Origin: Acidobacteriaceae bacterium
GTDB taxonomy: Bacteria > Acidobacteriota > Terriglobia > Terriglobales > Acidobacteriaceae
Assembly: GCA_027311125.1 (NCBI GenBank)
Contig: DAICZO010000307.1
Coordinates: 1-61,049, forward strand
DNA: 61,049 bases
Reading direction: 5' to 3'
Shown: positions 1-61,049 of the stretch, piece by piece
Position numbering within the stretch: position 1 is the first letter of the stretch
How the letters are laid out: each line of letters begins with the position of its first letter
The notes under the pieces: model-generated
The model's input: only the letters and a program-made list of their open reading frames with translations
What the model was told of the DNA's origin: nothing
The model's database searches: none
Program-made: the position numbers and the translations under genes

Positions 1-43
1 GATTAGACGTCAAGTACCACTTCGGAAGATACTGCCCGAGGGG

Positions 44-1849
44 TTGCGACTGGGACGCTTCTTCTGGCCTGAGATTACAAGAGAAAAGAAGTTGATTCCC
101 CTATCTACGTTAGGTGTGGTTATGACCGTTGTGCTCACAACACTTGGTCCATGGCCTTTGAAGTACATTTTTAACCTACTTTTTCTCTCTACAGGATATA
201 AGCACTCAAGTGTACCTCCAGCATGGTTGTTATTGTTCCATACGACCACACTCTTGATCGGCCTTGCAAGTGCGATGGTGCTCTTAGCCGGTCTGGCAGC
301 AGTGAGTGATTACTACACAACTATATTAATGACACGAGCGGTATCACGAATTATGTCCAGGATACGTTCGCGACTCTTCACCCATGTTGCGAATCTATCT
401 TTGTCGTTCCATGCAAGAAATCGAACAGGCGATTTGATGGCACGTGTTACGTCCGATGTGGATCGTCTGCGGGAGGTGATCGTATCGGCCGCGCTGCCTC
501 TGGTGACCAATTGTGCTAGTCTGCTGTCAATGCTGGGGGTGATGTTCTGGGTTAACTGGCGTCTTGGAACGATCGCAGTGATGGCGATTCCTTTGTTCTT
601 ATTCTCCTCGGGTAGATTAGCTACTCGCATCCATACTGCCTCGGGAAGCCAGCGTAAACGAGAAGGTGCTATGGCTGCCACGACTGCAGAGACCATCTCA
701 TCCATGAGAGTTGTACAGGCGCTCTCGCTACAAGAGAAGTTCTCTACATTCTTTACTGGTGAGACACTAAAAAATCAGACAGAGATCGATGAAACGCAGA
801 AGTTGACTGCAGGGTTAGAACGACTTGTTGAGCTACTTGTTGCCTGCACTACAGCAATTATTCTGTACTTAGGGGCGAAGATGGTCCTGTCTGGCAAGCT
901 TACGCCAGGAGACTTAGTTGTATTTATGAGTTATCTCAGGACGGCGTTTCGTCCGATGCGTCAGCTTGCCAAATATCTCGGACAGATCGCGAAGGCATTG
1001 GCTTCGGGTGAGCGAATCATTGAATTATTGGAGACGGTGCCGGACATCCGTGATCGTGACGATGCTGTCGAGGCGCCTGTATTTGTAGGAACGGTAAAAT
1101 TTGACAACGTTTCTTTCGGCTATGATCCCGAGCATCTTGTGCTTCGCGGCGTGAGTTTTGAGGTCTCTGCTGGAGAGCGTCTTGCACTAGCAGGGCCATC
1201 AGGCAGTGGTAAGTCCACAATCGTAAGTCTTTTATTGCGTTTATATGATCCAACTGACGGTTGCATTCTCATTGATGGCCGCGACCTACGAGAATATAAA
1301 GTGCAGAGCTTGCGAACACAACTGGGTGTCGTGATGCAAGAAAGCCTCCTGTTTGATGCGAGTCTGAAAGAAAATATTGCCAATGGTGCAAGGAACGCCA
1401 GTGATGAGCAGATCATAGAATCAGCTAAGGTCGCTAACGCGCATGACTTTATCACTCGACTACCACAAGGTTACAACACAATGGCAGGAGAACGTGGGGC
1501 GGGACTGTCTGGTGGCCAGAAGCAACGGGTTGCCATTGCTAGGGCAGTAGTTCGCGGTGCTCCGATCCTTATCTGTGATGAGCCAACAACCGGACTCGAT
1601 CAAGTAAATGAGCGCGAAGTATCGCATGCACTTCGCAATGCAAGCCAAGGACGTACAGCGTTGTTGGTCACTCATGATTTACAGGCTGCTAGCGAATGCG
1701 ATCGTATTTTATATCTAGAGAACGGTGTGATTATAGAGCAGGGGAGTCACACTCAACTAATGCAACTAGACAGACGATATGCACAGGTATATCGCGCAGC
1801 AGCTCGTGTTACGAATGCATCTCCATCTGCAGAACTAGTTGAGGCTTAG
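44..1849 (+). CDS. ABC transporter, fused permease/ATP-binding protein (MsbA-like exporter)
   Basis: 601 aa; N-terminal TM region, Walker A GPSGSGKST, signature LSGGQKQR, Walker B ILICDEPT; start may lie upstream of the window. Confidence 0.93.
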   Translation: MRLGRFFWPEITREKKLIPLSTLGVVMTVVLTTLGPWPLKYIFNLLFLSTGYKHSSVPPAWLLLFHTTTLLIGLASAMVLLAGLAAVSDYYTTILMTRAVSRIMSRIRSRLFTHVANLSLSFHARNRTGDLMARVTSDVDRLREVIVSAALPLVTNCASLLSMLGVMFWVNWRLGTIAVMAIPLFLFSSGRLATRIHTASGSQRKREGAMAATTAETISSMRVVQALSLQEKFSTFFTGETLKNQTEIDETQKLTAGLERLVELLVACTTAIILYLGAKMVLSGKLTPGDLVVFMSYLRTAFRPMRQLAKYLGQIAKALASGERIIELLETVPDIRDRDDAVEAPVFVGTVKFDNVSFGYDPEHLVLRGVSFEVSAGERLALAGPSGSGKSTIVSLLLRLYDPTDGCILIDGRDLREYKVQSLRTQLGVVMQESLLFDASLKENIANGARNASDEQIIESAKVANAHDFITRLPQGYNTMAGERGAGLSGGQKQRVAIARAVVRGAPILICDEPTTGLDQVNEREVSHALRNASQGRTALLVTHDLQAASECDRILYLENGVIIEQGSHTQLMQLDRRYAQVYRAAARVTNASPSAELVEA

Positions 1850-1853
1850 GGTG

Positions 1854-2918
1854 ATGACGGTCCACGATGGAAAAGTAACACGTGTAACACTCGTACGACA
1901 TGGTCAAAGCGACTTCAACGCTGATAAGAGGTTCCAGGGAAGTCTGGATGAACCACAGCTTACGACTAGAGGTTGGAAGACTGCGGTTGCGTGTGGGAAC
2001 CACCTGAATAAGAGTCACTATGACCTAATTGTATGCAGTCCGTTGCGGCGTGCCCGACAGACTGTAGAAGGGATACTTTCAACCTATGGTTCAGATAGAA
2101 TAGCGCCGCCAGTTATTTATGACGCTAGACTGCGTGAAGTACATCTCCCGGGGTGGGAGGGGCTATCTATGCAGTTGATAAAAGATAAATATCCTACTGA
2201 GTATCGGACGTGGCGAGAGAGTCCAGACCGGTTAGCATTGCAAGCGCAATTGAGTTCAGCTCAATGCAATAATTCAGAGTTTTCGCCGCTCGGAGATATG
2301 AAAGAACGTGCATGCACATTCTGGGAGGATCTACTATTGCACCGACGCGGAAAGACGGTACTGATTGTTGGTCACGGAGCTGCAATCAGTGTGATGCTTG
2401 CGGTTGCGCTGAAGCTGCCTCTAGAACATGTCCATCGTGTGCAACAGTCTAACGGTGGAGTGAGTTGTCTGGAGTTCATTGCAGATAGAACTATGCCTGC
2501 ACGAGCACTTACCATAAACCGAACACAACACCTTGGCGAGACGCTCCCAAAGATGAAAGAGGGCCGGACTGGTGTTCGTATTCTTTTATCAGGTGAGGGA
2601 TGGACTTCAAGCATACCCTGGGACTATCCAGTGCCTGGAGCATGTGTTGATATCATTCAAGGCGAAGGCTCAGCACAAATTATATCTGGTGTGCTGGAGT
2701 GTGCTGATGACCAGATCCGCACTATAGCCTGGGTTCAGCCAGCCGGCCGAGTGGAATCCGAGATGTTTTCGACATTGAGACTTGAACACTGGCAGAGTCA
2801 TGGTCTGGCAATGGAAGGAGGGGGATTGACTGTGCTGCATTATCCGTTGCGTGGCTGCAAACCAATCGTACAGGCGATGAATATACACCCAATACCTGCT
2901 AAACAATCTGAGAAGTGA
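1854..2918 (+). CDS. Histidine phosphatase family protein with an additional C-terminal region
   Basis: LVRHGQSDFN motif (RHG) and VGHGAAISVM second His motif; track ORF begins at 1839, GTG 1851 or ATG 1854 more likely. Confidence 0.85.
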   Translation: MTVHDGKVTRVTLVRHGQSDFNADKRFQGSLDEPQLTTRGWKTAVACGNHLNKSHYDLIVCSPLRRARQTVEGILSTYGSDRIAPPVIYDARLREVHLPGWEGLSMQLIKDKYPTEYRTWRESPDRLALQAQLSSAQCNNSEFSPLGDMKERACTFWEDLLLHRRGKTVLIVGHGAAISVMLAVALKLPLEHVHRVQQSNGGVSCLEFIADRTMPARALTINRTQHLGETLPKMKEGRTGVRILLSGEGWTSSIPWDYPVPGACVDIIQGEGSAQIISGVLECADDQIRTIAWVQPAGRVESEMFSTLRLEHWQSHGLAMEGGGLTVLHYPLRGCKPIVQAMNIHPIPAKQSEK

Positions 2919-2968
2919 GACATGCAATGTGGATAACTACTACATGAGCCGCTGCATTCAATGTTCCG

Positions 2969-3766
2969 CTAGCCGCAATTAGTCGATATGTCAGTGCTGC
3001 CTGGCATATAGCTAAGTGCTTCGTAGGAGCAGAGTGCTATGCCGTATGTGGAAAGTCGTTCTTTCAGTTGCGGGCTACAGAGGACCGCCATTTCCTGATC
3101 GCGCTGGTGAATGTATTTGGAGAGTGCGGGCAAAGTATGGCAAGAGTACCCCGGGTGACACATGATTTCAACTACTTCGTTTTTGAGCGCAGTCATATTT
3201 ATGGCCAAGGCCAGTAGTGAGTTGACATTGAGATTATCACCGTAGAAATCAAGCACCATGTGATCTGGACACGAGATGCTCGCTTGTCGCAATGAGAGAC
3301 GCATAGCAGGTGTAACCGCACGAGCCGGTATTGCCCGTCGCATTGCCATCTCACAGTATGCTTCGAAAACGTTTGGGAGTTTGTGTACATGATGATGGGT
3401 GTCGATATGGGTTGGTTGAATACCCAAGTCAAGTAAGAATTGATACTGTAATTGCCACTCGTAAAGAATTTCTCGGATCGATGCGTTAGCTAAAGTACTT
3501 TTTGATGGATGAAAGTTTCCATCTGGTCCGCAGAGAGTGGGAATCAGTGATGGATGAGAGAGTGGACGTCCTGTGGTGAGTTGGAGATGAGCGCCAATAC
3601 GTCGAGGGATCTTAGGAGCCCAATAACGCAGTCGTTCGGCAGCCCCCGGCACGCATGCCATTGCTGTGGTACTTGTAACTACTCCCTGTTGAATAGCGTC
3701 AACAATGCCACAAGTAACACCGTCCGTAATGCCAAAGTCGTCCGCATTGATAATTACTCGCGGCAT
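2969..3766 (-). CDS. ChbG/HpnK (YdjC-like) family deacetylase
   Basis: MPRVIINADDFGITDGV start, HIDTHHHVHKLPNVF and HPGY motifs typical of YdjC-like deacetylases. Confidence 0.88.
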   Translation of the reverse strand: MPRVIINADDFGITDGVTCGIVDAIQQGVVTSTTAMACVPGAAERLRYWAPKIPRRIGAHLQLTTGRPLSHPSLIPTLCGPDGNFHPSKSTLANASIREILYEWQLQYQFLLDLGIQPTHIDTHHHVHKLPNVFEAYCEMAMRRAIPARAVTPAMRLSLRQASISCPDHMVLDFYGDNLNVNSLLALAINMTALKNEVVEIMCHPGYSCHTLPALSKYIHQRDQEMAVLCSPQLKERLSTYGIALCSYEALSYMPGSTDISTNCG

Positions 3767-3830
3767 GGAACACAATTACCTTTCTTACTATTACGTGTTG
3801 GTCAACTGTGAGCAACAATTTTGCCGTCAT

Positions 3831-5297
3831 CTATTGATCGCTGCTGGAGGGCAGACTTATTTGATCACTAGCAAGGGTGGGCGTGGGCGACGTATTGAAC
3901 AATGGACCGGTAACGCTTACGCTCTGTCCATTGGTGAGCGAAGGAAAACTCGCTGGGGTGAGGTTGCGATAGAAAGTACCAGCGCCGGCCTGGATAGTGG
4001 TAAGGGAGGTGATTGGAGATGAGTTGTCCTGCTCTGCAGCGTAATTAGTTAGAGTGAAGGTTTGGTTGCTACTTAGCGCTGAGATCGTTCCGCTTGCTGT
4101 ATAGTCTGTGAGCAGGACCTGAGATGAAGATACGTTTGGTAACTGACTTGACATAACGACATCGATGAGTACCGTCTGGCCGACGACCATGTCGTTGAGA
4201 CTGCTAAACGAGGTTCCACTGCTGACTGCTGGATACCCTGTGGAGTTGATTCCAAATACGGATCCTGGCTGCAGTGTGACTATTACCGTGCTCTCGTCCG
4301 GCGATGGGCTACTTGTGAAGCCGAAAGACTTATCAACCAGTAGCTGAAAGCTGTTGGTGGGTTGGGAGATAGAGCTAACTGTTCCCTGTAACAGTTTTGT
4401 ATTAGACATATCAGCATACGATATGCTTTCAGCATGTACGGCTCCAGCAGGAGTTAGACTAAGGTTCGCAACGATAATTTCTCCAGCAGCTATACATGAG
4501 TTGTTATTGGCAGGACAGATCGTGAGTGGGTAGTTGAATACAGTCCCTGAATCAACTGTTATAACGGGTAACACATCATTGGTTTCATTCAACAAGACTA
4601 ACTGTCCGTTAGCTATTGATTGAACTACTCCTATTGCTGCGTCCAGAGGTGTGTTTCCGTTATTAAGATTAGTACTTGAGGTGCCAACTTGATTGGGGCC
4701 TGTGTTGACCCCGCTGCTAAAGTCAAGGCTGTCATCGGACTGGAGTATTTTACCGACAGCCAAGGTGAGGGCGAAGCTGGTTGTTTTGCCAGATGTAACC
4801 GTTAGAGGTAGGACACCGGTACTTATATTTGCTTGACCAGTTGTCAAAGCAGGTACAAAGGTACACGTGCTCTGCGCAGCGCAGGATCCTCCAGGAATGG
4901 CGAGTGGAGTACCAGAAGTATTGCTAACTGAGAGAGATGGAGTGGAGAATGAAACAGCCAAGCTTGAATATGTTCCAGCAGGCACGGATGCTGTTGCTAA
5001 GAAGGCGGATCCAGTGGTGATGTTGGCTAAATCTAGCGTTACTGGAGTCGTCATCAGTTGTACATTCCCTGGATTGAGAACGGCACTCGTTATCTGGAGC
5101 CGGAGTGACTGCACCGTGGCTAACGTTGACGGTGTGCTTTGGGCGACAATACTGAGGCTACCGTTGGTGGCTTGCGCGATTGCGGCAGGTGTCGCTACCG
5201 AGATACCAGTGCAGCCGCTCAGTAGAAGTACAGTTACTGCTGCTACGCCAGTTGATAAATATTCAATTAGAGAATTAGGGCTACGTGCATGACCCAT
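3831..5297 (-). CDS. Putative lipoprotein with DUF4382-like N-terminal domain
   Basis: Signal peptide with lipobox (VLLLSGC); repetitive Ser/Thr-rich beta-type sequence; SD GAGG upstream. Confidence 0.75.
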   Translation of the reverse strand: MGHARSPNSLIEYLSTGVAAVTVLLLSGCTGISVATPAAIAQATNGSLSIVAQSTPSTLATVQSLRLQITSAVLNPGNVQLMTTPVTLDLANITTGSAFLATASVPAGTYSSLAVSFSTPSLSVSNTSGTPLAIPGGSCAAQSTCTFVPALTTGQANISTGVLPLTVTSGKTTSFALTLAVGKILQSDDSLDFSSGVNTGPNQVGTSSTNLNNGNTPLDAAIGVVQSIANGQLVLLNETNDVLPVITVDSGTVFNYPLTICPANNNSCIAAGEIIVANLSLTPAGAVHAESISYADMSNTKLLQGTVSSISQPTNSFQLLVDKSFGFTSSPSPDESTVIVTLQPGSVFGINSTGYPAVSSGTSFSSLNDMVVGQTVLIDVVMSSQLPNVSSSQVLLTDYTASGTISALSSNQTFTLTNYAAEQDNSSPITSLTTIQAGAGTFYRNLTPASFPSLTNGQSVSVTGPLFNTSPTPTLASDQISLPSSSDQ

Positions 5298-5406
5298 AGA
5301 AATAACCTCATTGTTTAGATTATTAAGTGTATCAACAAGCTATAAAAATAGACTAGTTATATATTAAGTCAAATGATACGAGCTTAATATGCAATGCAAT
5401 GCTTGA

Positions 5407-6780
5407 CTAGCAACGTAAGATCTTGTCTGAGATGATGGATCTGGTTGCATTGCGAGTATCGATTACTAATCTGGATTCATGAACGATCTGTTTTATGTCA
5501 TAGTAGCTGTGGTCGGTGGCGATCAGGACACAGTCAAACCGTTCCAGATTATGGAGGGGTGTGCTTTCCATCTCCAGATTGTAGTGTCGTCCACGCCCGA
5601 CCCTAGGGAAGAAGGGATCGTTGTATTCCACCTTCGCACCTTCTAGGCTGAGTAACTCTATGATTCGCAATGAAGGCGATTCGCGTAGATCGTCAACATC
5701 CCGTTTGTATGCTAGCCCCAGCAGTAGGATGGATGCCCCCCGCAGGGTTTTGCCATGGCGCACAAGTGCTAAACGGGTAGTATCTACGACATAATCAGGC
5801 ATTGACTCATTGACTTCGCCTGCGAGTTCGATAAATCGTGTAGTGAACCCGAATTGTTTTGCCTTCCAGGTCAGGTAAAAGGGGTCGACAGGAATACAGT
5901 GTCCACCAACACCAGGTCCTGGGTAGAATGCCTGGAATCCAAAGGGTTTTGTTGCTGCTGCATTGATCACCTCCCAGACATCAATACCCATGGGTTCACA
6001 CAGCTGTTTCAACTCGTTTACGAGAGCGATATTGACGGAGCGGTAGATATTTTCGAGTAGCTTAGTCATCTCGGCGGTTGCAGGGGACGAGACTGGGACA
6101 GTTCTCGTAAAGATGCTGCCATAGAGCGCACTGGCAGCAGTACGTGCACGGTCGTCAATTGTACCGATAATCTTGGGAATATCTTTTCTGGGAGTAACCA
6201 TATTACCTGGATCTTCGCGCTCTGGTGAGAAGGCGACCATGACTCCATTAAGGATTCCGTTGGTCGCACCATGGTCTGTTGATCGCAGGACGCGCACGCC
6301 ACGATGTGCTCCATGACGGTTGATTGTCTCCACCACGATCTCTTCTGTGGTACCTGGGTAGGTGGTGCTTTCGAGGATAACCATTTGACCGTCACGGAGG
6401 AAAGGCGCTATGGACTCCATGGTGGAGATGACATAACTCATGTCTGGGGTGTGATCGTGATGTAGGGGAGTTGGAACGCAGATCAGGACGACATCCACGT
6501 CGGCGATTTGGGAGAATTCGGATGTGGCACGGAATCCGGAGGCCTGTGCTGCTTGAATATGCGATGGTTCAATACGATGTATGTAGCTCTGTCCGCGATT
6601 GAGACAGGCAACTTTCTCGGAGTCGATATCAAAGCCGCGGACGGCTAATCCAGTCTCACTAAACATAAGGGTGAGCGGTAGACCAACATAGCCCAAGCCG
6701 ACGATTCCGACTACAGCAGTTCGATCTTCGATTTTGTTAACCCATTTCTGCAGGTCGGATGTGGTGCATGCTTCGATCAT
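5407..6780 (-). CDS. Nucleotide-sugar dehydrogenase (UDP-N-acetylmannosamine/UDP-glucose dehydrogenase family)
   Basis: GIVGLGYVGLPLTLMFSE Rossmann motif, GPGVGGHCIPVDP motif, C-terminal LGLAYKRDVDDLRESPSL; internal ATG at 6780 fits better than the track start at 7161. Confidence 0.92.
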   Translation of the reverse strand: MIEACTTSDLQKWVNKIEDRTAVVGIVGLGYVGLPLTLMFSETGLAVRGFDIDSEKVACLNRGQSYIHRIEPSHIQAAQASGFRATSEFSQIADVDVVLICVPTPLHHDHTPDMSYVISTMESIAPFLRDGQMVILESTTYPGTTEEIVVETINRHGAHRGVRVLRSTDHGATNGILNGVMVAFSPEREDPGNMVTPRKDIPKIIGTIDDRARTAASALYGSIFTRTVPVSSPATAEMTKLLENIYRSVNIALVNELKQLCEPMGIDVWEVINAAATKPFGFQAFYPGPGVGGHCIPVDPFYLTWKAKQFGFTTRFIELAGEVNESMPDYVVDTTRLALVRHGKTLRGASILLLGLAYKRDVDDLRESPSLRIIELLSLEGAKVEYNDPFFPRVGRGRHYNLEMESTPLHNLERFDCVLIATDHSYYDIKQIVHESRLVIDTRNATRSIISDKILRC

Positions 6781-6847
6781 TGAGCGCTCCTGGTAATACA
6801 CGTTGTAGTGGTCGATAGCTTTGAGGGCATTAAGCTGATCGTGGTGT

Positions 6848-7258
6848 TCATTGTGTCTGGATTCGTGGTTCTGCATCGTTATTTGAGTCGTTGACACGAT
6901 CACGACGTTTGGACCTGTGAGTGCCCTTTGTAGGGGACTTACTTCTGCGTCGCATGAGTTCGTTTGCTTTAGGCGTTGATGGGTTGAGCCAGGTTCGTGA
7001 TGCTTCGAGTGGTGTAATGCTAGCTCGAATTGTGGAGTTGGGGCTAAACCGTCCTGACCATTCAGAGATGTTGTGCAAGAGATATGGGGCGATGTTCTGC
7101 GGAGGAGTGAGGGGTGCATCTGTAGAAGTTCGATTGGTAGTGGGTTGAGTAGTTGATGCAAGACTGCCAGTGCTGCCGAAGGGGCTAACCAACAATGTCG
7201 AGAGGGCAGCTACCTGGGCGAGAGCGCATGCATTGCGGCGGCAGGATGTGTTCTCCAT
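6848..7258 (-). CDS. Small putative secreted protein, unknown function
   Basis: 136 aa, signal-peptide-like N-terminus (MENTSCRRNACALAQVAALSTLLVSPFG), SD GAGGAG about 9 nt before ATG at 7258, sigma-54-like element just upstream; no family recognised. Confidence 0.5.
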   Translation of the reverse strand: MENTSCRRNACALAQVAALSTLLVSPFGSTGSLASTTQPTTNRTSTDAPLTPPQNIAPYLLHNISEWSGRFSPNSTIRASITPLEASRTWLNPSTPKANELMRRRSKSPTKGTHRSKRRDRVNDSNNDAEPRIQTQ

Positions 7259-7300
7259 AGTTGCCATCTCCTCACAGTCAATGTGACTACACGGGTGAAT

Positions 7301-7316
7301 AGCACCTGTCCTACCA
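7301..7316 (-). promoter_or_regulatory. Candidate sigma-54 -24/-12 promoter (minus strand), driving the small secreted ORF and possibly the dehydrogenase
   Basis: Minus strand reads TGGTAGGACAGGTGCT; GG-N10-GC spacing exact versus TGGCACN5TTGCW; three non-consensus positions. Confidence 0.5.
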
Positions 7317-7387
7317 AATGGAGTATGAAGTAAAAAGCCTAGAATCAATTGTTTAGAGAGAGTGAAGTGTTGATGCGATGAGAAAGG

Positions 7388-7462
7388 GACACACGTAGTG
7401 TGTCAAAGGGACACACTGTGTTGATTGGGAACAGTGCTGTGTCAAGGGTGTGATTCTGTGTG
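7388..7462. promoter_or_regulatory. Cluster of inverted-repeat sites, candidate enhancer (UAS) for the adjacent NtrC-type regulator
   Basis: Perfect GACACAC-GTA-GTGTGTC at 7388-7404, then GACACACTGTGTT 7410-7422, GAACAGTGCTGTGTC 7429-7443, half-site TGTGTG 7457-7462; about 20 bp apart. Confidence 0.75.
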
Positions 7463-7532
7463 AAGGCCGGCCAAGTATACGTAAGTGTTTTCGTTTGAGG
7501 GTCTTCAGGTTTTGTTGTGCTTTGATACAGTT

Positions 7533-7548
7533 TGGCAATCTGATTGCT
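7533..7548 (+). promoter_or_regulatory. Sigma-54 -24/-12 promoter
   Basis: TGGCAATCTGATTGCT matches TGGCACN5TTGCW at all but one position, with exact GG/GC spacing, about 20 bp before the start codon at 7569. Confidence 0.82.
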
Positions 7549-7568
7549 ATGATTCAATCGGATAAGTA

Positions 7569-9059
7569 ATGATCGACAAAATTCTACTGATCGCAATGTG
7601 CACTGCGCTACTGATAGTTCAGGCTAACGCCGAAGCAGGTGTTTGCCGTAAGCCTGAAGATCAAGCGACGGTAGAGATGCAGGAACGCGCACAGCATGCT
7701 CTGCAGATAAAGTCGTACCGAGCGGTTGAAGAGGAGTTGCGCCTGTACGTTGCAGCACATCCGGAGCAATGCGATCTGAGCCTTCTGCTTGGCAGGGCGT
7801 ATATGTTTCGGAAGAGAGATCGTTCGGCAGAGAAGCTGTTTCGAGCCGTTCTAGAACGTGATGGAAACAATAGGGTTGCAATGCTCGAACTAGCTCGTAT
7901 TGACGGTTACCATGCGAAATACTCCGAGTCTAATCGTTTTTACGAGGTTCTACTGGCGGCCGATCCTGAAGATGAGAGTGCGAGTGTAGGACTGGTGCGT
8001 AACCTCATGGATATGGAGGAGACGACGAACGCTGTAGCTGTCCTCAAAGCAGGCCTGAAGGCACATCCGAACAGTTTACAGTTGCAGGAGTTTCAGGATG
8101 AGTTATCCACCCAGCCAGTAAAGGGACACAACAACGAGAGCGAAGTGCAGCATCGATATCAGAGCCAAGTACAAGACTGGACATACATCATAGTGGATTC
8201 TGCAGGTGATCATATTGTTGAGAACCTGTCACGTTCTACGATCGAGATTACGCCGCGTTTATTCGTTCATTTGACGACACGTGTCCGTTATTTGTCCTCG
8301 CAAGGTGGAATTTTAGAGCCGGTAGACGAGAACGCAGAAAGTCTCGGCGGAGCAACGGTGAGTGCCGTAACATTCCAGGGGACTACCCGTCTTGATTACC
8401 ATCTGACTCACTGGCTTACTTTGACGGGTGGGGGTGGTGGAGTCAGGTTTAATAACGGAACTTCGAGAGGGTTATTTCGTGGTGGGCTCGACCTTCATAA
8501 GGGCAGATCGCTGAGTTTCAACGCTACTTATTTAAAGACTCCTGTTTTGCCAACGCAAGAGGCTGAGACGTTTCATCTGACTGCACAGGGAATTCGGATG
8601 CGACTGGACTGGAGTAAACCGAAAGACCGAATGCATCTAAGCCTATCGGAGTTGCGTTATGCCGATACAAACTTGCGTCATGAACAGCAGTTTGAGGCTC
8701 TTCATTGGTTTGGTGCAAGACGAGTAGATCTTGGCACTGGCGTCGATGTAGAGCATCTGGGCTTTAGCCAGACTTTGAATCATGGCTACTTTAGCCCAAG
8801 TAACTATCAGAGTTACATGGCTTCGGCTGCGGTGAGACTCCATCATTTTCATCACTTTAATGCTGAGTACAAGTTCAGTTCAGGAGCGGAGTCGATCAAG
8901 CCTTCTCCCTTTCGATTTGTGTATGAAGTTACAGCAGATAATTTTGTCAATTTAGGCAAGTGGGACTTACACGCGAACTACACATTTGACCATTCGACAC
9001 AGTCGACGGGAGCTTTCCAGACAAGTTTTGTGAGTGTGGGAGTCAAGTATGCCTTTTGA
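7569..9059 (+). CDS. TPR-repeat protein with C-terminal outer-membrane beta-barrel
   Basis: Signal peptide; TPR-like helices (LLLGRAYMFRKRDRSAEKLFRAVLERDGNN); beta-rich C-terminal half ending in FVSVGVKYAF (terminal Phe). Confidence 0.8.
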   Translation: MIDKILLIAMCTALLIVQANAEAGVCRKPEDQATVEMQERAQHALQIKSYRAVEEELRLYVAAHPEQCDLSLLLGRAYMFRKRDRSAEKLFRAVLERDGNNRVAMLELARIDGYHAKYSESNRFYEVLLAADPEDESASVGLVRNLMDMEETTNAVAVLKAGLKAHPNSLQLQEFQDELSTQPVKGHNNESEVQHRYQSQVQDWTYIIVDSAGDHIVENLSRSTIEITPRLFVHLTTRVRYLSSQGGILEPVDENAESLGGATVSAVTFQGTTRLDYHLTHWLTLTGGGGGVRFNNGTSRGLFRGGLDLHKGRSLSFNATYLKTPVLPTQEAETFHLTAQGIRMRLDWSKPKDRMHLSLSELRYADTNLRHEQQFEALHWFGARRVDLGTGVDVEHLGFSQTLNHGYFSPSNYQSYMASAAVRLHHFHHFNAEYKFSSGAESIKPSPFRFVYEVTADNFVNLGKWDLHANYTFDHSTQSTGAFQTSFVSVGVKYAF

Positions 9060-9089
9060 AGCTATAAACGACAAGTTCAAGGATCGAGT

Positions 9090-10439
9090 TTGGATGATTA
9101 TCTGGGTAATAGCATGAACGTAATCGTGATTGATGATGACACTTCGATTTGCCGATTTCTGGCGACTGCCATCGCTGCTGCTGGTCATAGTTGCCGCGTT
9201 GCGCATACATTGTCGGAGGCGGAGACGCTGCTGTCTGAGTACACTCCCCAGTTGGCGCTGCTTGATCTGTATCTGAAGGAGAGCAGCGGGCTGGATGTAC
9301 TGCGATTTTTACGCGCAAGGTTCAGTGAGTGTGGGATCGTGATGATGACAGCACATGCCAGTATTGAGACGGTGACTGGGGCACTGCAACACGGTGCGGA
9401 CGAGTATTTGGGTAAGCCGGTTCGGCTAGAAGACTTGCTGGCTTTATTTAAGCGATTTGAGCGTCGATCGGTGGATGTACGTCCGGAGAGTGTTCCATGG
9501 ATACCAACGGCAATCATTGGCAATAGCAAACCTATGCTTGACGTGTATCGGCTAATTGCTCGCGTCGCTCCGACAGATGCCAGCGTTCTGGTGACCGGTC
9601 CCAGTGGTTCGGGTAAAGAGCTAGTTGCACGCGCAATCCATACGTATGGTCTTCGTTCGCGCGGACCATTTATCGCGGTCAATTGCGGAGCACTACCGGA
9701 GCAGATACTGGAGAACGAGCTGTTCGGACATGAACGTGGTGCATTTACTGGCGCAGATACGGCGACGTCGGGGCTGTTTGAAGCGAGCAAGGGTGGGACT
9801 ATATTTTTAGATGAGATTACTGAGACCAGTCTGGCCTTTCAGGTGAAGCTACTGCGGGTCTTGCAAGAAGGTGAAATACGTCGACTAGGATCCAGCAAAA
9901 CGATTGAGGTGGACACAAGGGTTATAGCGGCGACCAACAAGCCGATAGGTACGCTTATAGCTGCTGGTCAGTTTCGAGAAGATCTCTATTACCGCCTTGG
10001 GGTTGTGACGATACCATTGCCATCTTTGGCCGAACGTCGGGACGATATACCTCTGTTAGCACAGTCGTTTCTGCAGCGATCTAATGAAAGGAATGGAAGA
10101 AGCACATACTTTACCCCTGCAGCGGTGCAGGCACTGCTGGAACTTCCGTGGCCAGGCAACGTACGCGAACTTGAAAACTTTATCCAACGACTGGTGATTC
10201 TAGCGCTCACCGACGAAATCGGTTTGGAAGAGGTGCGGCAGGCTCATCAAAACAATGGCTATCTTTTGCAGCAAGCGGATGTTCCTGTTGTCAGTCTGAA
10301 AGATGCTGAGCGAGATCAGATTGTGAAGGTCTTGAAAGAGACGGATGGCAACCGTTCCCTAGCTGCACGGCGTTTGGGTATCGAGCGTAAGACTTTGTAT
10401 GTGAAGGCCAAGCGACTTGGGATCGACCTAAAACTATGA
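9090..10439 (+). CDS. Sigma-54-dependent response regulator (NtrC family: REC-AAA+-Fis HTH)
   Basis: REC domain (VIVIDDDTSI, LLDLYLKESSG), Walker A GPSGSGKE, GAFTGA loop, C-terminal Fis-type HTH; ATG at 9114 is an alternative start. Confidence 0.95.
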   Translation: MDDYLGNSMNVIVIDDDTSICRFLATAIAAAGHSCRVAHTLSEAETLLSEYTPQLALLDLYLKESSGLDVLRFLRARFSECGIVMMTAHASIETVTGALQHGADEYLGKPVRLEDLLALFKRFERRSVDVRPESVPWIPTAIIGNSKPMLDVYRLIARVAPTDASVLVTGPSGSGKELVARAIHTYGLRSRGPFIAVNCGALPEQILENELFGHERGAFTGADTATSGLFEASKGGTIFLDEITETSLAFQVKLLRVLQEGEIRRLGSSKTIEVDTRVIAATNKPIGTLIAAGQFREDLYYRLGVVTIPLPSLAERRDDIPLLAQSFLQRSNERNGRSTYFTPAAVQALLELPWPGNVRELENFIQRLVILALTDEIGLEEVRQAHQNNGYLLQQADVPVVSLKDAERDQIVKVLKETDGNRSLAARRLGIERKTLYVKAKRLGIDLKL

Positions 10440-12784
10440 ATACCGGTGCTGGCTTAGCGAGCAAGCCTTGGTGGAGTCGGAGTGCGGCGCTGGCTTTGTG
10501 CTGCTTTGTGCTCTCTGCACTTTCCAGTTTGATGGGTGGTGTTCGTGAGGTTGGCAGCCGCACGAATGACAGCTTCTTTCGGATACGCAATCGACTAGAG
10601 CAGTCAACCTCTGTCGTGGTGGTTTATATAGACGATGCTTCTTTGTCGGAGCAGGGACGGTGGCCTTGGCGCCGCAGCCAACTTGCAGATCTGATCGACC
10701 GCGTTGCTGCGTCAAAGCCGAATGCGATCGGTCTTGATATTCTGCTCAGCGAGCCTTCGGACCAGCAGGACGACCGTGCCCTGGCCGCTGCTTTTGGACG
10801 TGCTGGCAATGTTGTATTACCGGCTAAGATTACAACTTCGACTGCAGGGCCGTTGTGGATTGAGCCGTTGCCTATGTTTGCATCAGCGGCTATGGCGGTT
10901 GGCCATGTTCAGGCCATTTTAGACGCGGATGGAATCTGCCGAAGACTGCCTGTAGCGGAGATGACTTTGCATGGACCGCTGCTGATGATGTCACAACTGT
11001 TGGCAAACGTGGCGGGTACTACCAAGACGACTGCATCTCATGCTGCTACCAGTGAGGTATTGCAGCCGCGGGTAGTGACCATCGACTACCGCGGACTAGC
11101 CAATGGTAGTCCTCCGTCGCGTACACCATTCCCTACTGTTTCTGCGGCAAGTATGCTTCGTGGCGATGTATATGACTTTCGAGGAAAGACAATAATAATC
11201 GGGTTTGCGGGAACCGGACTTGAGGACGAATTGTTGACTCCGCTGAGTTACAGCAATCCAGCTCCAGGTGTTTTGATTCAAGCGAACATGGTCGACACGC
11301 TGGATCATGCTCGTGAATTGACGACGGTACCTCCCCTCATACAGTCGGTATTGCTGCTGTGCCTATGTTTAGTGGGTGGCAGGCTAATGCAGCAGCAGAA
11401 CACTTTGCGCATAGCGCTGTGGTTGACGCTTAGTCTCATTGGTACGTTCGGTGCTGCATATGCTTGTTTTTTGTTATGGGGACTTCAGTTTGACCTTGGG
11501 CCAGCTTTCGTGGCCAGTCTTCTGCTAGTGCCGCTTGGACAACTGCAACATATCGTTCTAATCCAACGGATGATTGGAACTAGCCTGGGTAATCTGCAGC
11601 GTCAGACTGAGGGGCTGCCGTTATATCTGGCTGGGGCTCTGGTTCCGCAACTGGTTGCCAAGGTTCCAGCATTAAAATTGAAGAGTTCAGAGTCAAAGAT
11701 CGCTTTGATCGCGAAGACTGATCAACAGATTGCAATAGTCTCTGGGTTTCAACAGTCGTTGCTGGATGGTATGCGCGATGGCATTGCCGTATTTGATGAG
11801 TTTGGTAATGCGATGTTTGCCAATCAGGCATGGCGCAGTTTTTTGATTCAGAGCGGTTGGGGCGATGCAGTGGTGTGGCCGGAGATTTCCAGGCTCTTGT
11901 ATCCGATCGGTGTTGGCTCGTCTAGCCATGGTCTGAATCCTGCAGACATGCAGCAGCGAAAGTTGAGAAAAATAGATAATGAGGTGCTGATCGCCGGGCA
12001 GTTGTGGCGGCTGTCTATGGTGCGACTGCCTGCGGTTGCCGCGGTTAAGAAACGGCTATACATGGTTATCTCGGCTGACCTGACGCCGCAGATGGAACGC
12101 GACCAAGCCCGGCAGCAAGCACTTCAATTCATCACACATGAATTGCGGACGCCGCTGGTTTCATTGCTGGGATTTGCGGAGTTGCTGCAATATTTTCCTG
12201 AGCAGGCGCGAGAGGCCGGGGCTGCCGATGTAATTCACCATGAGTCGGAACGGCTCATTGCTTTGACCACGATGTTTTTAGAGTGTCTGAAGCTTGAAAC
12301 CGCACTGCCCGTGGTGACTCCGGAGGAGACGAATATTGAAGTTGTACTACAGAAGGCGAGTTCTCTGGCGGAGTCGCTATGCAGAGCCTCTAACAAAAAG
12401 CTGGTAGTGATTCAACCTTCCGAGCCTGTTGTGGTGAATCTTGATCGAGCGATGATGACCGGAGCATTGCTGAATCTTGTTGCCAATGCAGTGAAGTACG
12501 GGGCTGATAAGGCGGATGTAGTGATTCGTGTTACTGCTGATCGTAATCATGTAGTTTTTGCAGTTCAAAACCAGGGGTCACGGATCCCTGAACATGAGAT
12601 TCACCGACTGTTCGCTCCACAGTATCGTATGTCTGACAATGCTGCTGGGCGAATCGGCTGGGGAATTGGACTGGCTTTTGTTAAGCGGGTTTTAGATGCA
12701 CACGGGGGAGAAGTTCGAGTGGAGAGCGACGATCGCGAGACGAGCTTCCAACTTGTGCTGCCCCTCACACCATTTTCTGAATGA
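10436..12784 (+). CDS. CHASE2 sensor domain histidine kinase
   Basis: N-terminal CHASE2-type sequence (RNRLEQSTSVVVVYIDDASLSEQGRWPWRRSQLADLID..KPNAIGLDILLSEPS), TM segments, H-box FITHELRTPLVSLLGFAELL, N/G boxes; ATGA overlap with regulator. Confidence 0.92.
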   Translation: MNTGAGLASKPWWSRSAALALCCFVLSALSSLMGGVREVGSRTNDSFFRIRNRLEQSTSVVVVYIDDASLSEQGRWPWRRSQLADLIDRVAASKPNAIGLDILLSEPSDQQDDRALAAAFGRAGNVVLPAKITTSTAGPLWIEPLPMFASAAMAVGHVQAILDADGICRRLPVAEMTLHGPLLMMSQLLANVAGTTKTTASHAATSEVLQPRVVTIDYRGLANGSPPSRTPFPTVSAASMLRGDVYDFRGKTIIIGFAGTGLEDELLTPLSYSNPAPGVLIQANMVDTLDHARELTTVPPLIQSVLLLCLCLVGGRLMQQQNTLRIALWLTLSLIGTFGAAYACFLLWGLQFDLGPAFVASLLLVPLGQLQHIVLIQRMIGTSLGNLQRQTEGLPLYLAGALVPQLVAKVPALKLKSSESKIALIAKTDQQIAIVSGFQQSLLDGMRDGIAVFDEFGNAMFANQAWRSFLIQSGWGDAVVWPEISRLLYPIGVGSSSHGLNPADMQQRKLRKIDNEVLIAGQLWRLSMVRLPAVAAVKKRLYMVISADLTPQMERDQARQQALQFITHELRTPLVSLLGFAELLQYFPEQAREAGAADVIHHESERLIALTTMFLECLKLETALPVVTPEETNIEVVLQKASSLAESLCRASNKKLVVIQPSEPVVVNLDRAMMTGALLNLVANAVKYGADKADVVIRVTADRNHVVFAVQNQGSRIPEHEIHRLFAPQYRMSDNAAGRIGWGIGLAFVKRVLDAHGGEVRVESDDRETSFQLVLPLTPFSE

Positions 12785-12792
12785 GGTTCACG

Positions 12793-13566
12793 ATGAATAG
12801 ATATGTTTCAGGAGTGCTGGCTAGTTTTATCGCTATGTTTGCCGTGCTGAGTGCCATCGGCCAGACCGTGGCAGCGAGTAGCGTACATGTTCCGCATGGC
12901 GGAGCTGTCGTGCTCGACTTGAGCGGAAAGATCAAGGTTCATGGTGCGGGGGGGAATAGTTTAGTGATTGCGAGAAACGGAGTAGTGCCTCAGGGCGCGG
13001 TGATCGAAACAGATCCGAATGCCAAGGTCTTACTTCGTCTGGAAGATGGGAGCGAGATTCTGCTGCGTGAGAGTTCTCATCTCGTGATGAACCAGGAGAC
13101 GCTACCCTCGGGAAGCACTTTTTTTGAACTGATACTGGGCAAGCTGCGGGCTGTGGTGACCAAGCGCTATACAGGAACACCCTCGTTTCAGCTAGGTACT
13201 CCGAGCGCTATCGTAGCAGTGCGTGGAACCAGATTTGAGGTGGAAGTCAACAATCACAAAGTGACTGAAGTTGATGTAGAGCAAGGACTGGTGCAGGTGA
13301 CAGGGCGGGCCGCTTCAGAGCCTTCGGTACTGTTGGAGCCTGGATTTTCCACCCGAGTTGGATTGGACAGGATTCCTGAAGCTCCTGTGCCAACAAGTCG
13401 GATTCGGCCAGATGCGCGTGAGGAGCAGGAAAATAAGAGCAAGAAGAACATGCGGGGTAAGGGGAGTGCGCATGAGCCGTCGGGCGCCACTCCGGAGGCC
13501 CGTCCGGGTACTGAGCCGCCAGAACCGGCGGAGCCTGCTGAGACACCCAAGCCTGCACCGCAGTAG
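12793..13566 (+). CDS. Secreted FecR-domain protein
   Basis: Signal peptide; FecR-like VLLRLEDGSEILLRESSHLVM and SAIVAVRGTRFEVEV; Pro/Glu-rich C-terminus; SD GAGG before ATG 12793 (alternative ATG 12781 overlaps kinase stop). Confidence 0.85.
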   Translation: MNRYVSGVLASFIAMFAVLSAIGQTVAASSVHVPHGGAVVLDLSGKIKVHGAGGNSLVIARNGVVPQGAVIETDPNAKVLLRLEDGSEILLRESSHLVMNQETLPSGSTFFELILGKLRAVVTKRYTGTPSFQLGTPSAIVAVRGTRFEVEVNNHKVTEVDVEQGLVQVTGRAASEPSVLLEPGFSTRVGLDRIPEAPVPTSRIRPDAREEQENKSKKNMRGKGSAHEPSGATPEARPGTEPPEPAEPAETPKPAPQ

Positions 13567-13923
13567 CCAACTATCAAATCAGTCCTGACACGGACGAGCT
13601 TTGTGATCTTGCTTTAGATTGTGGCTAATATATAGAAAAGGAATGACTTGACGACATCTTGTGCGACTGGATGAAGGTGTTGATCCTTGGTTTGTGTTTA
13701 TCTATGTTTTGAGTCTTCATGATCTTTTCGCTTGCTATGAGGATGCTTCAAACTGAAGCGTGGCTTGAGGATAAATAGCTTCCTAAAGAGCGTGAGTGGA
13801 TTTTGTGGTCCGCTAATCATGTGGGGACGTTCGTGAAGTTTTGGAACTGAGATTGTGCTTGGCATAGAAATAGGCAAGCGGTTGAGCTGGAGTAGAGGTC
13901 AAACCACACGGCTTTTGAGGAAG

Positions 13924-13940
13924 GCCCCCGTTTCGGGGGC
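13924..13940 (+). terminator. GC-rich hairpin, possible terminator or small-RNA 3' end
   Basis: GCCCCCG-TTT-CGGGGGC perfect 7-bp stem followed by ATCTGTCTGTTTT (imperfect U tract). Confidence 0.5.
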
Positions 13941-14139
13941 ATCTGTCTGTTTTATGGATGGTTACCCGGTATGGGGGCATGATGAATTCATGGCGTGGCT
14001 GATTTATACTTATTGCTTGCCTTGCAACCGGCGTGGCGCACGTCTGATAGATGTGTGTACAGGTCGAGCAAAATCCAGGGCACGCTGCCGATCTTACTAA
14101 TAAGTCGGCGACTCGCGAAGTGAAGGTCTTTAGCCAAGC

Positions 14140-16116
14140 ATGATTCGTATTCTGCAGCAGGACAACCGCATCACCAAGATTATCTTCGCCGTCATCATTG
14201 GTTTAGCTGTCGTCACCATGGTGATCACGTTAGTACCGGGAATCTTTGATAACCAGGCTACGAACGATACAACTGTCTATGCCACGGTGCGAGAACCGGG
14301 CGTGTTGGGTCGTTTTGCGAGCGAGAGCACACCGGTTAAGGATGTCGAGGTAAACCAACTCGCGTCGCGTCAGTTGCAGCAACAGCGGCTGCCAGAGTTT
14401 CTGCTGCCCTATATGGTGCAGCGCGCCGGGCAGATTCTCGTACAGCGAGCGATTCTGAAGCATGAGGCTGACCGGATGGGCCTGGAGGTGAGCGATGAGG
14501 ATCTGCGCCGCGAACTGCAGACCGGTCCTTTTGCCCAGTATCTTTTTCCCAATGGCACCTATATCGGTGACGACGCATACATGAACTTCGTGCAGTCGGC
14601 GTTCCAGACGAGCCGCAGTGACTTTGAGTCGCAGGTGAAGAGCGACATGGAACTGAACCGTCTGCAGGCGTTAGTGACCGGTGGTGTAACCGTATCGGAC
14701 AATGCAGTGCGGGATGCTTACAAGATTCAGGGAACAAAGGTTAAGTTTGATTATGCTGTGATCTCTGGAGACGATCTGCGCAAGACGATTAATCCCTCTG
14801 ACGCTGAGTTGCAGTCGTTTTTCAAACAGAATCAGGCGCGCTATGCTGCGGCGATTCCGGAGACGCGGAAGATTGAGTATGCCTCATTCGATGCCTCCAG
14901 CCTTCCGGGTGGCCGGCCACAGGTGACAGACGCCGACGTGCAGGCGTACTACAACCAGCACAAGGACCAGTTTCAGGTGAAGGAGCAGGTGAAGGTACGT
15001 CACATTTTGATTGCAGTACCTTCTGGCGCTGATGCGAAGACAGATGCTGCGGCGAAGGCCAAGGCGGAAGATTTGCTGAAGCAGATTAAAAGCGGCGGTA
15101 ACTTTGCTGATCTTGCGAGTAAGAACTCGGATGACCCGGGCAGCAAGGCTCAGGGGGGTGAACTGGGTTGGCTGGATCGCGGAAAGACCGTTCCTGAGTT
15201 CGATAAGATGGCGTTTTCGCTATCACCTGGGCAGACTTCGGATCTGGTGAAGACGCAGTTCGGGTACCACATTCTCCAGGTGGAAGACAAGAAAACAGCG
15301 CATATGCGTCCTTTGGATGAGGTTCGTGGCGAGATCGTTCCAGTGCTGGAGCAGCAGAAGGCTGGTGCTGCCGAGCAGTCGTTGGCAACGCAACTTGCAA
15401 GCGATGCGAAGAAGAATGGCCTGGAAAAGGCCGCAGCGGCCAAAGGCCTGCATGTCGTGACGACGGATTATCTTGCAAAGGATGGTGTGGTCGCCGGGTT
15501 GGCTGACGGGACGGCTCTTCTGGCCCAGGCGTTTGCAGTGAAGCAGGGCGGTGATCCGACGGCCGTGCCTACGGGAGACGGCTTTGCCATCTTTCAGGTT
15601 GTCGATGTGAAAGCTGCTCATGCGCCAGAGTTTGATGCGTACAAGCAGCACATCCTGGATGATTATCGCGAACAGCAGCTTCCGCAGTTGTTGAATGCAC
15701 AGCTGAATAAGCTGGATGATCGTGCGAAGGTGCTGAACGATCTAAAGAAGGCCGCAGCAGAGATGAATGTCACAGTGAAGACGAGCGACTTGGTAGGTAA
15801 GGATGGTCAGGTGCCGGACTTGGGTGCGATGAGCGGCCCGGGAGCAGTAGCGTTTACCTTGGCGAAGGGCGCAATTTCAGGTCCGATAAACACAGGGCGC
15901 GCTGGAGTGGTCCTGAGCCTTCTCGATAAGCAGGAGCCTACCCCGGACGAGATTGCAAAGAACTTTGTTGCGACGCGTGAGCAACTGCTGAATGTGCAGC
16001 GGGAAGAGATTTTCCGGGTGTACATTGGCAACCTGACGGAGAAGTATGAGAAGGGCGGAGCGGTTCGTTACTCGAAGAAGCAGCCTACGCCGGGCTATTC
16101 GCCGTTCGGGAATTAG
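14140..16116 (+). CDS. Peptidylprolyl isomerase, SurA/PpiD-like (SurA_N domain plus parvulin domain)
   Basis: N-terminal TM anchor; parvulin motif VKVRHILIAVPSGA...GGELGWLDRGKTVPEFDKMAFSLSPGQTSDLVKTQFGYHILQV. Confidence 0.92.
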   Translation: MIRILQQDNRITKIIFAVIIGLAVVTMVITLVPGIFDNQATNDTTVYATVREPGVLGRFASESTPVKDVEVNQLASRQLQQQRLPEFLLPYMVQRAGQILVQRAILKHEADRMGLEVSDEDLRRELQTGPFAQYLFPNGTYIGDDAYMNFVQSAFQTSRSDFESQVKSDMELNRLQALVTGGVTVSDNAVRDAYKIQGTKVKFDYAVISGDDLRKTINPSDAELQSFFKQNQARYAAAIPETRKIEYASFDASSLPGGRPQVTDADVQAYYNQHKDQFQVKEQVKVRHILIAVPSGADAKTDAAAKAKAEDLLKQIKSGGNFADLASKNSDDPGSKAQGGELGWLDRGKTVPEFDKMAFSLSPGQTSDLVKTQFGYHILQVEDKKTAHMRPLDEVRGEIVPVLEQQKAGAAEQSLATQLASDAKKNGLEKAAAAKGLHVVTTDYLAKDGVVAGLADGTALLAQAFAVKQGGDPTAVPTGDGFAIFQVVDVKAAHAPEFDAYKQHILDDYREQQLPQLLNAQLNKLDDRAKVLNDLKKAAAEMNVTVKTSDLVGKDGQVPDLGAMSGPGAVAFTLAKGAISGPINTGRAGVVLSLLDKQEPTPDEIAKNFVATREQLLNVQREEIFRVYIGNLTEKYEKGGAVRYSKKQPTPGYSPFGN

Positions 16117-16137
16117 CTTGATTTGAGATGGATGTAT

Positions 16138-16184
16138 GGGCCTGATGCTCTGCCAATGCGGCGAGGTCAGGCCCTTTCTTTTTT
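16138..16184 (+). terminator. Rho-independent terminator
   Basis: GGGCCTGA...TCAGGCCC stem followed by TTTCTTTTTT. Confidence 0.85.
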
Positions 16185-16266
16185 GTCGAGACCACGTATG
16201 ATTTCGGCAACATGTATTTTGGGCAGGAGTTCGAGCAGGGTTGACCTGGTGTGAGAGAGGAAGCGT

Positions 16267-17838
16267 ATGAGCGGGGAAGCTAAGGTGCAAGATCGGCTGT
16301 CGGGAGTTCTGCTGCATGTGACGTCGTTGCCGTCGTACGGTGGGGTGGGGGACTTTGGTCCGGCGGCCTATGGGTTCGTGGATTTTCTGGCGGCAGCAAA
16401 GCAGCGTCTATGGCAGGTGCTGCCCCTTAGCCCCACGGGCTATGGAAGTTCGCCATACTCTGCTCTATCGGCGTTTGCGGGCAACCCGTTGCTGATCAGC
16501 GTAGAGCGTCTGGCTCAAGAAGGATGGATTGCGTGGGAGCGTATCGGGGGGCTACCTGGGCACGATGGTCCAGTTCAATTCGAAGAGGCGATGCGGCTTA
16601 AAATGCCGTTGATAGAAGAGGCTGCTGCCAACTTTCTTGATAGAGCTGACAACGATGCGCGAGCGAGTTTTCAAAAGTTTTGCAACGACAACGGTTCTTG
16701 GTTGACCGATTATGCGATGTTCAATGTGTTGCGCCGGAAGTATAGCTATGCAAGCTGGCACGAGTGGCCAGTGGAACATGCACAGCGCAAGCCGGAAGCC
16801 ATGACTGCGTTGCTAAGTGAGCATGGCAAAGAGATGGCCATTGAGCAGGCGATTCAATACTTTTTTAGCCAGCAATGGTCTGCCCTGCGAGCCTACTGCT
16901 CGGAGCGGGATGTACGAATTATGGGTGATGTCGCGATCTTTGTGAACTACGATAGCGCCGATGTATGGACGCACCCTGAGCTATTTGAACTGGATGAAGA
17001 ACGGCGCCCGATACGGGTATCGGGTGTGCCGCCTGATTATTTTTCGGCTACTGGACAACGCTGGGGGAATCCGCTGTACAAGTGGGGCGTTTTGATGGAG
17101 CGAGGGTTCGACTGGTGGGTCGCTCGGGTGAGACGTTCGCTGGCGTTGTACGACATGATTCGATTGGATCACTTTCGGGGATTTGAGGCGTATTGGTCCA
17201 TCGCTGCCGAGGAAGCGACTGCGATTAACGGGCAGTGGGTCAAGGCACCGGGGCAAGAATTGTTTCAGCGACTGAAAGACGTGTTCGGGGATCTGCCGTT
17301 TGTTGCAGAAGATCTTGGCTTGATTACGCCTGAGGTGGACGAGCTGCGGGAGCATTTTGGGATGCCGGGTATGAGGATTCTACAGTTTGGTTTTTCGGAT
17401 CGTGGTGGGCATCTCTACCTGCCGCATCGCTACGTTCCGAATACTGTGGTTTATACAGGAACGCATGACAACAATACAACGCTGGGCTGGTGGCGCGATG
17501 ATGTTGGTGAAGCGGAGCGGAGGAACGTGCAGTCTTATCTGCAGAAGATTGAGCATGACGGGGACATTGTGTGGGCGATGATTCGGGCCGCGGCGCGATC
17601 GGTGGCCAATCTATGCATCTTCCCGATGCAGGATGTGCTGCATCTGGGGAGCGAGGGGAGAATGAATACGCCGTCTGAGGGGGTTGGTAATTGGACGTGG
17701 CGGTACGATGCAAGTGCGTTACACCCAGACTTTGCAGCACAGCTTGCCGCTCTGATGGAGATGACTGACCGTGACGGTTATGTGGCTCCGCAGCCTGAAG
17801 GCAGTGTCGATAAAGCAGACCTTAGCGTGAACGTTTAG
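16267..17838 (+). CDS. malQ: 4-alpha-glucanotransferase
   Basis: Characteristic GVLLHVTSLPSYGGVGDFG, YGSSPYSALSAFAGNPLL, IRLDHFRGFEAYW, TGTHDNNTTLGWW motifs. Confidence 0.95.
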   Translation: MSGEAKVQDRLSGVLLHVTSLPSYGGVGDFGPAAYGFVDFLAAAKQRLWQVLPLSPTGYGSSPYSALSAFAGNPLLISVERLAQEGWIAWERIGGLPGHDGPVQFEEAMRLKMPLIEEAAANFLDRADNDARASFQKFCNDNGSWLTDYAMFNVLRRKYSYASWHEWPVEHAQRKPEAMTALLSEHGKEMAIEQAIQYFFSQQWSALRAYCSERDVRIMGDVAIFVNYDSADVWTHPELFELDEERRPIRVSGVPPDYFSATGQRWGNPLYKWGVLMERGFDWWVARVRRSLALYDMIRLDHFRGFEAYWSIAAEEATAINGQWVKAPGQELFQRLKDVFGDLPFVAEDLGLITPEVDELREHFGMPGMRILQFGFSDRGGHLYLPHRYVPNTVVYTGTHDNNTTLGWWRDDVGEAERRNVQSYLQKIEHDGDIVWAMIRAAARSVANLCIFPMQDVLHLGSEGRMNTPSEGVGNWTWRYDASALHPDFAAQLAALMEMTDRDGYVAPQPEGSVDKADLSVNV

Positions 17839-17874
17839 ACTGTTATTAAGTACAAACTTATTTGAGGAGCACTC

Positions 17875-18060
17875 ATGCCACTCTCTGGCGAAGCCATCCG
17901 TACCATGAACTACGTTGACGATATTTCTGTGACCTTGCGCCGGATTCTTGCGGTGCTGCCGTCGTTGACGGCTGAGGAACGCGAACGTGTTGCGAACCAT
18001 ATCAAGAGCGCTGAGCCGAGTTACGAGTCGGTGATTACTGCCGTGACGAGTACGAAGTGA
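17875..18060 (+). CDS. Small conserved-looking hypothetical protein (61 aa)
   Basis: SD TTGAGGAGC before ATG; GTGA overlap with the next ORF. Confidence 0.6.
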   Translation: MPLSGEAIRTMNYVDDISVTLRRILAVLPSLTAEERERVANHIKSAEPSYESVITAVTSTK

Positions 18061-18677
18061 GCCAGGTCGTGACGGCGCTTCCGATCCATACTGTTGCCGT
18101 GATCGGCGCGGGTGAGGCTGGTCGAAGCTTTGCTCTGGCTTGTGCCTGTGCCGGTTTTCACGTGGTGCTGGAAGACGTGATGCCAGCTAATCTGCGTAAG
18201 GCCGAGGCTGACTTTGCAGATATGAGTGGGCGTGCGGGCCCTGGATGTCTGGAGCTGGTGGCGACGGTGGAAGATGCCGTTCGCAACGCGGATATCGTGT
18301 TCGATTTTGTGCCGGATGAGTTGGAGTCGAAGCTGGAGATCTTCAGCATGATCGACCGGATGGCCCCTCCGAAGACCATTATGTGCACTCCGAGCGATGC
18401 GTTGAGTATCACCGACTTGGCGTCATGTGTTTATCGTCCGGAGCGGTGCTTTGCGGTACGGGGTGGGTTGGCTCCTGTGGTGGCACAGGTGGGAGAGGCG
18501 TTGCGACTGTTGTATCCCGCAGGCATCGATGAATGCCTGATACCAGTTGTGATTGATTTCCTCGGGAAACAAGGCAGGATCGCACAGGCAGAGATTGATC
18601 CTGATGTGCCGATGTTGGTGAAGAATCTGGTGCAGGATGCCAAGTCCCCGACGGCTATTTCTGGGGCACGGAACTAA
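18057..18677 (+). CDS. 3-hydroxyacyl-CoA dehydrogenase NAD-binding-domain protein (short form)
   Basis: VAVIGAGEAGRSFALACACAGFHVVLEDV Rossmann motif, DIVFDFVPDELESKLEIF; only 206 aa. Confidence 0.8.
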   Translation: MSQVVTALPIHTVAVIGAGEAGRSFALACACAGFHVVLEDVMPANLRKAEADFADMSGRAGPGCLELVATVEDAVRNADIVFDFVPDELESKLEIFSMIDRMAPPKTIMCTPSDALSITDLASCVYRPERCFAVRGGLAPVVAQVGEALRLLYPAGIDECLIPVVIDFLGKQGRIAQAEIDPDVPMLVKNLVQDAKSPTAISGARN

Positions 18678-18729
18678 TTCACTGGTAGATGCGTAACGCT
18701 GTGGGGAAGGACTTCGTCAAACAACAGCT

Positions 18730-19986
18730 ATGCGTGCGCTCTTCGAGATCATCATTCAGGTTTTTAAGTCGATCGGGGCGAATAAGTTACGCTCGTTTCT
18801 GACGATGTTCGGCATCGCCTGGGGCGTGGCCTCTCTGCTGCTTTTGATTGGGCTGGGTGAAGGATTTCGCTCGGGACAGCGGCGGGGACTGGCAGAGTTG
18901 GGCACCGATGTCATCATGCTGTGGAGCGGTACGATTCCCGCACTGCCGGGACAGCATACGGGGATGCAGCCCTATAAGCTGACGATGCGTGATGCGGACG
19001 CGATTCGTGCAGAGGCTCCGCATGTGCGTGATGTGACGGCAATGATTAGCCGCAGCGATCTGAAGCAGGTCAGCGAGTATTCCAGTGCGGGCGGTCAGGT
19101 GATGGGGGTCGAGGTTAACTATCCGGTGATTCGTTCTTTGCCGATAGCGCAGGGACGATTTTTGAATGAGGACGACCTAGCCCAACGACGGCAGGTCGTG
19201 ATTCTGGGACAAAAGACCTATCAGCTTTTGTTTTCGGGGCATCCGGGACTAGGTGCGTACATCACGCTAAATGGCTATCGATTCCAGGTGGTAGGGATTG
19301 CTGCCAAGTTTGGGCGTGGGAATAACGACGGCGACAACCAGAAGATCTATATTCCGCTGAGCACGATGCTGGAGTTATTTCCGATCAAAGGTGACAATGT
19401 GCCGACGGATGCCATTTCCTCAATACAGTATCAACCGACGACGCCGGACTTGAATGAAACAGCGAAGGCTGAGGTACATCGTGCTGTCGCGGGGCAGCAT
19501 GGCTTCGATCCCTCGGCTACGGAAGCATTTGAGGAGTGGGACACGATCAAATCCAACCGGACGGTGGGTCTGATCTTTACGGCGATGGATGTTTTTCTGG
19601 GTGGAGTAGGTATTGTTACTCTGGCGCTTGGCGCGGTGGGGATCATCAATATCATGCTGGTTACGGTGAGCGAGCGGACCAAAGAGATTGGGTTGCGGAA
19701 GGCGCTGGGCGCAACTAATGGCAGCATCCTGACACAGTTCTTTCTGGAAGGCCTCATGCTGACGGGCTTGAGCGGCTTGATAGGGATTGCAGCAGCAGCA
19801 GGTCTGATGTTCGCACTGGGCTCCGTTGTTGGGGACAATGACATGGGATTCGATCCTCCACGACTGGTGCCGTGGTCGGCTGCACTGGCGCTGGGGACGT
19901 TGACCTTGTGCGGCATCATTGCGGGCATCTATCCAGCGCGGCAGGCGGCGATGTTGCAACCGGTAGAAGCCTTGCGGAAGGAGTAA
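18730..19986 (+). CDS. ABC transporter permease (MacB_PCD/FtsX type)
   Basis: N-terminal LRSFLTMFGIAWGVASLLLLIGLGEGF, C-terminal ERTKEIGLRKALGATNGSILTQFFLEGL...PARQAAMLQPVEALRKE. Confidence 0.93.
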   Translation: MRALFEIIIQVFKSIGANKLRSFLTMFGIAWGVASLLLLIGLGEGFRSGQRRGLAELGTDVIMLWSGTIPALPGQHTGMQPYKLTMRDADAIRAEAPHVRDVTAMISRSDLKQVSEYSSAGGQVMGVEVNYPVIRSLPIAQGRFLNEDDLAQRRQVVILGQKTYQLLFSGHPGLGAYITLNGYRFQVVGIAAKFGRGNNDGDNQKIYIPLSTMLELFPIKGDNVPTDAISSIQYQPTTPDLNETAKAEVHRAVAGQHGFDPSATEAFEEWDTIKSNRTVGLIFTAMDVFLGGVGIVTLALGAVGIINIMLVTVSERTKEIGLRKALGATNGSILTQFFLEGLMLTGLSGLIGIAAAAGLMFALGSVVGDNDMGFDPPRLVPWSAALALGTLTLCGIIAGIYPARQAAMLQPVEALRKE

Positions 19987-19992
19987 CGAGCG

Positions 19993-21234
19993 ATGCTGAG
20001 CGACATCTTTGGGCAGGCGATCGAAGCGATGCGGCACAACGGGCGGCGTACTGCTATTACTGTGGTGGGCATGGCCTGGGGTATTGCCACGGTGGTGCTG
20101 CTGCTGGCGTATGGTGCGGGCTTTGGGCAGGCATTCGAGAATATCTTCGCGCAGTTTGGGACCAATATGATGGGTGTGTTTCCAGGTCGGACGAGCGAGC
20201 AGGCTGGAGGTTCCAAGGCCGGTGTTGTGGTGCGCCTGACCATGGACGATGTTGAGCGAATACAGGAGACGGTGCCGGGCGTTTTGCATGTCGCGCCTAC
20301 TGTGTCCAAGCAGGTGCCAGTGCAGAATGAGTTGCACAGCTATAGTTGGGGCGTGGATGGGATAACGCCCGAGTTGCAGCCGATACAGCGGATGGATTTG
20401 AGTGAAGGACGGCTACTGACGGAAGCCGATCTGGTGCAGCGGGCGCATGTAACAGTGATTGGGTCAGAAGCAAAGACCAAGCTATTCTCTGGGATGTTTG
20501 CGTTGGGGCAGACGATACGCCTGAATGGTGTGCCATTTGAGATTGTAGGGGTGCTGAAGCCGAAGATGCAGGAGGGTGCAGATAGCGACATTAATCGGGG
20601 TATCAACGTGCCGCTCACTACCATGACGGATCTTAAAGCCACCAAGTATCTGGACGGCATTTGGATGGACTACAAGGGCGAGCCGAAAGAGGTCGAGAGT
20701 GCGTTGCGCAAGACACTCGCTGCAAGTCATGGCTACCGCGCTTCCGATCGGCGAGCGGTCTTTGTGGCGAATATTATGGAGCAGTTGGCGCAGTTTCGGA
20801 TAATTTCGCTGGGATTACAGGCGCTACTCTTGTTTATTGGCGCGTTGACACTTGGGATCGCGGGTATCGGGCTGATGAACATTATGCTGGTGAGCGTTCA
20901 GCAGCGGACGCGAGAGATTGGGGTGGAGAAGGCGTTGGGAGCGCGCAAGCGACATATCCTGATGCAGTTTCTAGCGGAAGCACTGGTGATTACCGGAGTT
21001 GGTGGCGCGGGCGGGATTGTGTTGGCGTATGTGGTGGCCAAGAGCATCGGGAGCATTACCTTTTATAGCGCAATGGCTTCGAATGCGGATGCAGGCGATA
21101 TTCATCTGCTGGTGTCGCCGGAGATTGTGGTGGTTGCGACGACCATTTTGGTTATCGTTGGAACGATCAGCGGGATGATTCCGGCGATACAGGCTTCGAA
21201 TCTTGATCCGATTGAGGCCTTGCGGTACGAGTAG
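19993..21234 (+). CDS. ABC transporter permease (MacB_PCD/FtsX type)
   Basis: Paralogous architecture: QQRTREIGVEKALGARKRHILMQFLAEAL...PAIQASNLDPIEALRYE. Confidence 0.93.
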   Translation: MLSDIFGQAIEAMRHNGRRTAITVVGMAWGIATVVLLLAYGAGFGQAFENIFAQFGTNMMGVFPGRTSEQAGGSKAGVVVRLTMDDVERIQETVPGVLHVAPTVSKQVPVQNELHSYSWGVDGITPELQPIQRMDLSEGRLLTEADLVQRAHVTVIGSEAKTKLFSGMFALGQTIRLNGVPFEIVGVLKPKMQEGADSDINRGINVPLTTMTDLKATKYLDGIWMDYKGEPKEVESALRKTLAASHGYRASDRRAVFVANIMEQLAQFRIISLGLQALLLFIGALTLGIAGIGLMNIMLVSVQQRTREIGVEKALGARKRHILMQFLAEALVITGVGGAGGIVLAYVVAKSIGSITFYSAMASNADAGDIHLLVSPEIVVVATTILVIVGTISGMIPAIQASNLDPIEALRYE

Positions 21235-21261
21235 GCTGCTGTGTCGTGTCGTGCCAAAATA

Positions 21262-23739
21262 CTACTGTAGCGTGAGGTCTACGCCGGCAGGGTCGTTCGG
21301 TATGGTGACGACTGAGGCTTTGCCGATGGAATGGAGCTTGAGCTTTTCGGTGGGTGTGGTTGCTTCGCCACGATGTGTTGTCCAGCCATAGGTCTCGATG
21401 CGTATCTGCTTCCACCATGGAGCATAGGTGCCCTGTTGTGCTCCGATATGGAGTGCCAGCGTGCCATCTGATTTTTCCTCGCAGGAGTAATGGATGCGTA
21501 GATAGGAACCACTGCGGAAGGCGAAGCTTTTGCCGTCGTCCTGATAGAGGTCGCCGTGGCAGTCTGGACCGGGGTAGATGCGCAGGGTGAGTGGTCCGTT
21601 GGGAATCTCCTCTGTACTTTGCGTGAGGGGTGCGATGGGAAGTATGGTGCCTTCACGGACGTAGACAGGCAGGTCTGCCAGGGTTGGTGTAATCAGGAGA
21701 GGCTGGGTGGCGAGCTTGGCATCGCGCTGCTCGAGATCGCGCGCACTTGTTTGTGTGCGTCGATCAAGGCGGTCACCACTCCAATAGTCGTACCAGATGC
21801 CGGGTGGCAGATGGACCTCGTAGGGCGCGACTTCCTCTGGGGAAGGTGATGCTGCTATAAGCAGGTCTGGGCCAAAGAGGAACTCTCCCGATGCATCGAG
21901 ATCAAGAGGGTGGCCGTCGGAAGTAGCGTTGGGAAACTCGAGGAAGAGTGGGCGCATGATGGGTATACCGGTGCGGGACATCTCTTCCGCAGTGGTGTAG
22001 AGGTAGGGCATGAGGCGGTAGCGTTCTTCGATGTAGCGGCGACGGATGGTGAGTTGTTCGGGGCCATCGACCCATGGTTCGTGGTCGCGGGTACCCTTGG
22101 CAGCATGGTCGCGGTCGATAGGCTGGAAGGCTGCAATCTCGAGCCATTTAGTGAGGAGATCGGGTGGCGGGGAACCGGCGAAGCCGCCGACGTCGGCACC
22201 GGTCATGCCGAAGCCACTAAGACCCAGGTTGACGATTTGTGGAACGGTCATGCGCAGATGGTTCCATGTCGAGCTATTGTCGCCTGTCCAGGTGGCTGCA
22301 TAACGCTGACCGCCTGCGTAGCTGGCCCGCGTGAGGACGAACGGCCGGACGTTTGGCTGGAGTGCGAGGAGGCCGTCGTAGGTGGCGCGCGAGTTCTCCA
22401 TGCCGAAGACATTGTGGATCTCCAGATGGCTGGCGGTGCTAGGGAGGAAGCCGGGTTCGTCGATGCGGTGCTGGATGTCGTCCGGCATAGTCTTGGTGGG
22501 GACATTGAAGACGGCTGGCTCGTTCATGTCGTTCCAGAAGCCAGCAACACCTTCTTGCGTGAACTGTCGATAGAGTGTGCCCCACCAGTCTCGTGTTAGT
22601 TTGCGTGTGAAGTCAGGGAAGACCGCTGGGCCGGGCCAGACTACACCTGTGTAGACGGTGCCGTCGGGGTTCTTGACGAAGTGATCGCCTGCTGTTCCGG
22701 TGTCGTAGGGGGCGTACCCTGCGTTGGGCAGATTTGCTATGTGGAGATCGGTTATGGCGACGATGTGGAAGTGGTTCGCTGCCAGTTGTTGAATCATCTG
22801 AGAAAAATGGGGGAACTTGTCGGGGTCTACAGTGAAGGGACGATTGACTTTCTGGTAGTCGATATCGAGGTAGATGGCGTCAGCAGGGATATGATCTGCG
22901 CGCAGGCGTGCGGCAATATCGAGGACGCGTGACTCTGGCACGTAGCTGTATCGTGATTGCTGGAAGCCTAGAGTCCAAAGGGGTGGAAGGGGGGTGGGTC
23001 CGGTGAGCCAGGCATAGGTTTGCATGACCTGCCTGGGAGTTGGGCCGTAGAAGACGTAGTAGTCGACTGGACCGTTTGGAGCTCCAAAGCTGTATTGGTC
23101 GGGGAGTTCGCGGCCGAAGTCGAAGGAAGTGCGCCACGTGTTATCCAAGAAGATACCGAGAGCGCGTCCGGCGCGGAAGTTGATGAAGAAGGGAATGCTT
23201 TTATAGATGGGATCGGACGACTCCTGCCAACCAAAGTTGTCTGTGTTCCACATCGCGAAGGCTTCTCCGGCGCGGTCGAGTGGGCCGGGTTTGTCTCCGA
23301 GACCGAAGAAGTGATCATCGGAGTGCTTTTGCTTGCGAATGCGGAAGCGGTTGCCCTGCCAGTTGATGGGTTCAGCATCCTGCTGGAGTACGTTGCCTAA
23401 ATGATCGCTGATGGTGAGTCGAAGGTCGGGAGTGATGGCTAATAGGAGGGTTTTGGTGCTGAACCCCGTGGTTGTAGGTGTGACCGCCACGGTGGCGGTG
23501 CGGGCCGCAGAGAGAACTGCCCAGGAGGCGTCTTCAGGTAGCGGGGCCTGATGTGCTGCGCGGACGCGGATGACATCATCACGGAGGGCTGTTACCTGGA
23601 GAGTTGTTCCATAGGCAGAGCAATCGACACCGTTGATCCTGGGCAAGCATTTGAATTCGTTTTGAGCGGCTGCTACGGCGGGGAAGAGCGCTAACACAGT
23701 CAGCAGGGAGGCGAAGCGAACTCCAACGGGCGATGGCAT
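21262..23739 (-). CDS. Glycoside hydrolase family 31 (alpha-glucosidase-like), secreted
   Basis: Signal peptide; GFWNDMNEPAVF catalytic motif, TGDNSSTWNHLRMTVPQIVNLGLSGFGMTGADVGGFAG. Confidence 0.95.
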   Translation of the reverse strand: MPSPVGVRFASLLTVLALFPAVAAAQNEFKCLPRINGVDCSAYGTTLQVTALRDDVIRVRAAHQAPLPEDASWAVLSAARTATVAVTPTTTGFSTKTLLLAITPDLRLTISDHLGNVLQQDAEPINWQGNRFRIRKQKHSDDHFFGLGDKPGPLDRAGEAFAMWNTDNFGWQESSDPIYKSIPFFINFRAGRALGIFLDNTWRTSFDFGRELPDQYSFGAPNGPVDYYVFYGPTPRQVMQTYAWLTGPTPLPPLWTLGFQQSRYSYVPESRVLDIAARLRADHIPADAIYLDIDYQKVNRPFTVDPDKFPHFSQMIQQLAANHFHIVAITDLHIANLPNAGYAPYDTGTAGDHFVKNPDGTVYTGVVWPGPAVFPDFTRKLTRDWWGTLYRQFTQEGVAGFWNDMNEPAVFNVPTKTMPDDIQHRIDEPGFLPSTASHLEIHNVFGMENSRATYDGLLALQPNVRPFVLTRASYAGGQRYAATWTGDNSSTWNHLRMTVPQIVNLGLSGFGMTGADVGGFAGSPPPDLLTKWLEIAAFQPIDRDHAAKGTRDHEPWVDGPEQLTIRRRYIEERYRLMPYLYTTAEEMSRTGIPIMRPLFLEFPNATSDGHPLDLDASGEFLFGPDLLIAASPSPEEVAPYEVHLPPGIWYDYWSGDRLDRRTQTSARDLEQRDAKLATQPLLITPTLADLPVYVREGTILPIAPLTQSTEEIPNGPLTLRIYPGPDCHGDLYQDDGKSFAFRSGSYLRIHYSCEEKSDGTLALHIGAQQGTYAPWWKQIRIETYGWTTHRGEATTPTEKLKLHSIGKASVVTIPNDPAGVDLTLQ

Positions 23740-23819
23740 GAGGAGAATAGTAGCAACTGATGTGTTCTTTCGTCTCTGAGGGTGTCTTTAGTTTCAGCTA
23801 AACCGCAGATTGTGCTGCA

Positions 23820-24317
23820 TTACGACTGTGATTCAGTATCTGGCATGGAGAGGTAGATGAGTACGATGCCGACTACAGTGAACATACGGGCAGCAGCCTC
23901 CTGTCCATTCCAGGTTTTGGACTGCCACATGAGAAACCACTCCGCCCCGACGGAGAGGAAAGCGATGAACCACATGAGCAGGCTAAGCGTGAGAGCCATA
24001 ATGCCGAAACGTTTTGCCGTGTTGAAGCTGGAGGCCGAGGTGCGGAGGTTTTGCGCCAGGCGGTACGCACCAAGAAAACATAGGATGGTCGTGAGAATCT
24101 CCCAGCAGATGATGGAAGCGTAAAAGGCATGGTGAATTGTAGTGGTATTGATTGCTCTCCACATACCGGAGTTGCCGGGGAAGGTCGAGTCCATCATAAG
24201 GACGTGGTGGACAAACTGATAGTTTGAGTTGTAGTCGGTGGTGTTGTTGAAGACCACAAGCAGGTAGAAGAAGCCGATGGCAAAGAGCAGCAAGCACTTG
24301 GACAGACGAACAGTCAT
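23820..24317 (-). CDS. DUF2165-like membrane protein
   Basis: 165 aa, four hydrophobic segments; FFYLLVVFNNTTDYNSNYQFVHHVLMMDSTFPG pattern. Confidence 0.75.
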   Translation of the reverse strand: MTVRLSKCLLLFAIGFFYLLVVFNNTTDYNSNYQFVHHVLMMDSTFPGNSGMWRAINTTTIHHAFYASIICWEILTTILCFLGAYRLAQNLRTSASSFNTAKRFGIMALTLSLLMWFIAFLSVGAEWFLMWQSKTWNGQEAAARMFTVVGIVLIYLSMPDTESQS

Positions 24318-24323
24318 GGGGAG

Positions 24324-25244
24324 TTACTCCGAGGGAAAGGCTTGGAAGTACGCGGTGATGGCTGCGAGTGTTGCCTGATCGTAGGCAGGATTGCCGGGCA
24401 TGGTGGCTTTGCTATCCACGCGCCGCGGGTCGTGGACGTAGTTGGCAAAATCTACTGGATTGTGTCGGGCGTGGGCAGCCAGCGTTGACCAGGTGCGACC
24501 AGCTTTGGTGCCTCCTGCTGTACCGTGATTGTGGCATCGCAGGCAGTTCTCTTTGGCGATGGCAAAGCCGAGCACTACAGGAGAATCTGTTGGAAAATGG
24601 CCAGATGGAGTGATGGGGCCGAACTGGTCTTTCTGGGTGCCAAAACTTAGTAGGAACATTTCAGTTGGCTCCTGTGGCATATCTTGATGAGTGAGAACCT
24701 TGAACGAAGGCTTGAAGTCTGGGTATGTGATCATGTAGGGTCCGGGGTCTTGGTTCTTCGTCGCGGCGGCCCATTGGGACGTAGACAGGCCGTTGATTTT
24801 AAGGACCAGGATAGGATGGTGGGCGACGACGTATTCAGCCGGCAACTGGGATTGATACCGATCCACACAGAGCGCGTTCATCATGTCGGAGTTGGCTAGA
24901 ACTCCGATGATGCGAGCGAGCACGCTCAACTCGACACCGCTCACCTTAGCACGCGGCGTGTGGAGTTCGTTGAAATTGATATCCTCGACGATAGTTGTTT
25001 CTACCTGCGGCAGCGACAGCAGACTCTGATAGGGGATGAACCAGTGGCTAGAGGGGGGGACGCCAGCGATCATTCCTGTGACTTCCAGGTCCGTAACGCT
25101 ATGTCGCTGAGACTGGAGCAGCGGAGATGGTGTGACTGGTTGGGCTGAATGTGCGGAGGACAGCAGACTGCCACAGAAGATGCCACCTAAAGCGAGCAGG
25201 CCGATTAGTCTTTTGCGTTCCATACGTAATGCTAACCGCAACAA
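24324..25244 (-). CDS. c-type cytochrome with sulfite-oxidase-like N-terminal region
   Basis: Signal peptide; single haem motif CLRCH; ALCVDRYQSQLPAEYVVAHHPILVLKINGL resembles Mo-binding oxidoreductase fold. Confidence 0.65.
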   Translation of the reverse strand: MLRLALRMERKRLIGLLALGGIFCGSLLSSAHSAQPVTPSPLLQSQRHSVTDLEVTGMIAGVPPSSHWFIPYQSLLSLPQVETTIVEDINFNELHTPRAKVSGVELSVLARIIGVLANSDMMNALCVDRYQSQLPAEYVVAHHPILVLKINGLSTSQWAAATKNQDPGPYMITYPDFKPSFKVLTHQDMPQEPTEMFLLSFGTQKDQFGPITPSGHFPTDSPVVLGFAIAKENCLRCHNHGTAGGTKAGRTWSTLAAHARHNPVDFANYVHDPRRVDSKATMPGNPAYDQATLAAITAYFQAFPSE

Positions 25245-25292
25245 TTAATTTAGCAAGAGAGAAATTCTACAGTCGTGTTAGAGTACGGCCAC

Positions 25293-25751
25293 ATGGACAT
25301 TGAATCACAACTCTCTGCATACGGTCACCATTTGCCCGTGCTACCTAGCGCCGGTGGAAATTATCTTTCTGCAAAACGAGTAGGGAACATGTTGTATCTT
25401 GCGGGTGTGATCTCGACACGTGATGGTACCGTGCTGACTGGTACCGTTGGTGGCGAGCGAAGTATCGAAGATGGTTACGCTGCGGCTGCTGCTTGTGCAT
25501 TGACGCAGTTGGCAGTGATCAAACGGGAGCTGGGTACGCTGGACGCTGTGGAAGGTATTGTAGGGTTGAATGGATACGTGAATGCGGTTGCTGGATTTGC
25601 CGATTCGCCGAAGGTGATCAACGGAGCGTCAGATCTGCTCGTTGCAGCTTTTGGCGATGCGGGGCGTCATGTTCGAGCAGCCGTCGGTGTGAATGCTTTG
25701 CCACGTAACGCTATGGTTGAGATACAGATGACGGTGCTAGTGAAGTCATAA
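25293..25751 (+). CDS. RidA family protein (reactive enamine/imine deaminase family)
   Basis: YhgF/RidA-like VGNMLYLAGVISTRDG, GASDLLVAAFGDAGRHVRAAVGVNALPRNAMVEIQMTV. Confidence 0.9.
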   Translation: MDIESQLSAYGHHLPVLPSAGGNYLSAKRVGNMLYLAGVISTRDGTVLTGTVGGERSIEDGYAAAAACALTQLAVIKRELGTLDAVEGIVGLNGYVNAVAGFADSPKVINGASDLLVAAFGDAGRHVRAAVGVNALPRNAMVEIQMTVLVKS

Positions 25752-25801
25752 CCAGATTTGTCCACATTGCTGTCATTCACGAAGGAGAGGTCTGAGCAAC
25801 T

Positions 25802-26737
25802 ATGGCTGAATACAGTTTGTGTGCCATCCCTACGCATTCGGTTTGGGACAATCGGCTTAGCCCGCGACTCGTGGTGGTATCAGGCGACGTAGTGCATTTG
25901 GAATGTTTGGATTCCAGCGGGGGACAGGTAAAGCCATGGATGACGCTGCCCGAGTTTCTGGAGATTGATCGGAACCTGATTCATGCACTGACTGGGCCGA
26001 TCTATGTTGATGGCGCTGAACCCGGAGACGTGCTGGAGATACAGGTTCTAGAGGTTGAGCATCTTGGCTGGGGTTGGAGCAGTGTGATTGCAGGGCTTGG
26101 ATTCCTGGACAACCGCTTTACGGAGCCATCCCTTTTTCACTGGAAGCTTGATGGAGAGATGAGCTTTTCGTTGGCTCCTGCTGTTGTTCCGTTGCGCCCG
26201 TTTTGCGGTGTTATGGGAGTTGCTCGTGCAGAAGCAGGAAGTTTTCGTACGCGTCCACCGGGGGAGTTCGGGGGCAATATGGATGTGCGTGAGCTATGTG
26301 CTGGGTCGACTCTGTACCTGCCGGTGCAGGTGCGCGGAGCAATGTTCTCTGCAGGTGACGCCCATGCGGCGCAAGGAGATGGCGAGGTCTGCATCAACGG
26401 CATCGAGTGTCCAGCAAATGTGACACTTCGTTTTGTGTTGCACCGGCACCAGAAGTTGGCTGGGCCGTTGGTTGAAGTTGGACATAACAGTATTGAGCCG
26501 TCGTCTGCAGCGTGGCTCGTAGTGGAGTCTGCGGAGGATGCGTTGCAGGCGGCACGCACGGCTACCTCACGCATGGTCGATTTGCTGATTCAGACCTGGG
26601 ACTTTGAACCTGTGCAGGCTTATTTGCTGTGTAGCGTTGCCATGAATTTAAAGCTGAGTCAGGTTGTGAACCGGCCGATGACAACTGTAAGTGCTTCTAT
26701 CGCGAAAAGCATTCTTCCCCAACGGAGCTTGTTCTGA
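25802..26737 (+). CDS. Acetamidase/formamidase family protein
   Basis: GPIYVDGAEPGDVLEIQVLEVE, GNMDVRELCAGSTLYLPVQVRGAMFSAGDAHAAQGDGEVC. Confidence 0.93.
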   Translation: MAEYSLCAIPTHSVWDNRLSPRLVVVSGDVVHLECLDSSGGQVKPWMTLPEFLEIDRNLIHALTGPIYVDGAEPGDVLEIQVLEVEHLGWGWSSVIAGLGFLDNRFTEPSLFHWKLDGEMSFSLAPAVVPLRPFCGVMGVARAEAGSFRTRPPGEFGGNMDVRELCAGSTLYLPVQVRGAMFSAGDAHAAQGDGEVCINGIECPANVTLRFVLHRHQKLAGPLVEVGHNSIEPSSAAWLVVESAEDALQAARTATSRMVDLLIQTWDFEPVQAYLLCSVAMNLKLSQVVNRPMTTVSASIAKSILPQRSLF

Positions 26738-26739
26738 AC

Positions 26740-27126
26740 ATGGTGATTGAGATCAATGATGCTGCCACATTAACAGAGTTAGCGGAGCTTTATCCTAAGT
26801 ACGAAGAGGCGCTGGTTACGAATGACGTAGATACCCTGACCGCGATGTTCTGGGCAGCGCCTCATGTCATGCGTTTTGGTGTTACTGAGAATCTGTATGG
26901 TATTGAAGAGCTAGAGGCGTTTCGCAAAGGACGTTCTCCGGTGAATTTGGCTCGGCGGGTGAAGCGCTTGGACATCATTAGCTTTGGTAAAGACTTTGGC
27001 AGTATTACTCTCGAGTTTGAGCGCGAAAGCAATGGCAAGATTATGCGTGGCCGCCAGAGCCAAACCTGGGTGCGGATGCCGGAAGGCTGGCGAATTGTTG
27101 CAGCACACGTATCACTGCTGCCATAA
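26740..27126 (+). CDS. HpxZ/AtzH-like protein (DUF3225)
   Basis: LYPKYEEALVTNDVDTLTAMFWAAPHVMRFGVTENLYGIEELEAFRKGRSP motif characteristic of this family. Confidence 0.82.
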   Translation: MVIEINDAATLTELAELYPKYEEALVTNDVDTLTAMFWAAPHVMRFGVTENLYGIEELEAFRKGRSPVNLARRVKRLDIISFGKDFGSITLEFERESNGKIMRGRQSQTWVRMPEGWRIVAAHVSLLP

Positions 27127-27155
27127 GAGTTGCAAAGTGTGTTGGCCCGCCAGAA

Positions 27156-27977
27156 CTAGCAGCTTACGGTAACGTAAAGTGATGTGATTGCTGCTGCCTG
27201 GAACTGGTCTTGCAAGTCCTTGGCTGATGCAAAGCTCTTGCCTTGCACGTGGCGTGCGGGCAGGGTGAATTGAAGTTTCGGTTGCGCGAATGGGTAGGGT
27301 GAGAGTTGGAAGTGGCGCTCACCTACATACTTAACCATAATCTCCTGTTGGCCACCGTTGGTTAGCGGTAGTGGATGAAGTAAGGTCGCTGGATGGCGGT
27401 AATCGACGCAGGAGAGTAGCGATAAATTGTCTGTTGCCTGGAGCAGTCGAAAGTGCTGTTGGATTCGTGGCCACGCGATCTCGTATGGTGTCAGTTTGTT
27501 GTCGGTAGCAATGCTGGTGTGCAAATGCTGCTGCAACAAACGCTGACGTTCCAGGAAGGCATCGAGCAGTGGGAGTTGTGCTGAAGCTATGGTCGAGCGG
27601 TCAGCACGCTCGGTAAGTAGGTTGTAGGTGTGCAGTGATACGAGCAGAGCTGCGTACGGATCCTCGGCTGCGACCACTGCTACTGCGCGCTCTCGGACGG
27701 CAAGATAATCGGCGAGGTCGATCTCTTCGAATGCAGAGTATTTCCCCACGAGTTCAACCGAGAAAGCCGAGGGCAGCCCTGCCTTGGTGATCTGCGGCTC
27801 TGCATCTCGGACCGCCCATCCGTCATCGTGTGTGGAGATGCCAAGGAGTACCTGACGTCGTGGGACCGGGGAAGAGAATTGCTCGTTGCCCCAATGCTCT
27901 GCAAAGGCTCCGGCGAGACGGGCGTGGTCAGGATGGGTGATAAGCCACCAACCGGTGGCAGAGGCAAGCCGCAACAT
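27156..27977 (-). CDS. DUF3891-like protein
   Basis: LITHPDHARLAGAFAEHWGNEQF...ISTHDDGW pattern. Confidence 0.78.
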   Translation of the reverse strand: MLRLASATGWWLITHPDHARLAGAFAEHWGNEQFSSPVPRRQVLLGISTHDDGWAVRDAEPQITKAGLPSAFSVELVGKYSAFEEIDLADYLAVRERAVAVVAAEDPYAALLVSLHTYNLLTERADRSTIASAQLPLLDAFLERQRLLQQHLHTSIATDNKLTPYEIAWPRIQQHFRLLQATDNLSLLSCVDYRHPATLLHPLPLTNGGQQEIMVKYVGERHFQLSPYPFAQPKLQFTLPARHVQGKSFASAKDLQDQFQAAAITSLYVTVSC

Positions 27978-28025
27978 GATGAATCCTTTCTTGTCTTTTC
28001 TTTGCCGAGTTTGATGGAGCAGAAT

Positions 28026-28817
28026 TTACTGCGATTCAGTCTTACGAGCTGACTCGTGCCAGTTATGTAAAAAGTAGTACTCAAGAAACATGACAGCAAA
28101 GAAAAACATAAAGCCTAGTACTGTTGCGGCTAAGACCAGGGCAAAAAGATAATCCGTTTGCAACTGAGCGAGCGCATATGTGATCGAGTAACCAAGGCCA
28201 CCTTGTCCAATGGAACTTGAGCCGGCGAATAGTTCGCCGGTGATGGCCCCGATGACCGAGATACCGCTTGCGATGCGTACTCCAGTAAAGAGTGAGGGAA
28301 GTGCATGAGGAAGGCGAAGCTTCCAGAGTATCTGTGCGCCAGATGCGTTTTGCATGAGGAACAGATTGACCATGTTTTCGTCGACGCTCACGAGACCTTG
28401 GGTAGTGTTCGCGATGATAGGGGCCAGACAGATGATGAAGGTGATCAAGGTGACAGCAAAGAGTCCTGCCCCGGCCCACATGATGATGAGTGGTGCTATG
28501 GCTACGATAGGTACTGTTTGCAGCAGGATGGTGTACGGCAGAAACATTAGTCGGAGCCATCTGGATTGCGCGAAGATTAGTGCTATTGCGGTACCGACGA
28601 AGATACTGGCAAGGAGACCGCTGGCTGCGGCTAGTGCCGTGATGTAGAAGGAGTTTGCCAGTGAGGGAAAACGGTGTATGACAGTTTGTGCGACAGCGAG
28701 AGGTGTTGGCAGCATGTAGGGCGGAATGCTAAGTGCCCAGATGAGAGCACGCCATAACAGCAGTAGCATCAGAAGTACGCCACCAGTGTTAAGCACGTTA
28801 TAGAAGGTGCGCTTCAT
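28026..28817 (-). CDS. ABC transporter permease (SsuC/ThiX-type)
   Basis: TM helices and EAA-type loop (LRLPHALPSLFTGVRIASGISVIGAITGE); ATGA overlap with upstream ATPase. Confidence 0.9.
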   Translation of the reverse strand: MKRTFYNVLNTGGVLLMLLLLWRALIWALSIPPYMLPTPLAVAQTVIHRFPSLANSFYITALAAASGLLASIFVGTAIALIFAQSRWLRLMFLPYTILLQTVPIVAIAPLIIMWAGAGLFAVTLITFIICLAPIIANTTQGLVSVDENMVNLFLMQNASGAQILWKLRLPHALPSLFTGVRIASGISVIGAITGELFAGSSSIGQGGLGYSITYALAQLQTDYLFALVLAATVLGFMFFFAVMFLEYYFLHNWHESARKTESQ

Positions 28818-29635
28818 TCGCTCTGCACTCCTCGCAGTGTCTTACTGATAATCGCGATGTACTCTTCAAAAGCTGGGAGCTGCCGTGTTTCTGCACTGCG
28901 GGGGTAGGGCAGGTTGATCGGAAACTCATATGCGATACGACCAGGGTGCGGTGCCATGATGAGGACGCGTGAAGATAGAAAGACTGCTTCTGCAACAGAA
29001 TGAGTAACAAAGAGCGCCGTCCAGTTCTGTTCCTGCTGGAGTCGTAGAACCTCCTCGTTGAGTCGGTCACGTGAAATCTCATCGAGTGCAGCAAACGGCT
29101 CGTCCATGAGCAACACGCGTGGCCTGGTTGAGAGAGCACGTGCGATGGATACACGCATCTTCATACCACCGGAGAGTTGGCGTGGATACGACTTGGCTGC
29201 GTGGCTTAGGTTTACCAACTCCAGAAGTGAAGCGACTTTCTCCTTGCGCCGTTCGCGCGTGGCGTGCTCGAGTTCGAGTCTCAACCCAACGTTGTCTTCG
29301 ACTGTTCGCCATGGGAGGAGAGTTGCATCCTGAAAGATGAAGGAGACGATCTCACGTGCGTTTGCAGGAGTCATTCCGTCGATGCAGATTTTCCCGGAGG
29401 TGGGCAGAGTCAGGCCGGCAACCAGTTTGAGCATAGTTGACTTTCCACAGCCGGATGGGCCGATCAAGCTTACGAACTCGCCTCGGTGGACGGATAGATC
29501 TATATGTTCCAGAATCTGCTGGTGGGATCGTCCCCTGTCGCTGTTGTAGGATTTTGAGACTCCAGAAAAAGCTATCTCAGGAAGCTCCTTTGATTGGGGA
29601 AGTGCGGGCGAGTTGAGGTTATCCGTTGTCATCAT
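28814..29635 (-). CDS. ABC transporter ATP-binding protein (SsuB/TauB-type)
   Basis: Walker A GPSGCGKST, LSGGMKMRVSIARAL, Walker B VLLMDEPF; start overlaps stop of upstream hydrolase (TAATG). Confidence 0.95.
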   Translation of the reverse strand: MMTTDNLNSPALPQSKELPEIAFSGVSKSYNSDRGRSHQQILEHIDLSVHRGEFVSLIGPSGCGKSTMLKLVAGLTLPTSGKICIDGMTPANAREIVSFIFQDATLLPWRTVEDNVGLRLELEHATRERRKEKVASLLELVNLSHAAKSYPRQLSGGMKMRVSIARALSTRPRVLLMDEPFAALDEISRDRLNEEVLRLQQEQNWTALFVTHSVAEAVFLSSRVLIMAPHPGRIAYEFPINLPYPRSAETRQLPAFEEYIAIISKTLRGVQSE

Positions 29636-31365
29636 TACTCAGGAAGCAGCGGGAGTCGCAGACGAGAGGGAAAGTGCAGATCATGACGAACTGTGTGCGT
29701 ACAACGCTGCCACGTCCACGGATCTGCGAGAGAGTGGGCAATGTCGCTGGAAGAATTGCGATCATATAACGGGAAAGCAGAGCCAGCGATTTCAAGTCGA
29801 ATACGGTCTCCGGCAGCAAATATGCATGAGGTTGGCTCTAGTGTGAATGCCCACGTATGCAGTATGTCTGCCGTGTAGTTGGAGGCACGGAAGAGGTAGC
29901 TTGAGCGTGCAATGCCAAGAGCAATGAACTCAGCTCGATTGTCGGGTGTTAGCCGTACCAGTTTTCCTGTCACGTCGGCATTACTTGCGGATGTAGAACA
30001 GTAGAGGGTGAGTTCGGCTGATCCTAAGACGTGGATTGGTTCTGGGAGTGGTGAGGACGTGTAGACGAGAAGATTATTGCCTTGCGCTAGTACAGACTGA
30101 TCGAAGGGGCCACTAAGTGCGGTACTACCGCCGGGCGCGAAGACAGGTACCTCAGGATCGTAGACGAAGTGATCGGCTGGTTGTGTAGTGGTTGGAGGTT
30201 CCATGCTGAGAGTGCCATCGCCTTTGGACGAGTTTGCACGGCCATCGCTGGAGAGGTAAAGCGTGATGGCCTTAGTGCTGGTAAGGACATCTGTTGCAAA
30301 CCAGCGGCTCGTTGCTGGCTGGTTGTGGCCGAGCGCGAAGTGGCGAATTCGCGGTTGACCTGCGAATTCGTTGGAGTCCTTAAGCCAGTGATTGAACCAG
30401 CGCAGCAGAAGGGAATCGGTGTCTATTGAAGCATCGGAGCCAAAGTTTGTGTCGCCAATACGTGAACCCCAAGGGATGTGTTGCCAAGGGCCGGCAAGTA
30501 GGTACTGATTCTGGCGGGCGAAGGGAGTTGCCGCTTGTTGCGCAAGTGCGAGAAATCCATCGTAGCTTCCCTGTAGGTATGTGTCGTACCAGCCGGAGAC
30601 ATGCAGTGCTGGAACGTTGATTTGTGTGAGCGAGGTACTGATGTCGAGTGCAGACCAGAACTCGCTGGGCACAGTATGGGCAAACCAATCGTGGACGTAG
30701 GTCGGCAGGCCAGTGGATTGAAGTGCGGGCAGCTTGGCGTATGGCGCAAAAAGTGGCTGAGTCCGAACGTTGGACCAGGCTGCTTCAAGTTGGTCGTGTG
30801 CCTGCCGTAGGCCGAGTCTGCGAGCGTCGGAACGCAACATCTGGAGACCCCAGCCCATAGCCGATGACAGCCGGAGTGCCCCATGATGATAGAAACATCC
30901 GTGATAGAGGTCGCAGGCGGTCATGGCCGGAGCAATGCATAGAAGTCCTTCAGGTTGTTCCGCTGCGGCCAGTAGCTGGGTTGCACCCTGATAGGAGAAG
31001 CCGTACATGCCGATCTTTCCATTGGATTCAGGTCGCGATCGCAACCATTGGATAGTCTCAGCCCCGTCGCGACGCTCAGATCGGAATGGGTAGAATTCTC
31101 CCTCGGAGTCACCGCGTCCCCGTACATCCTGAATAACGACGTTATAGCCATGTCGTGCAAACCAGACAGGATGTGGATAGACGACAGTGGAGGCAATGTC
31201 TCTACCGTAGGGTTGGCGCATGAGCAGGGTTGGATTCGAAGCGTGCATGGATGCAGGCGGGAAGTAATGATCCGAGTAGAGTGTGCATCCGTCAGACATG
31301 AGGCAAGGTACGCTCCGCTGGAGACGGACGCCGGAGCCGCAGTCGATCAATGACGTGATGGTCAA
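29635..31365 (-). CDS. CocE/NonD family alpha/beta hydrolase
   Basis: GRGDSEGEF, GKIGMYGFSYQGATQLLAA nucleophile motif, X-Pro dipeptidase C-terminal region; TTG start at 31365 overlaps creatininase stop (TTGA); longer track ORF to 31515 not supported. Confidence 0.9.
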   Translation of the reverse strand: MTITSLIDCGSGVRLQRSVPCLMSDGCTLYSDHYFPPASMHASNPTLLMRQPYGRDIASTVVYPHPVWFARHGYNVVIQDVRGRGDSEGEFYPFRSERRDGAETIQWLRSRPESNGKIGMYGFSYQGATQLLAAAEQPEGLLCIAPAMTACDLYHGCFYHHGALRLSSAMGWGLQMLRSDARRLGLRQAHDQLEAAWSNVRTQPLFAPYAKLPALQSTGLPTYVHDWFAHTVPSEFWSALDISTSLTQINVPALHVSGWYDTYLQGSYDGFLALAQQAATPFARQNQYLLAGPWQHIPWGSRIGDTNFGSDASIDTDSLLLRWFNHWLKDSNEFAGQPRIRHFALGHNQPATSRWFATDVLTSTKAITLYLSSDGRANSSKGDGTLSMEPPTTTQPADHFVYDPEVPVFAPGGSTALSGPFDQSVLAQGNNLLVYTSSPLPEPIHVLGSAELTLYCSTSASNADVTGKLVRLTPDNRAEFIALGIARSSYLFRASNYTADILHTWAFTLEPTSCIFAAGDRIRLEIAGSAFPLYDRNSSSDIAHSLADPWTWQRCTHTVRHDLHFPSRLRLPLLPE

Positions 31366-32156
31366 GGCTGAAACCTGTTGGAGTAATGGAACATGGCGGT
31401 GAGTGCTGCGGCGACTTTCTCTGCAGACTGCTTGATCCACTGAGCTCCGTGCTCTGCTGTGGCGGCGTTTGGATCGCCCATCACGCCACTGGGAGCGATG
31501 TCGCGCGTAAGCCAAGCAAATGTTGCTGGACCATTCTCTGGTAGCAAAGCTCCGGGTTGGTCAATCTGTGCGATGTAGTTCACGGTGTATAGCTCAGTGT
31601 GAACCAGTTCTGGAGTTCCATGGAGCAATAAGGCTGTCTCGTACTCCCCGGCATGAAATCCGTAGGCACGCTCCTGCAGTGAGATGTTTTCGAACTTGGC
31701 ACCACCTGAACCCGAGAGATAGAAGGTGCGCAGGCCAAACTCGGCGCGCAGATCGCGACACATGACGTCGTCGAGCGAGGTATTGCCGCCGTGCGTGTTG
31801 TACAGAACCATCTTCTTGAAGCCTGATGCCGCAACGCTGGCACCGATATCATGAACTACAGCCATGAAGGTAGAGGCCGAAACGGACATAGTTCCGGGAA
31901 AGCCAATGTGCTCGTTGCTTTTGCCATAACAGATGGGCGGCAATGCGAAGACAGGTAGTTCTTTGGGCAGCAGGGCCAGTGCATGTCCCAGAAGGAGATT
32001 ACTGATGAGCGTGTCAGTTGCGAGGGGAAGATGGTGACCATGCTGCTCGATTGCTGCTGTGGGTAGGATGATTAGCGTTTCATTCTTCGGGAGAGCTTCG
32101 ACCTGCTTCCAAGTCAGGTAGGCAAAGTTGCGCTCATCGGGAATCCAGGTCTTCAT
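31362..32156 (-). CDS. Creatininase family protein
   Basis: LIILPTAAIEQHGHHLPLATDTLI, YNTHGGNTSLDDVMCRDLRAEFG, FHAGEYETALLL metal-binding motifs. Confidence 0.93.
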   Translation of the reverse strand: MKTWIPDERNFAYLTWKQVEALPKNETLIILPTAAIEQHGHHLPLATDTLISNLLLGHALALLPKELPVFALPPICYGKSNEHIGFPGTMSVSASTFMAVVHDIGASVAASGFKKMVLYNTHGGNTSLDDVMCRDLRAEFGLRTFYLSGSGGAKFENISLQERAYGFHAGEYETALLLHGTPELVHTELYTVNYIAQIDQPGALLPENGPATFAWLTRDIAPSGVMGDPNAATAEHGAQWIKQSAEKVAAALTAMFHYSNRFQP

Positions 32157-33527
32157 CTAGTTTGCATCCTCCGCTACCAGATAGCTGGCCATCTTGCCAG
32201 GGTTCAACAAACCTTTGGGATCGTACTTACGCTTGGCCTGCAGTTGAATGTGGTCCTGCCGATAACGGCCTCCGCCTTCGACGTTGTTGACGTGTGGATT
32301 GGCGACGGTTACACCGATCTCGCGACAGAAATCTATCATTTCGTTCAACCGTTCTGCAGTGGTAAAGCGTACGACGGGAATTGAGCCTGGAACGACGAGG
32401 CCGTCACTATTTTTCATGAACTCTATATGAAAGAGGAAGTCGTCACCGTAGCGAGCTTTGAGTTGAGAAAACTGGCTGCGTGCGGTGGTGGGACTAAATC
32501 CGCATTGCAGGTAAGTGAGTGTATTGTCAGTCTTCATTGCCCAGAGCGTGGTGTGGTTCCACGTGTAGTCCGAGAGCAGTGGAGAAGTTCGCAGGCCTTC
32601 GTAGGCGGCGGCAAAGGTAATCTCCCCTCCGACAGCTTTTGCGGCTAATTGCAACTCCTCCAATTGTGCTGCCGCAATCATAAAAAAGATGTGGGCCTTG
32701 TCTGGCGTGATGATATTGCGTATCGGAGAGAAGCTGGCAGTGATTAGGGATTCGAAGGTCGTGACCAGTCGCTTGGTCCAGTGATTGCTGGTTGCGATCT
32801 GCTCACTGAAATCGAACGCTTCGTTGAAGCTGGGAAATGCAACCACACACTGTGCCCACTCTACCGCTGGAGTTAGGCAGAGCCATATACGCGAGATGAT
32901 TCCGTTAGTTCCCCAGGCATGAAGTATCTCGTGGATTGCATCGCCTTCGTGTTTGATGACTCGAGGTTCAGGTTCCATCGTTACAACTTCGAGAGCGCGT
33001 ACGGTGTTGAAGTCGCGTAGCCCCCCGTGCGCGACCGATCCGATGCCGCCTGATCCACCACCTAGAAATCCTCCGACCGAAGCCTTTGCGACGGTTGAGG
33101 GATAACAACGTAACTCCCATCCATGACGGCGGCCCTCATTCTCGATAAGGCTCAGTTTTGCACCAGGCTGGCAGATAGCGATACCGTCGGGATGAATGCA
33201 TTCGACTGCGTCCATCAGAGCGAGATCAAGTACTACGCCGCCTTGCAGTGGAATTGCCTGCCCATAGTTCCCGGTGCCAGCGCCTCGCGCTGTGACAGCG
33301 ATTCCTTGGTCATGACATAGCCGCAGGACGGCACAAATCTCGTCTACGCTAGTTGGCTGTACGACTACATCGCCGACTTTGTCTGAAAGGAGTTGCTTTA
33401 GGACGGGGGAGTACCAGTAAAAATCGCGCGAAAGACGCGCCACCGTTGCTGGATTGGTTAGTACTCTGTCTGCATCACCAATGACTTGCTTGAGATCATC
33501 GACGAAAGTCGAGAGAGTGGGCGTCAT
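32157..33527 (-). CDS. FAD-binding oxidase (GlcD/VAO-type)
   Basis: VVQPTSVDEICAVLRLCHDQGIAVTARGAGTGNYGQAIPLQGGVVLDLALM; GGFLGGGSGGIGSVAHGGLRDFNT. Confidence 0.92.
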   Translation of the reverse strand: MTPTLSTFVDDLKQVIGDADRVLTNPATVARLSRDFYWYSPVLKQLLSDKVGDVVVQPTSVDEICAVLRLCHDQGIAVTARGAGTGNYGQAIPLQGGVVLDLALMDAVECIHPDGIAICQPGAKLSLIENEGRRHGWELRCYPSTVAKASVGGFLGGGSGGIGSVAHGGLRDFNTVRALEVVTMEPEPRVIKHEGDAIHEILHAWGTNGIISRIWLCLTPAVEWAQCVVAFPSFNEAFDFSEQIATSNHWTKRLVTTFESLITASFSPIRNIITPDKAHIFFMIAAAQLEELQLAAKAVGGEITFAAAYEGLRTSPLLSDYTWNHTTLWAMKTDNTLTYLQCGFSPTTARSQFSQLKARYGDDFLFHIEFMKNSDGLVVPGSIPVVRFTTAERLNEMIDFCREIGVTVANPHVNNVEGGGRYRQDHIQLQAKRKYDPKGLLNPGKMASYLVAEDAN

Positions 33528-34105
33528 GCTATGGCTCGCTTTCCATTGTCGGAGACATGCTTCGAACGACTAGCGTTGCCCCAGGCTTTGAAGGCTCTCA
33601 GCATATTGGGATGGGTGAAGAGGGTGTAGGCTAAATCTCGTTCCACCGGGCCAACGACTTCGCAGGTCATGTCGCTTCGCTCGGCGACCTCGGTGGCTGG
33701 AATATGGATCTGACGGCAGTGTCGATTGGCATCGTCGATAGTGGCTCCGTAGACGATGCGATCAATTCCCGCCCACAGTAAATTGGCCATGCACATCGGG
33801 CAAGGTTCGCAGGTGGAGTACATGGTGTAGCCGCGCAGGGAGGGGGATTTGAGCTTTTTGCAGGCCATTCGAATCGTGCGTACCTCGGCATGGCTGCTGG
33901 GATCATTCTCTTTGGCAACAGCGTTCAATCCCTTGAGGAGCAGCTTGCCGGTCTTGGTTTCGACGATCATTGCGCCGAATGGCACAGGCTTGTCGGTGAC
34001 GAGTGTGCGTGCGGTGAATTGCACAATTTCCGTCATACGAGAGCTATCCAATACCGAAAGGCTCGGCTTTTTCTCTCTAGTGTGTCCCATGTCGAAATGT
34101 AACAC
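33524..34105 (-). CDS. Nucleoside/cytidine-type deaminase family protein
   Basis: Zn motifs SHAEVRTIR and STCEPCPMCMANLLWAGI; ATGA overlap with the FAD oxidase; ATG at 34090 (MGHTRE) also possible. Confidence 0.9.
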   Translation of the reverse strand: MLHFDMGHTREKKPSLSVLDSSRMTEIVQFTARTLVTDKPVPFGAMIVETKTGKLLLKGLNAVAKENDPSSHAEVRTIRMACKKLKSPSLRGYTMYSTCEPCPMCMANLLWAGIDRIVYGATIDDANRHCRQIHIPATEVAERSDMTCEVVGPVERDLAYTLFTHPNMLRAFKAWGNASRSKHVSDNGKRAIA

Positions 34106-34190
34106 GACATGCCAGATTTGCTAAAGCGAAGAGTGATTTGTAGAACTACACAAGGCTGTTTTTTGCTGGTGCAGCCCTTAGAATTTAGGT

Positions 34191-35510
34191 ATGCACAACG
34201 TCATGACGCCTCTGGAAGAGGTGCAGAAACGGCTAAGGTCAGATCCGGGCGCGATCGTCGAGGAGATCAACGAAGCTTTAGGCCACTCGAACTCCAATGC
34301 TGGCCACAACGTTTATTTGTGTCAGCAGAGGGATCGTACTCGCGCCGAAGCGACTAGGCTCGCGGATGTAGGATTACGGCCGCACCTACCGCTGTTTGGC
34401 GTGCCTGTGTCTGTCAAGGACTGCTTTGATGTTGAAGACTATGTCACTAGTTGTGGATCACGTTTTTACGCGGAGAATAATTCACCCGCTTCCAAAGATG
34501 CATGGATTGTGCAACAGGTGCGCTCTGCGGGTGGAGTGATTACCGGCAAGACACACATGCACCAACTGGCCTACGGGATAACAGGTGAGAATGCGTACTT
34601 CGGGGATTGCTGTCAGCCACGGAATGCTTCTTTGCTCACAGGGGGATCATCCAGTGGAGCGGTCGCCAGTGTCCAGGAGGGCTCGGCGATGGTGGCGATT
34701 GGCACCGATACGGGTGGATCGATTCGGGTACCTTCAGCACTTTGTGGGGTAGTTGGATATCGCTCGTCGGTGGGTGTTGGGAATTGGCAGGGCGGAGTAC
34801 ATCTGGCCCAATCATTTGATACGTTTGGCTTCTTTTGTCGCGACCTGCGCGATCTGCCGTTGATTGCCTCCGCAGTACTGGGGATCGGATCGGTAAAGGC
34901 ACCTATAGAGTTAAAGACCGCACGCATTGCTGTCGTTCCTGCGGGCTTTCTGTATGACTGCGATGCCAGCATTCTTGCTGCCTATGCGATGCGACAGCAA
35001 GAACTTGAGCAATTGGGGGCACACATTGCGACGGTAAATATTTCGTATTGGGCTCAAGCGATGGAAATATTCGCCCCAATCCAAGCGCATGAGGCAGCAG
35101 CAATCCAACGTGAAAAGCTGGCTGGACGAGCAGGTTTTGAGGTCTTTGAGCCTGCCATTGCAGAGCGACTATCGTGGGGCGCTTCCATTTCCGTTACAGA
35201 AATGGAAGCGCTTCGTGAGAGACAGCGTAAGTTCCGAGAGTCAATGGACTCTATGTTGCAGCAGTATGATTATTTGCTGATGCCGTGTGCGCCTATGTCG
35301 CAGTTGCCGGCCGGTGCTGACCACTCGAAGACCAGGCAGCAGATTTTGCGGTACACCACCCCGGGCAGTCTGGCGGGAATGCCCGTGGTCACCTTGCCGT
35401 GCCCGGGCGGGATTGGAATGCAGCTAGTTTGCGGACGGGGCAGGGATGCTGAACTTTTGGCGTACGCATCTGCTCTAGGGGAAAGATTTCTGTCTGAAAC
35501 TTGTGCCTAG
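34191..35510 (+). CDS. Amidase signature family enzyme (AtzE/AtzF/GatA-like)
   Basis: Ser-cisSer-Lys triad motifs: GVPVSVKDCFD, GGSSSGAVASVQEG, IGTDTGGSIRVPSALCGVVGYR. Confidence 0.95.
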   Translation: MHNVMTPLEEVQKRLRSDPGAIVEEINEALGHSNSNAGHNVYLCQQRDRTRAEATRLADVGLRPHLPLFGVPVSVKDCFDVEDYVTSCGSRFYAENNSPASKDAWIVQQVRSAGGVITGKTHMHQLAYGITGENAYFGDCCQPRNASLLTGGSSSGAVASVQEGSAMVAIGTDTGGSIRVPSALCGVVGYRSSVGVGNWQGGVHLAQSFDTFGFFCRDLRDLPLIASAVLGIGSVKAPIELKTARIAVVPAGFLYDCDASILAAYAMRQQELEQLGAHIATVNISYWAQAMEIFAPIQAHEAAAIQREKLAGRAGFEVFEPAIAERLSWGASISVTEMEALRERQRKFRESMDSMLQQYDYLLMPCAPMSQLPAGADHSKTRQQILRYTTPGSLAGMPVVTLPCPGGIGMQLVCGRGRDAELLAYASALGERFLSETCA

Positions 35511-35528
35511 AATGCTAGGCTGCTGAGC

Positions 35529-36518
35529 ATGAGTCGTTTTTTCAAGCTGACCCTTGGATTTATTGTGCTGATTGGCGCAGCAGCCTTGTTGAATGGCTGC
35601 CAACATAAGCCTGCCAGTGGTTTGATTTCGGTCAAGTTGCAGACGGACTGGTATCCGCAGCCGGAGCACGGTGGATTCTACATGGCTTTGCTGAAGGGCT
35701 ACTACAAGGATGCTGGGCTGGATGTACAGATTCTTCCTGGTAGTCCATACATCACCGGGGAGCAGTTAGTTTCCGTTGGTTCGGTGCAGTTCGCCATGGG
35801 GTCGTCCGACAGGATGATTGAGGCGGTAGCAGGCGGTCAGCCGCTACTAGCGGTTGGTGCGACCATGCAGCATGATCCGCAGGCCGTGATGGTTCACGCC
35901 GAGTCTCCTGTACATAATTTTGCTGATCTGAACGGACACGCAATATCCGTGCGACCGCCCGCGACATGGTTTGAGTACATCGTGAAGCGATTTGGTTTGA
36001 AGGATGTTCGAGAAGTTCCTGCAACATACAGTGTGGCTAACTTTATCAAGGACCCTGAATATATTCAGCAGATCTTTGTTACGTCGGAACCCTTCTATGT
36101 AAAGAAGGCCGGCATTCCGTTACGGACGCTACTGATCAGCGAGACTGGCTACGACCCATATCGAGTCTTTTTTACCTCGCGTGACTACGCCAAGTCCCAT
36201 CCGGATGTTGTGGCAAAGTTTGTGCTGGCCTCTATTCGGGGCTGGCATGATTACCTGCAAGATCCCAAGTCTGCAAATGATCTGATCCGAAAACTCAATC
36301 CAGCGATGGATCCAGAGTTGATGCAGTTCAGTTATGAGGCGTTGCGGGATGGACACTTTATCGACGGCTCTGCGCCAGCAGGCACGATCGGAGCTCAACT
36401 GGGGCAGTTCGATCCCCAACGTTGGGCAGCGATGTCCCGACAGCTAACGGAGTTGAAGTTGGTGGACAAGCCGATTGATCCTTCCACGGTTTACACCATG
36501 AAATTCCTCAGCAAGTAA
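35529..36518 (+). CDS. ABC transporter substrate-binding lipoprotein (NMT1/THI5-like, ThiY-type)
   Basis: Lipobox LLNGC; VKLQTDWYPQPEHGGFYMALLKGYYKDAGLDVQILPG. Confidence 0.9.
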   Translation: MSRFFKLTLGFIVLIGAAALLNGCQHKPASGLISVKLQTDWYPQPEHGGFYMALLKGYYKDAGLDVQILPGSPYITGEQLVSVGSVQFAMGSSDRMIEAVAGGQPLLAVGATMQHDPQAVMVHAESPVHNFADLNGHAISVRPPATWFEYIVKRFGLKDVREVPATYSVANFIKDPEYIQQIFVTSEPFYVKKAGIPLRTLLISETGYDPYRVFFTSRDYAKSHPDVVAKFVLASIRGWHDYLQDPKSANDLIRKLNPAMDPELMQFSYEALRDGHFIDGSAPAGTIGAQLGQFDPQRWAAMSRQLTELKLVDKPIDPSTVYTMKFLSK

Positions 36519-36554
36519 CATGGTGTTCTGTCCTAGAAAAGTAGTTTTAACGGG

Positions 36555-37643
36555 GTGTATTCAGTGGACGTTCTGAGTGTAATGCAGGGTGTTTCAGCGC
36601 CAGTACCAGCCATAGCCAAACCTATTGTGATGATCGGTTCTGGTGGGATCGTACATGATGCCCATCTGCCTGCGTATCGAAAGGCGCAGTTTCCAGTGGC
36701 GGCTTTGGTGGACGTGAACCAGGATAAGGCAATTGCGCTTGCCGGTGAGTTTGCAATCCCGTTCGCGACGGACTCTATCGCTGCGGCTGTTAGCTATGCC
36801 CCAGCAGGTTCTATCTTCGACGTTGCGGTCCCGGCCAAGGTGATCTCGAGTATCCTCCCGCAGTTGCCGGATGGAGCCGCTGTACTCATCCAGAAGCCGA
36901 TGGGGGAGACTTTAGCGGAAGCGGTCGAGATTTTGCGTATCTGCCGTGCTAAGCGACTGACCGCGGCGATTAATTTCCAATTGCGCTGGTCCCCGAATAT
37001 GCTGGCTGCGCGCGCTTTACATGCGACCGGAGTAATTGGGGAAGTGCATGATATGGAGGTCGCTGTCAGCGTCCATATGCCTTGGGCGCTGTGGAGTTTT
37101 TTAAATACTGCTCCTCGGCTGGAGATTCTCTACCATTCGATTCATTACGTCGATTTGATACGTTCGTGGTTTGGAAATCCGCTCGGTGTCTATGCTCGGA
37201 CTGTGAAAAGCCCTCGTACTCCAGCCTTGGCAGCAACCAAGAGCGTTATTATTTTTGACTACGGGGAGGGGAAGCGAGTCTTTCTCACGGCCAATCATAG
37301 TCATGATTTCGATCCTAAGATGCAACGTAGTTACGTGCAGTGGGAGGGGATGACAGGGGCAATGCGCGCTCAGATGGGAGTGAACTTAAACTATCCCGAG
37401 GGCAAGCCAGACAATCTGCATTACATCGTGGCGGGGAGTGGTGGCTGGTGCGAGGCTCCTGTGAGTGGTAACTGGTTTCCGGATGCCTTCATCGGGTCGA
37501 TGGGGAGCCTGCAACGGTATGTTCAAGGTGAAGACGGTACGTTACCAACCAGCGTGGAAGATGCAATCGATACCATGCGCACCGTTGAAGCTGCCTATAT
37601 TTCGAGCAAACGTGGGAGTATTTCGCTGCCGGAGATTGAGTAG
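36555..37643 (+). CDS. Gfo/Idh/MocA family oxidoreductase
   Basis: IVMIGSGGIVHDAHLPAYRKAQFPVAALVDVNQDKA, VLIQKPMGETLAEAVEILRI. Confidence 0.92.
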   Translation: MYSVDVLSVMQGVSAPVPAIAKPIVMIGSGGIVHDAHLPAYRKAQFPVAALVDVNQDKAIALAGEFAIPFATDSIAAAVSYAPAGSIFDVAVPAKVISSILPQLPDGAAVLIQKPMGETLAEAVEILRICRAKRLTAAINFQLRWSPNMLAARALHATGVIGEVHDMEVAVSVHMPWALWSFLNTAPRLEILYHSIHYVDLIRSWFGNPLGVYARTVKSPRTPALAATKSVIIFDYGEGKRVFLTANHSHDFDPKMQRSYVQWEGMTGAMRAQMGVNLNYPEGKPDNLHYIVAGSGGWCEAPVSGNWFPDAFIGSMGSLQRYVQGEDGTLPTSVEDAIDTMRTVEAAYISSKRGSISLPEIE

Positions 37644-37661
37644 TACGCCTTACGGCTGGGG

Positions 37662-38420
37662 TCAGCGTCCCATCCATCCGCCATCGACGGTTAGTATGGT
37701 TCCGGTGACATAGTTGCTGGCAGCAGAACTGAGGAATAATGCGGCTCCAGCAAGGTCGCTTGGGTCACCCCATCGCCCGGCTGGGATCCGTTCGAGGATC
37801 TGACGATTGCGGGTCTCGTCAGCTTGCAGGGCTGAGGTGTTGTCTGTTCTGAAGTAGCCAGGAGCGATGGCGTTGACTTGAATGCCTTTTGCAGCCCATT
37901 CGTTGGCCAATGCCTTGGTGAGTTGGGCGACAGCTCCTTTGGATGCGGCATAGGCGGGGACACGGATGCCTCCCTGAAAGCTGAGCAAGGAGGCAATGTT
38001 TACTATCTTGCCCGAACCGCGTGGGATCATGTCGCGTGCAGCTAGTTGCGAGAGCTGGAAGACGCTGGTCAAGTTGACTTGCAGGACTTGCTGCCAGTCC
38101 TCGAGAGCGACGTCTTCGGCAGCCTCACGATGAATGGTGCCGGCGTTATTGATCAAGATATCGATGCGTCCAAACTTTGCGACTACCTGGCTGAAGAGGT
38201 CTGCGGCTCCACTGGTGGTGGACAGGTCTGCACGAAACGCTGCTGCGTCACCGCCGATCTTTTCCGCGGTCTCGGTTGCTGGGCGGCGGTTGCCGTGGAC
38301 GGCGACGGTTGCACCGGCCTGTGCCAGCGCCGTAGCAATGGCGGCACCCAGACCGCTGGCTGCACCGGTTATCAGGGCGACTTTGTTGGGGAGACGGAAG
38401 CTGTCAATTACGTTTAGCAT
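37662..38420 (-). CDS. kduD: SDR oxidoreductase, 2-deoxy-D-gluconate 3-dehydrogenase/KduD-like
   Basis: ITGAASGLGAAIATALAQAG, NNAGTIHREAAEDVALEDWQQVLQVNL, YAASKGAVAQLTKALANEWAAKGIQVNAIAPGYFRTDNT; adjacent to kduI. Confidence 0.88.
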   Translation of the reverse strand: MLNVIDSFRLPNKVALITGAASGLGAAIATALAQAGATVAVHGNRRPATETAEKIGGDAAAFRADLSTTSGAADLFSQVVAKFGRIDILINNAGTIHREAAEDVALEDWQQVLQVNLTSVFQLSQLAARDMIPRGSGKIVNIASLLSFQGGIRVPAYAASKGAVAQLTKALANEWAAKGIQVNAIAPGYFRTDNTSALQADETRNRQILERIPAGRWGDPSDLAGAALFLSSAASNYVTGTILTVDGGWMGR

Positions 38421-38505
38421 GGCAAACCCACTCTACCAGCCTGACAAAGAATCCGCACCACTCGCTATACTAATTGCGTAGCAGTTCCAGTTGAACAGGA
38501 GATTT

Positions 38506-39336
38506 ATGAGGCTGTATCAGATGGCGGATCAGATCCGCTACGGATTGATGAACACGGAAGAGTTGCGCGAGACCTTTCTGCTGGAAGATATGTTTGAGCC
38601 CGGTCAAATTGAGTGCGCGTATGTTGACCTGGATCGGACTGTGATTGGTGCAGCCGTACCGTTGCATGAGCCACTGACGCTGGAAGTCGAGTCAGAGTTG
38701 CGTGCGGATTACTTCCTTGAACGCCGTGAGTTGGGGGTGCTGAACGTCGGTGGAGCAGGATCGGTTACCGTGGACGGCAAGGTTTTCGACTTGGGTAAAT
38801 TGGACTGCTTGTATGTTGGGCGTAGCAGCAAACAGGTCAGTTTCGCCAGTGCAGACGCATCGGCACCGGCGTATTTCTACCTGCTCAGCTATCCTGCTCA
38901 TGCAGAGTATCCAACGGCAATGGTAAAGTTTGCGGACATGCAGGGGCTGGCCTTGGGATCAGTGGAGACATGCAATAAGCGAATCATCTATAAAGCGATC
39001 TACCGCGACGGTATCAAGAGTTGTCAGCTTGTGATGGGCTTTACGTTGCTGGAGGCTGGAAGCAACTGGAATACAATGCCACCGCATACTCATATGCGCC
39101 GATCAGAGGTTTATTTCTACTTTGATGTCGATCCTGCGCACCGTGTATTGCACTTGATGGGGCCACCGGATGCCACCAGTCACCTTATTGTGGCTGACAA
39201 AGAGGTAGTCGTGTCGCCTGGTTGGTCGATTCATGCGGGTGTTGGCACCAAGAACTACGCTTTTTGCTGGGGCATGGGCGGAGAGAATCAAGCCTACGAT
39301 GATATGGACGGCGTTACCATCGCCGAACTGAGATGA
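38506..39336 (+). CDS. kduI: 5-dehydro-4-deoxy-D-glucuronate isomerase
   Basis: SD AGGAG before ATG 38506; NTEELRETFLLEDMFEPGQIECAYVDLDRTVIGAAVP, NTMPPHTHMRRSEVYFYFD, GMGGENQAYDDMD. Confidence 0.96.
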   Translation: MRLYQMADQIRYGLMNTEELRETFLLEDMFEPGQIECAYVDLDRTVIGAAVPLHEPLTLEVESELRADYFLERRELGVLNVGGAGSVTVDGKVFDLGKLDCLYVGRSSKQVSFASADASAPAYFYLLSYPAHAEYPTAMVKFADMQGLALGSVETCNKRIIYKAIYRDGIKSCQLVMGFTLLEAGSNWNTMPPHTHMRRSEVYFYFDVDPAHRVLHLMGPPDATSHLIVADKEVVVSPGWSIHAGVGTKNYAFCWGMGGENQAYDDMDGVTIAELR

Positions 39337-40445
39337 AGCCAGGCAATACATCCGATACCGCGGGTCTTCGCCTGCGTCCGAAGCAGCAGTGCCGTTGGGA
39401 TGTGGTCAGCATGGGCGAAGTGATGCTTCGTTTTGATCCTGGTGAAGAGCGCACCACCACCACCCGGAATTTCCGCGTGTGGGAGGGTGGCGGTGAGTAC
39501 AACGTGGCGCGTGGACTGCGACGGTGCTTTGGCCAGCGCACGTCCATCGTAACCACACTCGCCGATAACTCCGTTGGCAGATTGCTGGAAGACCTGATGC
39601 TGCAGGGCGGGGTGGATCTGTCGCACCTGCGCTGGGTGGAGTACGACGGTATTGGTCGCGAGGCTCGCAACGGGATCTATTTTCTGGGACGAGGCTTCGG
39701 CAATCGTGGTGCGTTGGGCATGATGGACCGTGGCCACACGCCAATCTCGCAGCTAAAGCCTGGCCAGATTGACTGGGACCAAATCTTTGCCCAGGAAGGT
39801 ACTCGCTGGTTCCATACCGGTGGCGTGATGAGTTCACTTTCCGTGGATTCTCCGGCGGTGGTTAAGGAAGCAATGCAGTCCGCACGGCGTCATGGTGTGA
39901 TTGTTTCCTACGACTGCAACTATCGCCCGTCACTGTGGAAGCATGCAGGTGGACGACAGGCGGCCTGTAATGTGAATCGCGTCCTTGCCCCTTATGTGGA
40001 TGTGCTGTTCGGACATGAAGGCGATGTTGCCGCTACCCTAAGCGAGGCCTCACAAGGGCCACCGTGGCACGACCTTGACAGTTACACCGCTATGGCTCAC
40101 CGTGTTTGTGCGGAGTTTGCTGATATCAAGCTAATTGCGACGACGACAAGGCGTCCGAAGAGCGCCAATCGCAACGATTGGGCCGCCTTTGCTTATGCAG
40201 AAGGTCAACCTGTGCAGAGTATCGAGTTTCAGGATCTGGAGATCTTTGACCGAGTGGGTGGGGGAGATTCGTTTGCTGCAGGCCTCATCTATGGGTTGCT
40301 GGAGGGCAAGGGAATCCAATGGTCGCTCGACTGCGGGGTCGCGCATGGAGCATTGGCGATGACTACTCCGGGGGATAGCTCGATGGCCACGCTGACTGAG
40401 GTAGAACGTCTGATGCTTGGTGGTTCGGCGGCAGTTCAGCGGTAG
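39333..40445 (+). CDS. PfkB-family sugar kinase (likely 2-keto-3-deoxygluconate kinase)
   Basis: VVSMGEVMLRFDPGEERTT, EVFDRVGGGDSFAAGLIYGLL; ATGA-type overlap with kduI. Confidence 0.9.
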   Translation: MKPGNTSDTAGLRLRPKQQCRWDVVSMGEVMLRFDPGEERTTTTRNFRVWEGGGEYNVARGLRRCFGQRTSIVTTLADNSVGRLLEDLMLQGGVDLSHLRWVEYDGIGREARNGIYFLGRGFGNRGALGMMDRGHTPISQLKPGQIDWDQIFAQEGTRWFHTGGVMSSLSVDSPAVVKEAMQSARRHGVIVSYDCNYRPSLWKHAGGRQAACNVNRVLAPYVDVLFGHEGDVAATLSEASQGPPWHDLDSYTAMAHRVCAEFADIKLIATTTRRPKSANRNDWAAFAYAEGQPVQSIEFQDLEIFDRVGGGDSFAAGLIYGLLEGKGIQWSLDCGVAHGALAMTTPGDSSMATLTEVERLMLGGSAAVQR

Positions 40446-40477
40446 TCGCTATATAACAATCCATTGTTTGGAAGGAA

Positions 40478-41146
40478 TTGGATATGGAAAAGGCAGCAGT
40501 TTTATCGGCACTACGCAACATCGGCCTTGTACCTGTGTTGCGTGCGGAGAGTGCCAAGCAGGCGCTTGCTCTGGCTTCGGCTATTGCTGCGGGTGGGGTC
40601 ACTGTGTTGGAAGTGACGATGACGGTTCCCTGTGCGATTCAAGTGATGCGTAGTATTGCGGAGCAGCGCCCCGATATTCTGATTGGTGCGGGCACTGTGC
40701 TCGACCCCGAGACTGCCCGTATGTGCATTCTTGAGGGGGCGCAGTTTGTCGTCAGTCCGGCACTTAACGTGAAGACGATCGAGATGTGCCATCGTTATAG
40801 CGTGCCGGTGCTACCCGGTGCGCTTACTCCTACGGAGATTGTCACGGCATGGCAGGCTGGCGCAGATGTGGTGAAGGTATTTCCTGCCAGTGCCATGGGT
40901 GGGGCCAAGTATTTGAAGACGCTCAAAGCGCCGTTGCCACATATTGAGATGATTCCTACCGGTGGCGTTTCACTAGCTTCTGCTGCTGAGTTTCTTGCGG
41001 CCGGTGCGTTTGCGCTTGGTGTTGGTGCAGACCTAGTGGATGCGAAGGCGATGGCAGATGGTAAGCCCGAGATTGTTACTGAAAGTGCCAGACAATATCT
41101 GCATATCGTCCGCGAATTCCGCAGCAAAGTAGCGCTGGATGCTTAG
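40478..41146 (+). CDS. eda: Bifunctional 4-hydroxy-2-oxoglutarate/KDPG aldolase
   Basis: GLVPVLRAESAKQALALASAIAAGGVTVLEVTMT, IGAGTVLDPE, VVSPALN, PGALTPTEIVTAWQAGADVVKVFPAS, IPTGGVS. Confidence 0.95.
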   Translation: MDMEKAAVLSALRNIGLVPVLRAESAKQALALASAIAAGGVTVLEVTMTVPCAIQVMRSIAEQRPDILIGAGTVLDPETARMCILEGAQFVVSPALNVKTIEMCHRYSVPVLPGALTPTEIVTAWQAGADVVKVFPASAMGGAKYLKTLKAPLPHIEMIPTGGVSLASAAEFLAAGAFALGVGADLVDAKAMADGKPEIVTESARQYLHIVREFRSKVALDA

Positions 41147-41155
41147 TCGACTTTG

Positions 41156-42385
41156 TTAGAGCGCAGGTGTTCGCCTTATCCAGAGCAGAGGCTGCCGAAT
41201 AGGGAATGTCCGCTGTAATGTCAGATCGATCGGATCTGGATTCAAGGTCTTCCATAAGTCGATATACTCCGGTCGAGCGTAGGCACGTCCAGCTAATATT
41301 AGATTTGGCTGTCGTAGCGGCAGATCGTTGAAGTGGGTTGCATCTGCACGATACGGCCAGCGACCTCGGTCCTGCGTGAAAGGAAAGTGCCTAGCCACTG
41401 CGACGCGCATTCCAGGACCGTCCTGTAGTTCATGGTTCCACAAGCTTTCAAAGCGCGAAGTCAGTAACGAGCAGGCTCCAGCTAGCATATCCAGATTGAA
41501 CAACGAGTTGCGGTAGGGGTTGATGGTTGTAAGCTCATGTTGAAAGCTACCATCAGGCGAGATCTGCGCGCGAATGGTGACTGTTTTGAACTGGTGCTGG
41601 AGTATTGCCAGTCCGTTGTCCCCAGTCTTTGATGTTACAGGCAGGAGTCGTGTGATGGCTGCTGCCTGTAGCAGCCACGATGAACCATGGTGGTTCTTCT
41701 GATCGCGTGCCAAACCCGCAAGCCGACTGGTGGTCAGCCAGTCAAGATATGCAGCAAACCATGCATAGATCAAGTCGAGTTCAGCTTGATCAAGCCCTTC
41801 GTAGCGAGTGAGGTAGCTCATTGCCTGGGCTACCTCGGCTAGATGAACGGCTTCGATGACGCCTTCCAGACGGCTTGTAGGGTTGCCAGGAATCATCTGG
41901 CCATAGGAGAAGTTAGGAGTCATCCGCTGTTGTGGATCGATGAACCATGCGCGCAGGTGAGCGGCTGCATGGTCAGCGTAACGCGCCTCTCTGGTTAGTA
42001 TGTAGGCTGCCGTCAATGTGGGCAGTTGAATCGCCATCAGGAGCAAAGCGTCGCTATGAGCTTTGAAGGCCTTTGGATTCTCGACTCCTTCGTGGTAAAC
42101 GTATGGTCCCGAGGGAGCATTAGAGTCATGCCACCAGTCCGTTGCATCGGAGTAAAAATCATGTCTACCACCGGGACTGTGGGGGGAAGCGAAGGCAGTG
42201 AGCGTGACGGGTGCTTGTGTTAGATATTGTTCAGCTGCTTTTAGAATTCGGTCGTGGTCTATATTGGCCACATCGACGTGTGCCGCTGAGGTTGTGGATT
42301 GTGCGCTTGCTTTTTCTCGCAAGAGCGATGGCATCAACGAGGCTGCCATCATACCGCAACAAAATTGTCGTCGTGTCGATCGCAT
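41156..42385 (-). CDS. Alginate-lyase-superfamily protein (possible glucuronan/alginate lyase)
   Basis: RRQF Tat-like signal; DWWHDSNAPSGPYVYHEGVENPKAFKAHSDALLLMAIQLPTLTAAYILTREARYADHAAAHLRAWF typical of this superfamily. Confidence 0.82.
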   Translation of the reverse strand: MRSTRRQFCCGMMAASLMPSLLREKASAQSTTSAAHVDVANIDHDRILKAAEQYLTQAPVTLTAFASPHSPGGRHDFYSDATDWWHDSNAPSGPYVYHEGVENPKAFKAHSDALLLMAIQLPTLTAAYILTREARYADHAAAHLRAWFIDPQQRMTPNFSYGQMIPGNPTSRLEGVIEAVHLAEVAQAMSYLTRYEGLDQAELDLIYAWFAAYLDWLTTSRLAGLARDQKNHHGSSWLLQAAAITRLLPVTSKTGDNGLAILQHQFKTVTIRAQISPDGSFQHELTTINPYRNSLFNLDMLAGACSLLTSRFESLWNHELQDGPGMRVAVARHFPFTQDRGRWPYRADATHFNDLPLRQPNLILAGRAYARPEYIDLWKTLNPDPIDLTLQRTFPIRQPLLWIRRTPAL

Positions 42386-42453
42386 ATCGGCGCAAGACTA
42401 TCACGCTTCTGCATAGTTTGAGCAGCCGAGTTGAGGGGCGATAAGCTAGTTGA

Positions 42454-44703
42454 GTGAAAACCCTTACGGATAGCTTGAAGACTGTGGCCGTTGCGCTCCT
42501 GCTGGCTCTGCTTTGCAAGGATGCACTGGGGCAAGCGTACATGGCTCGGATATGCGTACAGGATCAGTCTGGCCGTGCTGTCGTTGGCGCACGTATTCAG
42601 GTAGTGGGTGATGTTGGTCAAGCGACTGAGAGCGACGGGTTTGGCTGCGCTAATTTCAAAGCTGATGTCACAAGTGCGTCGCGGGTCTTGATTACATCCA
42701 AAGGGTTTCAGGCAAGCGTAGTACAGATCGGTGTCTCTAGCCACATGGATGTGGTTTTGGTTCCGAACGCGGTGAGCCAAGTTGTTGAGGTGACGGCTGC
42801 TCGTGTTGCGTTGCCGGTTGATGCTACGGCCAGTAGTGTGCTCTGGCTGTCGCAACAGAAGATGGATGAAGCTGCTGGACTGTCGTTGGATGATGCGCTG
42901 CGTCAGGTGGCGGGGTTTCAACTGTTTCGTAGAACGAGTTCGTGGATTGCCAACCCTACCACGCAAGGGACTTCACTGCATGGCCTTGGCTCGACGGCGG
43001 CCAGTCGCACGCTGGTGATGAGTGATCAGGTGCCACTCAACGATGCTTTCGGCGGATGGATTCATTGGGATGAATCTCCAAAGCTAGCTGTGGCAGCAGT
43101 AGAACTTATGCGTGGCGGTGCTTCTGATCTCTATGGTTCCAGTGCCATCGGCGGTGTCATTGATGTGATTCCTGTGCTGCCTAAACGGCGAAGCTACGTT
43201 CTGGATGTTGCTGGTGCCAGTCACACGACGACTGATCTGAACGGATTGGTGACGGAATCGACTCGGCATGACGATGTACTCGCTGCTGCGTCCCTATTTC
43301 GCACGGATGGGTACATCCTGATTGATCCTGCTGTTCGCGGTCCGATTGATACTCCGTACAATGTGCACTCGCAGGCTGGGCGGGTTGAGTGGCATCATGT
43401 GCTCGGCGTTGGCGAAGATATCTTTCTGCGGGGCAATCTGCTGAATGAAGCGCGGAACAACGGCACACGTGTGCAGACCAACGGCACACGACTCTGGCGA
43501 TACGTCGCGGGTGGTGACTTGGCACTGCCTGCTTCAGGTCGGCTGCGCGTTCGATTCTATGGTGACAATCAGAGTTATCGACAAAGTTTTTCTGCGATCA
43601 GCGTAGATCGCTCCTCGGAGCGGTTGACTCGACTGCAGCGAGTTCCATCACAACAGGTAGGTGGCTCACTTCAATTGTCGGTGAGCCACCGGACACTTAC
43701 GTTTGTGGCAGGTGGTGACCTGACGGATACGCGAGCTACTGACGACGAGACACCCATCGTTAGTGGAGCTGCACAGCCGATACAAAGCACCAGTGCTCGC
43801 CAGAGACAGGGTGGCATCTATGGTGAAGTACTTTGGCAGCCAATGAACTGGTCCATTGCGTTTTCGTCACGATTCGATCGTTTCCACAGCTTCGATGCGC
43901 ATCAGGCGATCGGCATCGCAACGCCGATCAGTATGCCTGCTACCGATGAGTATGTATTCGATCCGCGGCTGGGAGTTGTTCGTAAGATTGGCAGCGGTAT
44001 TTCCCTGACGGCGGCGGTCTTCCGTGCGTTTCGCGGGCCTACGATGAATGAGCTGTATCGCACCGGTCAAGTAGGACAGCAGATAACCAAGGCCAACCCA
44101 AGCCTGCTGTCGGAACGAGCCACTGGTTGGGAGGCAGGCACACTCTTCACTGGGGATCGTACTGGCTCACTACGTGCCAGTTACTTCTGGACACAGGTGA
44201 ACCGTCCTATTGCTGCGACCACGTTGAGTTCAACAGCGACTACGCTGCTGGAGATGCGGGAGAACCTTGGTCAGCTCACCAGCAAGGGGACCGCGGTGGA
44301 AGGCGAGTGGAAGGCGAGCACTTGGCTCCAGCTGGATGCGGGGTACCAGTACGCGGACTCTACGATCACAAAGTTTCAGAGTGATCCGTTGTTGGTAGGG
44401 AAGTGGACTGCACAGGTGCCTCGCAACAGTGCCACAGCACAGTTGCGGATGGAGAGATCACGTCTTGGGGTGTTGCGACTGGATCTCCGCACGAGCGGTC
44501 AGCAATTTGATGATTCAGCGAACCAGTATCGCCTGGCTGGGTATGCCCAGATTGATCTCTATGCCGACCATCGTGTGAGCCAACATCTTCGAATCTACAC
44601 GTCTGTACAGAACCTGGGAGGCAACAGGTTGGAGGCGGGCCGTACTCCTGTGTTGACCCTTGGGGTTCCGCGCACCGCTTTGATCGGCCTCCGTATCCGC
44701 TAG
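42454..44703 (+). CDS. TonB-dependent receptor
   Basis: CarboxypepD_reg-like N-terminus, plug (TSLHGLGSTAASRTLVMSDQVPLNDAFGGWIHWDESP, ELMRGGASDLYGSSAIGGVIDV), beta-barrel C-terminus. Confidence 0.93.
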   Translation: MKTLTDSLKTVAVALLLALLCKDALGQAYMARICVQDQSGRAVVGARIQVVGDVGQATESDGFGCANFKADVTSASRVLITSKGFQASVVQIGVSSHMDVVLVPNAVSQVVEVTAARVALPVDATASSVLWLSQQKMDEAAGLSLDDALRQVAGFQLFRRTSSWIANPTTQGTSLHGLGSTAASRTLVMSDQVPLNDAFGGWIHWDESPKLAVAAVELMRGGASDLYGSSAIGGVIDVIPVLPKRRSYVLDVAGASHTTTDLNGLVTESTRHDDVLAAASLFRTDGYILIDPAVRGPIDTPYNVHSQAGRVEWHHVLGVGEDIFLRGNLLNEARNNGTRVQTNGTRLWRYVAGGDLALPASGRLRVRFYGDNQSYRQSFSAISVDRSSERLTRLQRVPSQQVGGSLQLSVSHRTLTFVAGGDLTDTRATDDETPIVSGAAQPIQSTSARQRQGGIYGEVLWQPMNWSIAFSSRFDRFHSFDAHQAIGIATPISMPATDEYVFDPRLGVVRKIGSGISLTAAVFRAFRGPTMNELYRTGQVGQQITKANPSLLSERATGWEAGTLFTGDRTGSLRASYFWTQVNRPIAATTLSSTATTLLEMRENLGQLTSKGTAVEGEWKASTWLQLDAGYQYADSTITKFQSDPLLVGKWTAQVPRNSATAQLRMERSRLGVLRLDLRTSGQQFDDSANQYRLAGYAQIDLYADHRVSQHLRIYTSVQNLGGNRLEAGRTPVLTLGVPRTALIGLRIR

Positions 44704-44707
44704 CATT

Positions 44708-46480
44708 TCAGCTACCTTGCTGATAGCACTTCAGTACTCCCTCTATGGTGACTACTCCCTCCAGCGTACCCCTTTGTGAACGATTGGATACTGGCAGTAT
44801 GGGCCAGCGAGAGAAGTGATGCAGCGCGGTATCGAGTGGAAGATCAGGGAAGATGACAGGAGTCCGCTCCTGCCCCAACAGGCTTTCGATGGAGATGTCC
44901 TCTTGGTCCGTATCGATACCAGACGTTAGGTCGTTTAGCTCGACTCCACGAGTGGCATACCAGCGCATGTCGCTACAGAGTATGAGCACCGTCTCTGGCA
45001 GACCTGAACCGAGAAGGGCACGAATCTCGACCACCCGCTTGTTGCCCGGAATTATCGGAACGGTCGTCGGTTCTATTGCGGCTTCAATGTGCAGGTTGCT
45101 CTCTTCACGCTGCTCCTCCATCGAGGGGAGGTCCAAACCGTCCTGGTGGGTAAAGATCTCGAAGATTGGGACAGGCTGCAGACTGCGTGCGAGCAGATAA
45201 GCGATTGTATTGGCGAGGATAACTGGAAGGATAATCGAGTAGTTACCACTGACCTCCAACACCATGAAGACCGAGGTGAGCGGTGCGCGCAGAAAAGCTG
45301 CGAACAAGACACCCATTCCAACTAAGGCATACGATCCGATCGAACCAGTCAAGTGGGGGAAGAAGACTTTTTCGAAAGTTCCTACAGTAGCACCCAGCAT
45401 AGCTCCGATGAAAAGCGTAGGCGCAAACATACCGCCGGGTGTGCCACTTGAAAACGAGAGAGTGGTTGCCAGTATCTTGAGCAAGGCCAGTGCCAGCAGT
45501 ACTTTCCAAGCAAATTGGGCATGCATAGCCTGATCGATGGCTGAATAGCCTGGCCCCATCACCTGCGGAAAGCCGAAGTACCCAATTCCTCCAACGAGCA
45601 ATCCTGCTATTGCTGGCTGGAACATTTGCGACTGTGCACCAAGGTTTCGTAGCCGAGGTCGCAGGTAGCCTAACGACTTGGCGAATACCAAAGATGCAAC
45701 TCCACCTACAAGCCCCAGAACCGCATATGCCAGCATTTCGCGCGGGTCGCGCAGCGTGACTGCCGGGATACGGAACATGGGCTCCGCACCCCAGAACCAA
45801 CGGGCTACTACCACGCTGGAGATGGCGGAGAGGACGATGGAGCCAAGAACGGCTGAACTCCATGTCCCGATGACCTCTTCAATAACAAACAGTATGGCCG
45901 AGATCGGAGCATTGAACGCGGCAGCCAGTCCGGCAGCAGCGCCTACAGGAGCGAAGATTCGGAGACGTTCGCGTGACAGGCCGATCTTCCTGCTGATCAG
46001 AGAGGCGACGCCTGCGCCAATCTGTAGTGAGGGGTCTTCCGGCCCCAAGGAGTGCCCTCCTCCAATGGCCAGTGCGGATAGCAGAAATTTGCCTACTACT
46101 GTACGAACCGAGATGTAGCCATTGTGAATGTAGAGGGCAGCTTTGGTTTGATTGACCCCGCTACCACGCACATTTGGAAAGACGTAGCGTGCCAGTACTG
46201 CAGTGATGAGGCCAGCAAGCGCCGGTACGATGATCAGGCGAACCTGTCCAGCACCAGGCGCGGAACCTAGTAGCAGCACGTTCAGCCACTCAATCGCCAT
46301 ACGGAAAGAGACCACAAGCAGGCCGGAGATGATGCCAATGAATATAGATAGCAGGAGGAACAGTCGTTCCTCACGGCCCGGAGCGATACGGCTAATCTCG
46401 GCTGATGATGGCAGTTCCAGTAAAAGAATACGACGTTTTGGTTTATCGCTATCTGGCTTATGGCTGGTTGGGAGCATCAT
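44708..46480 (-). CDS. ClC-type chloride channel/antiporter with C-terminal CBS region
   Basis: GGGHSLGPEDPSLQIGAGVAS, GAAAGLAAAFNAPISAILFVIEEV, FSSGTPGGMFAPTLFIGAMLGA. Confidence 0.95.
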   Translation of the reverse strand: MMLPTSHKPDSDKPKRRILLLELPSSAEISRIAPGREERLFLLLSIFIGIISGLLVVSFRMAIEWLNVLLLGSAPGAGQVRLIIVPALAGLITAVLARYVFPNVRGSGVNQTKAALYIHNGYISVRTVVGKFLLSALAIGGGHSLGPEDPSLQIGAGVASLISRKIGLSRERLRIFAPVGAAAGLAAAFNAPISAILFVIEEVIGTWSSAVLGSIVLSAISSVVVARWFWGAEPMFRIPAVTLRDPREMLAYAVLGLVGGVASLVFAKSLGYLRPRLRNLGAQSQMFQPAIAGLLVGGIGYFGFPQVMGPGYSAIDQAMHAQFAWKVLLALALLKILATTLSFSSGTPGGMFAPTLFIGAMLGATVGTFEKVFFPHLTGSIGSYALVGMGVLFAAFLRAPLTSVFMVLEVSGNYSIILPVILANTIAYLLARSLQPVPIFEIFTHQDGLDLPSMEEQREESNLHIEAAIEPTTVPIIPGNKRVVEIRALLGSGLPETVLILCSDMRWYATRGVELNDLTSGIDTDQEDISIESLLGQERTPVIFPDLPLDTALHHFSRWPILPVSNRSQRGTLEGVVTIEGVLKCYQQGS

Positions 46481-47697
46481 TTCAATACTCCCTCTGGCGA
46501 TCTGGACGTTAGCAGTAATAGTTGGTCGTCTCCGTTAGGCTCGCCACAGACCTCCTGTGTGATCTTTTCTGTTTGGAAGATGTTTTGAATTGCAGCATCC
46601 TGCTGTTGGAGATCACCGCGTAGTTTATTGATGACCGACCCGACGTGGCCGTTATTCCAGAGAGCGTCTGCCGGTTGGAGCGCCGCTACCGATGTTGCAT
46701 TATTCGCTACCTGTGCGTGGCAGGCCTTCAATCGGTTTTGAGCAGTTTGGATTGCCCCGACAATTCTTGCGAGGCGCTGGTTAGCAGGCAGGTCTGCACC
46801 CGGAAAAATCTGCAAAATACGTGCACTTTGGGATAACATCCGGCTCGAAACTGTCGACAAACTGCCGTCGTTGGTCATGGCATGACGGCGTGCAGCATCT
46901 TCAAGGTACCGACGCGCCGTGGAGTAATGACCCATGCGGAAGGCTAATTGACCAGCTGCTTCGTACGCTCGCCAGTCGGAGGGTTGCAGGTGTATAGCTT
47001 TTTCATACTGGGCCAGTGCCGCGTTATCATCTCCCGTTTCCAGCATCAACTTTGCTAGTTGGAGACGAGCTGATGTGTCCTCCGATGCATTTCCTGCCGC
47101 AATCAATAATTCTGCCTGGGCTTTGGCGTAGTCTTGTCGATCGAGCAGGTAGCGTATCAACTCCAATCTGACCTCTCGTCGCCGGACCGTCCCGTCCCCT
47201 TCCCAGGTACCGTAGATGGATGCACGATAGGAATGCACTGCATCGTCCGCGCGGCCCATTTTGGCCGAGAGTCTAGCCAGTTGAAGGTTCAGTAATCCGC
47301 TGCCAGGCTCGACTTCCCAGAGGTTCATAAAGTAGGAGTAGGCTTCTGCAGTGTTTCCGACATCACTCAAAGCCTCAGCAAGGAGCAATTGATATGACCG
47401 TTCCTCCGGAGCGTAGGCAAGTGCTGTTTGCAGATCCGTGACCGCTTGCGCGGGAAGGTGCGCCGATAAATCGCGTGCTCCTCGGTCGTACCAACGCTTG
47501 GCCAAATCAACACGATGGGAGGAAAACGAACGGAAAAGGAAGAGCGTTACAAAAAACAGCGCTATACAAACCACTGCAAGCATCAGAAAAAAAATGGAGT
47601 CGCGGACGATGAGCCGACGTCTTACTAAACGAGTTTCAAACTCTTGATTTATCATCCCGCGGATGTCATTCAGCCAATGTGTACAAAGTGTTATCAC
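46477..47697 (-). CDS. TPR-repeat protein with N-terminal TM segment
   Basis: SIFFLMLAVVCIALFFVTLFLF TM; repeated TPR-like helices; ATGA overlap with ClC; start uncertain. Confidence 0.78.
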   Translation of the reverse strand: MITLCTHWLNDIRGMINQEFETRLVRRRLIVRDSIFFLMLAVVCIALFFVTLFLFRSFSSHRVDLAKRWYDRGARDLSAHLPAQAVTDLQTALAYAPEERSYQLLLAEALSDVGNTAEAYSYFMNLWEVEPGSGLLNLQLARLSAKMGRADDAVHSYRASIYGTWEGDGTVRRREVRLELIRYLLDRQDYAKAQAELLIAAGNASEDTSARLQLAKLMLETGDDNAALAQYEKAIHLQPSDWRAYEAAGQLAFRMGHYSTARRYLEDAARRHAMTNDGSLSTVSSRMLSQSARILQIFPGADLPANQRLARIVGAIQTAQNRLKACHAQVANNATSVAALQPADALWNNGHVGSVINKLRGDLQQQDAAIQNIFQTEKITQEVCGEPNGDDQLLLLTSRSPEGVLK

Positions 47698-47791
47698 CTG
47701 ATGTCAGTGAGCAACGACATATGATGCCCAATCAGAACTGTGTCCCGCAATTGAGGCTTGAATATTTTGGGTACTGTCGGTGCTCAATTGG

Positions 47792-47866
47792 CGTCCCCGA
47801 TGGGATTCGAACCCATGTTATCGCCGTGAAAGGGCGGTGTCCTGGGCCGGGCTAGACGACAGGGAC
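47792..47866 (-). tRNA. tRNA-Glu (anticodon TTC at 47828-47830)
   Basis: Minus strand GTCCCTG...CCCTTTCACGGCGATAAC...TGGGTTCGAATCCCA...CGGGGACG; full cloverleaf. Confidence 0.96.
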
Positions 47867-47996
47867 GCATCAGTTGGAGAGTTTTTCGTGCGTATCTCCA
47901 ACTTCAACGCTATCAATATCGTTTCGGCGTGTCAAAGCATTGCGATGCGCGCAGATCACAAACTAAAGCTAAGATGGAGCGAGACCACCCCTCTCT

Positions 47997-48689
47997 ATGA
48001 CTGTTTCCACGCGCCGCTATAGATATCTGGATGCCTTGACCACCGCGTTCGTTGTTATTTTGCTAGTATCCAATCTGATCGCCCAAAAAGTATGTGTCCT
48101 GGGGCCGTTTGCAGTCAGCGGAGCCGTGCTGTTGTTCCCAATTACCTATATCTTCGGCGATATATTTACTGAAGTTTATGGATTTGCTGCATCACGACGG
48201 GCTATTTGGCTGGGATTCTTCGGTACAGCTTTGCTTTATTTCATTGCGGCCATCGTTATTGCACTCCCCCCAGCACCCGGCTGGGCAAACCAGAAAGCAT
48301 TTTCGGTCGTATTCGGGTTTATTCCTCGTATTCTGGCTGCCAGCCTAGTGTCCTTCTGGGCGGGTGAATTTGCCAATTCATACACCATGGCCCGCTTGAA
48401 ATTGCTGACAAACGGTCGCAAACTGTGGACACGGACGATTGGTTCCACTGTGGTTGGTCAAGCCGTGGATACGACACTCGTTATTTTCCTTACCTTCGTT
48501 GGAACCATTCCGCTCAAGACGCTGGTCAGTATGATCCTCACCGGGTACACGCTAAAGGTTGGGTATGAAGTGCTGGCAACACCGCTGACCTATTTGGTGA
48601 TCAATCGATTGAAGCGGGCGGAAGATGCTGACGCATACGATCGCGACGAAAATTTCAACCCCTTTTCCTTTGCTGAAAAGCAGCAATAG
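47997..48689 (+). CDS. Queuosine precursor transporter (VUT/YhhQ family)
   Basis: ILLVSNLIAQKVCVLGPFAVSGAVLLFPITYIFGDIFTEVYGFAASRRAIWLGF; GQAVDTTLVIFLTF. Confidence 0.93.
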   Translation: MTVSTRRYRYLDALTTAFVVILLVSNLIAQKVCVLGPFAVSGAVLLFPITYIFGDIFTEVYGFAASRRAIWLGFFGTALLYFIAAIVIALPPAPGWANQKAFSVVFGFIPRILAASLVSFWAGEFANSYTMARLKLLTNGRKLWTRTIGSTVVGQAVDTTLVIFLTFVGTIPLKTLVSMILTGYTLKVGYEVLATPLTYLVINRLKRAEDADAYDRDENFNPFSFAEKQQ

Positions 48690-48899
48690 TCAGCCTTCGG
48701 CCCGAGAGTGTTTCAGACTGTAGATCGAACCTGACCGCTGTCTATCTTCGTTCGCGAAATTGTTGTGTTCTTTCGACAGAATTTCGCACCTTTCGACCGA
48801 CAGTGTCATCAAAAATGGAACAGAACTTTTAAGTTGTGCGTTAACCATTGTGGGGCTAGCCTACCCGTGGTTTTGTTGGCATGAACTCTGTCGAAGCCT

Positions 48900-50027
48900 A
48901 TGTTTTTCGAATTAACAAGGAGTAGTAGATTGTCGCTGCTTAGAAGAAAAAGTTATTGCGTTGTCTCCCTACTGGTCCCCATGGCCCTCTTTGCTTGCTT
49001 GCTGGGCTGCAAGCACGACCCACCGCCAGTGCCTCCAATGCAGGCGATGCCGGTGCAGGTTGCGACGATTGCGCTCTCGCCTGTGCCGAATTCGGATGTT
49101 TATGTCTCAACCATCAAGAGCAGGCGCTCGGCAACGATGCAGCCACAGGTCGACGGCAATCTTACGCGTATTCTGGTCAAGTCTGGTGACACTGTCAAAG
49201 CTGGGCAATTATTGATGCAGATCGATCCGCTCAAGCAGGTTGCTACGGTTCAGTCGCAGCAGGGAACTGAGTTTCAGAAAAAAGCCATCTACCAGTACAA
49301 CCAGACAGAGGTCGAGCGCCAGCGCAAACTCTATGAGGCTGGGGTTGTATCCAAGCAGGCCTACGATCAGGCCGTACAAGCTTTTGAGAATTCCAAGGGG
49401 GATCTTGATTCGTCTGCAGCCCTGACGGCGACGCAAAAGCAGCAACTTGGTTATTACCAGATTCGAGCTCCATTTGCCGGGGTTGTCGGTGACATCCCAG
49501 TACATATTGGCGACTATGTCTCGTCCACGACGCTGTTGACTACGGTAGATGAGAATGCTGACCTGGAAGCCTATATCTACTTGCCAACGGAACGTGCGGC
49601 GGATGTACACACCGGACTTGCGGTGGAGATTCTTGATACGGCCGGCAACGGTTTGGTCAAGTCAACGGTCAACTTTGTCTCGCCGCAGGTAGATAATGGG
49701 CTGCAAAGTATCCTGGCCAAGGCTCCGATTCCGCGGACAGCAGAACGCCTACGTAATCAGCAAGTAGTGAAGGCACGCATTACGTGGAGCACGACGCCTT
49801 CGCCTGTTGTTCCTGTTCTGGCGGTCACTCGCATTGGCGGTCAGGCATTTGTCTTCGTTGCTGCCCCCAGTGCCAATGGTTATGTTGCGCATCAGGTCGC
49901 AGTGTCGTTGGGAGAAACCCTCGGTAATAGCTATCCTGTGCTGACAGGACTCAAGCCCGGCGACAAAGTCATCTTATCTGGCCTGCAATTTCTGCAGGAA
50001 GGCGCACCCGTCAAGCCGCTTGGTTGA
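48900..50027 (+). CDS. RND efflux transporter periplasmic adaptor (MexA/AcrA-type) lipoprotein
   Basis: Lipobox LLGCK; VDGNLTRILVKSGDTVKAGQLLMQIDPL, YYQIRAPFAGVVGDIPVHIGDYV. Confidence 0.94.
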   Translation: MFFELTRSSRLSLLRRKSYCVVSLLVPMALFACLLGCKHDPPPVPPMQAMPVQVATIALSPVPNSDVYVSTIKSRRSATMQPQVDGNLTRILVKSGDTVKAGQLLMQIDPLKQVATVQSQQGTEFQKKAIYQYNQTEVERQRKLYEAGVVSKQAYDQAVQAFENSKGDLDSSAALTATQKQQLGYYQIRAPFAGVVGDIPVHIGDYVSSTTLLTTVDENADLEAYIYLPTERAADVHTGLAVEILDTAGNGLVKSTVNFVSPQVDNGLQSILAKAPIPRTAERLRNQQVVKARITWSTTPSPVVPVLAVTRIGGQAFVFVAAPSANGYVAHQVAVSLGETLGNSYPVLTGLKPGDKVILSGLQFLQEGAPVKPLG

Positions 50028-50133
50028 TTGGCTTGACTTGACATAGCACGCAACGAACTGGCGCAGCGTTTGAAATCACGCACTGCACAGTACCCTGTTT
50101 ACCCGGGCTTCATACTCCGTCCAGAGGTCACTC

Positions 50134-53100
50134 TTGGTAGATTTCTTTATTCGTCGTCCGATCTTCGCCACAGTCTGCGCGCTGCTGATTGTGTTAGCAG
50201 GTGCTGTCTCTATCCCTACGCTGCCGATTTCGCTGTACCCGCAGCTTGCACCGCCTCAGGTGGTCGTAACTACCAACTACATTGGTGCAAACTCGAAGGA
50301 TGTCGAGTCCGCCGTCACCACGATTCTGGAGCAATCCATCAATGGTGTGGAGGGCATGCGCTACATGTCGTCCACGAGTTCCAACGATGGAACCTCCGCA
50401 ATTACTGTAACTTTCCAGACTGGTTACGACCTGAACATTGCTGCTGTAGACGTTCAGAATCGTGTGGCCTCGGCACAAGGCCGTCTGCCCGCCGTCGTCA
50501 ACAACACTGGAATCAGTATCATCAAGGCGAACTCGAACTTTGTTCTGGCCGCGGGATTTGTCTCGCCCGATCACTCGCTTACACCTGCCTTCATCTCGAA
50601 TTATCTGGATGTATACGTCAAGGACGCTCTCAAGCGTGTCCCCGGAGTAGGGGATGTTGTCATCTTTGGAGAGCGCAAGTATGCGATGCGGATATGGCTC
50701 GATCCGAGCCGCCTTGCTGCCCGCGGCCTCACTGCTCTGGACGTGACGAGCGCACTCGCCGAACAGAACGTGGAGGTAGCCGCAGGTCAGCTTGGACAGC
50801 AACCCTCAGACCCGCACCAGAACTTCCAGATGGCAGTTCGAGTGGTCGGACGACTATCCGATCCGCGGCAGTTTGAGAACATCATTATCAAGAACAGTCC
50901 CAATGCAAGCGGTATTGTGTTGCTGCGTGATGTAGGGCACGCCGAGATAGGAGCAGAGAACTACAGCACGGAACTAAAATTTTCCGGTGGTGATGCTGTC
51001 GGTATCGGCGTTCAGCAGCTTTCCAACGCTAATGCGCTTGATGTCGATAAGCGGTGCCGCGCAGTTTTAGCTGAATTGCAAAAGTCCTTCCCGCCGGGCA
51101 TGAAAGGTATCATCGCTGTCGATACGACTACCGTCGTCAGAGATTCTATTCGGGAGGTTGTTCAGACGATTGGTGAAGCAGTCATCATCGTCATCATTGT
51201 TATCTTCCTGTTCCTCCAGGATTGGCGTGCCACAATCATCCCTGCTGTAACTATTCCGGTGTCACTGATAGGTACGTTTGCGTTCATCAAACTATTTGGC
51301 TTTTCAATCAACTCGTTAACGCTCTTTGGTATTACGCTAGCCACCGGTCTAGTTGTGGATGACGCTATCGTTGTGATTGAAAATGTCCAGCGCCATATTG
51401 AGAAGGAGCACTGCGATAGCCATCAGGCAACTTCTGAAGCTATGTCGGAGGTCACCAGTGCCGTTATCGCAACGTCTCTGGTGCTGATCTCCGTGTTCAT
51501 TCCAGTCAGCTTTTTCCCAGGCACTACTGGAATCCTGTACAAGCAGTTCTCGCTTACGATTGCCTTCTCCATCGCTATCTCCGCATTCAATGCGCTCACG
51601 TTGTCGCCTGCGCTAGCGGCGATCCTGCTCCGTGCGCAACAGAAGCAAACTGGCTTGATGGGGTTACTGCTCAACACTGTGGAAGCGTTTATTCAATGGC
51701 TCATTCGTATCTATGCTAAGGCGGTTACGTTCGTCGTCCGTATACGTTACGCTATGCTTCTGCTGTTCGGCGGCGCACTTGCAGCTACAGCATTTATGTA
51801 CAACCACGTTCCTACGGCGTTCATTCCGCAGGAAGATCAGTCCTACTTCCTGATCATTGTGCAGACACCCCCAGGAGCTTCGCTCAGTTACACTTCGGAG
51901 TTTGCTGATAGAGCAGCAGCACTCGTGCGTCAGAACCAGGGTGTATTCGGCACGTTCTCGGTCATGGGATTCTCCCTCGCTGGGGGTAGCTCCCCGAACT
52001 CAGGCCTGATTTTTGCACCACTCAAGCCAATTGATGATCGTTCCAAAATGGGGCCGAACTATACGGCCAAGGCAATCGTTGCCGATATAGGACCCAAACT
52101 GTTCGGCGTACCAGGAGGTATTGCGTTCGCCGCTGAACCGCCTGCGATTCAGGGAATTGGAACAGTTGGAGGATTTCAGTTCATTCTTCAAGATGGCGGT
52201 CGTAATACCTTCGCGGATATTGATCGCGTAGCTCACACCATCGTTGCGCAGTCGCGAGCCCCAGGATCAGGATTGGTTGGCATGAACACGACGTTCACCT
52301 CCAATGATCCTCAGTTGCTTGTCACGATTGATCGTGAAAAGGCTAAGACTATTGGCGTTCCGTTTAGCCAGATTACTGCTGCACTGAACACATTCATGGG
52401 TTCGAGCTACGTCAACGATTTTGACTTCAACAACCGCTCTTACCGTGTCTATGTTCAGGCAGATGCTCCATTCCGCAAGACGTCGCAGGATCTCCGTCAG
52501 TACTACGTTCGATCAGATTCCGGACGTATGATTCCGCTCGATAATCTTGCAACGATTGCGGAGACCTCAGGCCCTCAGGTCATCAATCACTACAATCTCT
52601 TTCGTTCAGCTGAAATTGACGGCTCGCCTGCCCCTGGTCTTAGTTCCGGACAAGGACTCGATGCAATGCAGCGGCTTTTCGAGAAGAACAAGCTTCAGGG
52701 CATGACCTTCTCCTGGACAGGTCTGGCTCTTGAAGAAGTTGAGTCGGCAGGCAAGGCGATCATCATATTTGGCCTCGGGTTACTGGTGGTTTACCTCACC
52801 CTTTCCGCACAATACGAGAGCTTTGCGCTGCCGTTTATTATTTTGCTTGCTGTCCCCATGGCCGTCCTCGGCGCACTAGCGTTGGTAGCCGCTCGGGGAC
52901 TCGTCGACGACGTCTATGTGCAGATTGGTCTAGTGATGCTCATTGGGCTCTCTGCGAAAAACTCCATCCTGATTGTTGAGTTCGCGGAGCAACTACTGGA
53001 GCAGGGCAGGTCCATCATTGACGCTGCGATCGAAGCAGCTGAGTTGAGGCTCCGTCCAATCCTGATGACTTCGATCGCGTTCATTCTAGGAGTGTTGCCG

Positions 53101-53298
53101 CTCTACTTCGCTACTGGTGCCGGCGCCTACGGACGGCACTCCGTGGGTACGGCGATCGTGGGTGGAATGTTGCTTTCGACGATCCTCAATCTCTTCTTTA
53201 TTCCAGTACTGTATGTCGTACTCAAGACTCTACTTGGGCGGTTCAAGGTCAAAGCGCGAGTTCGTCCTGAAGACTGCGAAGATCCAGTCAGCGTTTAG
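50134..53298 (+). CDS. RND efflux transporter permease (HAE1/AcrB-type)
   Basis: 1054 aa from TTG start; FFIRRPIFATV, GLVVDDAIVVIENVQRHIE, GLSAKNSILIVEFAEQ. Confidence 0.97.
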   Translation: MVDFFIRRPIFATVCALLIVLAGAVSIPTLPISLYPQLAPPQVVVTTNYIGANSKDVESAVTTILEQSINGVEGMRYMSSTSSNDGTSAITVTFQTGYDLNIAAVDVQNRVASAQGRLPAVVNNTGISIIKANSNFVLAAGFVSPDHSLTPAFISNYLDVYVKDALKRVPGVGDVVIFGERKYAMRIWLDPSRLAARGLTALDVTSALAEQNVEVAAGQLGQQPSDPHQNFQMAVRVVGRLSDPRQFENIIIKNSPNASGIVLLRDVGHAEIGAENYSTELKFSGGDAVGIGVQQLSNANALDVDKRCRAVLAELQKSFPPGMKGIIAVDTTTVVRDSIREVVQTIGEAVIIVIIVIFLFLQDWRATIIPAVTIPVSLIGTFAFIKLFGFSINSLTLFGITLATGLVVDDAIVVIENVQRHIEKEHCDSHQATSEAMSEVTSAVIATSLVLISVFIPVSFFPGTTGILYKQFSLTIAFSIAISAFNALTLSPALAAILLRAQQKQTGLMGLLLNTVEAFIQWLIRIYAKAVTFVVRIRYAMLLLFGGALAATAFMYNHVPTAFIPQEDQSYFLIIVQTPPGASLSYTSEFADRAAALVRQNQGVFGTFSVMGFSLAGGSSPNSGLIFAPLKPIDDRSKMGPNYTAKAIVADIGPKLFGVPGGIAFAAEPPAIQGIGTVGGFQFILQDGGRNTFADIDRVAHTIVAQSRAPGSGLVGMNTTFTSNDPQLLVTIDREKAKTIGVPFSQITAALNTFMGSSYVNDFDFNNRSYRVYVQADAPFRKTSQDLRQYYVRSDSGRMIPLDNLATIAETSGPQVINHYNLFRSAEIDGSPAPGLSSGQGLDAMQRLFEKNKLQGMTFSWTGLALEEVESAGKAIIIFGLGLLVVYLTLSAQYESFALPFIILLAVPMAVLGALALVAARGLVDDVYVQIGLVMLIGLSAKNSILIVEFAEQLLEQGRSIIDAAIEAAELRLRPILMTSIAFILGVLPLYFATGAGAYGRHSVGTAIVGGMLLSTILNLFFIPVLYVVLKTLLGRFKVKARVRPEDCEDPVSV

Positions 53299-53319
53299 AG
53301 TCTTGAGTGATGGAGTTGT

Positions 53320-53359
53320 ACTTCTGTGATGATTGGCAGGTGTCATTCATCACAGAAGT
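53320..53359 (+). terminator. Perfect 13-bp inverted repeat after the efflux pump gene, possible terminator
   Basis: ACTTCTGTGATGA (53320-53332) / TCATCACAGAAGT (53347-53359); no U tract follows. Confidence 0.45.
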
Positions 53360-53492
53360 CCCGCACTCTAAATGGTCGAAGCCGCTGGTTTCCATCGGTT
53401 TAATCAGGCTGAACAACATCTCGGAAACTCTCTGCTAACAGGCTAGTATCGATAACCAGCCAATTGGCATAGATTCCGTCTATGATGACCCG

Positions 53493-54827
53493 ATGATGTC
53501 TCATCCTCATCCGCCGGCTAGTCCAAGCGCCCAGTCCTGGGTTTTTGGAGCTAACAACCCCGACCTTGGCCTCCCCCTTCAGCATCTACCGTACTGTGTC
53601 TTTCAGGCTCCAGACACTGCCCATGCGCACCTCGGCGTAGGTATTGGGGCATGCATCCTTGACCTCTTTGTGTGTGCTGAAACTGGCCTGTTCGAGCACC
53701 TGCCTGCAGAGATCGTCGCTGCCTGCAGCTTCCCTGCGCTTAACCCACTGATGGATCTTGGCCCCGAAGCCTGGGCTACACTTCGTACAGAGCTTCAAGG
53801 TTTGCTGAGTACCTCTACTCCGCTCTCACCAGATCGTCGTTTGCTTACAGAAGCAGCTCTGGTGTCCAGTCGCGAAGTGACATTTTCGACTCCGGTTTTC
53901 ACCCCAAATTACACGGACTTCTATAGCTCGATCGATCATGCGACCCGAGTAGGAAGGCTCTTTCGTCCCGATCAGCCGTTGCTGCCTAACTATCAGCACA
54001 TTCCCATTGGCTACCACGGCCGCACCTCATCGATTGTCCTAAGCGGGACGTCGATACACCGTCCTAGAGGACAATCCAAGCCCGCTAGCTTAGACGCCCT
54101 TCCCGGCTTTGCTCCCACGATCTCTTTAGATTATGAGTTGGAACTCGGTTTTTACATTGGACAGTCCAACCCACTCGGTACACCGATACCTATCGAACGT
54201 GCCTCCAGTCATCTTTTTGGTGTCAGCCTGCTTAACGATTGGTCAGCACGCGACATTCAGTCCTGGGAGTACCAGCCGCTTGGCCCGTTTCTGGGGAAGA
54301 GCTTTGCCACCTCCATTTCTCCATGGGTAACCCCGATGGCGGCACTCGGTCCCTTCCGTTCGCCAGCAGCTGCTCGTCTGCATCATCTTGCTAAGCCGCT
54401 ACCTTACCTGCTCTGTAAGCATGACCAGCATGATGGGAATCTCAATTTGATGCTCGAGGTTTTTCTTGCGTCTGCTGAGATGAAAAAGAAGAATATTGCT
54501 CCAGTCAGATTAAGCCGAGTCTGCGCACGGCACCTCTTCTGGACCCCTGCTCAACTTATCGCTCACCATACCAGCAACGGCTGTAACCTGCAGATAGGCG
54601 ATCTGCTGGCTACTGGCACGATATCCGGTCCGGATGATGCTTCCTCTGGATGCCTGCTTGAACTTACGCGTAACGGAACACAACCAATCACACTGCCCTC
54701 TGGGGAGTCACGGAGATATCTTCTCGACGGGGATGAAGTGATCTTTCGCGGATATGGGGAGGTCTCCGGCCATCCGCGCATCAGACTCGGCGAGTGCCGC
54801 GGCACAATTCACTCCAACTCTGCCTGA
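53493..54827 (+). CDS. fahA: Fumarylacetoacetase
   Basis: NYTDFYSSIDHATRVGRLFRPDQPLLPNYQHIPIGYHGRTSSIVLSGT, NDWSARDIQSWEYQPLGPFLGKSFATSISPWV. Confidence 0.96.
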   Translation: MMSHPHPPASPSAQSWVFGANNPDLGLPLQHLPYCVFQAPDTAHAHLGVGIGACILDLFVCAETGLFEHLPAEIVAACSFPALNPLMDLGPEAWATLRTELQGLLSTSTPLSPDRRLLTEAALVSSREVTFSTPVFTPNYTDFYSSIDHATRVGRLFRPDQPLLPNYQHIPIGYHGRTSSIVLSGTSIHRPRGQSKPASLDALPGFAPTISLDYELELGFYIGQSNPLGTPIPIERASSHLFGVSLLNDWSARDIQSWEYQPLGPFLGKSFATSISPWVTPMAALGPFRSPAAARLHHLAKPLPYLLCKHDQHDGNLNLMLEVFLASAEMKKKNIAPVRLSRVCARHLFWTPAQLIAHHTSNGCNLQIGDLLATGTISGPDDASSGCLLELTRNGTQPITLPSGESRRYLLDGDEVIFRGYGEVSGHPRIRLGECRGTIHSNSA

Positions 54828-54891
54828 AAGGTTCTCGTTTCGAGAGAGGCTTTCTGGGCTTAGTCTTGGCATAGGGCCACTGAGGGTTAAT

Positions 54892-55617
54892 TTAGAGACC
54901 CTCAAATAGATTGGTCGTCAGTCTGGCCGGTTGGGGCTCCGCTGTTGCCACCAGTGCATAGTGCTCGTAGCCGCCGTACCGTTCGAAAGTATCTTTTGTC
55001 TTCTCCATGAGCGGAGCCTGAGACACGTGTTGCCTAAACGCCTCAGTTTTTTGCGATTGTACGGTACGTATGTCCAGTGTGACTGTCCATGGCACTGGTT
55101 GGGGAGGCTGTCGCTCCGGCAGAAAATAGGAGGTGCTCAGGTGAAACAGTCGTCTGGCCTGGTGTGGCTGAGCCAGGTCGGGGTATCGTTTGGCACGACC
55201 TGCCCAGTGGTAGGCTGCCGTTGTCAGCATCGAGACGATCATGTGATCTGCATGCGTATTGAGTCCACCATCACCCCCAAACGTGATCACAACGTCTGGA
55301 CGGAATCGCCGGATGCGTTCGACCAAACGGCCTGCGGCTTGAGAAAAGTTGGTGAACTCCAATCGACCATCCTGATAGTCCAGTAATTCGTGGTGCCTGA
55401 CCCCAAGCACGCCACACGACGCTGCGAACTCTGCACGCCGGATGGCACCGAGGGCGGCACCGGACTCAGAAGCCCCTCGGTTGGTCGCTGCCTGACCATC
55501 CGTCAGGCAGAGGACATAAGTTTCTACTCCACGTGCCGCTGCCAGAGCGAGCGCGCCGCCAAATGCGAAACACTCATCATCCGGGTGTGCGACCACACAC
55601 ATCATCTTCAAACTCAA
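54892..55617 (-). CDS. PIG-L family deacetylase
   Basis: CVVAHPDDECFAFGG, FGGDGGLNTHADHMIVS; ATGA overlap with rnhB stop. Confidence 0.92.
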   Translation of the reverse strand: MSLKMMCVVAHPDDECFAFGGALALAAARGVETYVLCLTDGQAATNRGASESGAALGAIRRAEFAASCGVLGVRHHELLDYQDGRLEFTNFSQAAGRLVERIRRFRPDVVITFGGDGGLNTHADHMIVSMLTTAAYHWAGRAKRYPDLAQPHQARRLFHLSTSYFLPERQPPQPVPWTVTLDIRTVQSQKTEAFRQHVSQAPLMEKTKDTFERYGGYEHYALVATAEPQPARLTTNLFEGL

Positions 55618-56399
55618 AGCGAGATCTCCTGTTTATCACTGGGGAAGGGAAGCCCAGGTTTGACTGATTGCTGCAACGCAGTACTACGTACCCATGCCGC
55701 AGCCACTGGAGCGAAACTGCGGCGATGCAGCGCACATGGGCCTAATTCAAAGAGTGCTCGTTTATGCTGCGGGGTTCCATAGCCCTTGTGTGCCGCCAAG
55801 CCATACATTGGATACAGGCTATCCAGCTCTTGAAGCAGATTATCGCGATATACCTTGGCAACGACAGAAGCGGCCGCGATCGATAGGCTCAGCGCATCGC
55901 CATAGATCAACCTGGTTTGTGCACAAGGATGATCCAGTCGCATGGCATCGATGAGGAGATGATCCGGCGTTATTGCCAGACCTTGCACAGCTGCGAGCAT
56001 TGCAAGCCTGGTTGCCTGATAGATGTTGACCTGATCGATCGTCGTCGCGTCGATCTCAGCTATCGAGATCGAGAGGGCCACTTGCCTTATTTGTTGGTCG
56101 AGGGCTTCGCGGTTGCTGGCCTTGAGTTGCTTTGAGTCGGTGAGACCAGCGCGAGCCAGAGAATCAATTTGCTCCGGCAGAATAACCGCTGCAGCAACTA
56201 CTGGGCCCAGCAGAGCTCCACGACCTACCTCATCCACTCCAGCAATCAATCGAAAGCCCCGATGCCGTAGTGCCTCTTCAGGTGCATCACTGCATACCAA
56301 CTGCTTCAACATACGCTGTTTGATAGTGGCTGAGGAGAGGCGCTTGGGATGGGGTATGGAGGTGGGAGAAACCATATGGGGACAGAATTGAGTGTACAA
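55614..56399 (-). CDS. rnhB: Ribonuclease HII
   Basis: LIAGVDEVGRGALLGPVVAAAVIL, DSKQLKASNREALDQQI, DALSLSIAAASVVAKVYRDNLLQELDSLYPMYGLAAHKGYGT. Confidence 0.95.
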   Translation of the reverse strand: MYTQFCPHMVSPTSIPHPKRLSSATIKQRMLKQLVCSDAPEEALRHRGFRLIAGVDEVGRGALLGPVVAAAVILPEQIDSLARAGLTDSKQLKASNREALDQQIRQVALSISIAEIDATTIDQVNIYQATRLAMLAAVQGLAITPDHLLIDAMRLDHPCAQTRLIYGDALSLSIAAASVVAKVYRDNLLQELDSLYPMYGLAAHKGYGTPQHKRALFELGPCALHRRSFAPVAAAWVRSTALQQSVKPGLPFPSDKQEISL

Positions 56400-56427
56400 C
56401 CTGACACTTGATAAGCGGACAAAGCAA

Positions 56428-56453
56428 AAGCCACGGCATTTGCCGTGGCTTTA
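56428..56453 (-). terminator. Rho-independent terminator between rplS and rnhB
   Basis: AAAGCCACGGCA-TT-TGCCGTGGCTTT perfect stem; minus strand followed by T-rich TTGCTTTG. Confidence 0.8.
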
Positions 56454-56472
56454 TAGAGAGCAGATTGTTTGA

Positions 56473-56832
56473 TTACTTGGTGGCACGAGCAACTTCAGTA
56501 AGACGAGCAGCCTTACCGCGCAGGCCACGCAGATAGAAGAGCTTGGAGCGGCGAACTTCGTAGGAGCGAACTTTCTCAACCTTGTCGACAACTTTGGAGT
56601 TGTAAGGGAAGATACGCTCAACACCCTGACCGAAGCTCATCTTGCGAACGGTGAACGTGCCTTGCGGTCCCTTGCGGCTGGCAATGACCATACCCTCGAA
56701 GGCCTGAAGACGCTCTTTCTCGCCTTCCTTGATCTTGACTTGAACGCGAACGGTATCGCCAGGGGCGAACGGAGGAAGGTCGGTCCGCTGTAACTTGGCG
56801 GCCAGCTTTTGCATGATTGGATGGATTGACAT
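56473..56832 (-). CDS. rplS: 50S ribosomal protein L19
   Basis: [86 protein letters not shown]. Confidence 0.98.
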
Positions 56833-56941
56833 GACTACTTTCCTATGGTGATCTCGAATCTTTAGTGTACACGAATAATTGCAGACTGGGTAACGGGGAT
56901 GGCCATCGAACCTTGGACCCTATCTTGGTTCCGGGCACTTG

Positions 56942-57766
56942 TTAATCATCCAAATTATTTTGTGGTGCAAGTTTGCGTAATATCTCCTGATCTTCCTTGG
57001 TTAGATGCGCCTTGGCGAGCAGATCGGGGCGATTGCGCAACGTCTTTTCCAGGGACATGTGTCTCCTCCACTTACGAATAATCTCGTGGTTGCCGCTGGA
57101 GAGTGCTTGCGGCACGGCCCTGCCGTGAAATTCAGCTGGTCGAGTATAGTGAGGGTAGTCGAGCAGCCCTCCAGAGCCGTGGGTCGAGCGCGGTGGCCCG
57201 AGCGCGGGGTCCTGATTATCCGGCACGTCTATCTCCCCAAAACTTTCAAATCGCGACGAGTCCGGATTGCCTAGAGCGCCCGGAAGCAGACGTACGACTG
57301 CATCAACGATGATTGCAGCAGCTAATTCGCCCCCAGAAAGTACATAATCGCCGATGGAGATCTCGCGGTCACACAGCAGATCGTTGATGCGCTCGTCCAC
57401 CCCTTCGTAGCGTCCGCAGATCAGGACGATTCTCTTCAATTTAGATAAATCTTGTGCAACTGCCTGAGTGAATGGCTTCCCTTGCGCCGAGAGCAGGATG
57501 ACCGTCTCCTGTGTTGGGTCGCGGTGCTCTTTAGAGGCGATATCCAGCGCTGCGACGGCATCGAAGATCGGCTCAGGCTTTAGAACCATGCCCTCTCCAC
57601 CGCCAAAGGGCCGATCATCGACAGTGCGGTGTCGATCATGCGTGAAACTACGAAGGTCATGGGTCGCGATTTGAACCTGTCCGGCCGCAACTGCCCGGCT
57701 CAAGATGCCGTAGCGGAAGGAACTGGTAAAAAAATCGGGGAAGATGGTCACAAGGTCAAAGCGCAT
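56942..57766 (-). CDS. trmD: tRNA (guanosine(37)-N1)-methyltransferase
   Basis: [58 protein letters not shown]. Confidence 0.97.
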
Positions 57767-57927
57767 AGTTAGGTTGGGCTATCAAACAATGGTTGTATCG
57801 ATCTCTTGTCCGCAAATTGGTAGCGTAGAGGAGATCATCTCCCAGTGTATTCAATTTGGGGTTGACGTACTTACTATCCCGACTGCTTCTGAGGCCGATA
57901 ACAGGAGTGACGGAGAGGTCTCGTACC

Positions 57928-58848
57928 ATGTTGCTGAAGCGAATCGCCGTATTGATCCTGCTGCTCGTGCTCGGCTATGCTGCGGGGCACGGGCAAACGC
58001 TACTAGCCGGGAGTTCCTCGTCGACAATGGGGAGACTGGACGCAGTCACAAACGGGATTGTTGACGGCGTTACCGACAGCGTTGGGGGGGTGAACCTTAA
58101 GACATCGGAACCTACTGGATCCGAAGCCGTGGGCGGTAGTACTCTTCCTCCTCGTCCCATCAAGCAAAAGAGAAGATCAAATCAGGATTCGAGCAGGGTT
58201 CGTGCATTTTCAAGTTTTGGCATAGGGTTCAAGGTAGATACTTTAGGCGGGGGAATCGAATTTGCAACACCGCTCTCACGTAGTTTTAACCTGCGTACTG
58301 GTGGTAATTTTCTGCGGTTCGGCTATGGACTGAATTTAGATGGTGTCAACTATGCATCTAAGTTGCATTTCCAGTCTGAGCAGGCCAGCATCGATTGGTT
58401 TCCCTTTCATGGGGGTCTGCACCTTAGCCCGGGTATCCTGTATTTCAAGAACTCTGTGAGCAGTATTCTGAGTGCGCCTCCCGGGCAACAGTTTCAACTA
58501 GGCGACTCGACTTTTATGAATAGCATCGACGACCCTGTGACCGGTACGGCATCGATTGGCTACGCCGGTAGATTTGCGCCTACATTTACTGTGGGCTTCG
58601 GGAATATCCTGCCAAGAAAGCATAAGCATTTCACGATACCGATTGAAGTGGGTGCAGGATACATGGGAGCTGCACGGATGAATATCAAGCTGGCCGGAAC
58701 AGCTTGCACCTCGCAAGGTTGCTTCAATATGGCTACAGATCCTTCAAGCCAAGCCAGTATCAATCAGGAAGCAGCGCTGATCAACGAACAGTTGAAGAAG
58801 TATCAGGTGTATCCGATTGTTTCTATGGGGTTTGCGTATAAGTTTTAG
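57928..58848 (+). CDS. Putative outer-membrane beta-barrel-like protein, unknown function
   Basis: Signal peptide (MLLKRIAVLILLLVLGYAAGHGQ), alternating beta-type sequence, C-terminal VYPIVSMGFAYKF; SD GGAGAGG before ATG 57928. Confidence 0.75.
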   Translation: MLLKRIAVLILLLVLGYAAGHGQTLLAGSSSSTMGRLDAVTNGIVDGVTDSVGGVNLKTSEPTGSEAVGGSTLPPRPIKQKRRSNQDSSRVRAFSSFGIGFKVDTLGGGIEFATPLSRSFNLRTGGNFLRFGYGLNLDGVNYASKLHFQSEQASIDWFPFHGGLHLSPGILYFKNSVSSILSAPPGQQFQLGDSTFMNSIDDPVTGTASIGYAGRFAPTFTVGFGNILPRKHKHFTIPIEVGAGYMGAARMNIKLAGTACTSQGCFNMATDPSSQASINQEAALINEQLKKYQVYPIVSMGFAYKF

Positions 58849-58865
58849 CGCAAGATCTTCACGTC

Positions 58866-59465
58866 TTATCGATTGATATCGACCAGTCCATCGGGAAGAT
58901 CCATGTCGATTCGTTGCAGCGATATGTCGATGTTCTTTATAAATCTCTTGACGAAAGGGATGAGTATCTCATCCTTGTCCGCAGACTCCAATATGAGAAT
59001 TGGTGCTGCCTCCGATAGACGCCTGGTGCCGTCGGCGGAGGAAGGGAACTGTACATCGACGATTGTGCCAACGAGGCTGTTTTTGTCGAAGACGTGACAA
59101 TCCAGAAGGTCACTGATGTAGCTGGAATCGTCATCTAATGGCAGGCGCTCTTCGTAGGGAACTACTACCTGTAATCCTGCAAGCTCTTCGGCCTGCGAGA
59201 TCGTGTCAATTCCAGCAAACTTGAGGACAATACGCCCGTTATTTTTCCCCAAGGGTAACCAGTAAGACAGTATCTCCGCTTTGCGCGCAGCATCTACAGG
59301 ACCAGAAAAGTCGGGTCGCACAAGGTAGACAGGTGTGCGTTCATCGAATCGTTCTGGGAAGTCAGTGAGCAGCTCAGATAACAGCTCACCTTTTCGGCCC
59401 TGTGGCCTCAGCAACTCCGCCAATACTACCCATGATGAAGACTCAGTCATTCCAAGTGCGATCAA
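58866..59465 (-). CDS. rimM: Ribosome maturation factor RimM
   Basis: WVVLAELLRPQGRKGELLSELLTDFPERF, LKFAGIDTISQAEELAGLQVVVP, LIPFVKRFIKNIDISLQRIDMDLPDGL. Confidence 0.93.
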   Translation of the reverse strand: MIALGMTESSSWVVLAELLRPQGRKGELLSELLTDFPERFDERTPVYLVRPDFSGPVDAARKAEILSYWLPLGKNNGRIVLKFAGIDTISQAEELAGLQVVVPYEERLPLDDDSSYISDLLDCHVFDKNSLVGTIVDVQFPSSADGTRRLSEAAPILILESADKDEILIPFVKRFIKNIDISLQRIDMDLPDGLVDINR

Positions 59466-59491
59466 AGAATCTGCCTACTCACTCGATTCAC

Positions 59492-59818
59492 TCAGGTGAT
59501 CTGATGTGAATCGAGTGTTGGAACGGTGTTGGACGTGTCTTCTTCGACGATGTCTAAAGAATAGCGGTGTTTGAGCTTCATACTGGCAGCGCTCAGAATA
59601 GTCCGAATTGAGCGGGCAGTACGACCTTGCTTCCCGATCACTTTACCGACATCTCCAAGTGCTACCCTCAGCCTCAAAACTGTTCCGTCTCGATCAGCAA
59701 GAGCCTCGACTGAAACATGTTCTGGTTTATCTACTAATGCATGTGCGATCTCAGCGATGAGATCGACCATATTGTTCGTAAAGCTTTCTGTCGAAGCCGA
59801 GGTAGGGGCTTCCGTCAT
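59492..59818 (-). CDS. khpA: KH-domain RNA-binding protein (KhpA family)
   Basis: VALGDVGKVIGKQGRTARSIRTILSAASMKLKHRYSLDIVE; position between rpsP and rimM. Confidence 0.9.
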   Translation of the reverse strand: MTEAPTSASTESFTNNMVDLIAEIAHALVDKPEHVSVEALADRDGTVLRLRVALGDVGKVIGKQGRTARSIRTILSAASMKLKHRYSLDIVEEDTSNTVPTLDSHQIT

Positions 59819-60057
59819 TACACATACCTCCTGGGAGTAACGGTACGGTGCTCATGCTCAACCTTTCGTCTCGTCTGTTGCGAGATCTTCCAGAGTTGAA
59901 CTAGTACGAGAACAATACCGATTCTATTGAATCGCGTAGCCATACTTCGCATGCGATCTAAAAGGCGCGACGGTCAGGCAGTGAATTGTCGCAACAACCA
60001 GAAGTCTACGTGAGATAAATGCACAACAAACTTGCAGAATCAAAAGCATCAGCAAAC

Positions 60058-60086
60058 TTTGGGAACTTGAGCCATGTTCCCAAAGG
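60058..60086. terminator. 10-bp hairpin between rpsP and khpA, possible attenuator or partial terminator
   Basis: CTTTGGGAAC (60058-60067) / GTTCCCAAAG (60077-60086); weak T run on the minus strand. Confidence 0.45.
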
Positions 60087-60112
60087 GTGCGTATCTTGGG
60101 TAACCTTAGAAC

Positions 60113-60373
60113 TTAGGCAGCAGTTGCTTCTGGGGTATTCGAGACGGCAGCAGCAAGCAGCTTGCCAACGCGATCAGAAAGCTGAGCGCCATTGCTGGTC
60201 CAGTAGTCGATGCGATCACGCTTCAGATCGACGGTAGCAGGATTTGTACGGGGATTGTAGGTGCCAACTACCTCAACGGAACGGCCATTGCGGGCGCGAT
60301 CTTTTTCGATAACAACGATGCGGTAGTGGGGCTGCTTGCGCGCTCCAACGCGCGCCAATCGGATCATCAACAC
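60113..60373 (-). CDS. rpsP: 30S ribosomal protein S16
   Basis: MLMIRLARVGARKQPHYRIVVIEKDRARNGRSVEVVGTYNPRTNPATVDLKRDRIDYWTSNGAQLSDRVGKLL. Confidence 0.98.
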   Translation of the reverse strand: MLMIRLARVGARKQPHYRIVVIEKDRARNGRSVEVVGTYNPRTNPATVDLKRDRIDYWTSNGAQLSDRVGKLLAAAVSNTPEATAA

Positions 60374-60513
60374 AGGGATTGCCTTTCAAAACGTTTATTT
60401 TGGGCGATACAGCATCTTTTATCTTCGAAGCAGGGAAAGAAGCCTAATATCACCCAACACCTAAGTATGGCGGATAATGCGGTTTTTCGCAATTGCGAAG
60501 AGCGTCCCGACGC

Positions 60514-61049
60514 TTACGCGGTGGGAAACAGGTAACGCAGGACGCTTCCGAGTCGGTTCGACCAAGCCACTTCATCATGGGCTGCATCCTGGTCTCGCAG
60601 GTAGGTTACATCGACGCCGCGTTTCCAGCCTCGCTGAATCAGAAGACTATAAAGCTGATCGGTGTCACGGAGATGACGGGCGCCTTCTGCCGTTCCCATA
60701 TCGAGCCATATCCGGGGTAAAGTGCTTATTTTCTTGTTCGCTACTAAGGTCAGGATTGATCGATGGTTCCACCACAGGGAGGGTGACATTACGGCGAGTT
60801 TCCCGAAGATCTCAGGATGTTCCAGTCCAATATGGAGCGTGATCAGGCCACCGAGAGAGGAGCCTCCAAGCGCTGTGTTGGTCGAGTCGACAAGCGTTCG
60901 GTAAGTAGCATCGATGAAAGGCTTCAACTCTTCGATGAGCAAACGCGCATAACTGCGACCTTCGCCTCCGCCCATCTTGAAGTCGCGAGTTGGGGTGTAC
61001 TCTGCCATGCGGCGAAGTCCTGTGTTTGCAACGCCAACCAGAATTACTG
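60514..61049 (-). CDS. Esterase (putative esterase/enterochelin-esterase-like alpha/beta hydrolase), partial
   Basis: FIDATYRTLVDSTNTALGGSSLGGLITLHIGLEHPEIFGKLAVMSPSLWW; frame stays open to the window end (VILVGVANTGLRRMAEYTPTRDF). Confidence 0.88.
   Translation of the reverse strand, partial: VILVGVANTGLRRMAEYTPTRDFKMGGGEGRSYARLLIEELKPFIDATYRTLVDSTNTALGGSSLGGLITLHIGLEHPEIFGKLAVMSPSLWWNHRSILTLVANKKISTLPRIWLDMGTAEGARHLRDTDQLYSLLIQRGWKRGVDVTYLRDQDAAHDEVAWSNRLGSVLRYLFPTA

Follow-up and report, generated by a model that had tools for sequence, protein, structure and literature searches.

A predicted divergent sigma-54 control region between an NtrC-type regulator operon and an NDP-sugar dehydrogenase gene in Acidobacteriaceae

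A 61-kb contig of a 63%-complete metagenome-assembled genome (G000) of a soil acidobacterium, referred to here as the window and analyzed over its whole length, carries on its plus strand an operon for an NtrC-like response regulator, and on its minus strand, transcribed away from it, a gene for an NDP-sugar dehydrogenase. The question raised by this locus is whether the non-coding DNA between them is a single control region serving both directions, and whether the regulator encoded next to it is the activator. A preliminary description had proposed two divergent sigma-54-type promoters with a cluster of repeats between them. This arrangement is present, and three species that share the gene order have all kept it. 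The region at positions 7290–7560 is probably a divergent sigma-54 control region from which the local regulator would drive both directions by way of shared repeats.

Genes on either side and their order in related species

The genes concerned are as follows.

5407–6782, minus strand: NDP-sugar dehydrogenase (TIGR03026 above cut-off; start near 6780, from sequence)
7569–9059, plus strand: TPR protein, its C-terminal part rich in strands, encoded by the first gene of the plus operon (TPR_19 and TPR_14 matches)
9114–10439, plus strand: NtrC-like response regulator, the proposed activator (receiver, sigma-54-interacting AAA+ domain with GAFTGA, Fis-type HTH)
10436–12784, plus strand: CHASE2 histidine kinase (PF05226, HisKA, HATPase_c)
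12781–13566, plus strand: FecR-domain protein (PF04773)

The three domains of the 9114–10439 protein are those of an NtrC-type enhancer-binding response regulator, and both the receiver aspartate and the GAFTGA loop were found. The gene had been placed at 9090–10439; it is there, with the ATG at 9114 a likelier start than the TTG at 9090. The rpoN gene (PF04552) is found in all three genomes compared. The predicted structure of the TPR protein has helical repeats up to residue 180 and mainly strands beyond, the strand part at low confidence. A fold search with this TPR/barrel protein was dropped, as the pLDDT is 52 and the strand part is too poor.

Two related species, G045 and G430, whose regulators are 97% and 89% identical to that of the window, have its gene order, the divergent dehydrogenase included. 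A scan of the genome collection with the TPR protein for further species with a divergent dehydrogenase returned only these two again. The divergent arrangement was found in three species only, and distant relatives have no divergent dehydrogenase beside the operon.

The dehydrogenase is the first well-conserved gene 3′ of the predicted minus promoter (87% identity with G045 and 85% with G430). It is followed on the minus strand by an unknown protein and then by a YdjC-type deacetylase. The leader between promoter and dehydrogenase, overlooked in the preliminary description, is approximately 510 nt long and poorly conserved, with about 50% identity between the window and G045. A small open reading frame at 6848–7267 (minus strand) lies after the minus promoter and its start resembles a signal peptide. 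It was rejected as a secreted protein; the frame running from 7267 to 6848 is closed, and not kept, in G430, and its codon-position signal is not clear.

The two -24/-12 elements and the IHF-type site

The predicted control elements that flank the repeats are the following.

7301–7316, minus strand: -24/-12 element TGGTAGGACAGGTGCT, predicted start near 7290
7343–7355, plus strand: predicted IHF site AATCAATTGTTTA, an exact fit to WATCAANNNNTTR, between the repeats and the minus promoter
7533–7548, plus strand: -24/-12 element TGGCAATCTGATTGCT, predicted start near 7559

Both -24/-12 elements display the TGG-N10-GC spacing, near TGGCAC-N5-TTGCW, in all three species. The plus element had been described as near consensus and the minus element as weaker with the same GG-N10-GC spacing, and both descriptions hold. 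TGGC-N7-TTGC-W is matched exactly at three places in the 61 kb, namely the plus element and two minus-strand sites at 45480–45495 and 60152–60167. With a -24/-12 matrix whose weights were set by hand, so that percentages are a rough guide only, 0.5% of random 300-nt strand stretches score as high as the plus element and 4.8% as high as the minus element. The minus element is therefore weak evidence in one species.

The plus elements of G045 and G430 are TGGCGATCTGATTGCT and TGGCTGCTCGATTGCT. GTTTGGC and GATTGCTAT of this element are unchanged across the three species, and 11 of its 16 positions are invariant. The minus elements of the relatives, TGGCGTTCCAGATGCT in G045 and TGGCGCTCCAGATGCT in G430, keep GG-N10-GC and are nearer the consensus than that of the window, with 10 of 16 positions invariant. 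In neighboring non-coding stretches the invariant positions number 4 of 27, 25 of 86 and 11 of 36. The three-species comparison supports the prediction of a real control region.

The predicted leader on the plus side is only about 10 nt long. At 7545–7553 the sequence TGCTATGAT looks like a sigma-70 extended -10, and the three closest species all retain TGCTATSAT. This could mean that the plus start belongs to sigma-70 and that the repeats are an operator, which seems improbable. A -35 sequence is not conserved, a consensus scan of 6700–7700 found no sigma-70-like promoter, and the sister-group operons described below keep GG-N10-GC and not TATNAT.

The predicted IHF site, also overlooked in the preliminary description, has its center about 59 bp before the predicted minus start (about -59). 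The consensus also fits G045 (AATCAATTGTTTG) and G430 (AATCAATCGCTTG), where differences occur at free positions only and 10 of 13 positions are invariant. The consensus is matched four times in the 61 kb of the window and nine times in related loci totaling 481 kb, and a search allowing up to one mismatch gave no IHF-like site in the stretch from the repeats to the plus promoter. IHF-beta-like proteins of G045 and G430 score just under the curated cut-off, and that of the incomplete window genome scores lower; hence IHF itself is the likely, not the certain, occupant.

These observations bear on whether the minus promoter exists. It may be that only the plus promoter is of the sigma-54 type and autoregulated, that the minus element is a coincidence, and that the dehydrogenase has its promoter elsewhere in the leader. 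The score of the minus element is ordinary in the window, the leader is long and variable, and the lack of a divergent dehydrogenase beside the operon in distant relatives would fit as well. However, the minus TGG and GCT positions are invariant in three species though the spacer has changed, and the exact IHF match sits on the minus side of the repeats, not on the plus side. A plus-only promoter is therefore considered unlikely, and two divergent sigma-54 promoters are the preferred reading.

The repeat cluster and its distribution

Activator-type repeats lie between the two divergent -24/-12 elements, at 7388–7443. The sequences quoted for them earlier were all found where they had been placed. 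The features distinguished here are given below; they have no strand.

7388–7404: repeat 1, GACACAC-GTA-GTGTGTC, a predicted upstream activating site with perfect 7-bp arms
7398–7416: site A of the second pairing option, GTGT-N11-ACAC, with the same layout in L070 (GTGTTGAAATCTGATACAC)
7410–7422: repeat 2, GACACA-C-TGTGTT, of which CACTGTGT is invariant in three species
7410–7443: conserved composite core of the predicted upstream activating sequence, defined by the three-species pattern
7416–7434: site B of the second pairing option, CTGT-N11-ACAG, exact in three species with a variable middle (11 of 19 positions invariant)

Repeat 1 is as had been described. Its GACAC/GTGTC arms are recognizable in G045 and G430, the left arm of G430 being displaced by 1 bp. 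The claimed third inverted repeat, GAACAGTGCTGTGTC at 7429–7443, is not palindromic about its center; the true palindrome there is a small one, ACAG-TG-CTGT at 7431–7440. The half-site TGTGTG at 7457–7462 is present in the window but is not conserved in G045 or G430. The picture of three palindromes in a register of about 20 bp is also too neat. The sequence reads as a chain of half-sites (GACACAC, GTGTGTC, GACACAC, TGTGTT, AACAGT, CTGTGTC), which can be paired as GACAC..GTGTC with centers near 7396, 7416 and 7436, or equally well in the overlapping manner of sites A and B. From the sequence alone the dimer pairing is ambiguous.

The cluster stands out by its composition. Stretch 7317–7532 holds two inverted repeats whose arms measure 7 or more and whose gap is 6 or less, a number reached in 25 of 2000 dinucleotide shuffles. 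Positions 7383–7444 are the 62-mer of the window richest in GACAC, GTGTC, ACACA and TGTGT words. A pattern scan of the minus strand had listed repeat 1 as a terminator, which was rejected; its T tract is weak and it is outside both predicted transcripts. A terminator-like inverted repeat with 12-bp arms is found elsewhere in the window, at 56427–56452 (AAAGCCACGGCATTTGCCGTGGCTTT).

A scan of the 63%-complete genome for a second copy of GACACAC-N3-GTGTGTC with 0 or 1 mismatch gave none. A search with the 7410–7443 core pattern at three or fewer mismatches gave a single match in each of the three genomes, two of which are only about 60% complete, and none with the reversed control. One core per genome is what a regulator with a single main target would show, and E. 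coli ZraR is such a regulator (PMC8249747).

Of 399 genomes of the family, 21 encode a close regulator orthologue (E ≤ 1e-112), and these belong to 13 of 80 genera. In the family loci the CHASE2 kinase and FecR genes adjoin it; in G067 the contig stops inside the kinase gene. Among the congeneric genomes searched, only G045 and the window's own genome have the orthologue, despite the genus being well sampled. This sparse distribution could be due to either loss or horizontal transfer.

Five sister-group operons display GATACACCC..GGATACAC (or a diverged copy) followed by TTTnGGC..TTGCC, which is invariant in all five. Where both GATACAC copies are intact they are spaced by 22 bp, which is the spacing of GACACAC at 7388 and 7410. 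The operons that share this 22-bp GAYACAC arrangement have regulators that are 52–53% identical. Upstream of the TPR gene in L068, L069 and L070, the GATACAC repeats are preceded at about 60 bp by a conserved near-palindrome, GGTACTAGCACC. In the L066, L068, L069 and L070 regulators the sigma-54 contact loop is GAYTGA, not GAFTGA.

Of ten related operons without a TPR gene, five (L037, L072, L073, L078 and L079) have a near-consensus -24/-12 sequence directly before the regulator gene, at a distance of 50–105 bp. The -24/-12 elements at orthologous operons in other genera support a prediction of sigma-54-dependent autoregulation and suggest that sigma-54 control of this operon is old. A search upstream of the more distant regulators gave no repeats of the GACAC/GTGTC type; this type of sequence is limited to closer relatives. 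A wider regulon marked by GAYACAC-N15-GAYACAC was considered and rejected; matches outside the regulator operons have no recognizable -24/-12 arrangement and are mostly in reading frames, and reversed controls are roughly as frequent as real matches.

The repeats might instead bind another factor, such as a different sigma-54 activator or a repressor, with the local regulator acting elsewhere. In favor of this, the sigma-54 activator domain gives ten matches in the 63%-complete window genome, one of them the local regulator, and the distant regulators have no such repeats upstream. This explanation nevertheless appears quite unlikely. The composite site occurs a single time in each of three genomes and there is beside the local regulator, and operons of related regulators are likewise preceded by GAYACAC copies in the 22-bp layout. 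The local regulator is the proposed activator.

Proposed mechanism and comparison with known systems

In the proposed mechanism, the CHASE2 kinase (10436–12784) would phosphorylate the NtrC-like regulator (9114–10439), which would then bind two or three adjacent GACAC/GTGTC sites within 7388–7443. Bound regulator may reach sigma-54 RNA polymerase at both promoters through DNA looping. Rightward it would activate the operon in which it is itself encoded, together with the TPR/barrel protein, the CHASE2 kinase and the FecR protein, and so form a positive feedback loop. Leftward, aided by an IHF-type bend at 7343–7355, it would activate transcription toward the NDP-sugar dehydrogenase. A role in surface polysaccharide may be suggested by the dehydrogenase family and by analogy with the Burkholderia BiofilmReg operon discussed below.

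Literature searches found no description of a sigma-54 circuit for a CHASE2/FecR/TPR module in acidobacteria. A broader proposal is put forward tentatively, at somewhat less than even confidence: the CHASE2/FecR/TPR envelope-sensing module that recurs in the family may be a self-amplifying sigma-54 switch with essentially one genomic target, whose enhancer has been extended to a divergent sugar-nucleotide dehydrogenase in one small lineage. If true, the locus offers a concrete enhancer with predicted starts, binding sites and a bend site, and it makes surface polysaccharide a possible output of a sensing module whose signal is not known. The locus would also be a comparative case of an autoregulated enhancer acquiring a second, divergent target.

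Several known systems resemble parts of the locus. In the PEP-CTERM system PrsK/PrsR/PrsT, which is linked to exopolysaccharide genes, an activator motif lies upstream of -24/-12 sites (PMC1569441). As in that system, the window has a sigma-54 response regulator, a histidine kinase and a TPR protein. However, the regulator scores 332.8 against 502.6 bits, far below the PrsR cut-off (TIGR02915), the TPR protein is far under the PrsT cut-off, and the kinase has CHASE2. In addition, Prs is a large regulon whereas the window has a single composite site.

The BiofilmReg operon of Burkholderia encodes a response regulator, a FecR-domain protein and a CHASE2 kinase, and disruption of the regulator gene abolished biofilm (PMC5192318). 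The window likewise has a FecR-domain protein and a CHASE2 kinase together with a response regulator, but the regulator in Burkholderia is mostly of the CreB type and that of the window is NtrC-like. The BiofilmReg paper reports no link with sigma-54, and the word sigma is absent from its text (PMC5192318).

In E. coli zraP/zraSR, which has an envelope function, the main binding place of the NtrC-type regulator is the divergent spacer beside its own operon (PMC8249747). There, as in the window, the operon of an NtrC-type regulator forms one of two divergent units. Unlike zraP/zraSR, the window has a CHASE2 kinase, FecR and TPR proteins and an NDP-sugar dehydrogenase, and its control region is a predicted one.

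In the orp1/orp2 locus of Desulfovibrio vulgaris, divergent sigma-54 promoters are served by palindromic sites of one cognate activator, with IHF sites, at -42/-43 and -79, between the activator sites and the promoters; DVU2106, the activator, is expressed from a sigma-70 promoter and represses its own expression (PMC3897727). The window is similar in its divergent sigma-54-type promoters and the repeats between them. Its predicted IHF site (about -59) is on the minus side only, where orp has IHF sites on both sides, and its regulator gene lies inside one sigma-54-type operon. The orp genes position the septum, whereas those of the window are for envelope signaling and sugars. Since the layout is very close to those of orp and zraP/zraSR and the Prs cut-offs were not reached, the predicted switch is of a known type and it is the combination of genes that is new.

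Follow-up and report, generated by a model that had tools for sequence, protein, structure and literature searches.

The locus raises the question of which compound is broken down by a set of predicted import, deamination, oxidation and amide-cleaving genes, and whether these genes form one unit. The window, meaning here the whole stretch of DNA that was analysed (61,049 nucleotides), comprises positions 1-61,049 of the forward strand of contig DAICZO010000307.1 from Acidobacteriaceae bacterium, assembly GCA_027311125.1. A first-pass annotation had placed a candidate N-heterocycle/ureide catabolic island at 25293-36518, in which a core operon is flanked by a RidA, FmdA and AtzH-like sub-cluster on one side and by an amidase and binding-lipoprotein sub-cluster on the other. 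Pfam and NCBIfam profile searches confirmed every gene that it named, both in position and in family. The genes considered here are:

23820-24317, minus strand: DUF2165 small membrane protein (PF09933, 8.5e-61)
24324-25244, minus strand: exported c-type cytochrome (cytC) with a CLRCH motif, divergent from RidA
25293-25751, plus strand: predicted RidA-family imine/enamine hydrolase (PF14588, 1.4e-19)
25802-26737, plus strand: short FmdA_AmdA-family amidohydrolase (PF03069, 1.8e-51)
26740-27126, plus strand: AtzH/HpxZ-like protein, DUF3225 (PF11533, 2e-48; HpxZ equivalog 153.1 vs 135 bits)
27156-27977, minus strand: DUF3891 protein, final gene of the core operon (PF13030, 5.8e-45)
28026-28817, minus strand: ABC permease, part of the importer (PF00528, 1.8e-24)
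28814-29635, minus strand: ABC ATPase, part of the importer (PF00005, 2.2e-34)
29635-31365, minus strand: CocE/NonD alpha/beta hydrolase (S15) with the catalytic motif GFSYQG (TIGR00976, 4e-107)
31362-32156, minus strand: creatininase-superfamily metal amidohydrolase (PF02633, 4.4e-68)
32157-33527, minus strand: VAO/PCMH-fold FAD enzyme (phmmer to 6V42/6V43, 1.9e-100)
33524-34105, minus strand: CDA-fold zinc deaminase (DEAM), guanine-deaminase-like (PF00383, 8.4e-22)
34191-35510, plus strand: amidase-signature hydrolase (AMID), AtzE-like (PF01425, 8.6e-68)
35529-36518, plus strand: NMT1/THI5-type substrate-binding lipoprotein with an LNGC lipobox (PF09084, 5.2e-36)

The core genes, from the deaminase to DUF3891 (34105 down to 27156), all lie on the minus strand and overlap or touch each other, with a single gap of 48 bp ahead of DUF3891. 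The CocE reading frame as called spans 29635-31515, but the likelier start is a TTG at 31365, where the frame overlaps the stop codon of the creatininase gene. Since a scan for sigma-70 promoters and terminators returned no more sites than in shuffled sequences, the operon limits were taken from gene spacing. Rfam revealed no riboswitch near the operons, a tRNA being its only match. The KDG/alginate (sugar-acid) genes from 36555 onward were ruled out as members, as they are not conserved with the cassette.

Over its full length, the FAD enzyme is homologous to 6V42/6V43 (residues 18-448 in the phmmer match), at about 40% identity, a level that would not by itself fix the substrate. No other PDB entry matched it at 1e-20 or below, and the title of this one reads "flavin oxygenase ... 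involved in folate catabolism". Foldseek also ranked 6V42/6V43 first (E 2.6e-37, TM 0.84) for a predicted model of moderate confidence (pLDDT 73); the fold match concurs with the sequence match, and the homology to 6V42 would hold on the sequence match alone. A literature search returned no paper on 6V42/6V43 or on the pteridine pathway past deamination. A GlcD/D-lactate dehydrogenase identity was rejected (78.5 bits vs a cut-off of 567.9): the HxGDGN motif is absent from all 84 FAD-enzyme sequences and the Pfam search gave no match to the FAD-oxidase C-terminal domain in the window enzyme, so that it is not of the GlcD type.

Cassettes with homologues of the FAD enzyme were found in Rhizobium, Agrobacterium, Klebsiella, Rahnella, Pantoea, Alloyangia, Leisingera and Roseateles, roseobacters included. 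Eight such proteobacterial plasmid loci have in common with the window a creatininase, an NMT1 substrate-binding protein, an ABC ATPase and a permease beside the FAD enzyme, and they also hold RidA and an amidohydrolase deaminase. The Rhizobium FAD enzymes are 66-67% identical to 6V42, from which we infer that 6V42 comes from such a cassette. The importer is related throughout, the window proteins being 30-35% (binding protein), 32-37% (permease) and 44-54% (ATPase) identical to those of the proteobacterial cassettes. In a tree, the window creatininase clustered with the creatininases of these cassettes, apart from 18 others (support 92/84); the NCBIfam cut-offs place it outside both creatininase proper (98.6 vs 235 bits) and MftE proper (123.9 vs 172 bits). 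Most proteobacterial cassettes include a flavin reductase (FMN_red or PDR/VanB), and several Verrucomicrobia have a flavodoxin-like gene. In Rahnella, a weak CocE match lies about 5 kb outside the cassette. The acidobacterial block is most likely a rearranged form, with another type of deaminase, of this little-studied folate-breakdown cassette of Rhizobium and Klebsiella relatives.

In the proteobacterial cassettes, the deaminases are annotated as cytosine deaminase (PRK07583), and the amidohydrolase adjoining the Klebsiella cassette matches 2PAJ at 2e-201. The published pterin deaminases Arad3529 and Variovorax F1/Vapar5141 are amidohydrolases, and in Variovorax an 'endoribonuclease' gene lies downstream of the pterin deaminase (PMC9513972). 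The window deaminase belongs instead to PF00383, with both CDA-fold zinc motifs (HxE and PCxxC) intact as HAE (residues 72-74) and PCPMC (101-105, within CEPCPMC), and the zinc residues are invariant in 78 sequences. Across Acidobacteriota and Verrucomicrobiota we found 80 loci that retain most of the gene set; a CDA-fold, guanine-deaminase-like deaminase was present in 78 of them, and searches with three amidohydrolases from the proteobacterial cassettes found no deaminase of that type in any locus at 1e-10. Pterin and guanine share the 2-amino-4-oxopyrimidine half, and the window enzyme is proposed here to be a pterin deaminase.

A pteridine substrate is suggested by the homology of the FAD enzyme to 6V42/6V43, together with the proteobacterial amidohydrolase deaminase in a setting that resembles known pterin deaminases. 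We therefore consider it probable that the island is a cassette for the import and catabolism of pteridines (pterin/lumazine, folate-derived), with a non-orthologous replacement of the deaminase and extra amide-cleaving genes; its purpose would most likely be to import pterins and dismantle them for nitrogen. Against this reading stand the lack of a flavin reductase in the window cassette, the genes that have no counterpart in the proteobacterial cassettes, and the absence from the cassette of any gene of clear folate specificity, such as one for a carboxypeptidase G-like enzyme.

The deaminase could also point to a purine, either guanine-like or oxidised (8-oxoguanine, guanine/xanthine or urate-like), in which case the FAD enzyme would have shifted its substrate after the split from the folate oxygenase. 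Guanine deaminase is its nearest relative (closest PDB match 1TIY, 4.8e-19), an 8-oxoguanine-deaminase-like amidohydrolase occurs in nine loci, eight of them verrucomicrobial, and proteins of the HpxZ type have a link to the catabolism of oxalurate and purines. However, the acidobacterial and verrucomicrobial enzymes have 71 residues in common with the proteobacterial enzymes and with 6V42, many of them outside the FAD domain, and profile searches of the cassette genes detected neither urate oxidase nor allantoinase nor an allantoate enzyme; we regard a purine substrate as unlikely. Still less probable is a monocyclic pyrimidine or a thiamine-type precursor, such as formylaminopyrimidine or 5-substituted cytosines. 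The PDB relatives of the binding protein do include 4NMY, 3IX1 (formylaminopyrimidine-binding, FAMP) and THI5, and the proteobacterial label of cytosine deaminase would agree, but this label is not decisive, as pterin deaminases are related amidohydrolases (PMC9513972). The folate link of the FAD enzyme argues against such a substrate, as does the lack of any thiamine-salvage gene among the cassette genes in the profile searches.

Do the genes belong together? Orthologs of NMT1, FmdA, AtzH, creatininase and the FAD enzyme were present in exactly the same eight of the 37 genomes of the genus, nearly always in physical linkage, and the probability that one further gene has the identical 8-genome set by independent draw is 2.6e-8. 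The three sub-clusters thus form one unit and not a chance assembly; their phylogenetic co-occurrence was a point on which the first-pass annotation had staked its proposal beforehand. Besides the window, seven other genomes of the genus keep the gene set. The first-pass annotation was right to group the sub-clusters but missed the cytC/DUF2165 pair (23820-25244), which belongs to the cassette, as does DUF3891: DUF2165 was found in all eight cassette genomes of the genus and in two others, and cytC adjoins DUF2165/RidA in related loci. CocE was present in 75 and DUF3891 in 55 of the 80 loci. Among cultured strains, Granulicella aggregans M8UP14, Bryocella elongata, Terracidiphilus gabretensis and Silvibacterium bohemicum have the FAD enzyme along with the greater part of the cassette. 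Overall, the block comprises 14 genes that are conserved in soil Acidobacteria, and Verrucomicrobia have a related core; in both phyla the CDA-fold deaminase is conserved jointly with the 6V42-type FAD enzyme, the hydrolase of the creatininase family and the parts of one ABC importer. That the locus is merely three side-by-side modules with unrelated substrates (amidase/RidA/cytC/DUF2165, deaminase-FAD-creatininase-ABC and FmdA/AtzH) is very improbable: one genome retains AMID, RidA, cytC and DUF2165 without the core, another has an additional RidA/FmdA/AtzH/cytC/DUF2165 set, and FmdA/AtzH are missing from many of the 80 loci within the fetched flanks, but the shared set of eight genomes and the division of the importer over two sub-clusters, with the binding protein in one and the permease and ATPase in the other, speak against it.

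On the pteridine reading, the importer (NMT1 lipoprotein, permease and ATPase) would take up a pterin, and the deaminase would convert the 2-amino-4-oxo pteridine to a lumazine, in place of the unrelated proteobacterial amidohydrolase. The FAD enzyme may then oxidise or open the pyrazine ring, the creatininase-like enzyme may hydrolyse a cyclic or N-acyl amide, and RidA could remove an imine/enamine. The CocE hydrolase, the amidase and the FmdA-like and AtzH-like proteins would turn leftover amide/ureide fragments into ammonia, CO2 and small acids. These data support the first-pass annotation in its single N-heterocycle catabolic island and in the kinds of chemistry assigned to it (import and deamination, an FAD-dependent oxidation, a step of the creatininase family, cleavage of amides); its 'ureide' framing and order of steps stand in part, as the evidence favours pteridines and the order after FAD oxidation is a conjecture. 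Two of its assignments fell below the NCBIfam cut-offs, namely formamidase (108.6 vs 500 bits for the FmdA equivalog) and AtzE (198.7 vs 461 and 195.4 vs 425.75 bits). The amidase motifs are intact (K, GGSSSG/GTDTGGSIR), and so is the dicarboxylate pocket of the AtzH-like protein (Y21, R45, R62, R65, R72, R95, Q106 and Q108, conserved in 31 sequences), which corresponds in 8/8 residues to the AtzH pocket (PMC6219798). DUF3891 has a candidate H/D/E metal site; Foldseek matched its predicted model (pLDDT 93.9) to no PDB structure at E<=0.001, and an HD-domain or other known fold, guessed from its conserved H/D residues, found no support in Pfam, PDB sequence or Foldseek searches.

Pterins and folates enter soil from all cells. 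According to the Variovorax study, which ends at deamination, how they are broken down in the environment is not yet fully understood (PMC9513972). The cassette supplies testable candidate genes for the steps that follow, ties two soil and water bacterial groups to pterin/folate chemistry, and places DUF3891, DUF2165 and a subfamily of creatininases in a context; it would also be an example of an enzyme exchanged at a single step while the rest of the cassette is conserved. As a bolder and tentative extension, soil Acidobacteria and Verrucomicrobia might completely mineralise the pteridine ring, using the guanine-deaminase-type replacement, with DUF3891 catalysing a step that opens a ring or cleaves a fragment.

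The parallels drawn earlier with the degradation of uracil, oxalurate and cyanuric acid proved weaker than that with folate. The Rut pathway likewise has a RidA-family protein next to a flavin-dependent oxidative enzyme, but no RutA, B, D, E or F was found in the island and its FAD enzyme is VAO-fold, not luciferase-like as RutA. The protein at 26740-27126 passes the HpxZ model cut-off of the Hpx oxalurate pathway (HpxWXYZ), whereas HpxW, X and Y were not identified in the island. With AtzE-AtzH cyanuric acid catabolism (PMC6219798) the window has in common an AtzH-like protein with the eight probed pocket residues and an amidase-signature enzyme; however, the amidase is below the AtzE cut-off, the two genes sit in separate operons, and no AtzD, AtzG or AtzF gene was found in the island. 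The Arad3529 and Variovorax F1 pterin deaminases (PMC9513972) are proposed to share the reaction, pterin-ring deamination, with the window enzyme, theirs being amidohydrolases and the window's a CDA-fold zinc deaminase. Closest is the proteobacterial 6V42-homologue cassette, with a homologous FAD enzyme, creatininase-family enzyme, NMT1 binding protein, ATPase and permease, and RidA. In comparison, the window has the CDA-fold deaminase, another operon order and no FMN_red or PDR/VanB-type flavin reductase among its genes at 21262-42385, and it adds cytC, DUF2165 and five genes without counterpart in the eight proteobacterial cassettes, those for CocE, the amidase, the FmdA-like and AtzH-like proteins and DUF3891.

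The window, contig 363 of a source genome that is 63% complete, has Granulicella and other Acidobacteriaceae as its closest named relatives. Every gene named in the first-pass annotation was confirmed by ORFs and family searches. The features discussed by position are:

24324-25244, minus strand, cytochrome c
27156-27977, minus strand, DUF3891 protein
32157-33527, minus strand, FAD enzyme (VAO/PCMH fold)
33524-34105, minus strand, CDA-fold deaminase
34191-35510, plus strand, amidase-signature hydrolase
35529-36518, plus strand, NMT1/THI5-type binding lipoprotein (NMT1)

The core operon runs on the minus strand in the order CDA-fold deaminase, FAD enzyme, creatininase, CocE, ABC ATPase, ABC permease and DUF3891, with genes overlapping or in contact as far as the permease and 48 bp ahead of DUF3891. 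The CocE ORF is too long: homologues start at about residue 51-54, and a suitable start codon is the TTG that shares bases with the creatininase stop (TTGA). The amidase and NMT1 genes are divergent from the operon; at its far end RidA, FmdA-like and AtzH-like genes are convergent with DUF3891, and a cytochrome c/DUF2165 pair is divergent from RidA. An ordinary uronate-use cluster (KduD, KduI, KdgK, KdgA, alginate-lyase-like and TonB receptor genes, 36555-44703) adjoins the island, and a Vut_1 family transporter (putative vitamin uptake, queuosine-precursor type; 47997-48689) adjoins tRNA-Glu.

The sole PDB match of the FAD enzyme at 1e-20 or better was 6V42/6V43 (1.9e-100), also ranked first by Foldseek and described there as a cofactor-bound flavin oxygenase of folate catabolism. 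Assignment as GlcD was rejected, as its cut-off was far off and the HxGDGN motif occurred in 0/84 family members. Family searches found no flavin reductase among the window's cassette genes; the acidobacterial variant could possibly pass electrons to cytochrome c.

Close relatives of the FAD enzyme (66-77% identity) were present in 7/36 other genus genomes, outside which the best match reached only E 7e-16 (61 relatives). NMT1, the FmdA ortholog, AtzH and creatininase occurred in exactly the same 8/37 genus genomes as the FAD enzyme, so the sub-clusters joined by the first-pass annotation do co-occur, and its refuting condition of absent co-occurrence did not hold. In the fetched genus loci the remaining cassette genes lay within ~14 kb, some blocks being inverted or relocated; amidase-NMT1 adjoined DUF2165 in L023, L026 and L027, and L025. 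One cassette (G005) was on two contigs with permease at the end of both, and in G016 AtzH was on a separate contig. DUF2165 was found in those eight genomes, G018 and G036, the last of which (L121:3956-7244) lacked the core but kept amidase, RidA, cytochrome c and DUF2165, an arrangement expected had the FmdA-to-deaminase part been deleted.

Scanning 85,488 species gave 156 confirmed FAD-enzyme matches, and the best 80 of 156 loci were all from Acidobacteriota or Verrucomicrobiota, judged by record title or sequence. Gene counts over these 80 loci, lower bounds owing to limited flanks and broken contigs, were 79 for creatininase, 78 for the CDA-fold deaminase, 75 for CocE, 70 each for permease, ATPase and NMT1, 55 for DUF3891, 48 for amidase, and 34 each for FmdA and AtzH. 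The FAD enzyme was found in only 8/396 genomes of a phylum-wide sample and is therefore a patchy, accessory trait. For L084, L088 and L033, titles (Verrucomicrobiota, Rhodanobacteraceae) conflicted with acidobacterial-like sequence, indicating misbinning or transfer.

Directly downstream of DUF3891, 21 acidobacterial loci (including L085:16508-20572) carried an Oar-like outer-membrane receptor, a possible importer of the cassette substrate; none adjoined the cassette in the window. Ten verrucomicrobial loci had a TonB receptor nearby, and eight a flavodoxin-like protein (no Pfam match; judged by eye). An 8-oxoguanine-deaminase-like amidohydrolase was near the cassette in nine loci (including L107:2393-3784), one acidobacterial and the rest from Verrucomicrobia, so some loci have two deaminases. 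Molybdenum-hydroxylase (PaoA/XdhB-like) subunit genes, which could serve pterin hydroxylation, lay <=10 kb from the FAD enzyme in L040, L044, L049, L052, L058, L060 and L061.

Motifs were intact in the amidase, CocE and creatininase-like enzymes; the amidase, creatininase-like and FmdA-like proteins missed the family cut-offs for the named enzymes. All 8/8 pocket residues probed in AtzH were conserved in the AtzH-like protein, and an N-carboxy-urea-like dicarboxylate is therefore a fair guess at its ligand. The confident DUF3891 model (pLDDT 93.9) matched no PDB fold at E<=0.001; its residues H15, H18, H50, D51, E84, E85, H116 and D183, invariant in the window and 50 homologues, suggest a metal site.

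Searching plasmids by tblastn gave 141 records, mostly Rhizobium. Eight proteobacterial loci were inspected (Rhizobium, Klebsiella, Alloyangia, Agrobacterium, Rahnella, Roseateles, Pantoea, Leisingera). These carried homologues of the window's creatininase, NMT1, ATPase, permease and FAD enzyme, accompanied by an amidohydrolase deaminase and RidA, and in most by a flavin reductase. The CDA-fold deaminase was found in 0/8 of these loci, and the amidohydrolase-type cassette deaminase in 0/80 of the Acidobacteriota/Verrucomicrobiota loci. The cassette creatininases of both sets formed one group apart from 18 others (support 92/84), the enterobacterial ones being closest to the acidobacterial (99/96). 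This result is limited by long branches among the other creatininases, whose 18 members came only from the window's relatives. The two sets are best read as one cassette in which one step, the deaminase, would have been replaced. One proteobacterial cassette (L109/L112, NZ_CP074582.1) was plasmid-borne in a Klebsiella pneumoniae strain isolated from blood; its neighbours were a 2PAJ-like amidohydrolase and an oxygenase of the 2OG-Fe(II) type.

As to the substrate, the 6V42 title naming folate catabolism argues for pteridines. The amidohydrolase beside the Klebsiella cassette matched 2PAJ, which we take to be the isoxanthopterin/pterin-6-carboxylate-deaminating enzyme, at 2e-201. It belongs to a family with members that act as deaminases of isoxanthopterin and pterin-6-carboxylate (PMC5270733). 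Moreover, the proteobacterial deaminase setting resembles that of published pterin deaminases, which are amidohydrolases, the Variovorax one having an "endoribonuclease" gene downstream (PMC9513972) that we infer to be RidA-type. Finally, the window deaminase is guanine-deaminase-like, and the deaminated half of the ring is common to guanine and pterin. These lines, drawn from homology and context, agree with one another, and the N-heterocycle/ureide catabolism proposed in the first-pass annotation stands in part, narrowed to pteridines as the probable substrate. The cassette is a variant of an already known, poorly characterised kind of system.
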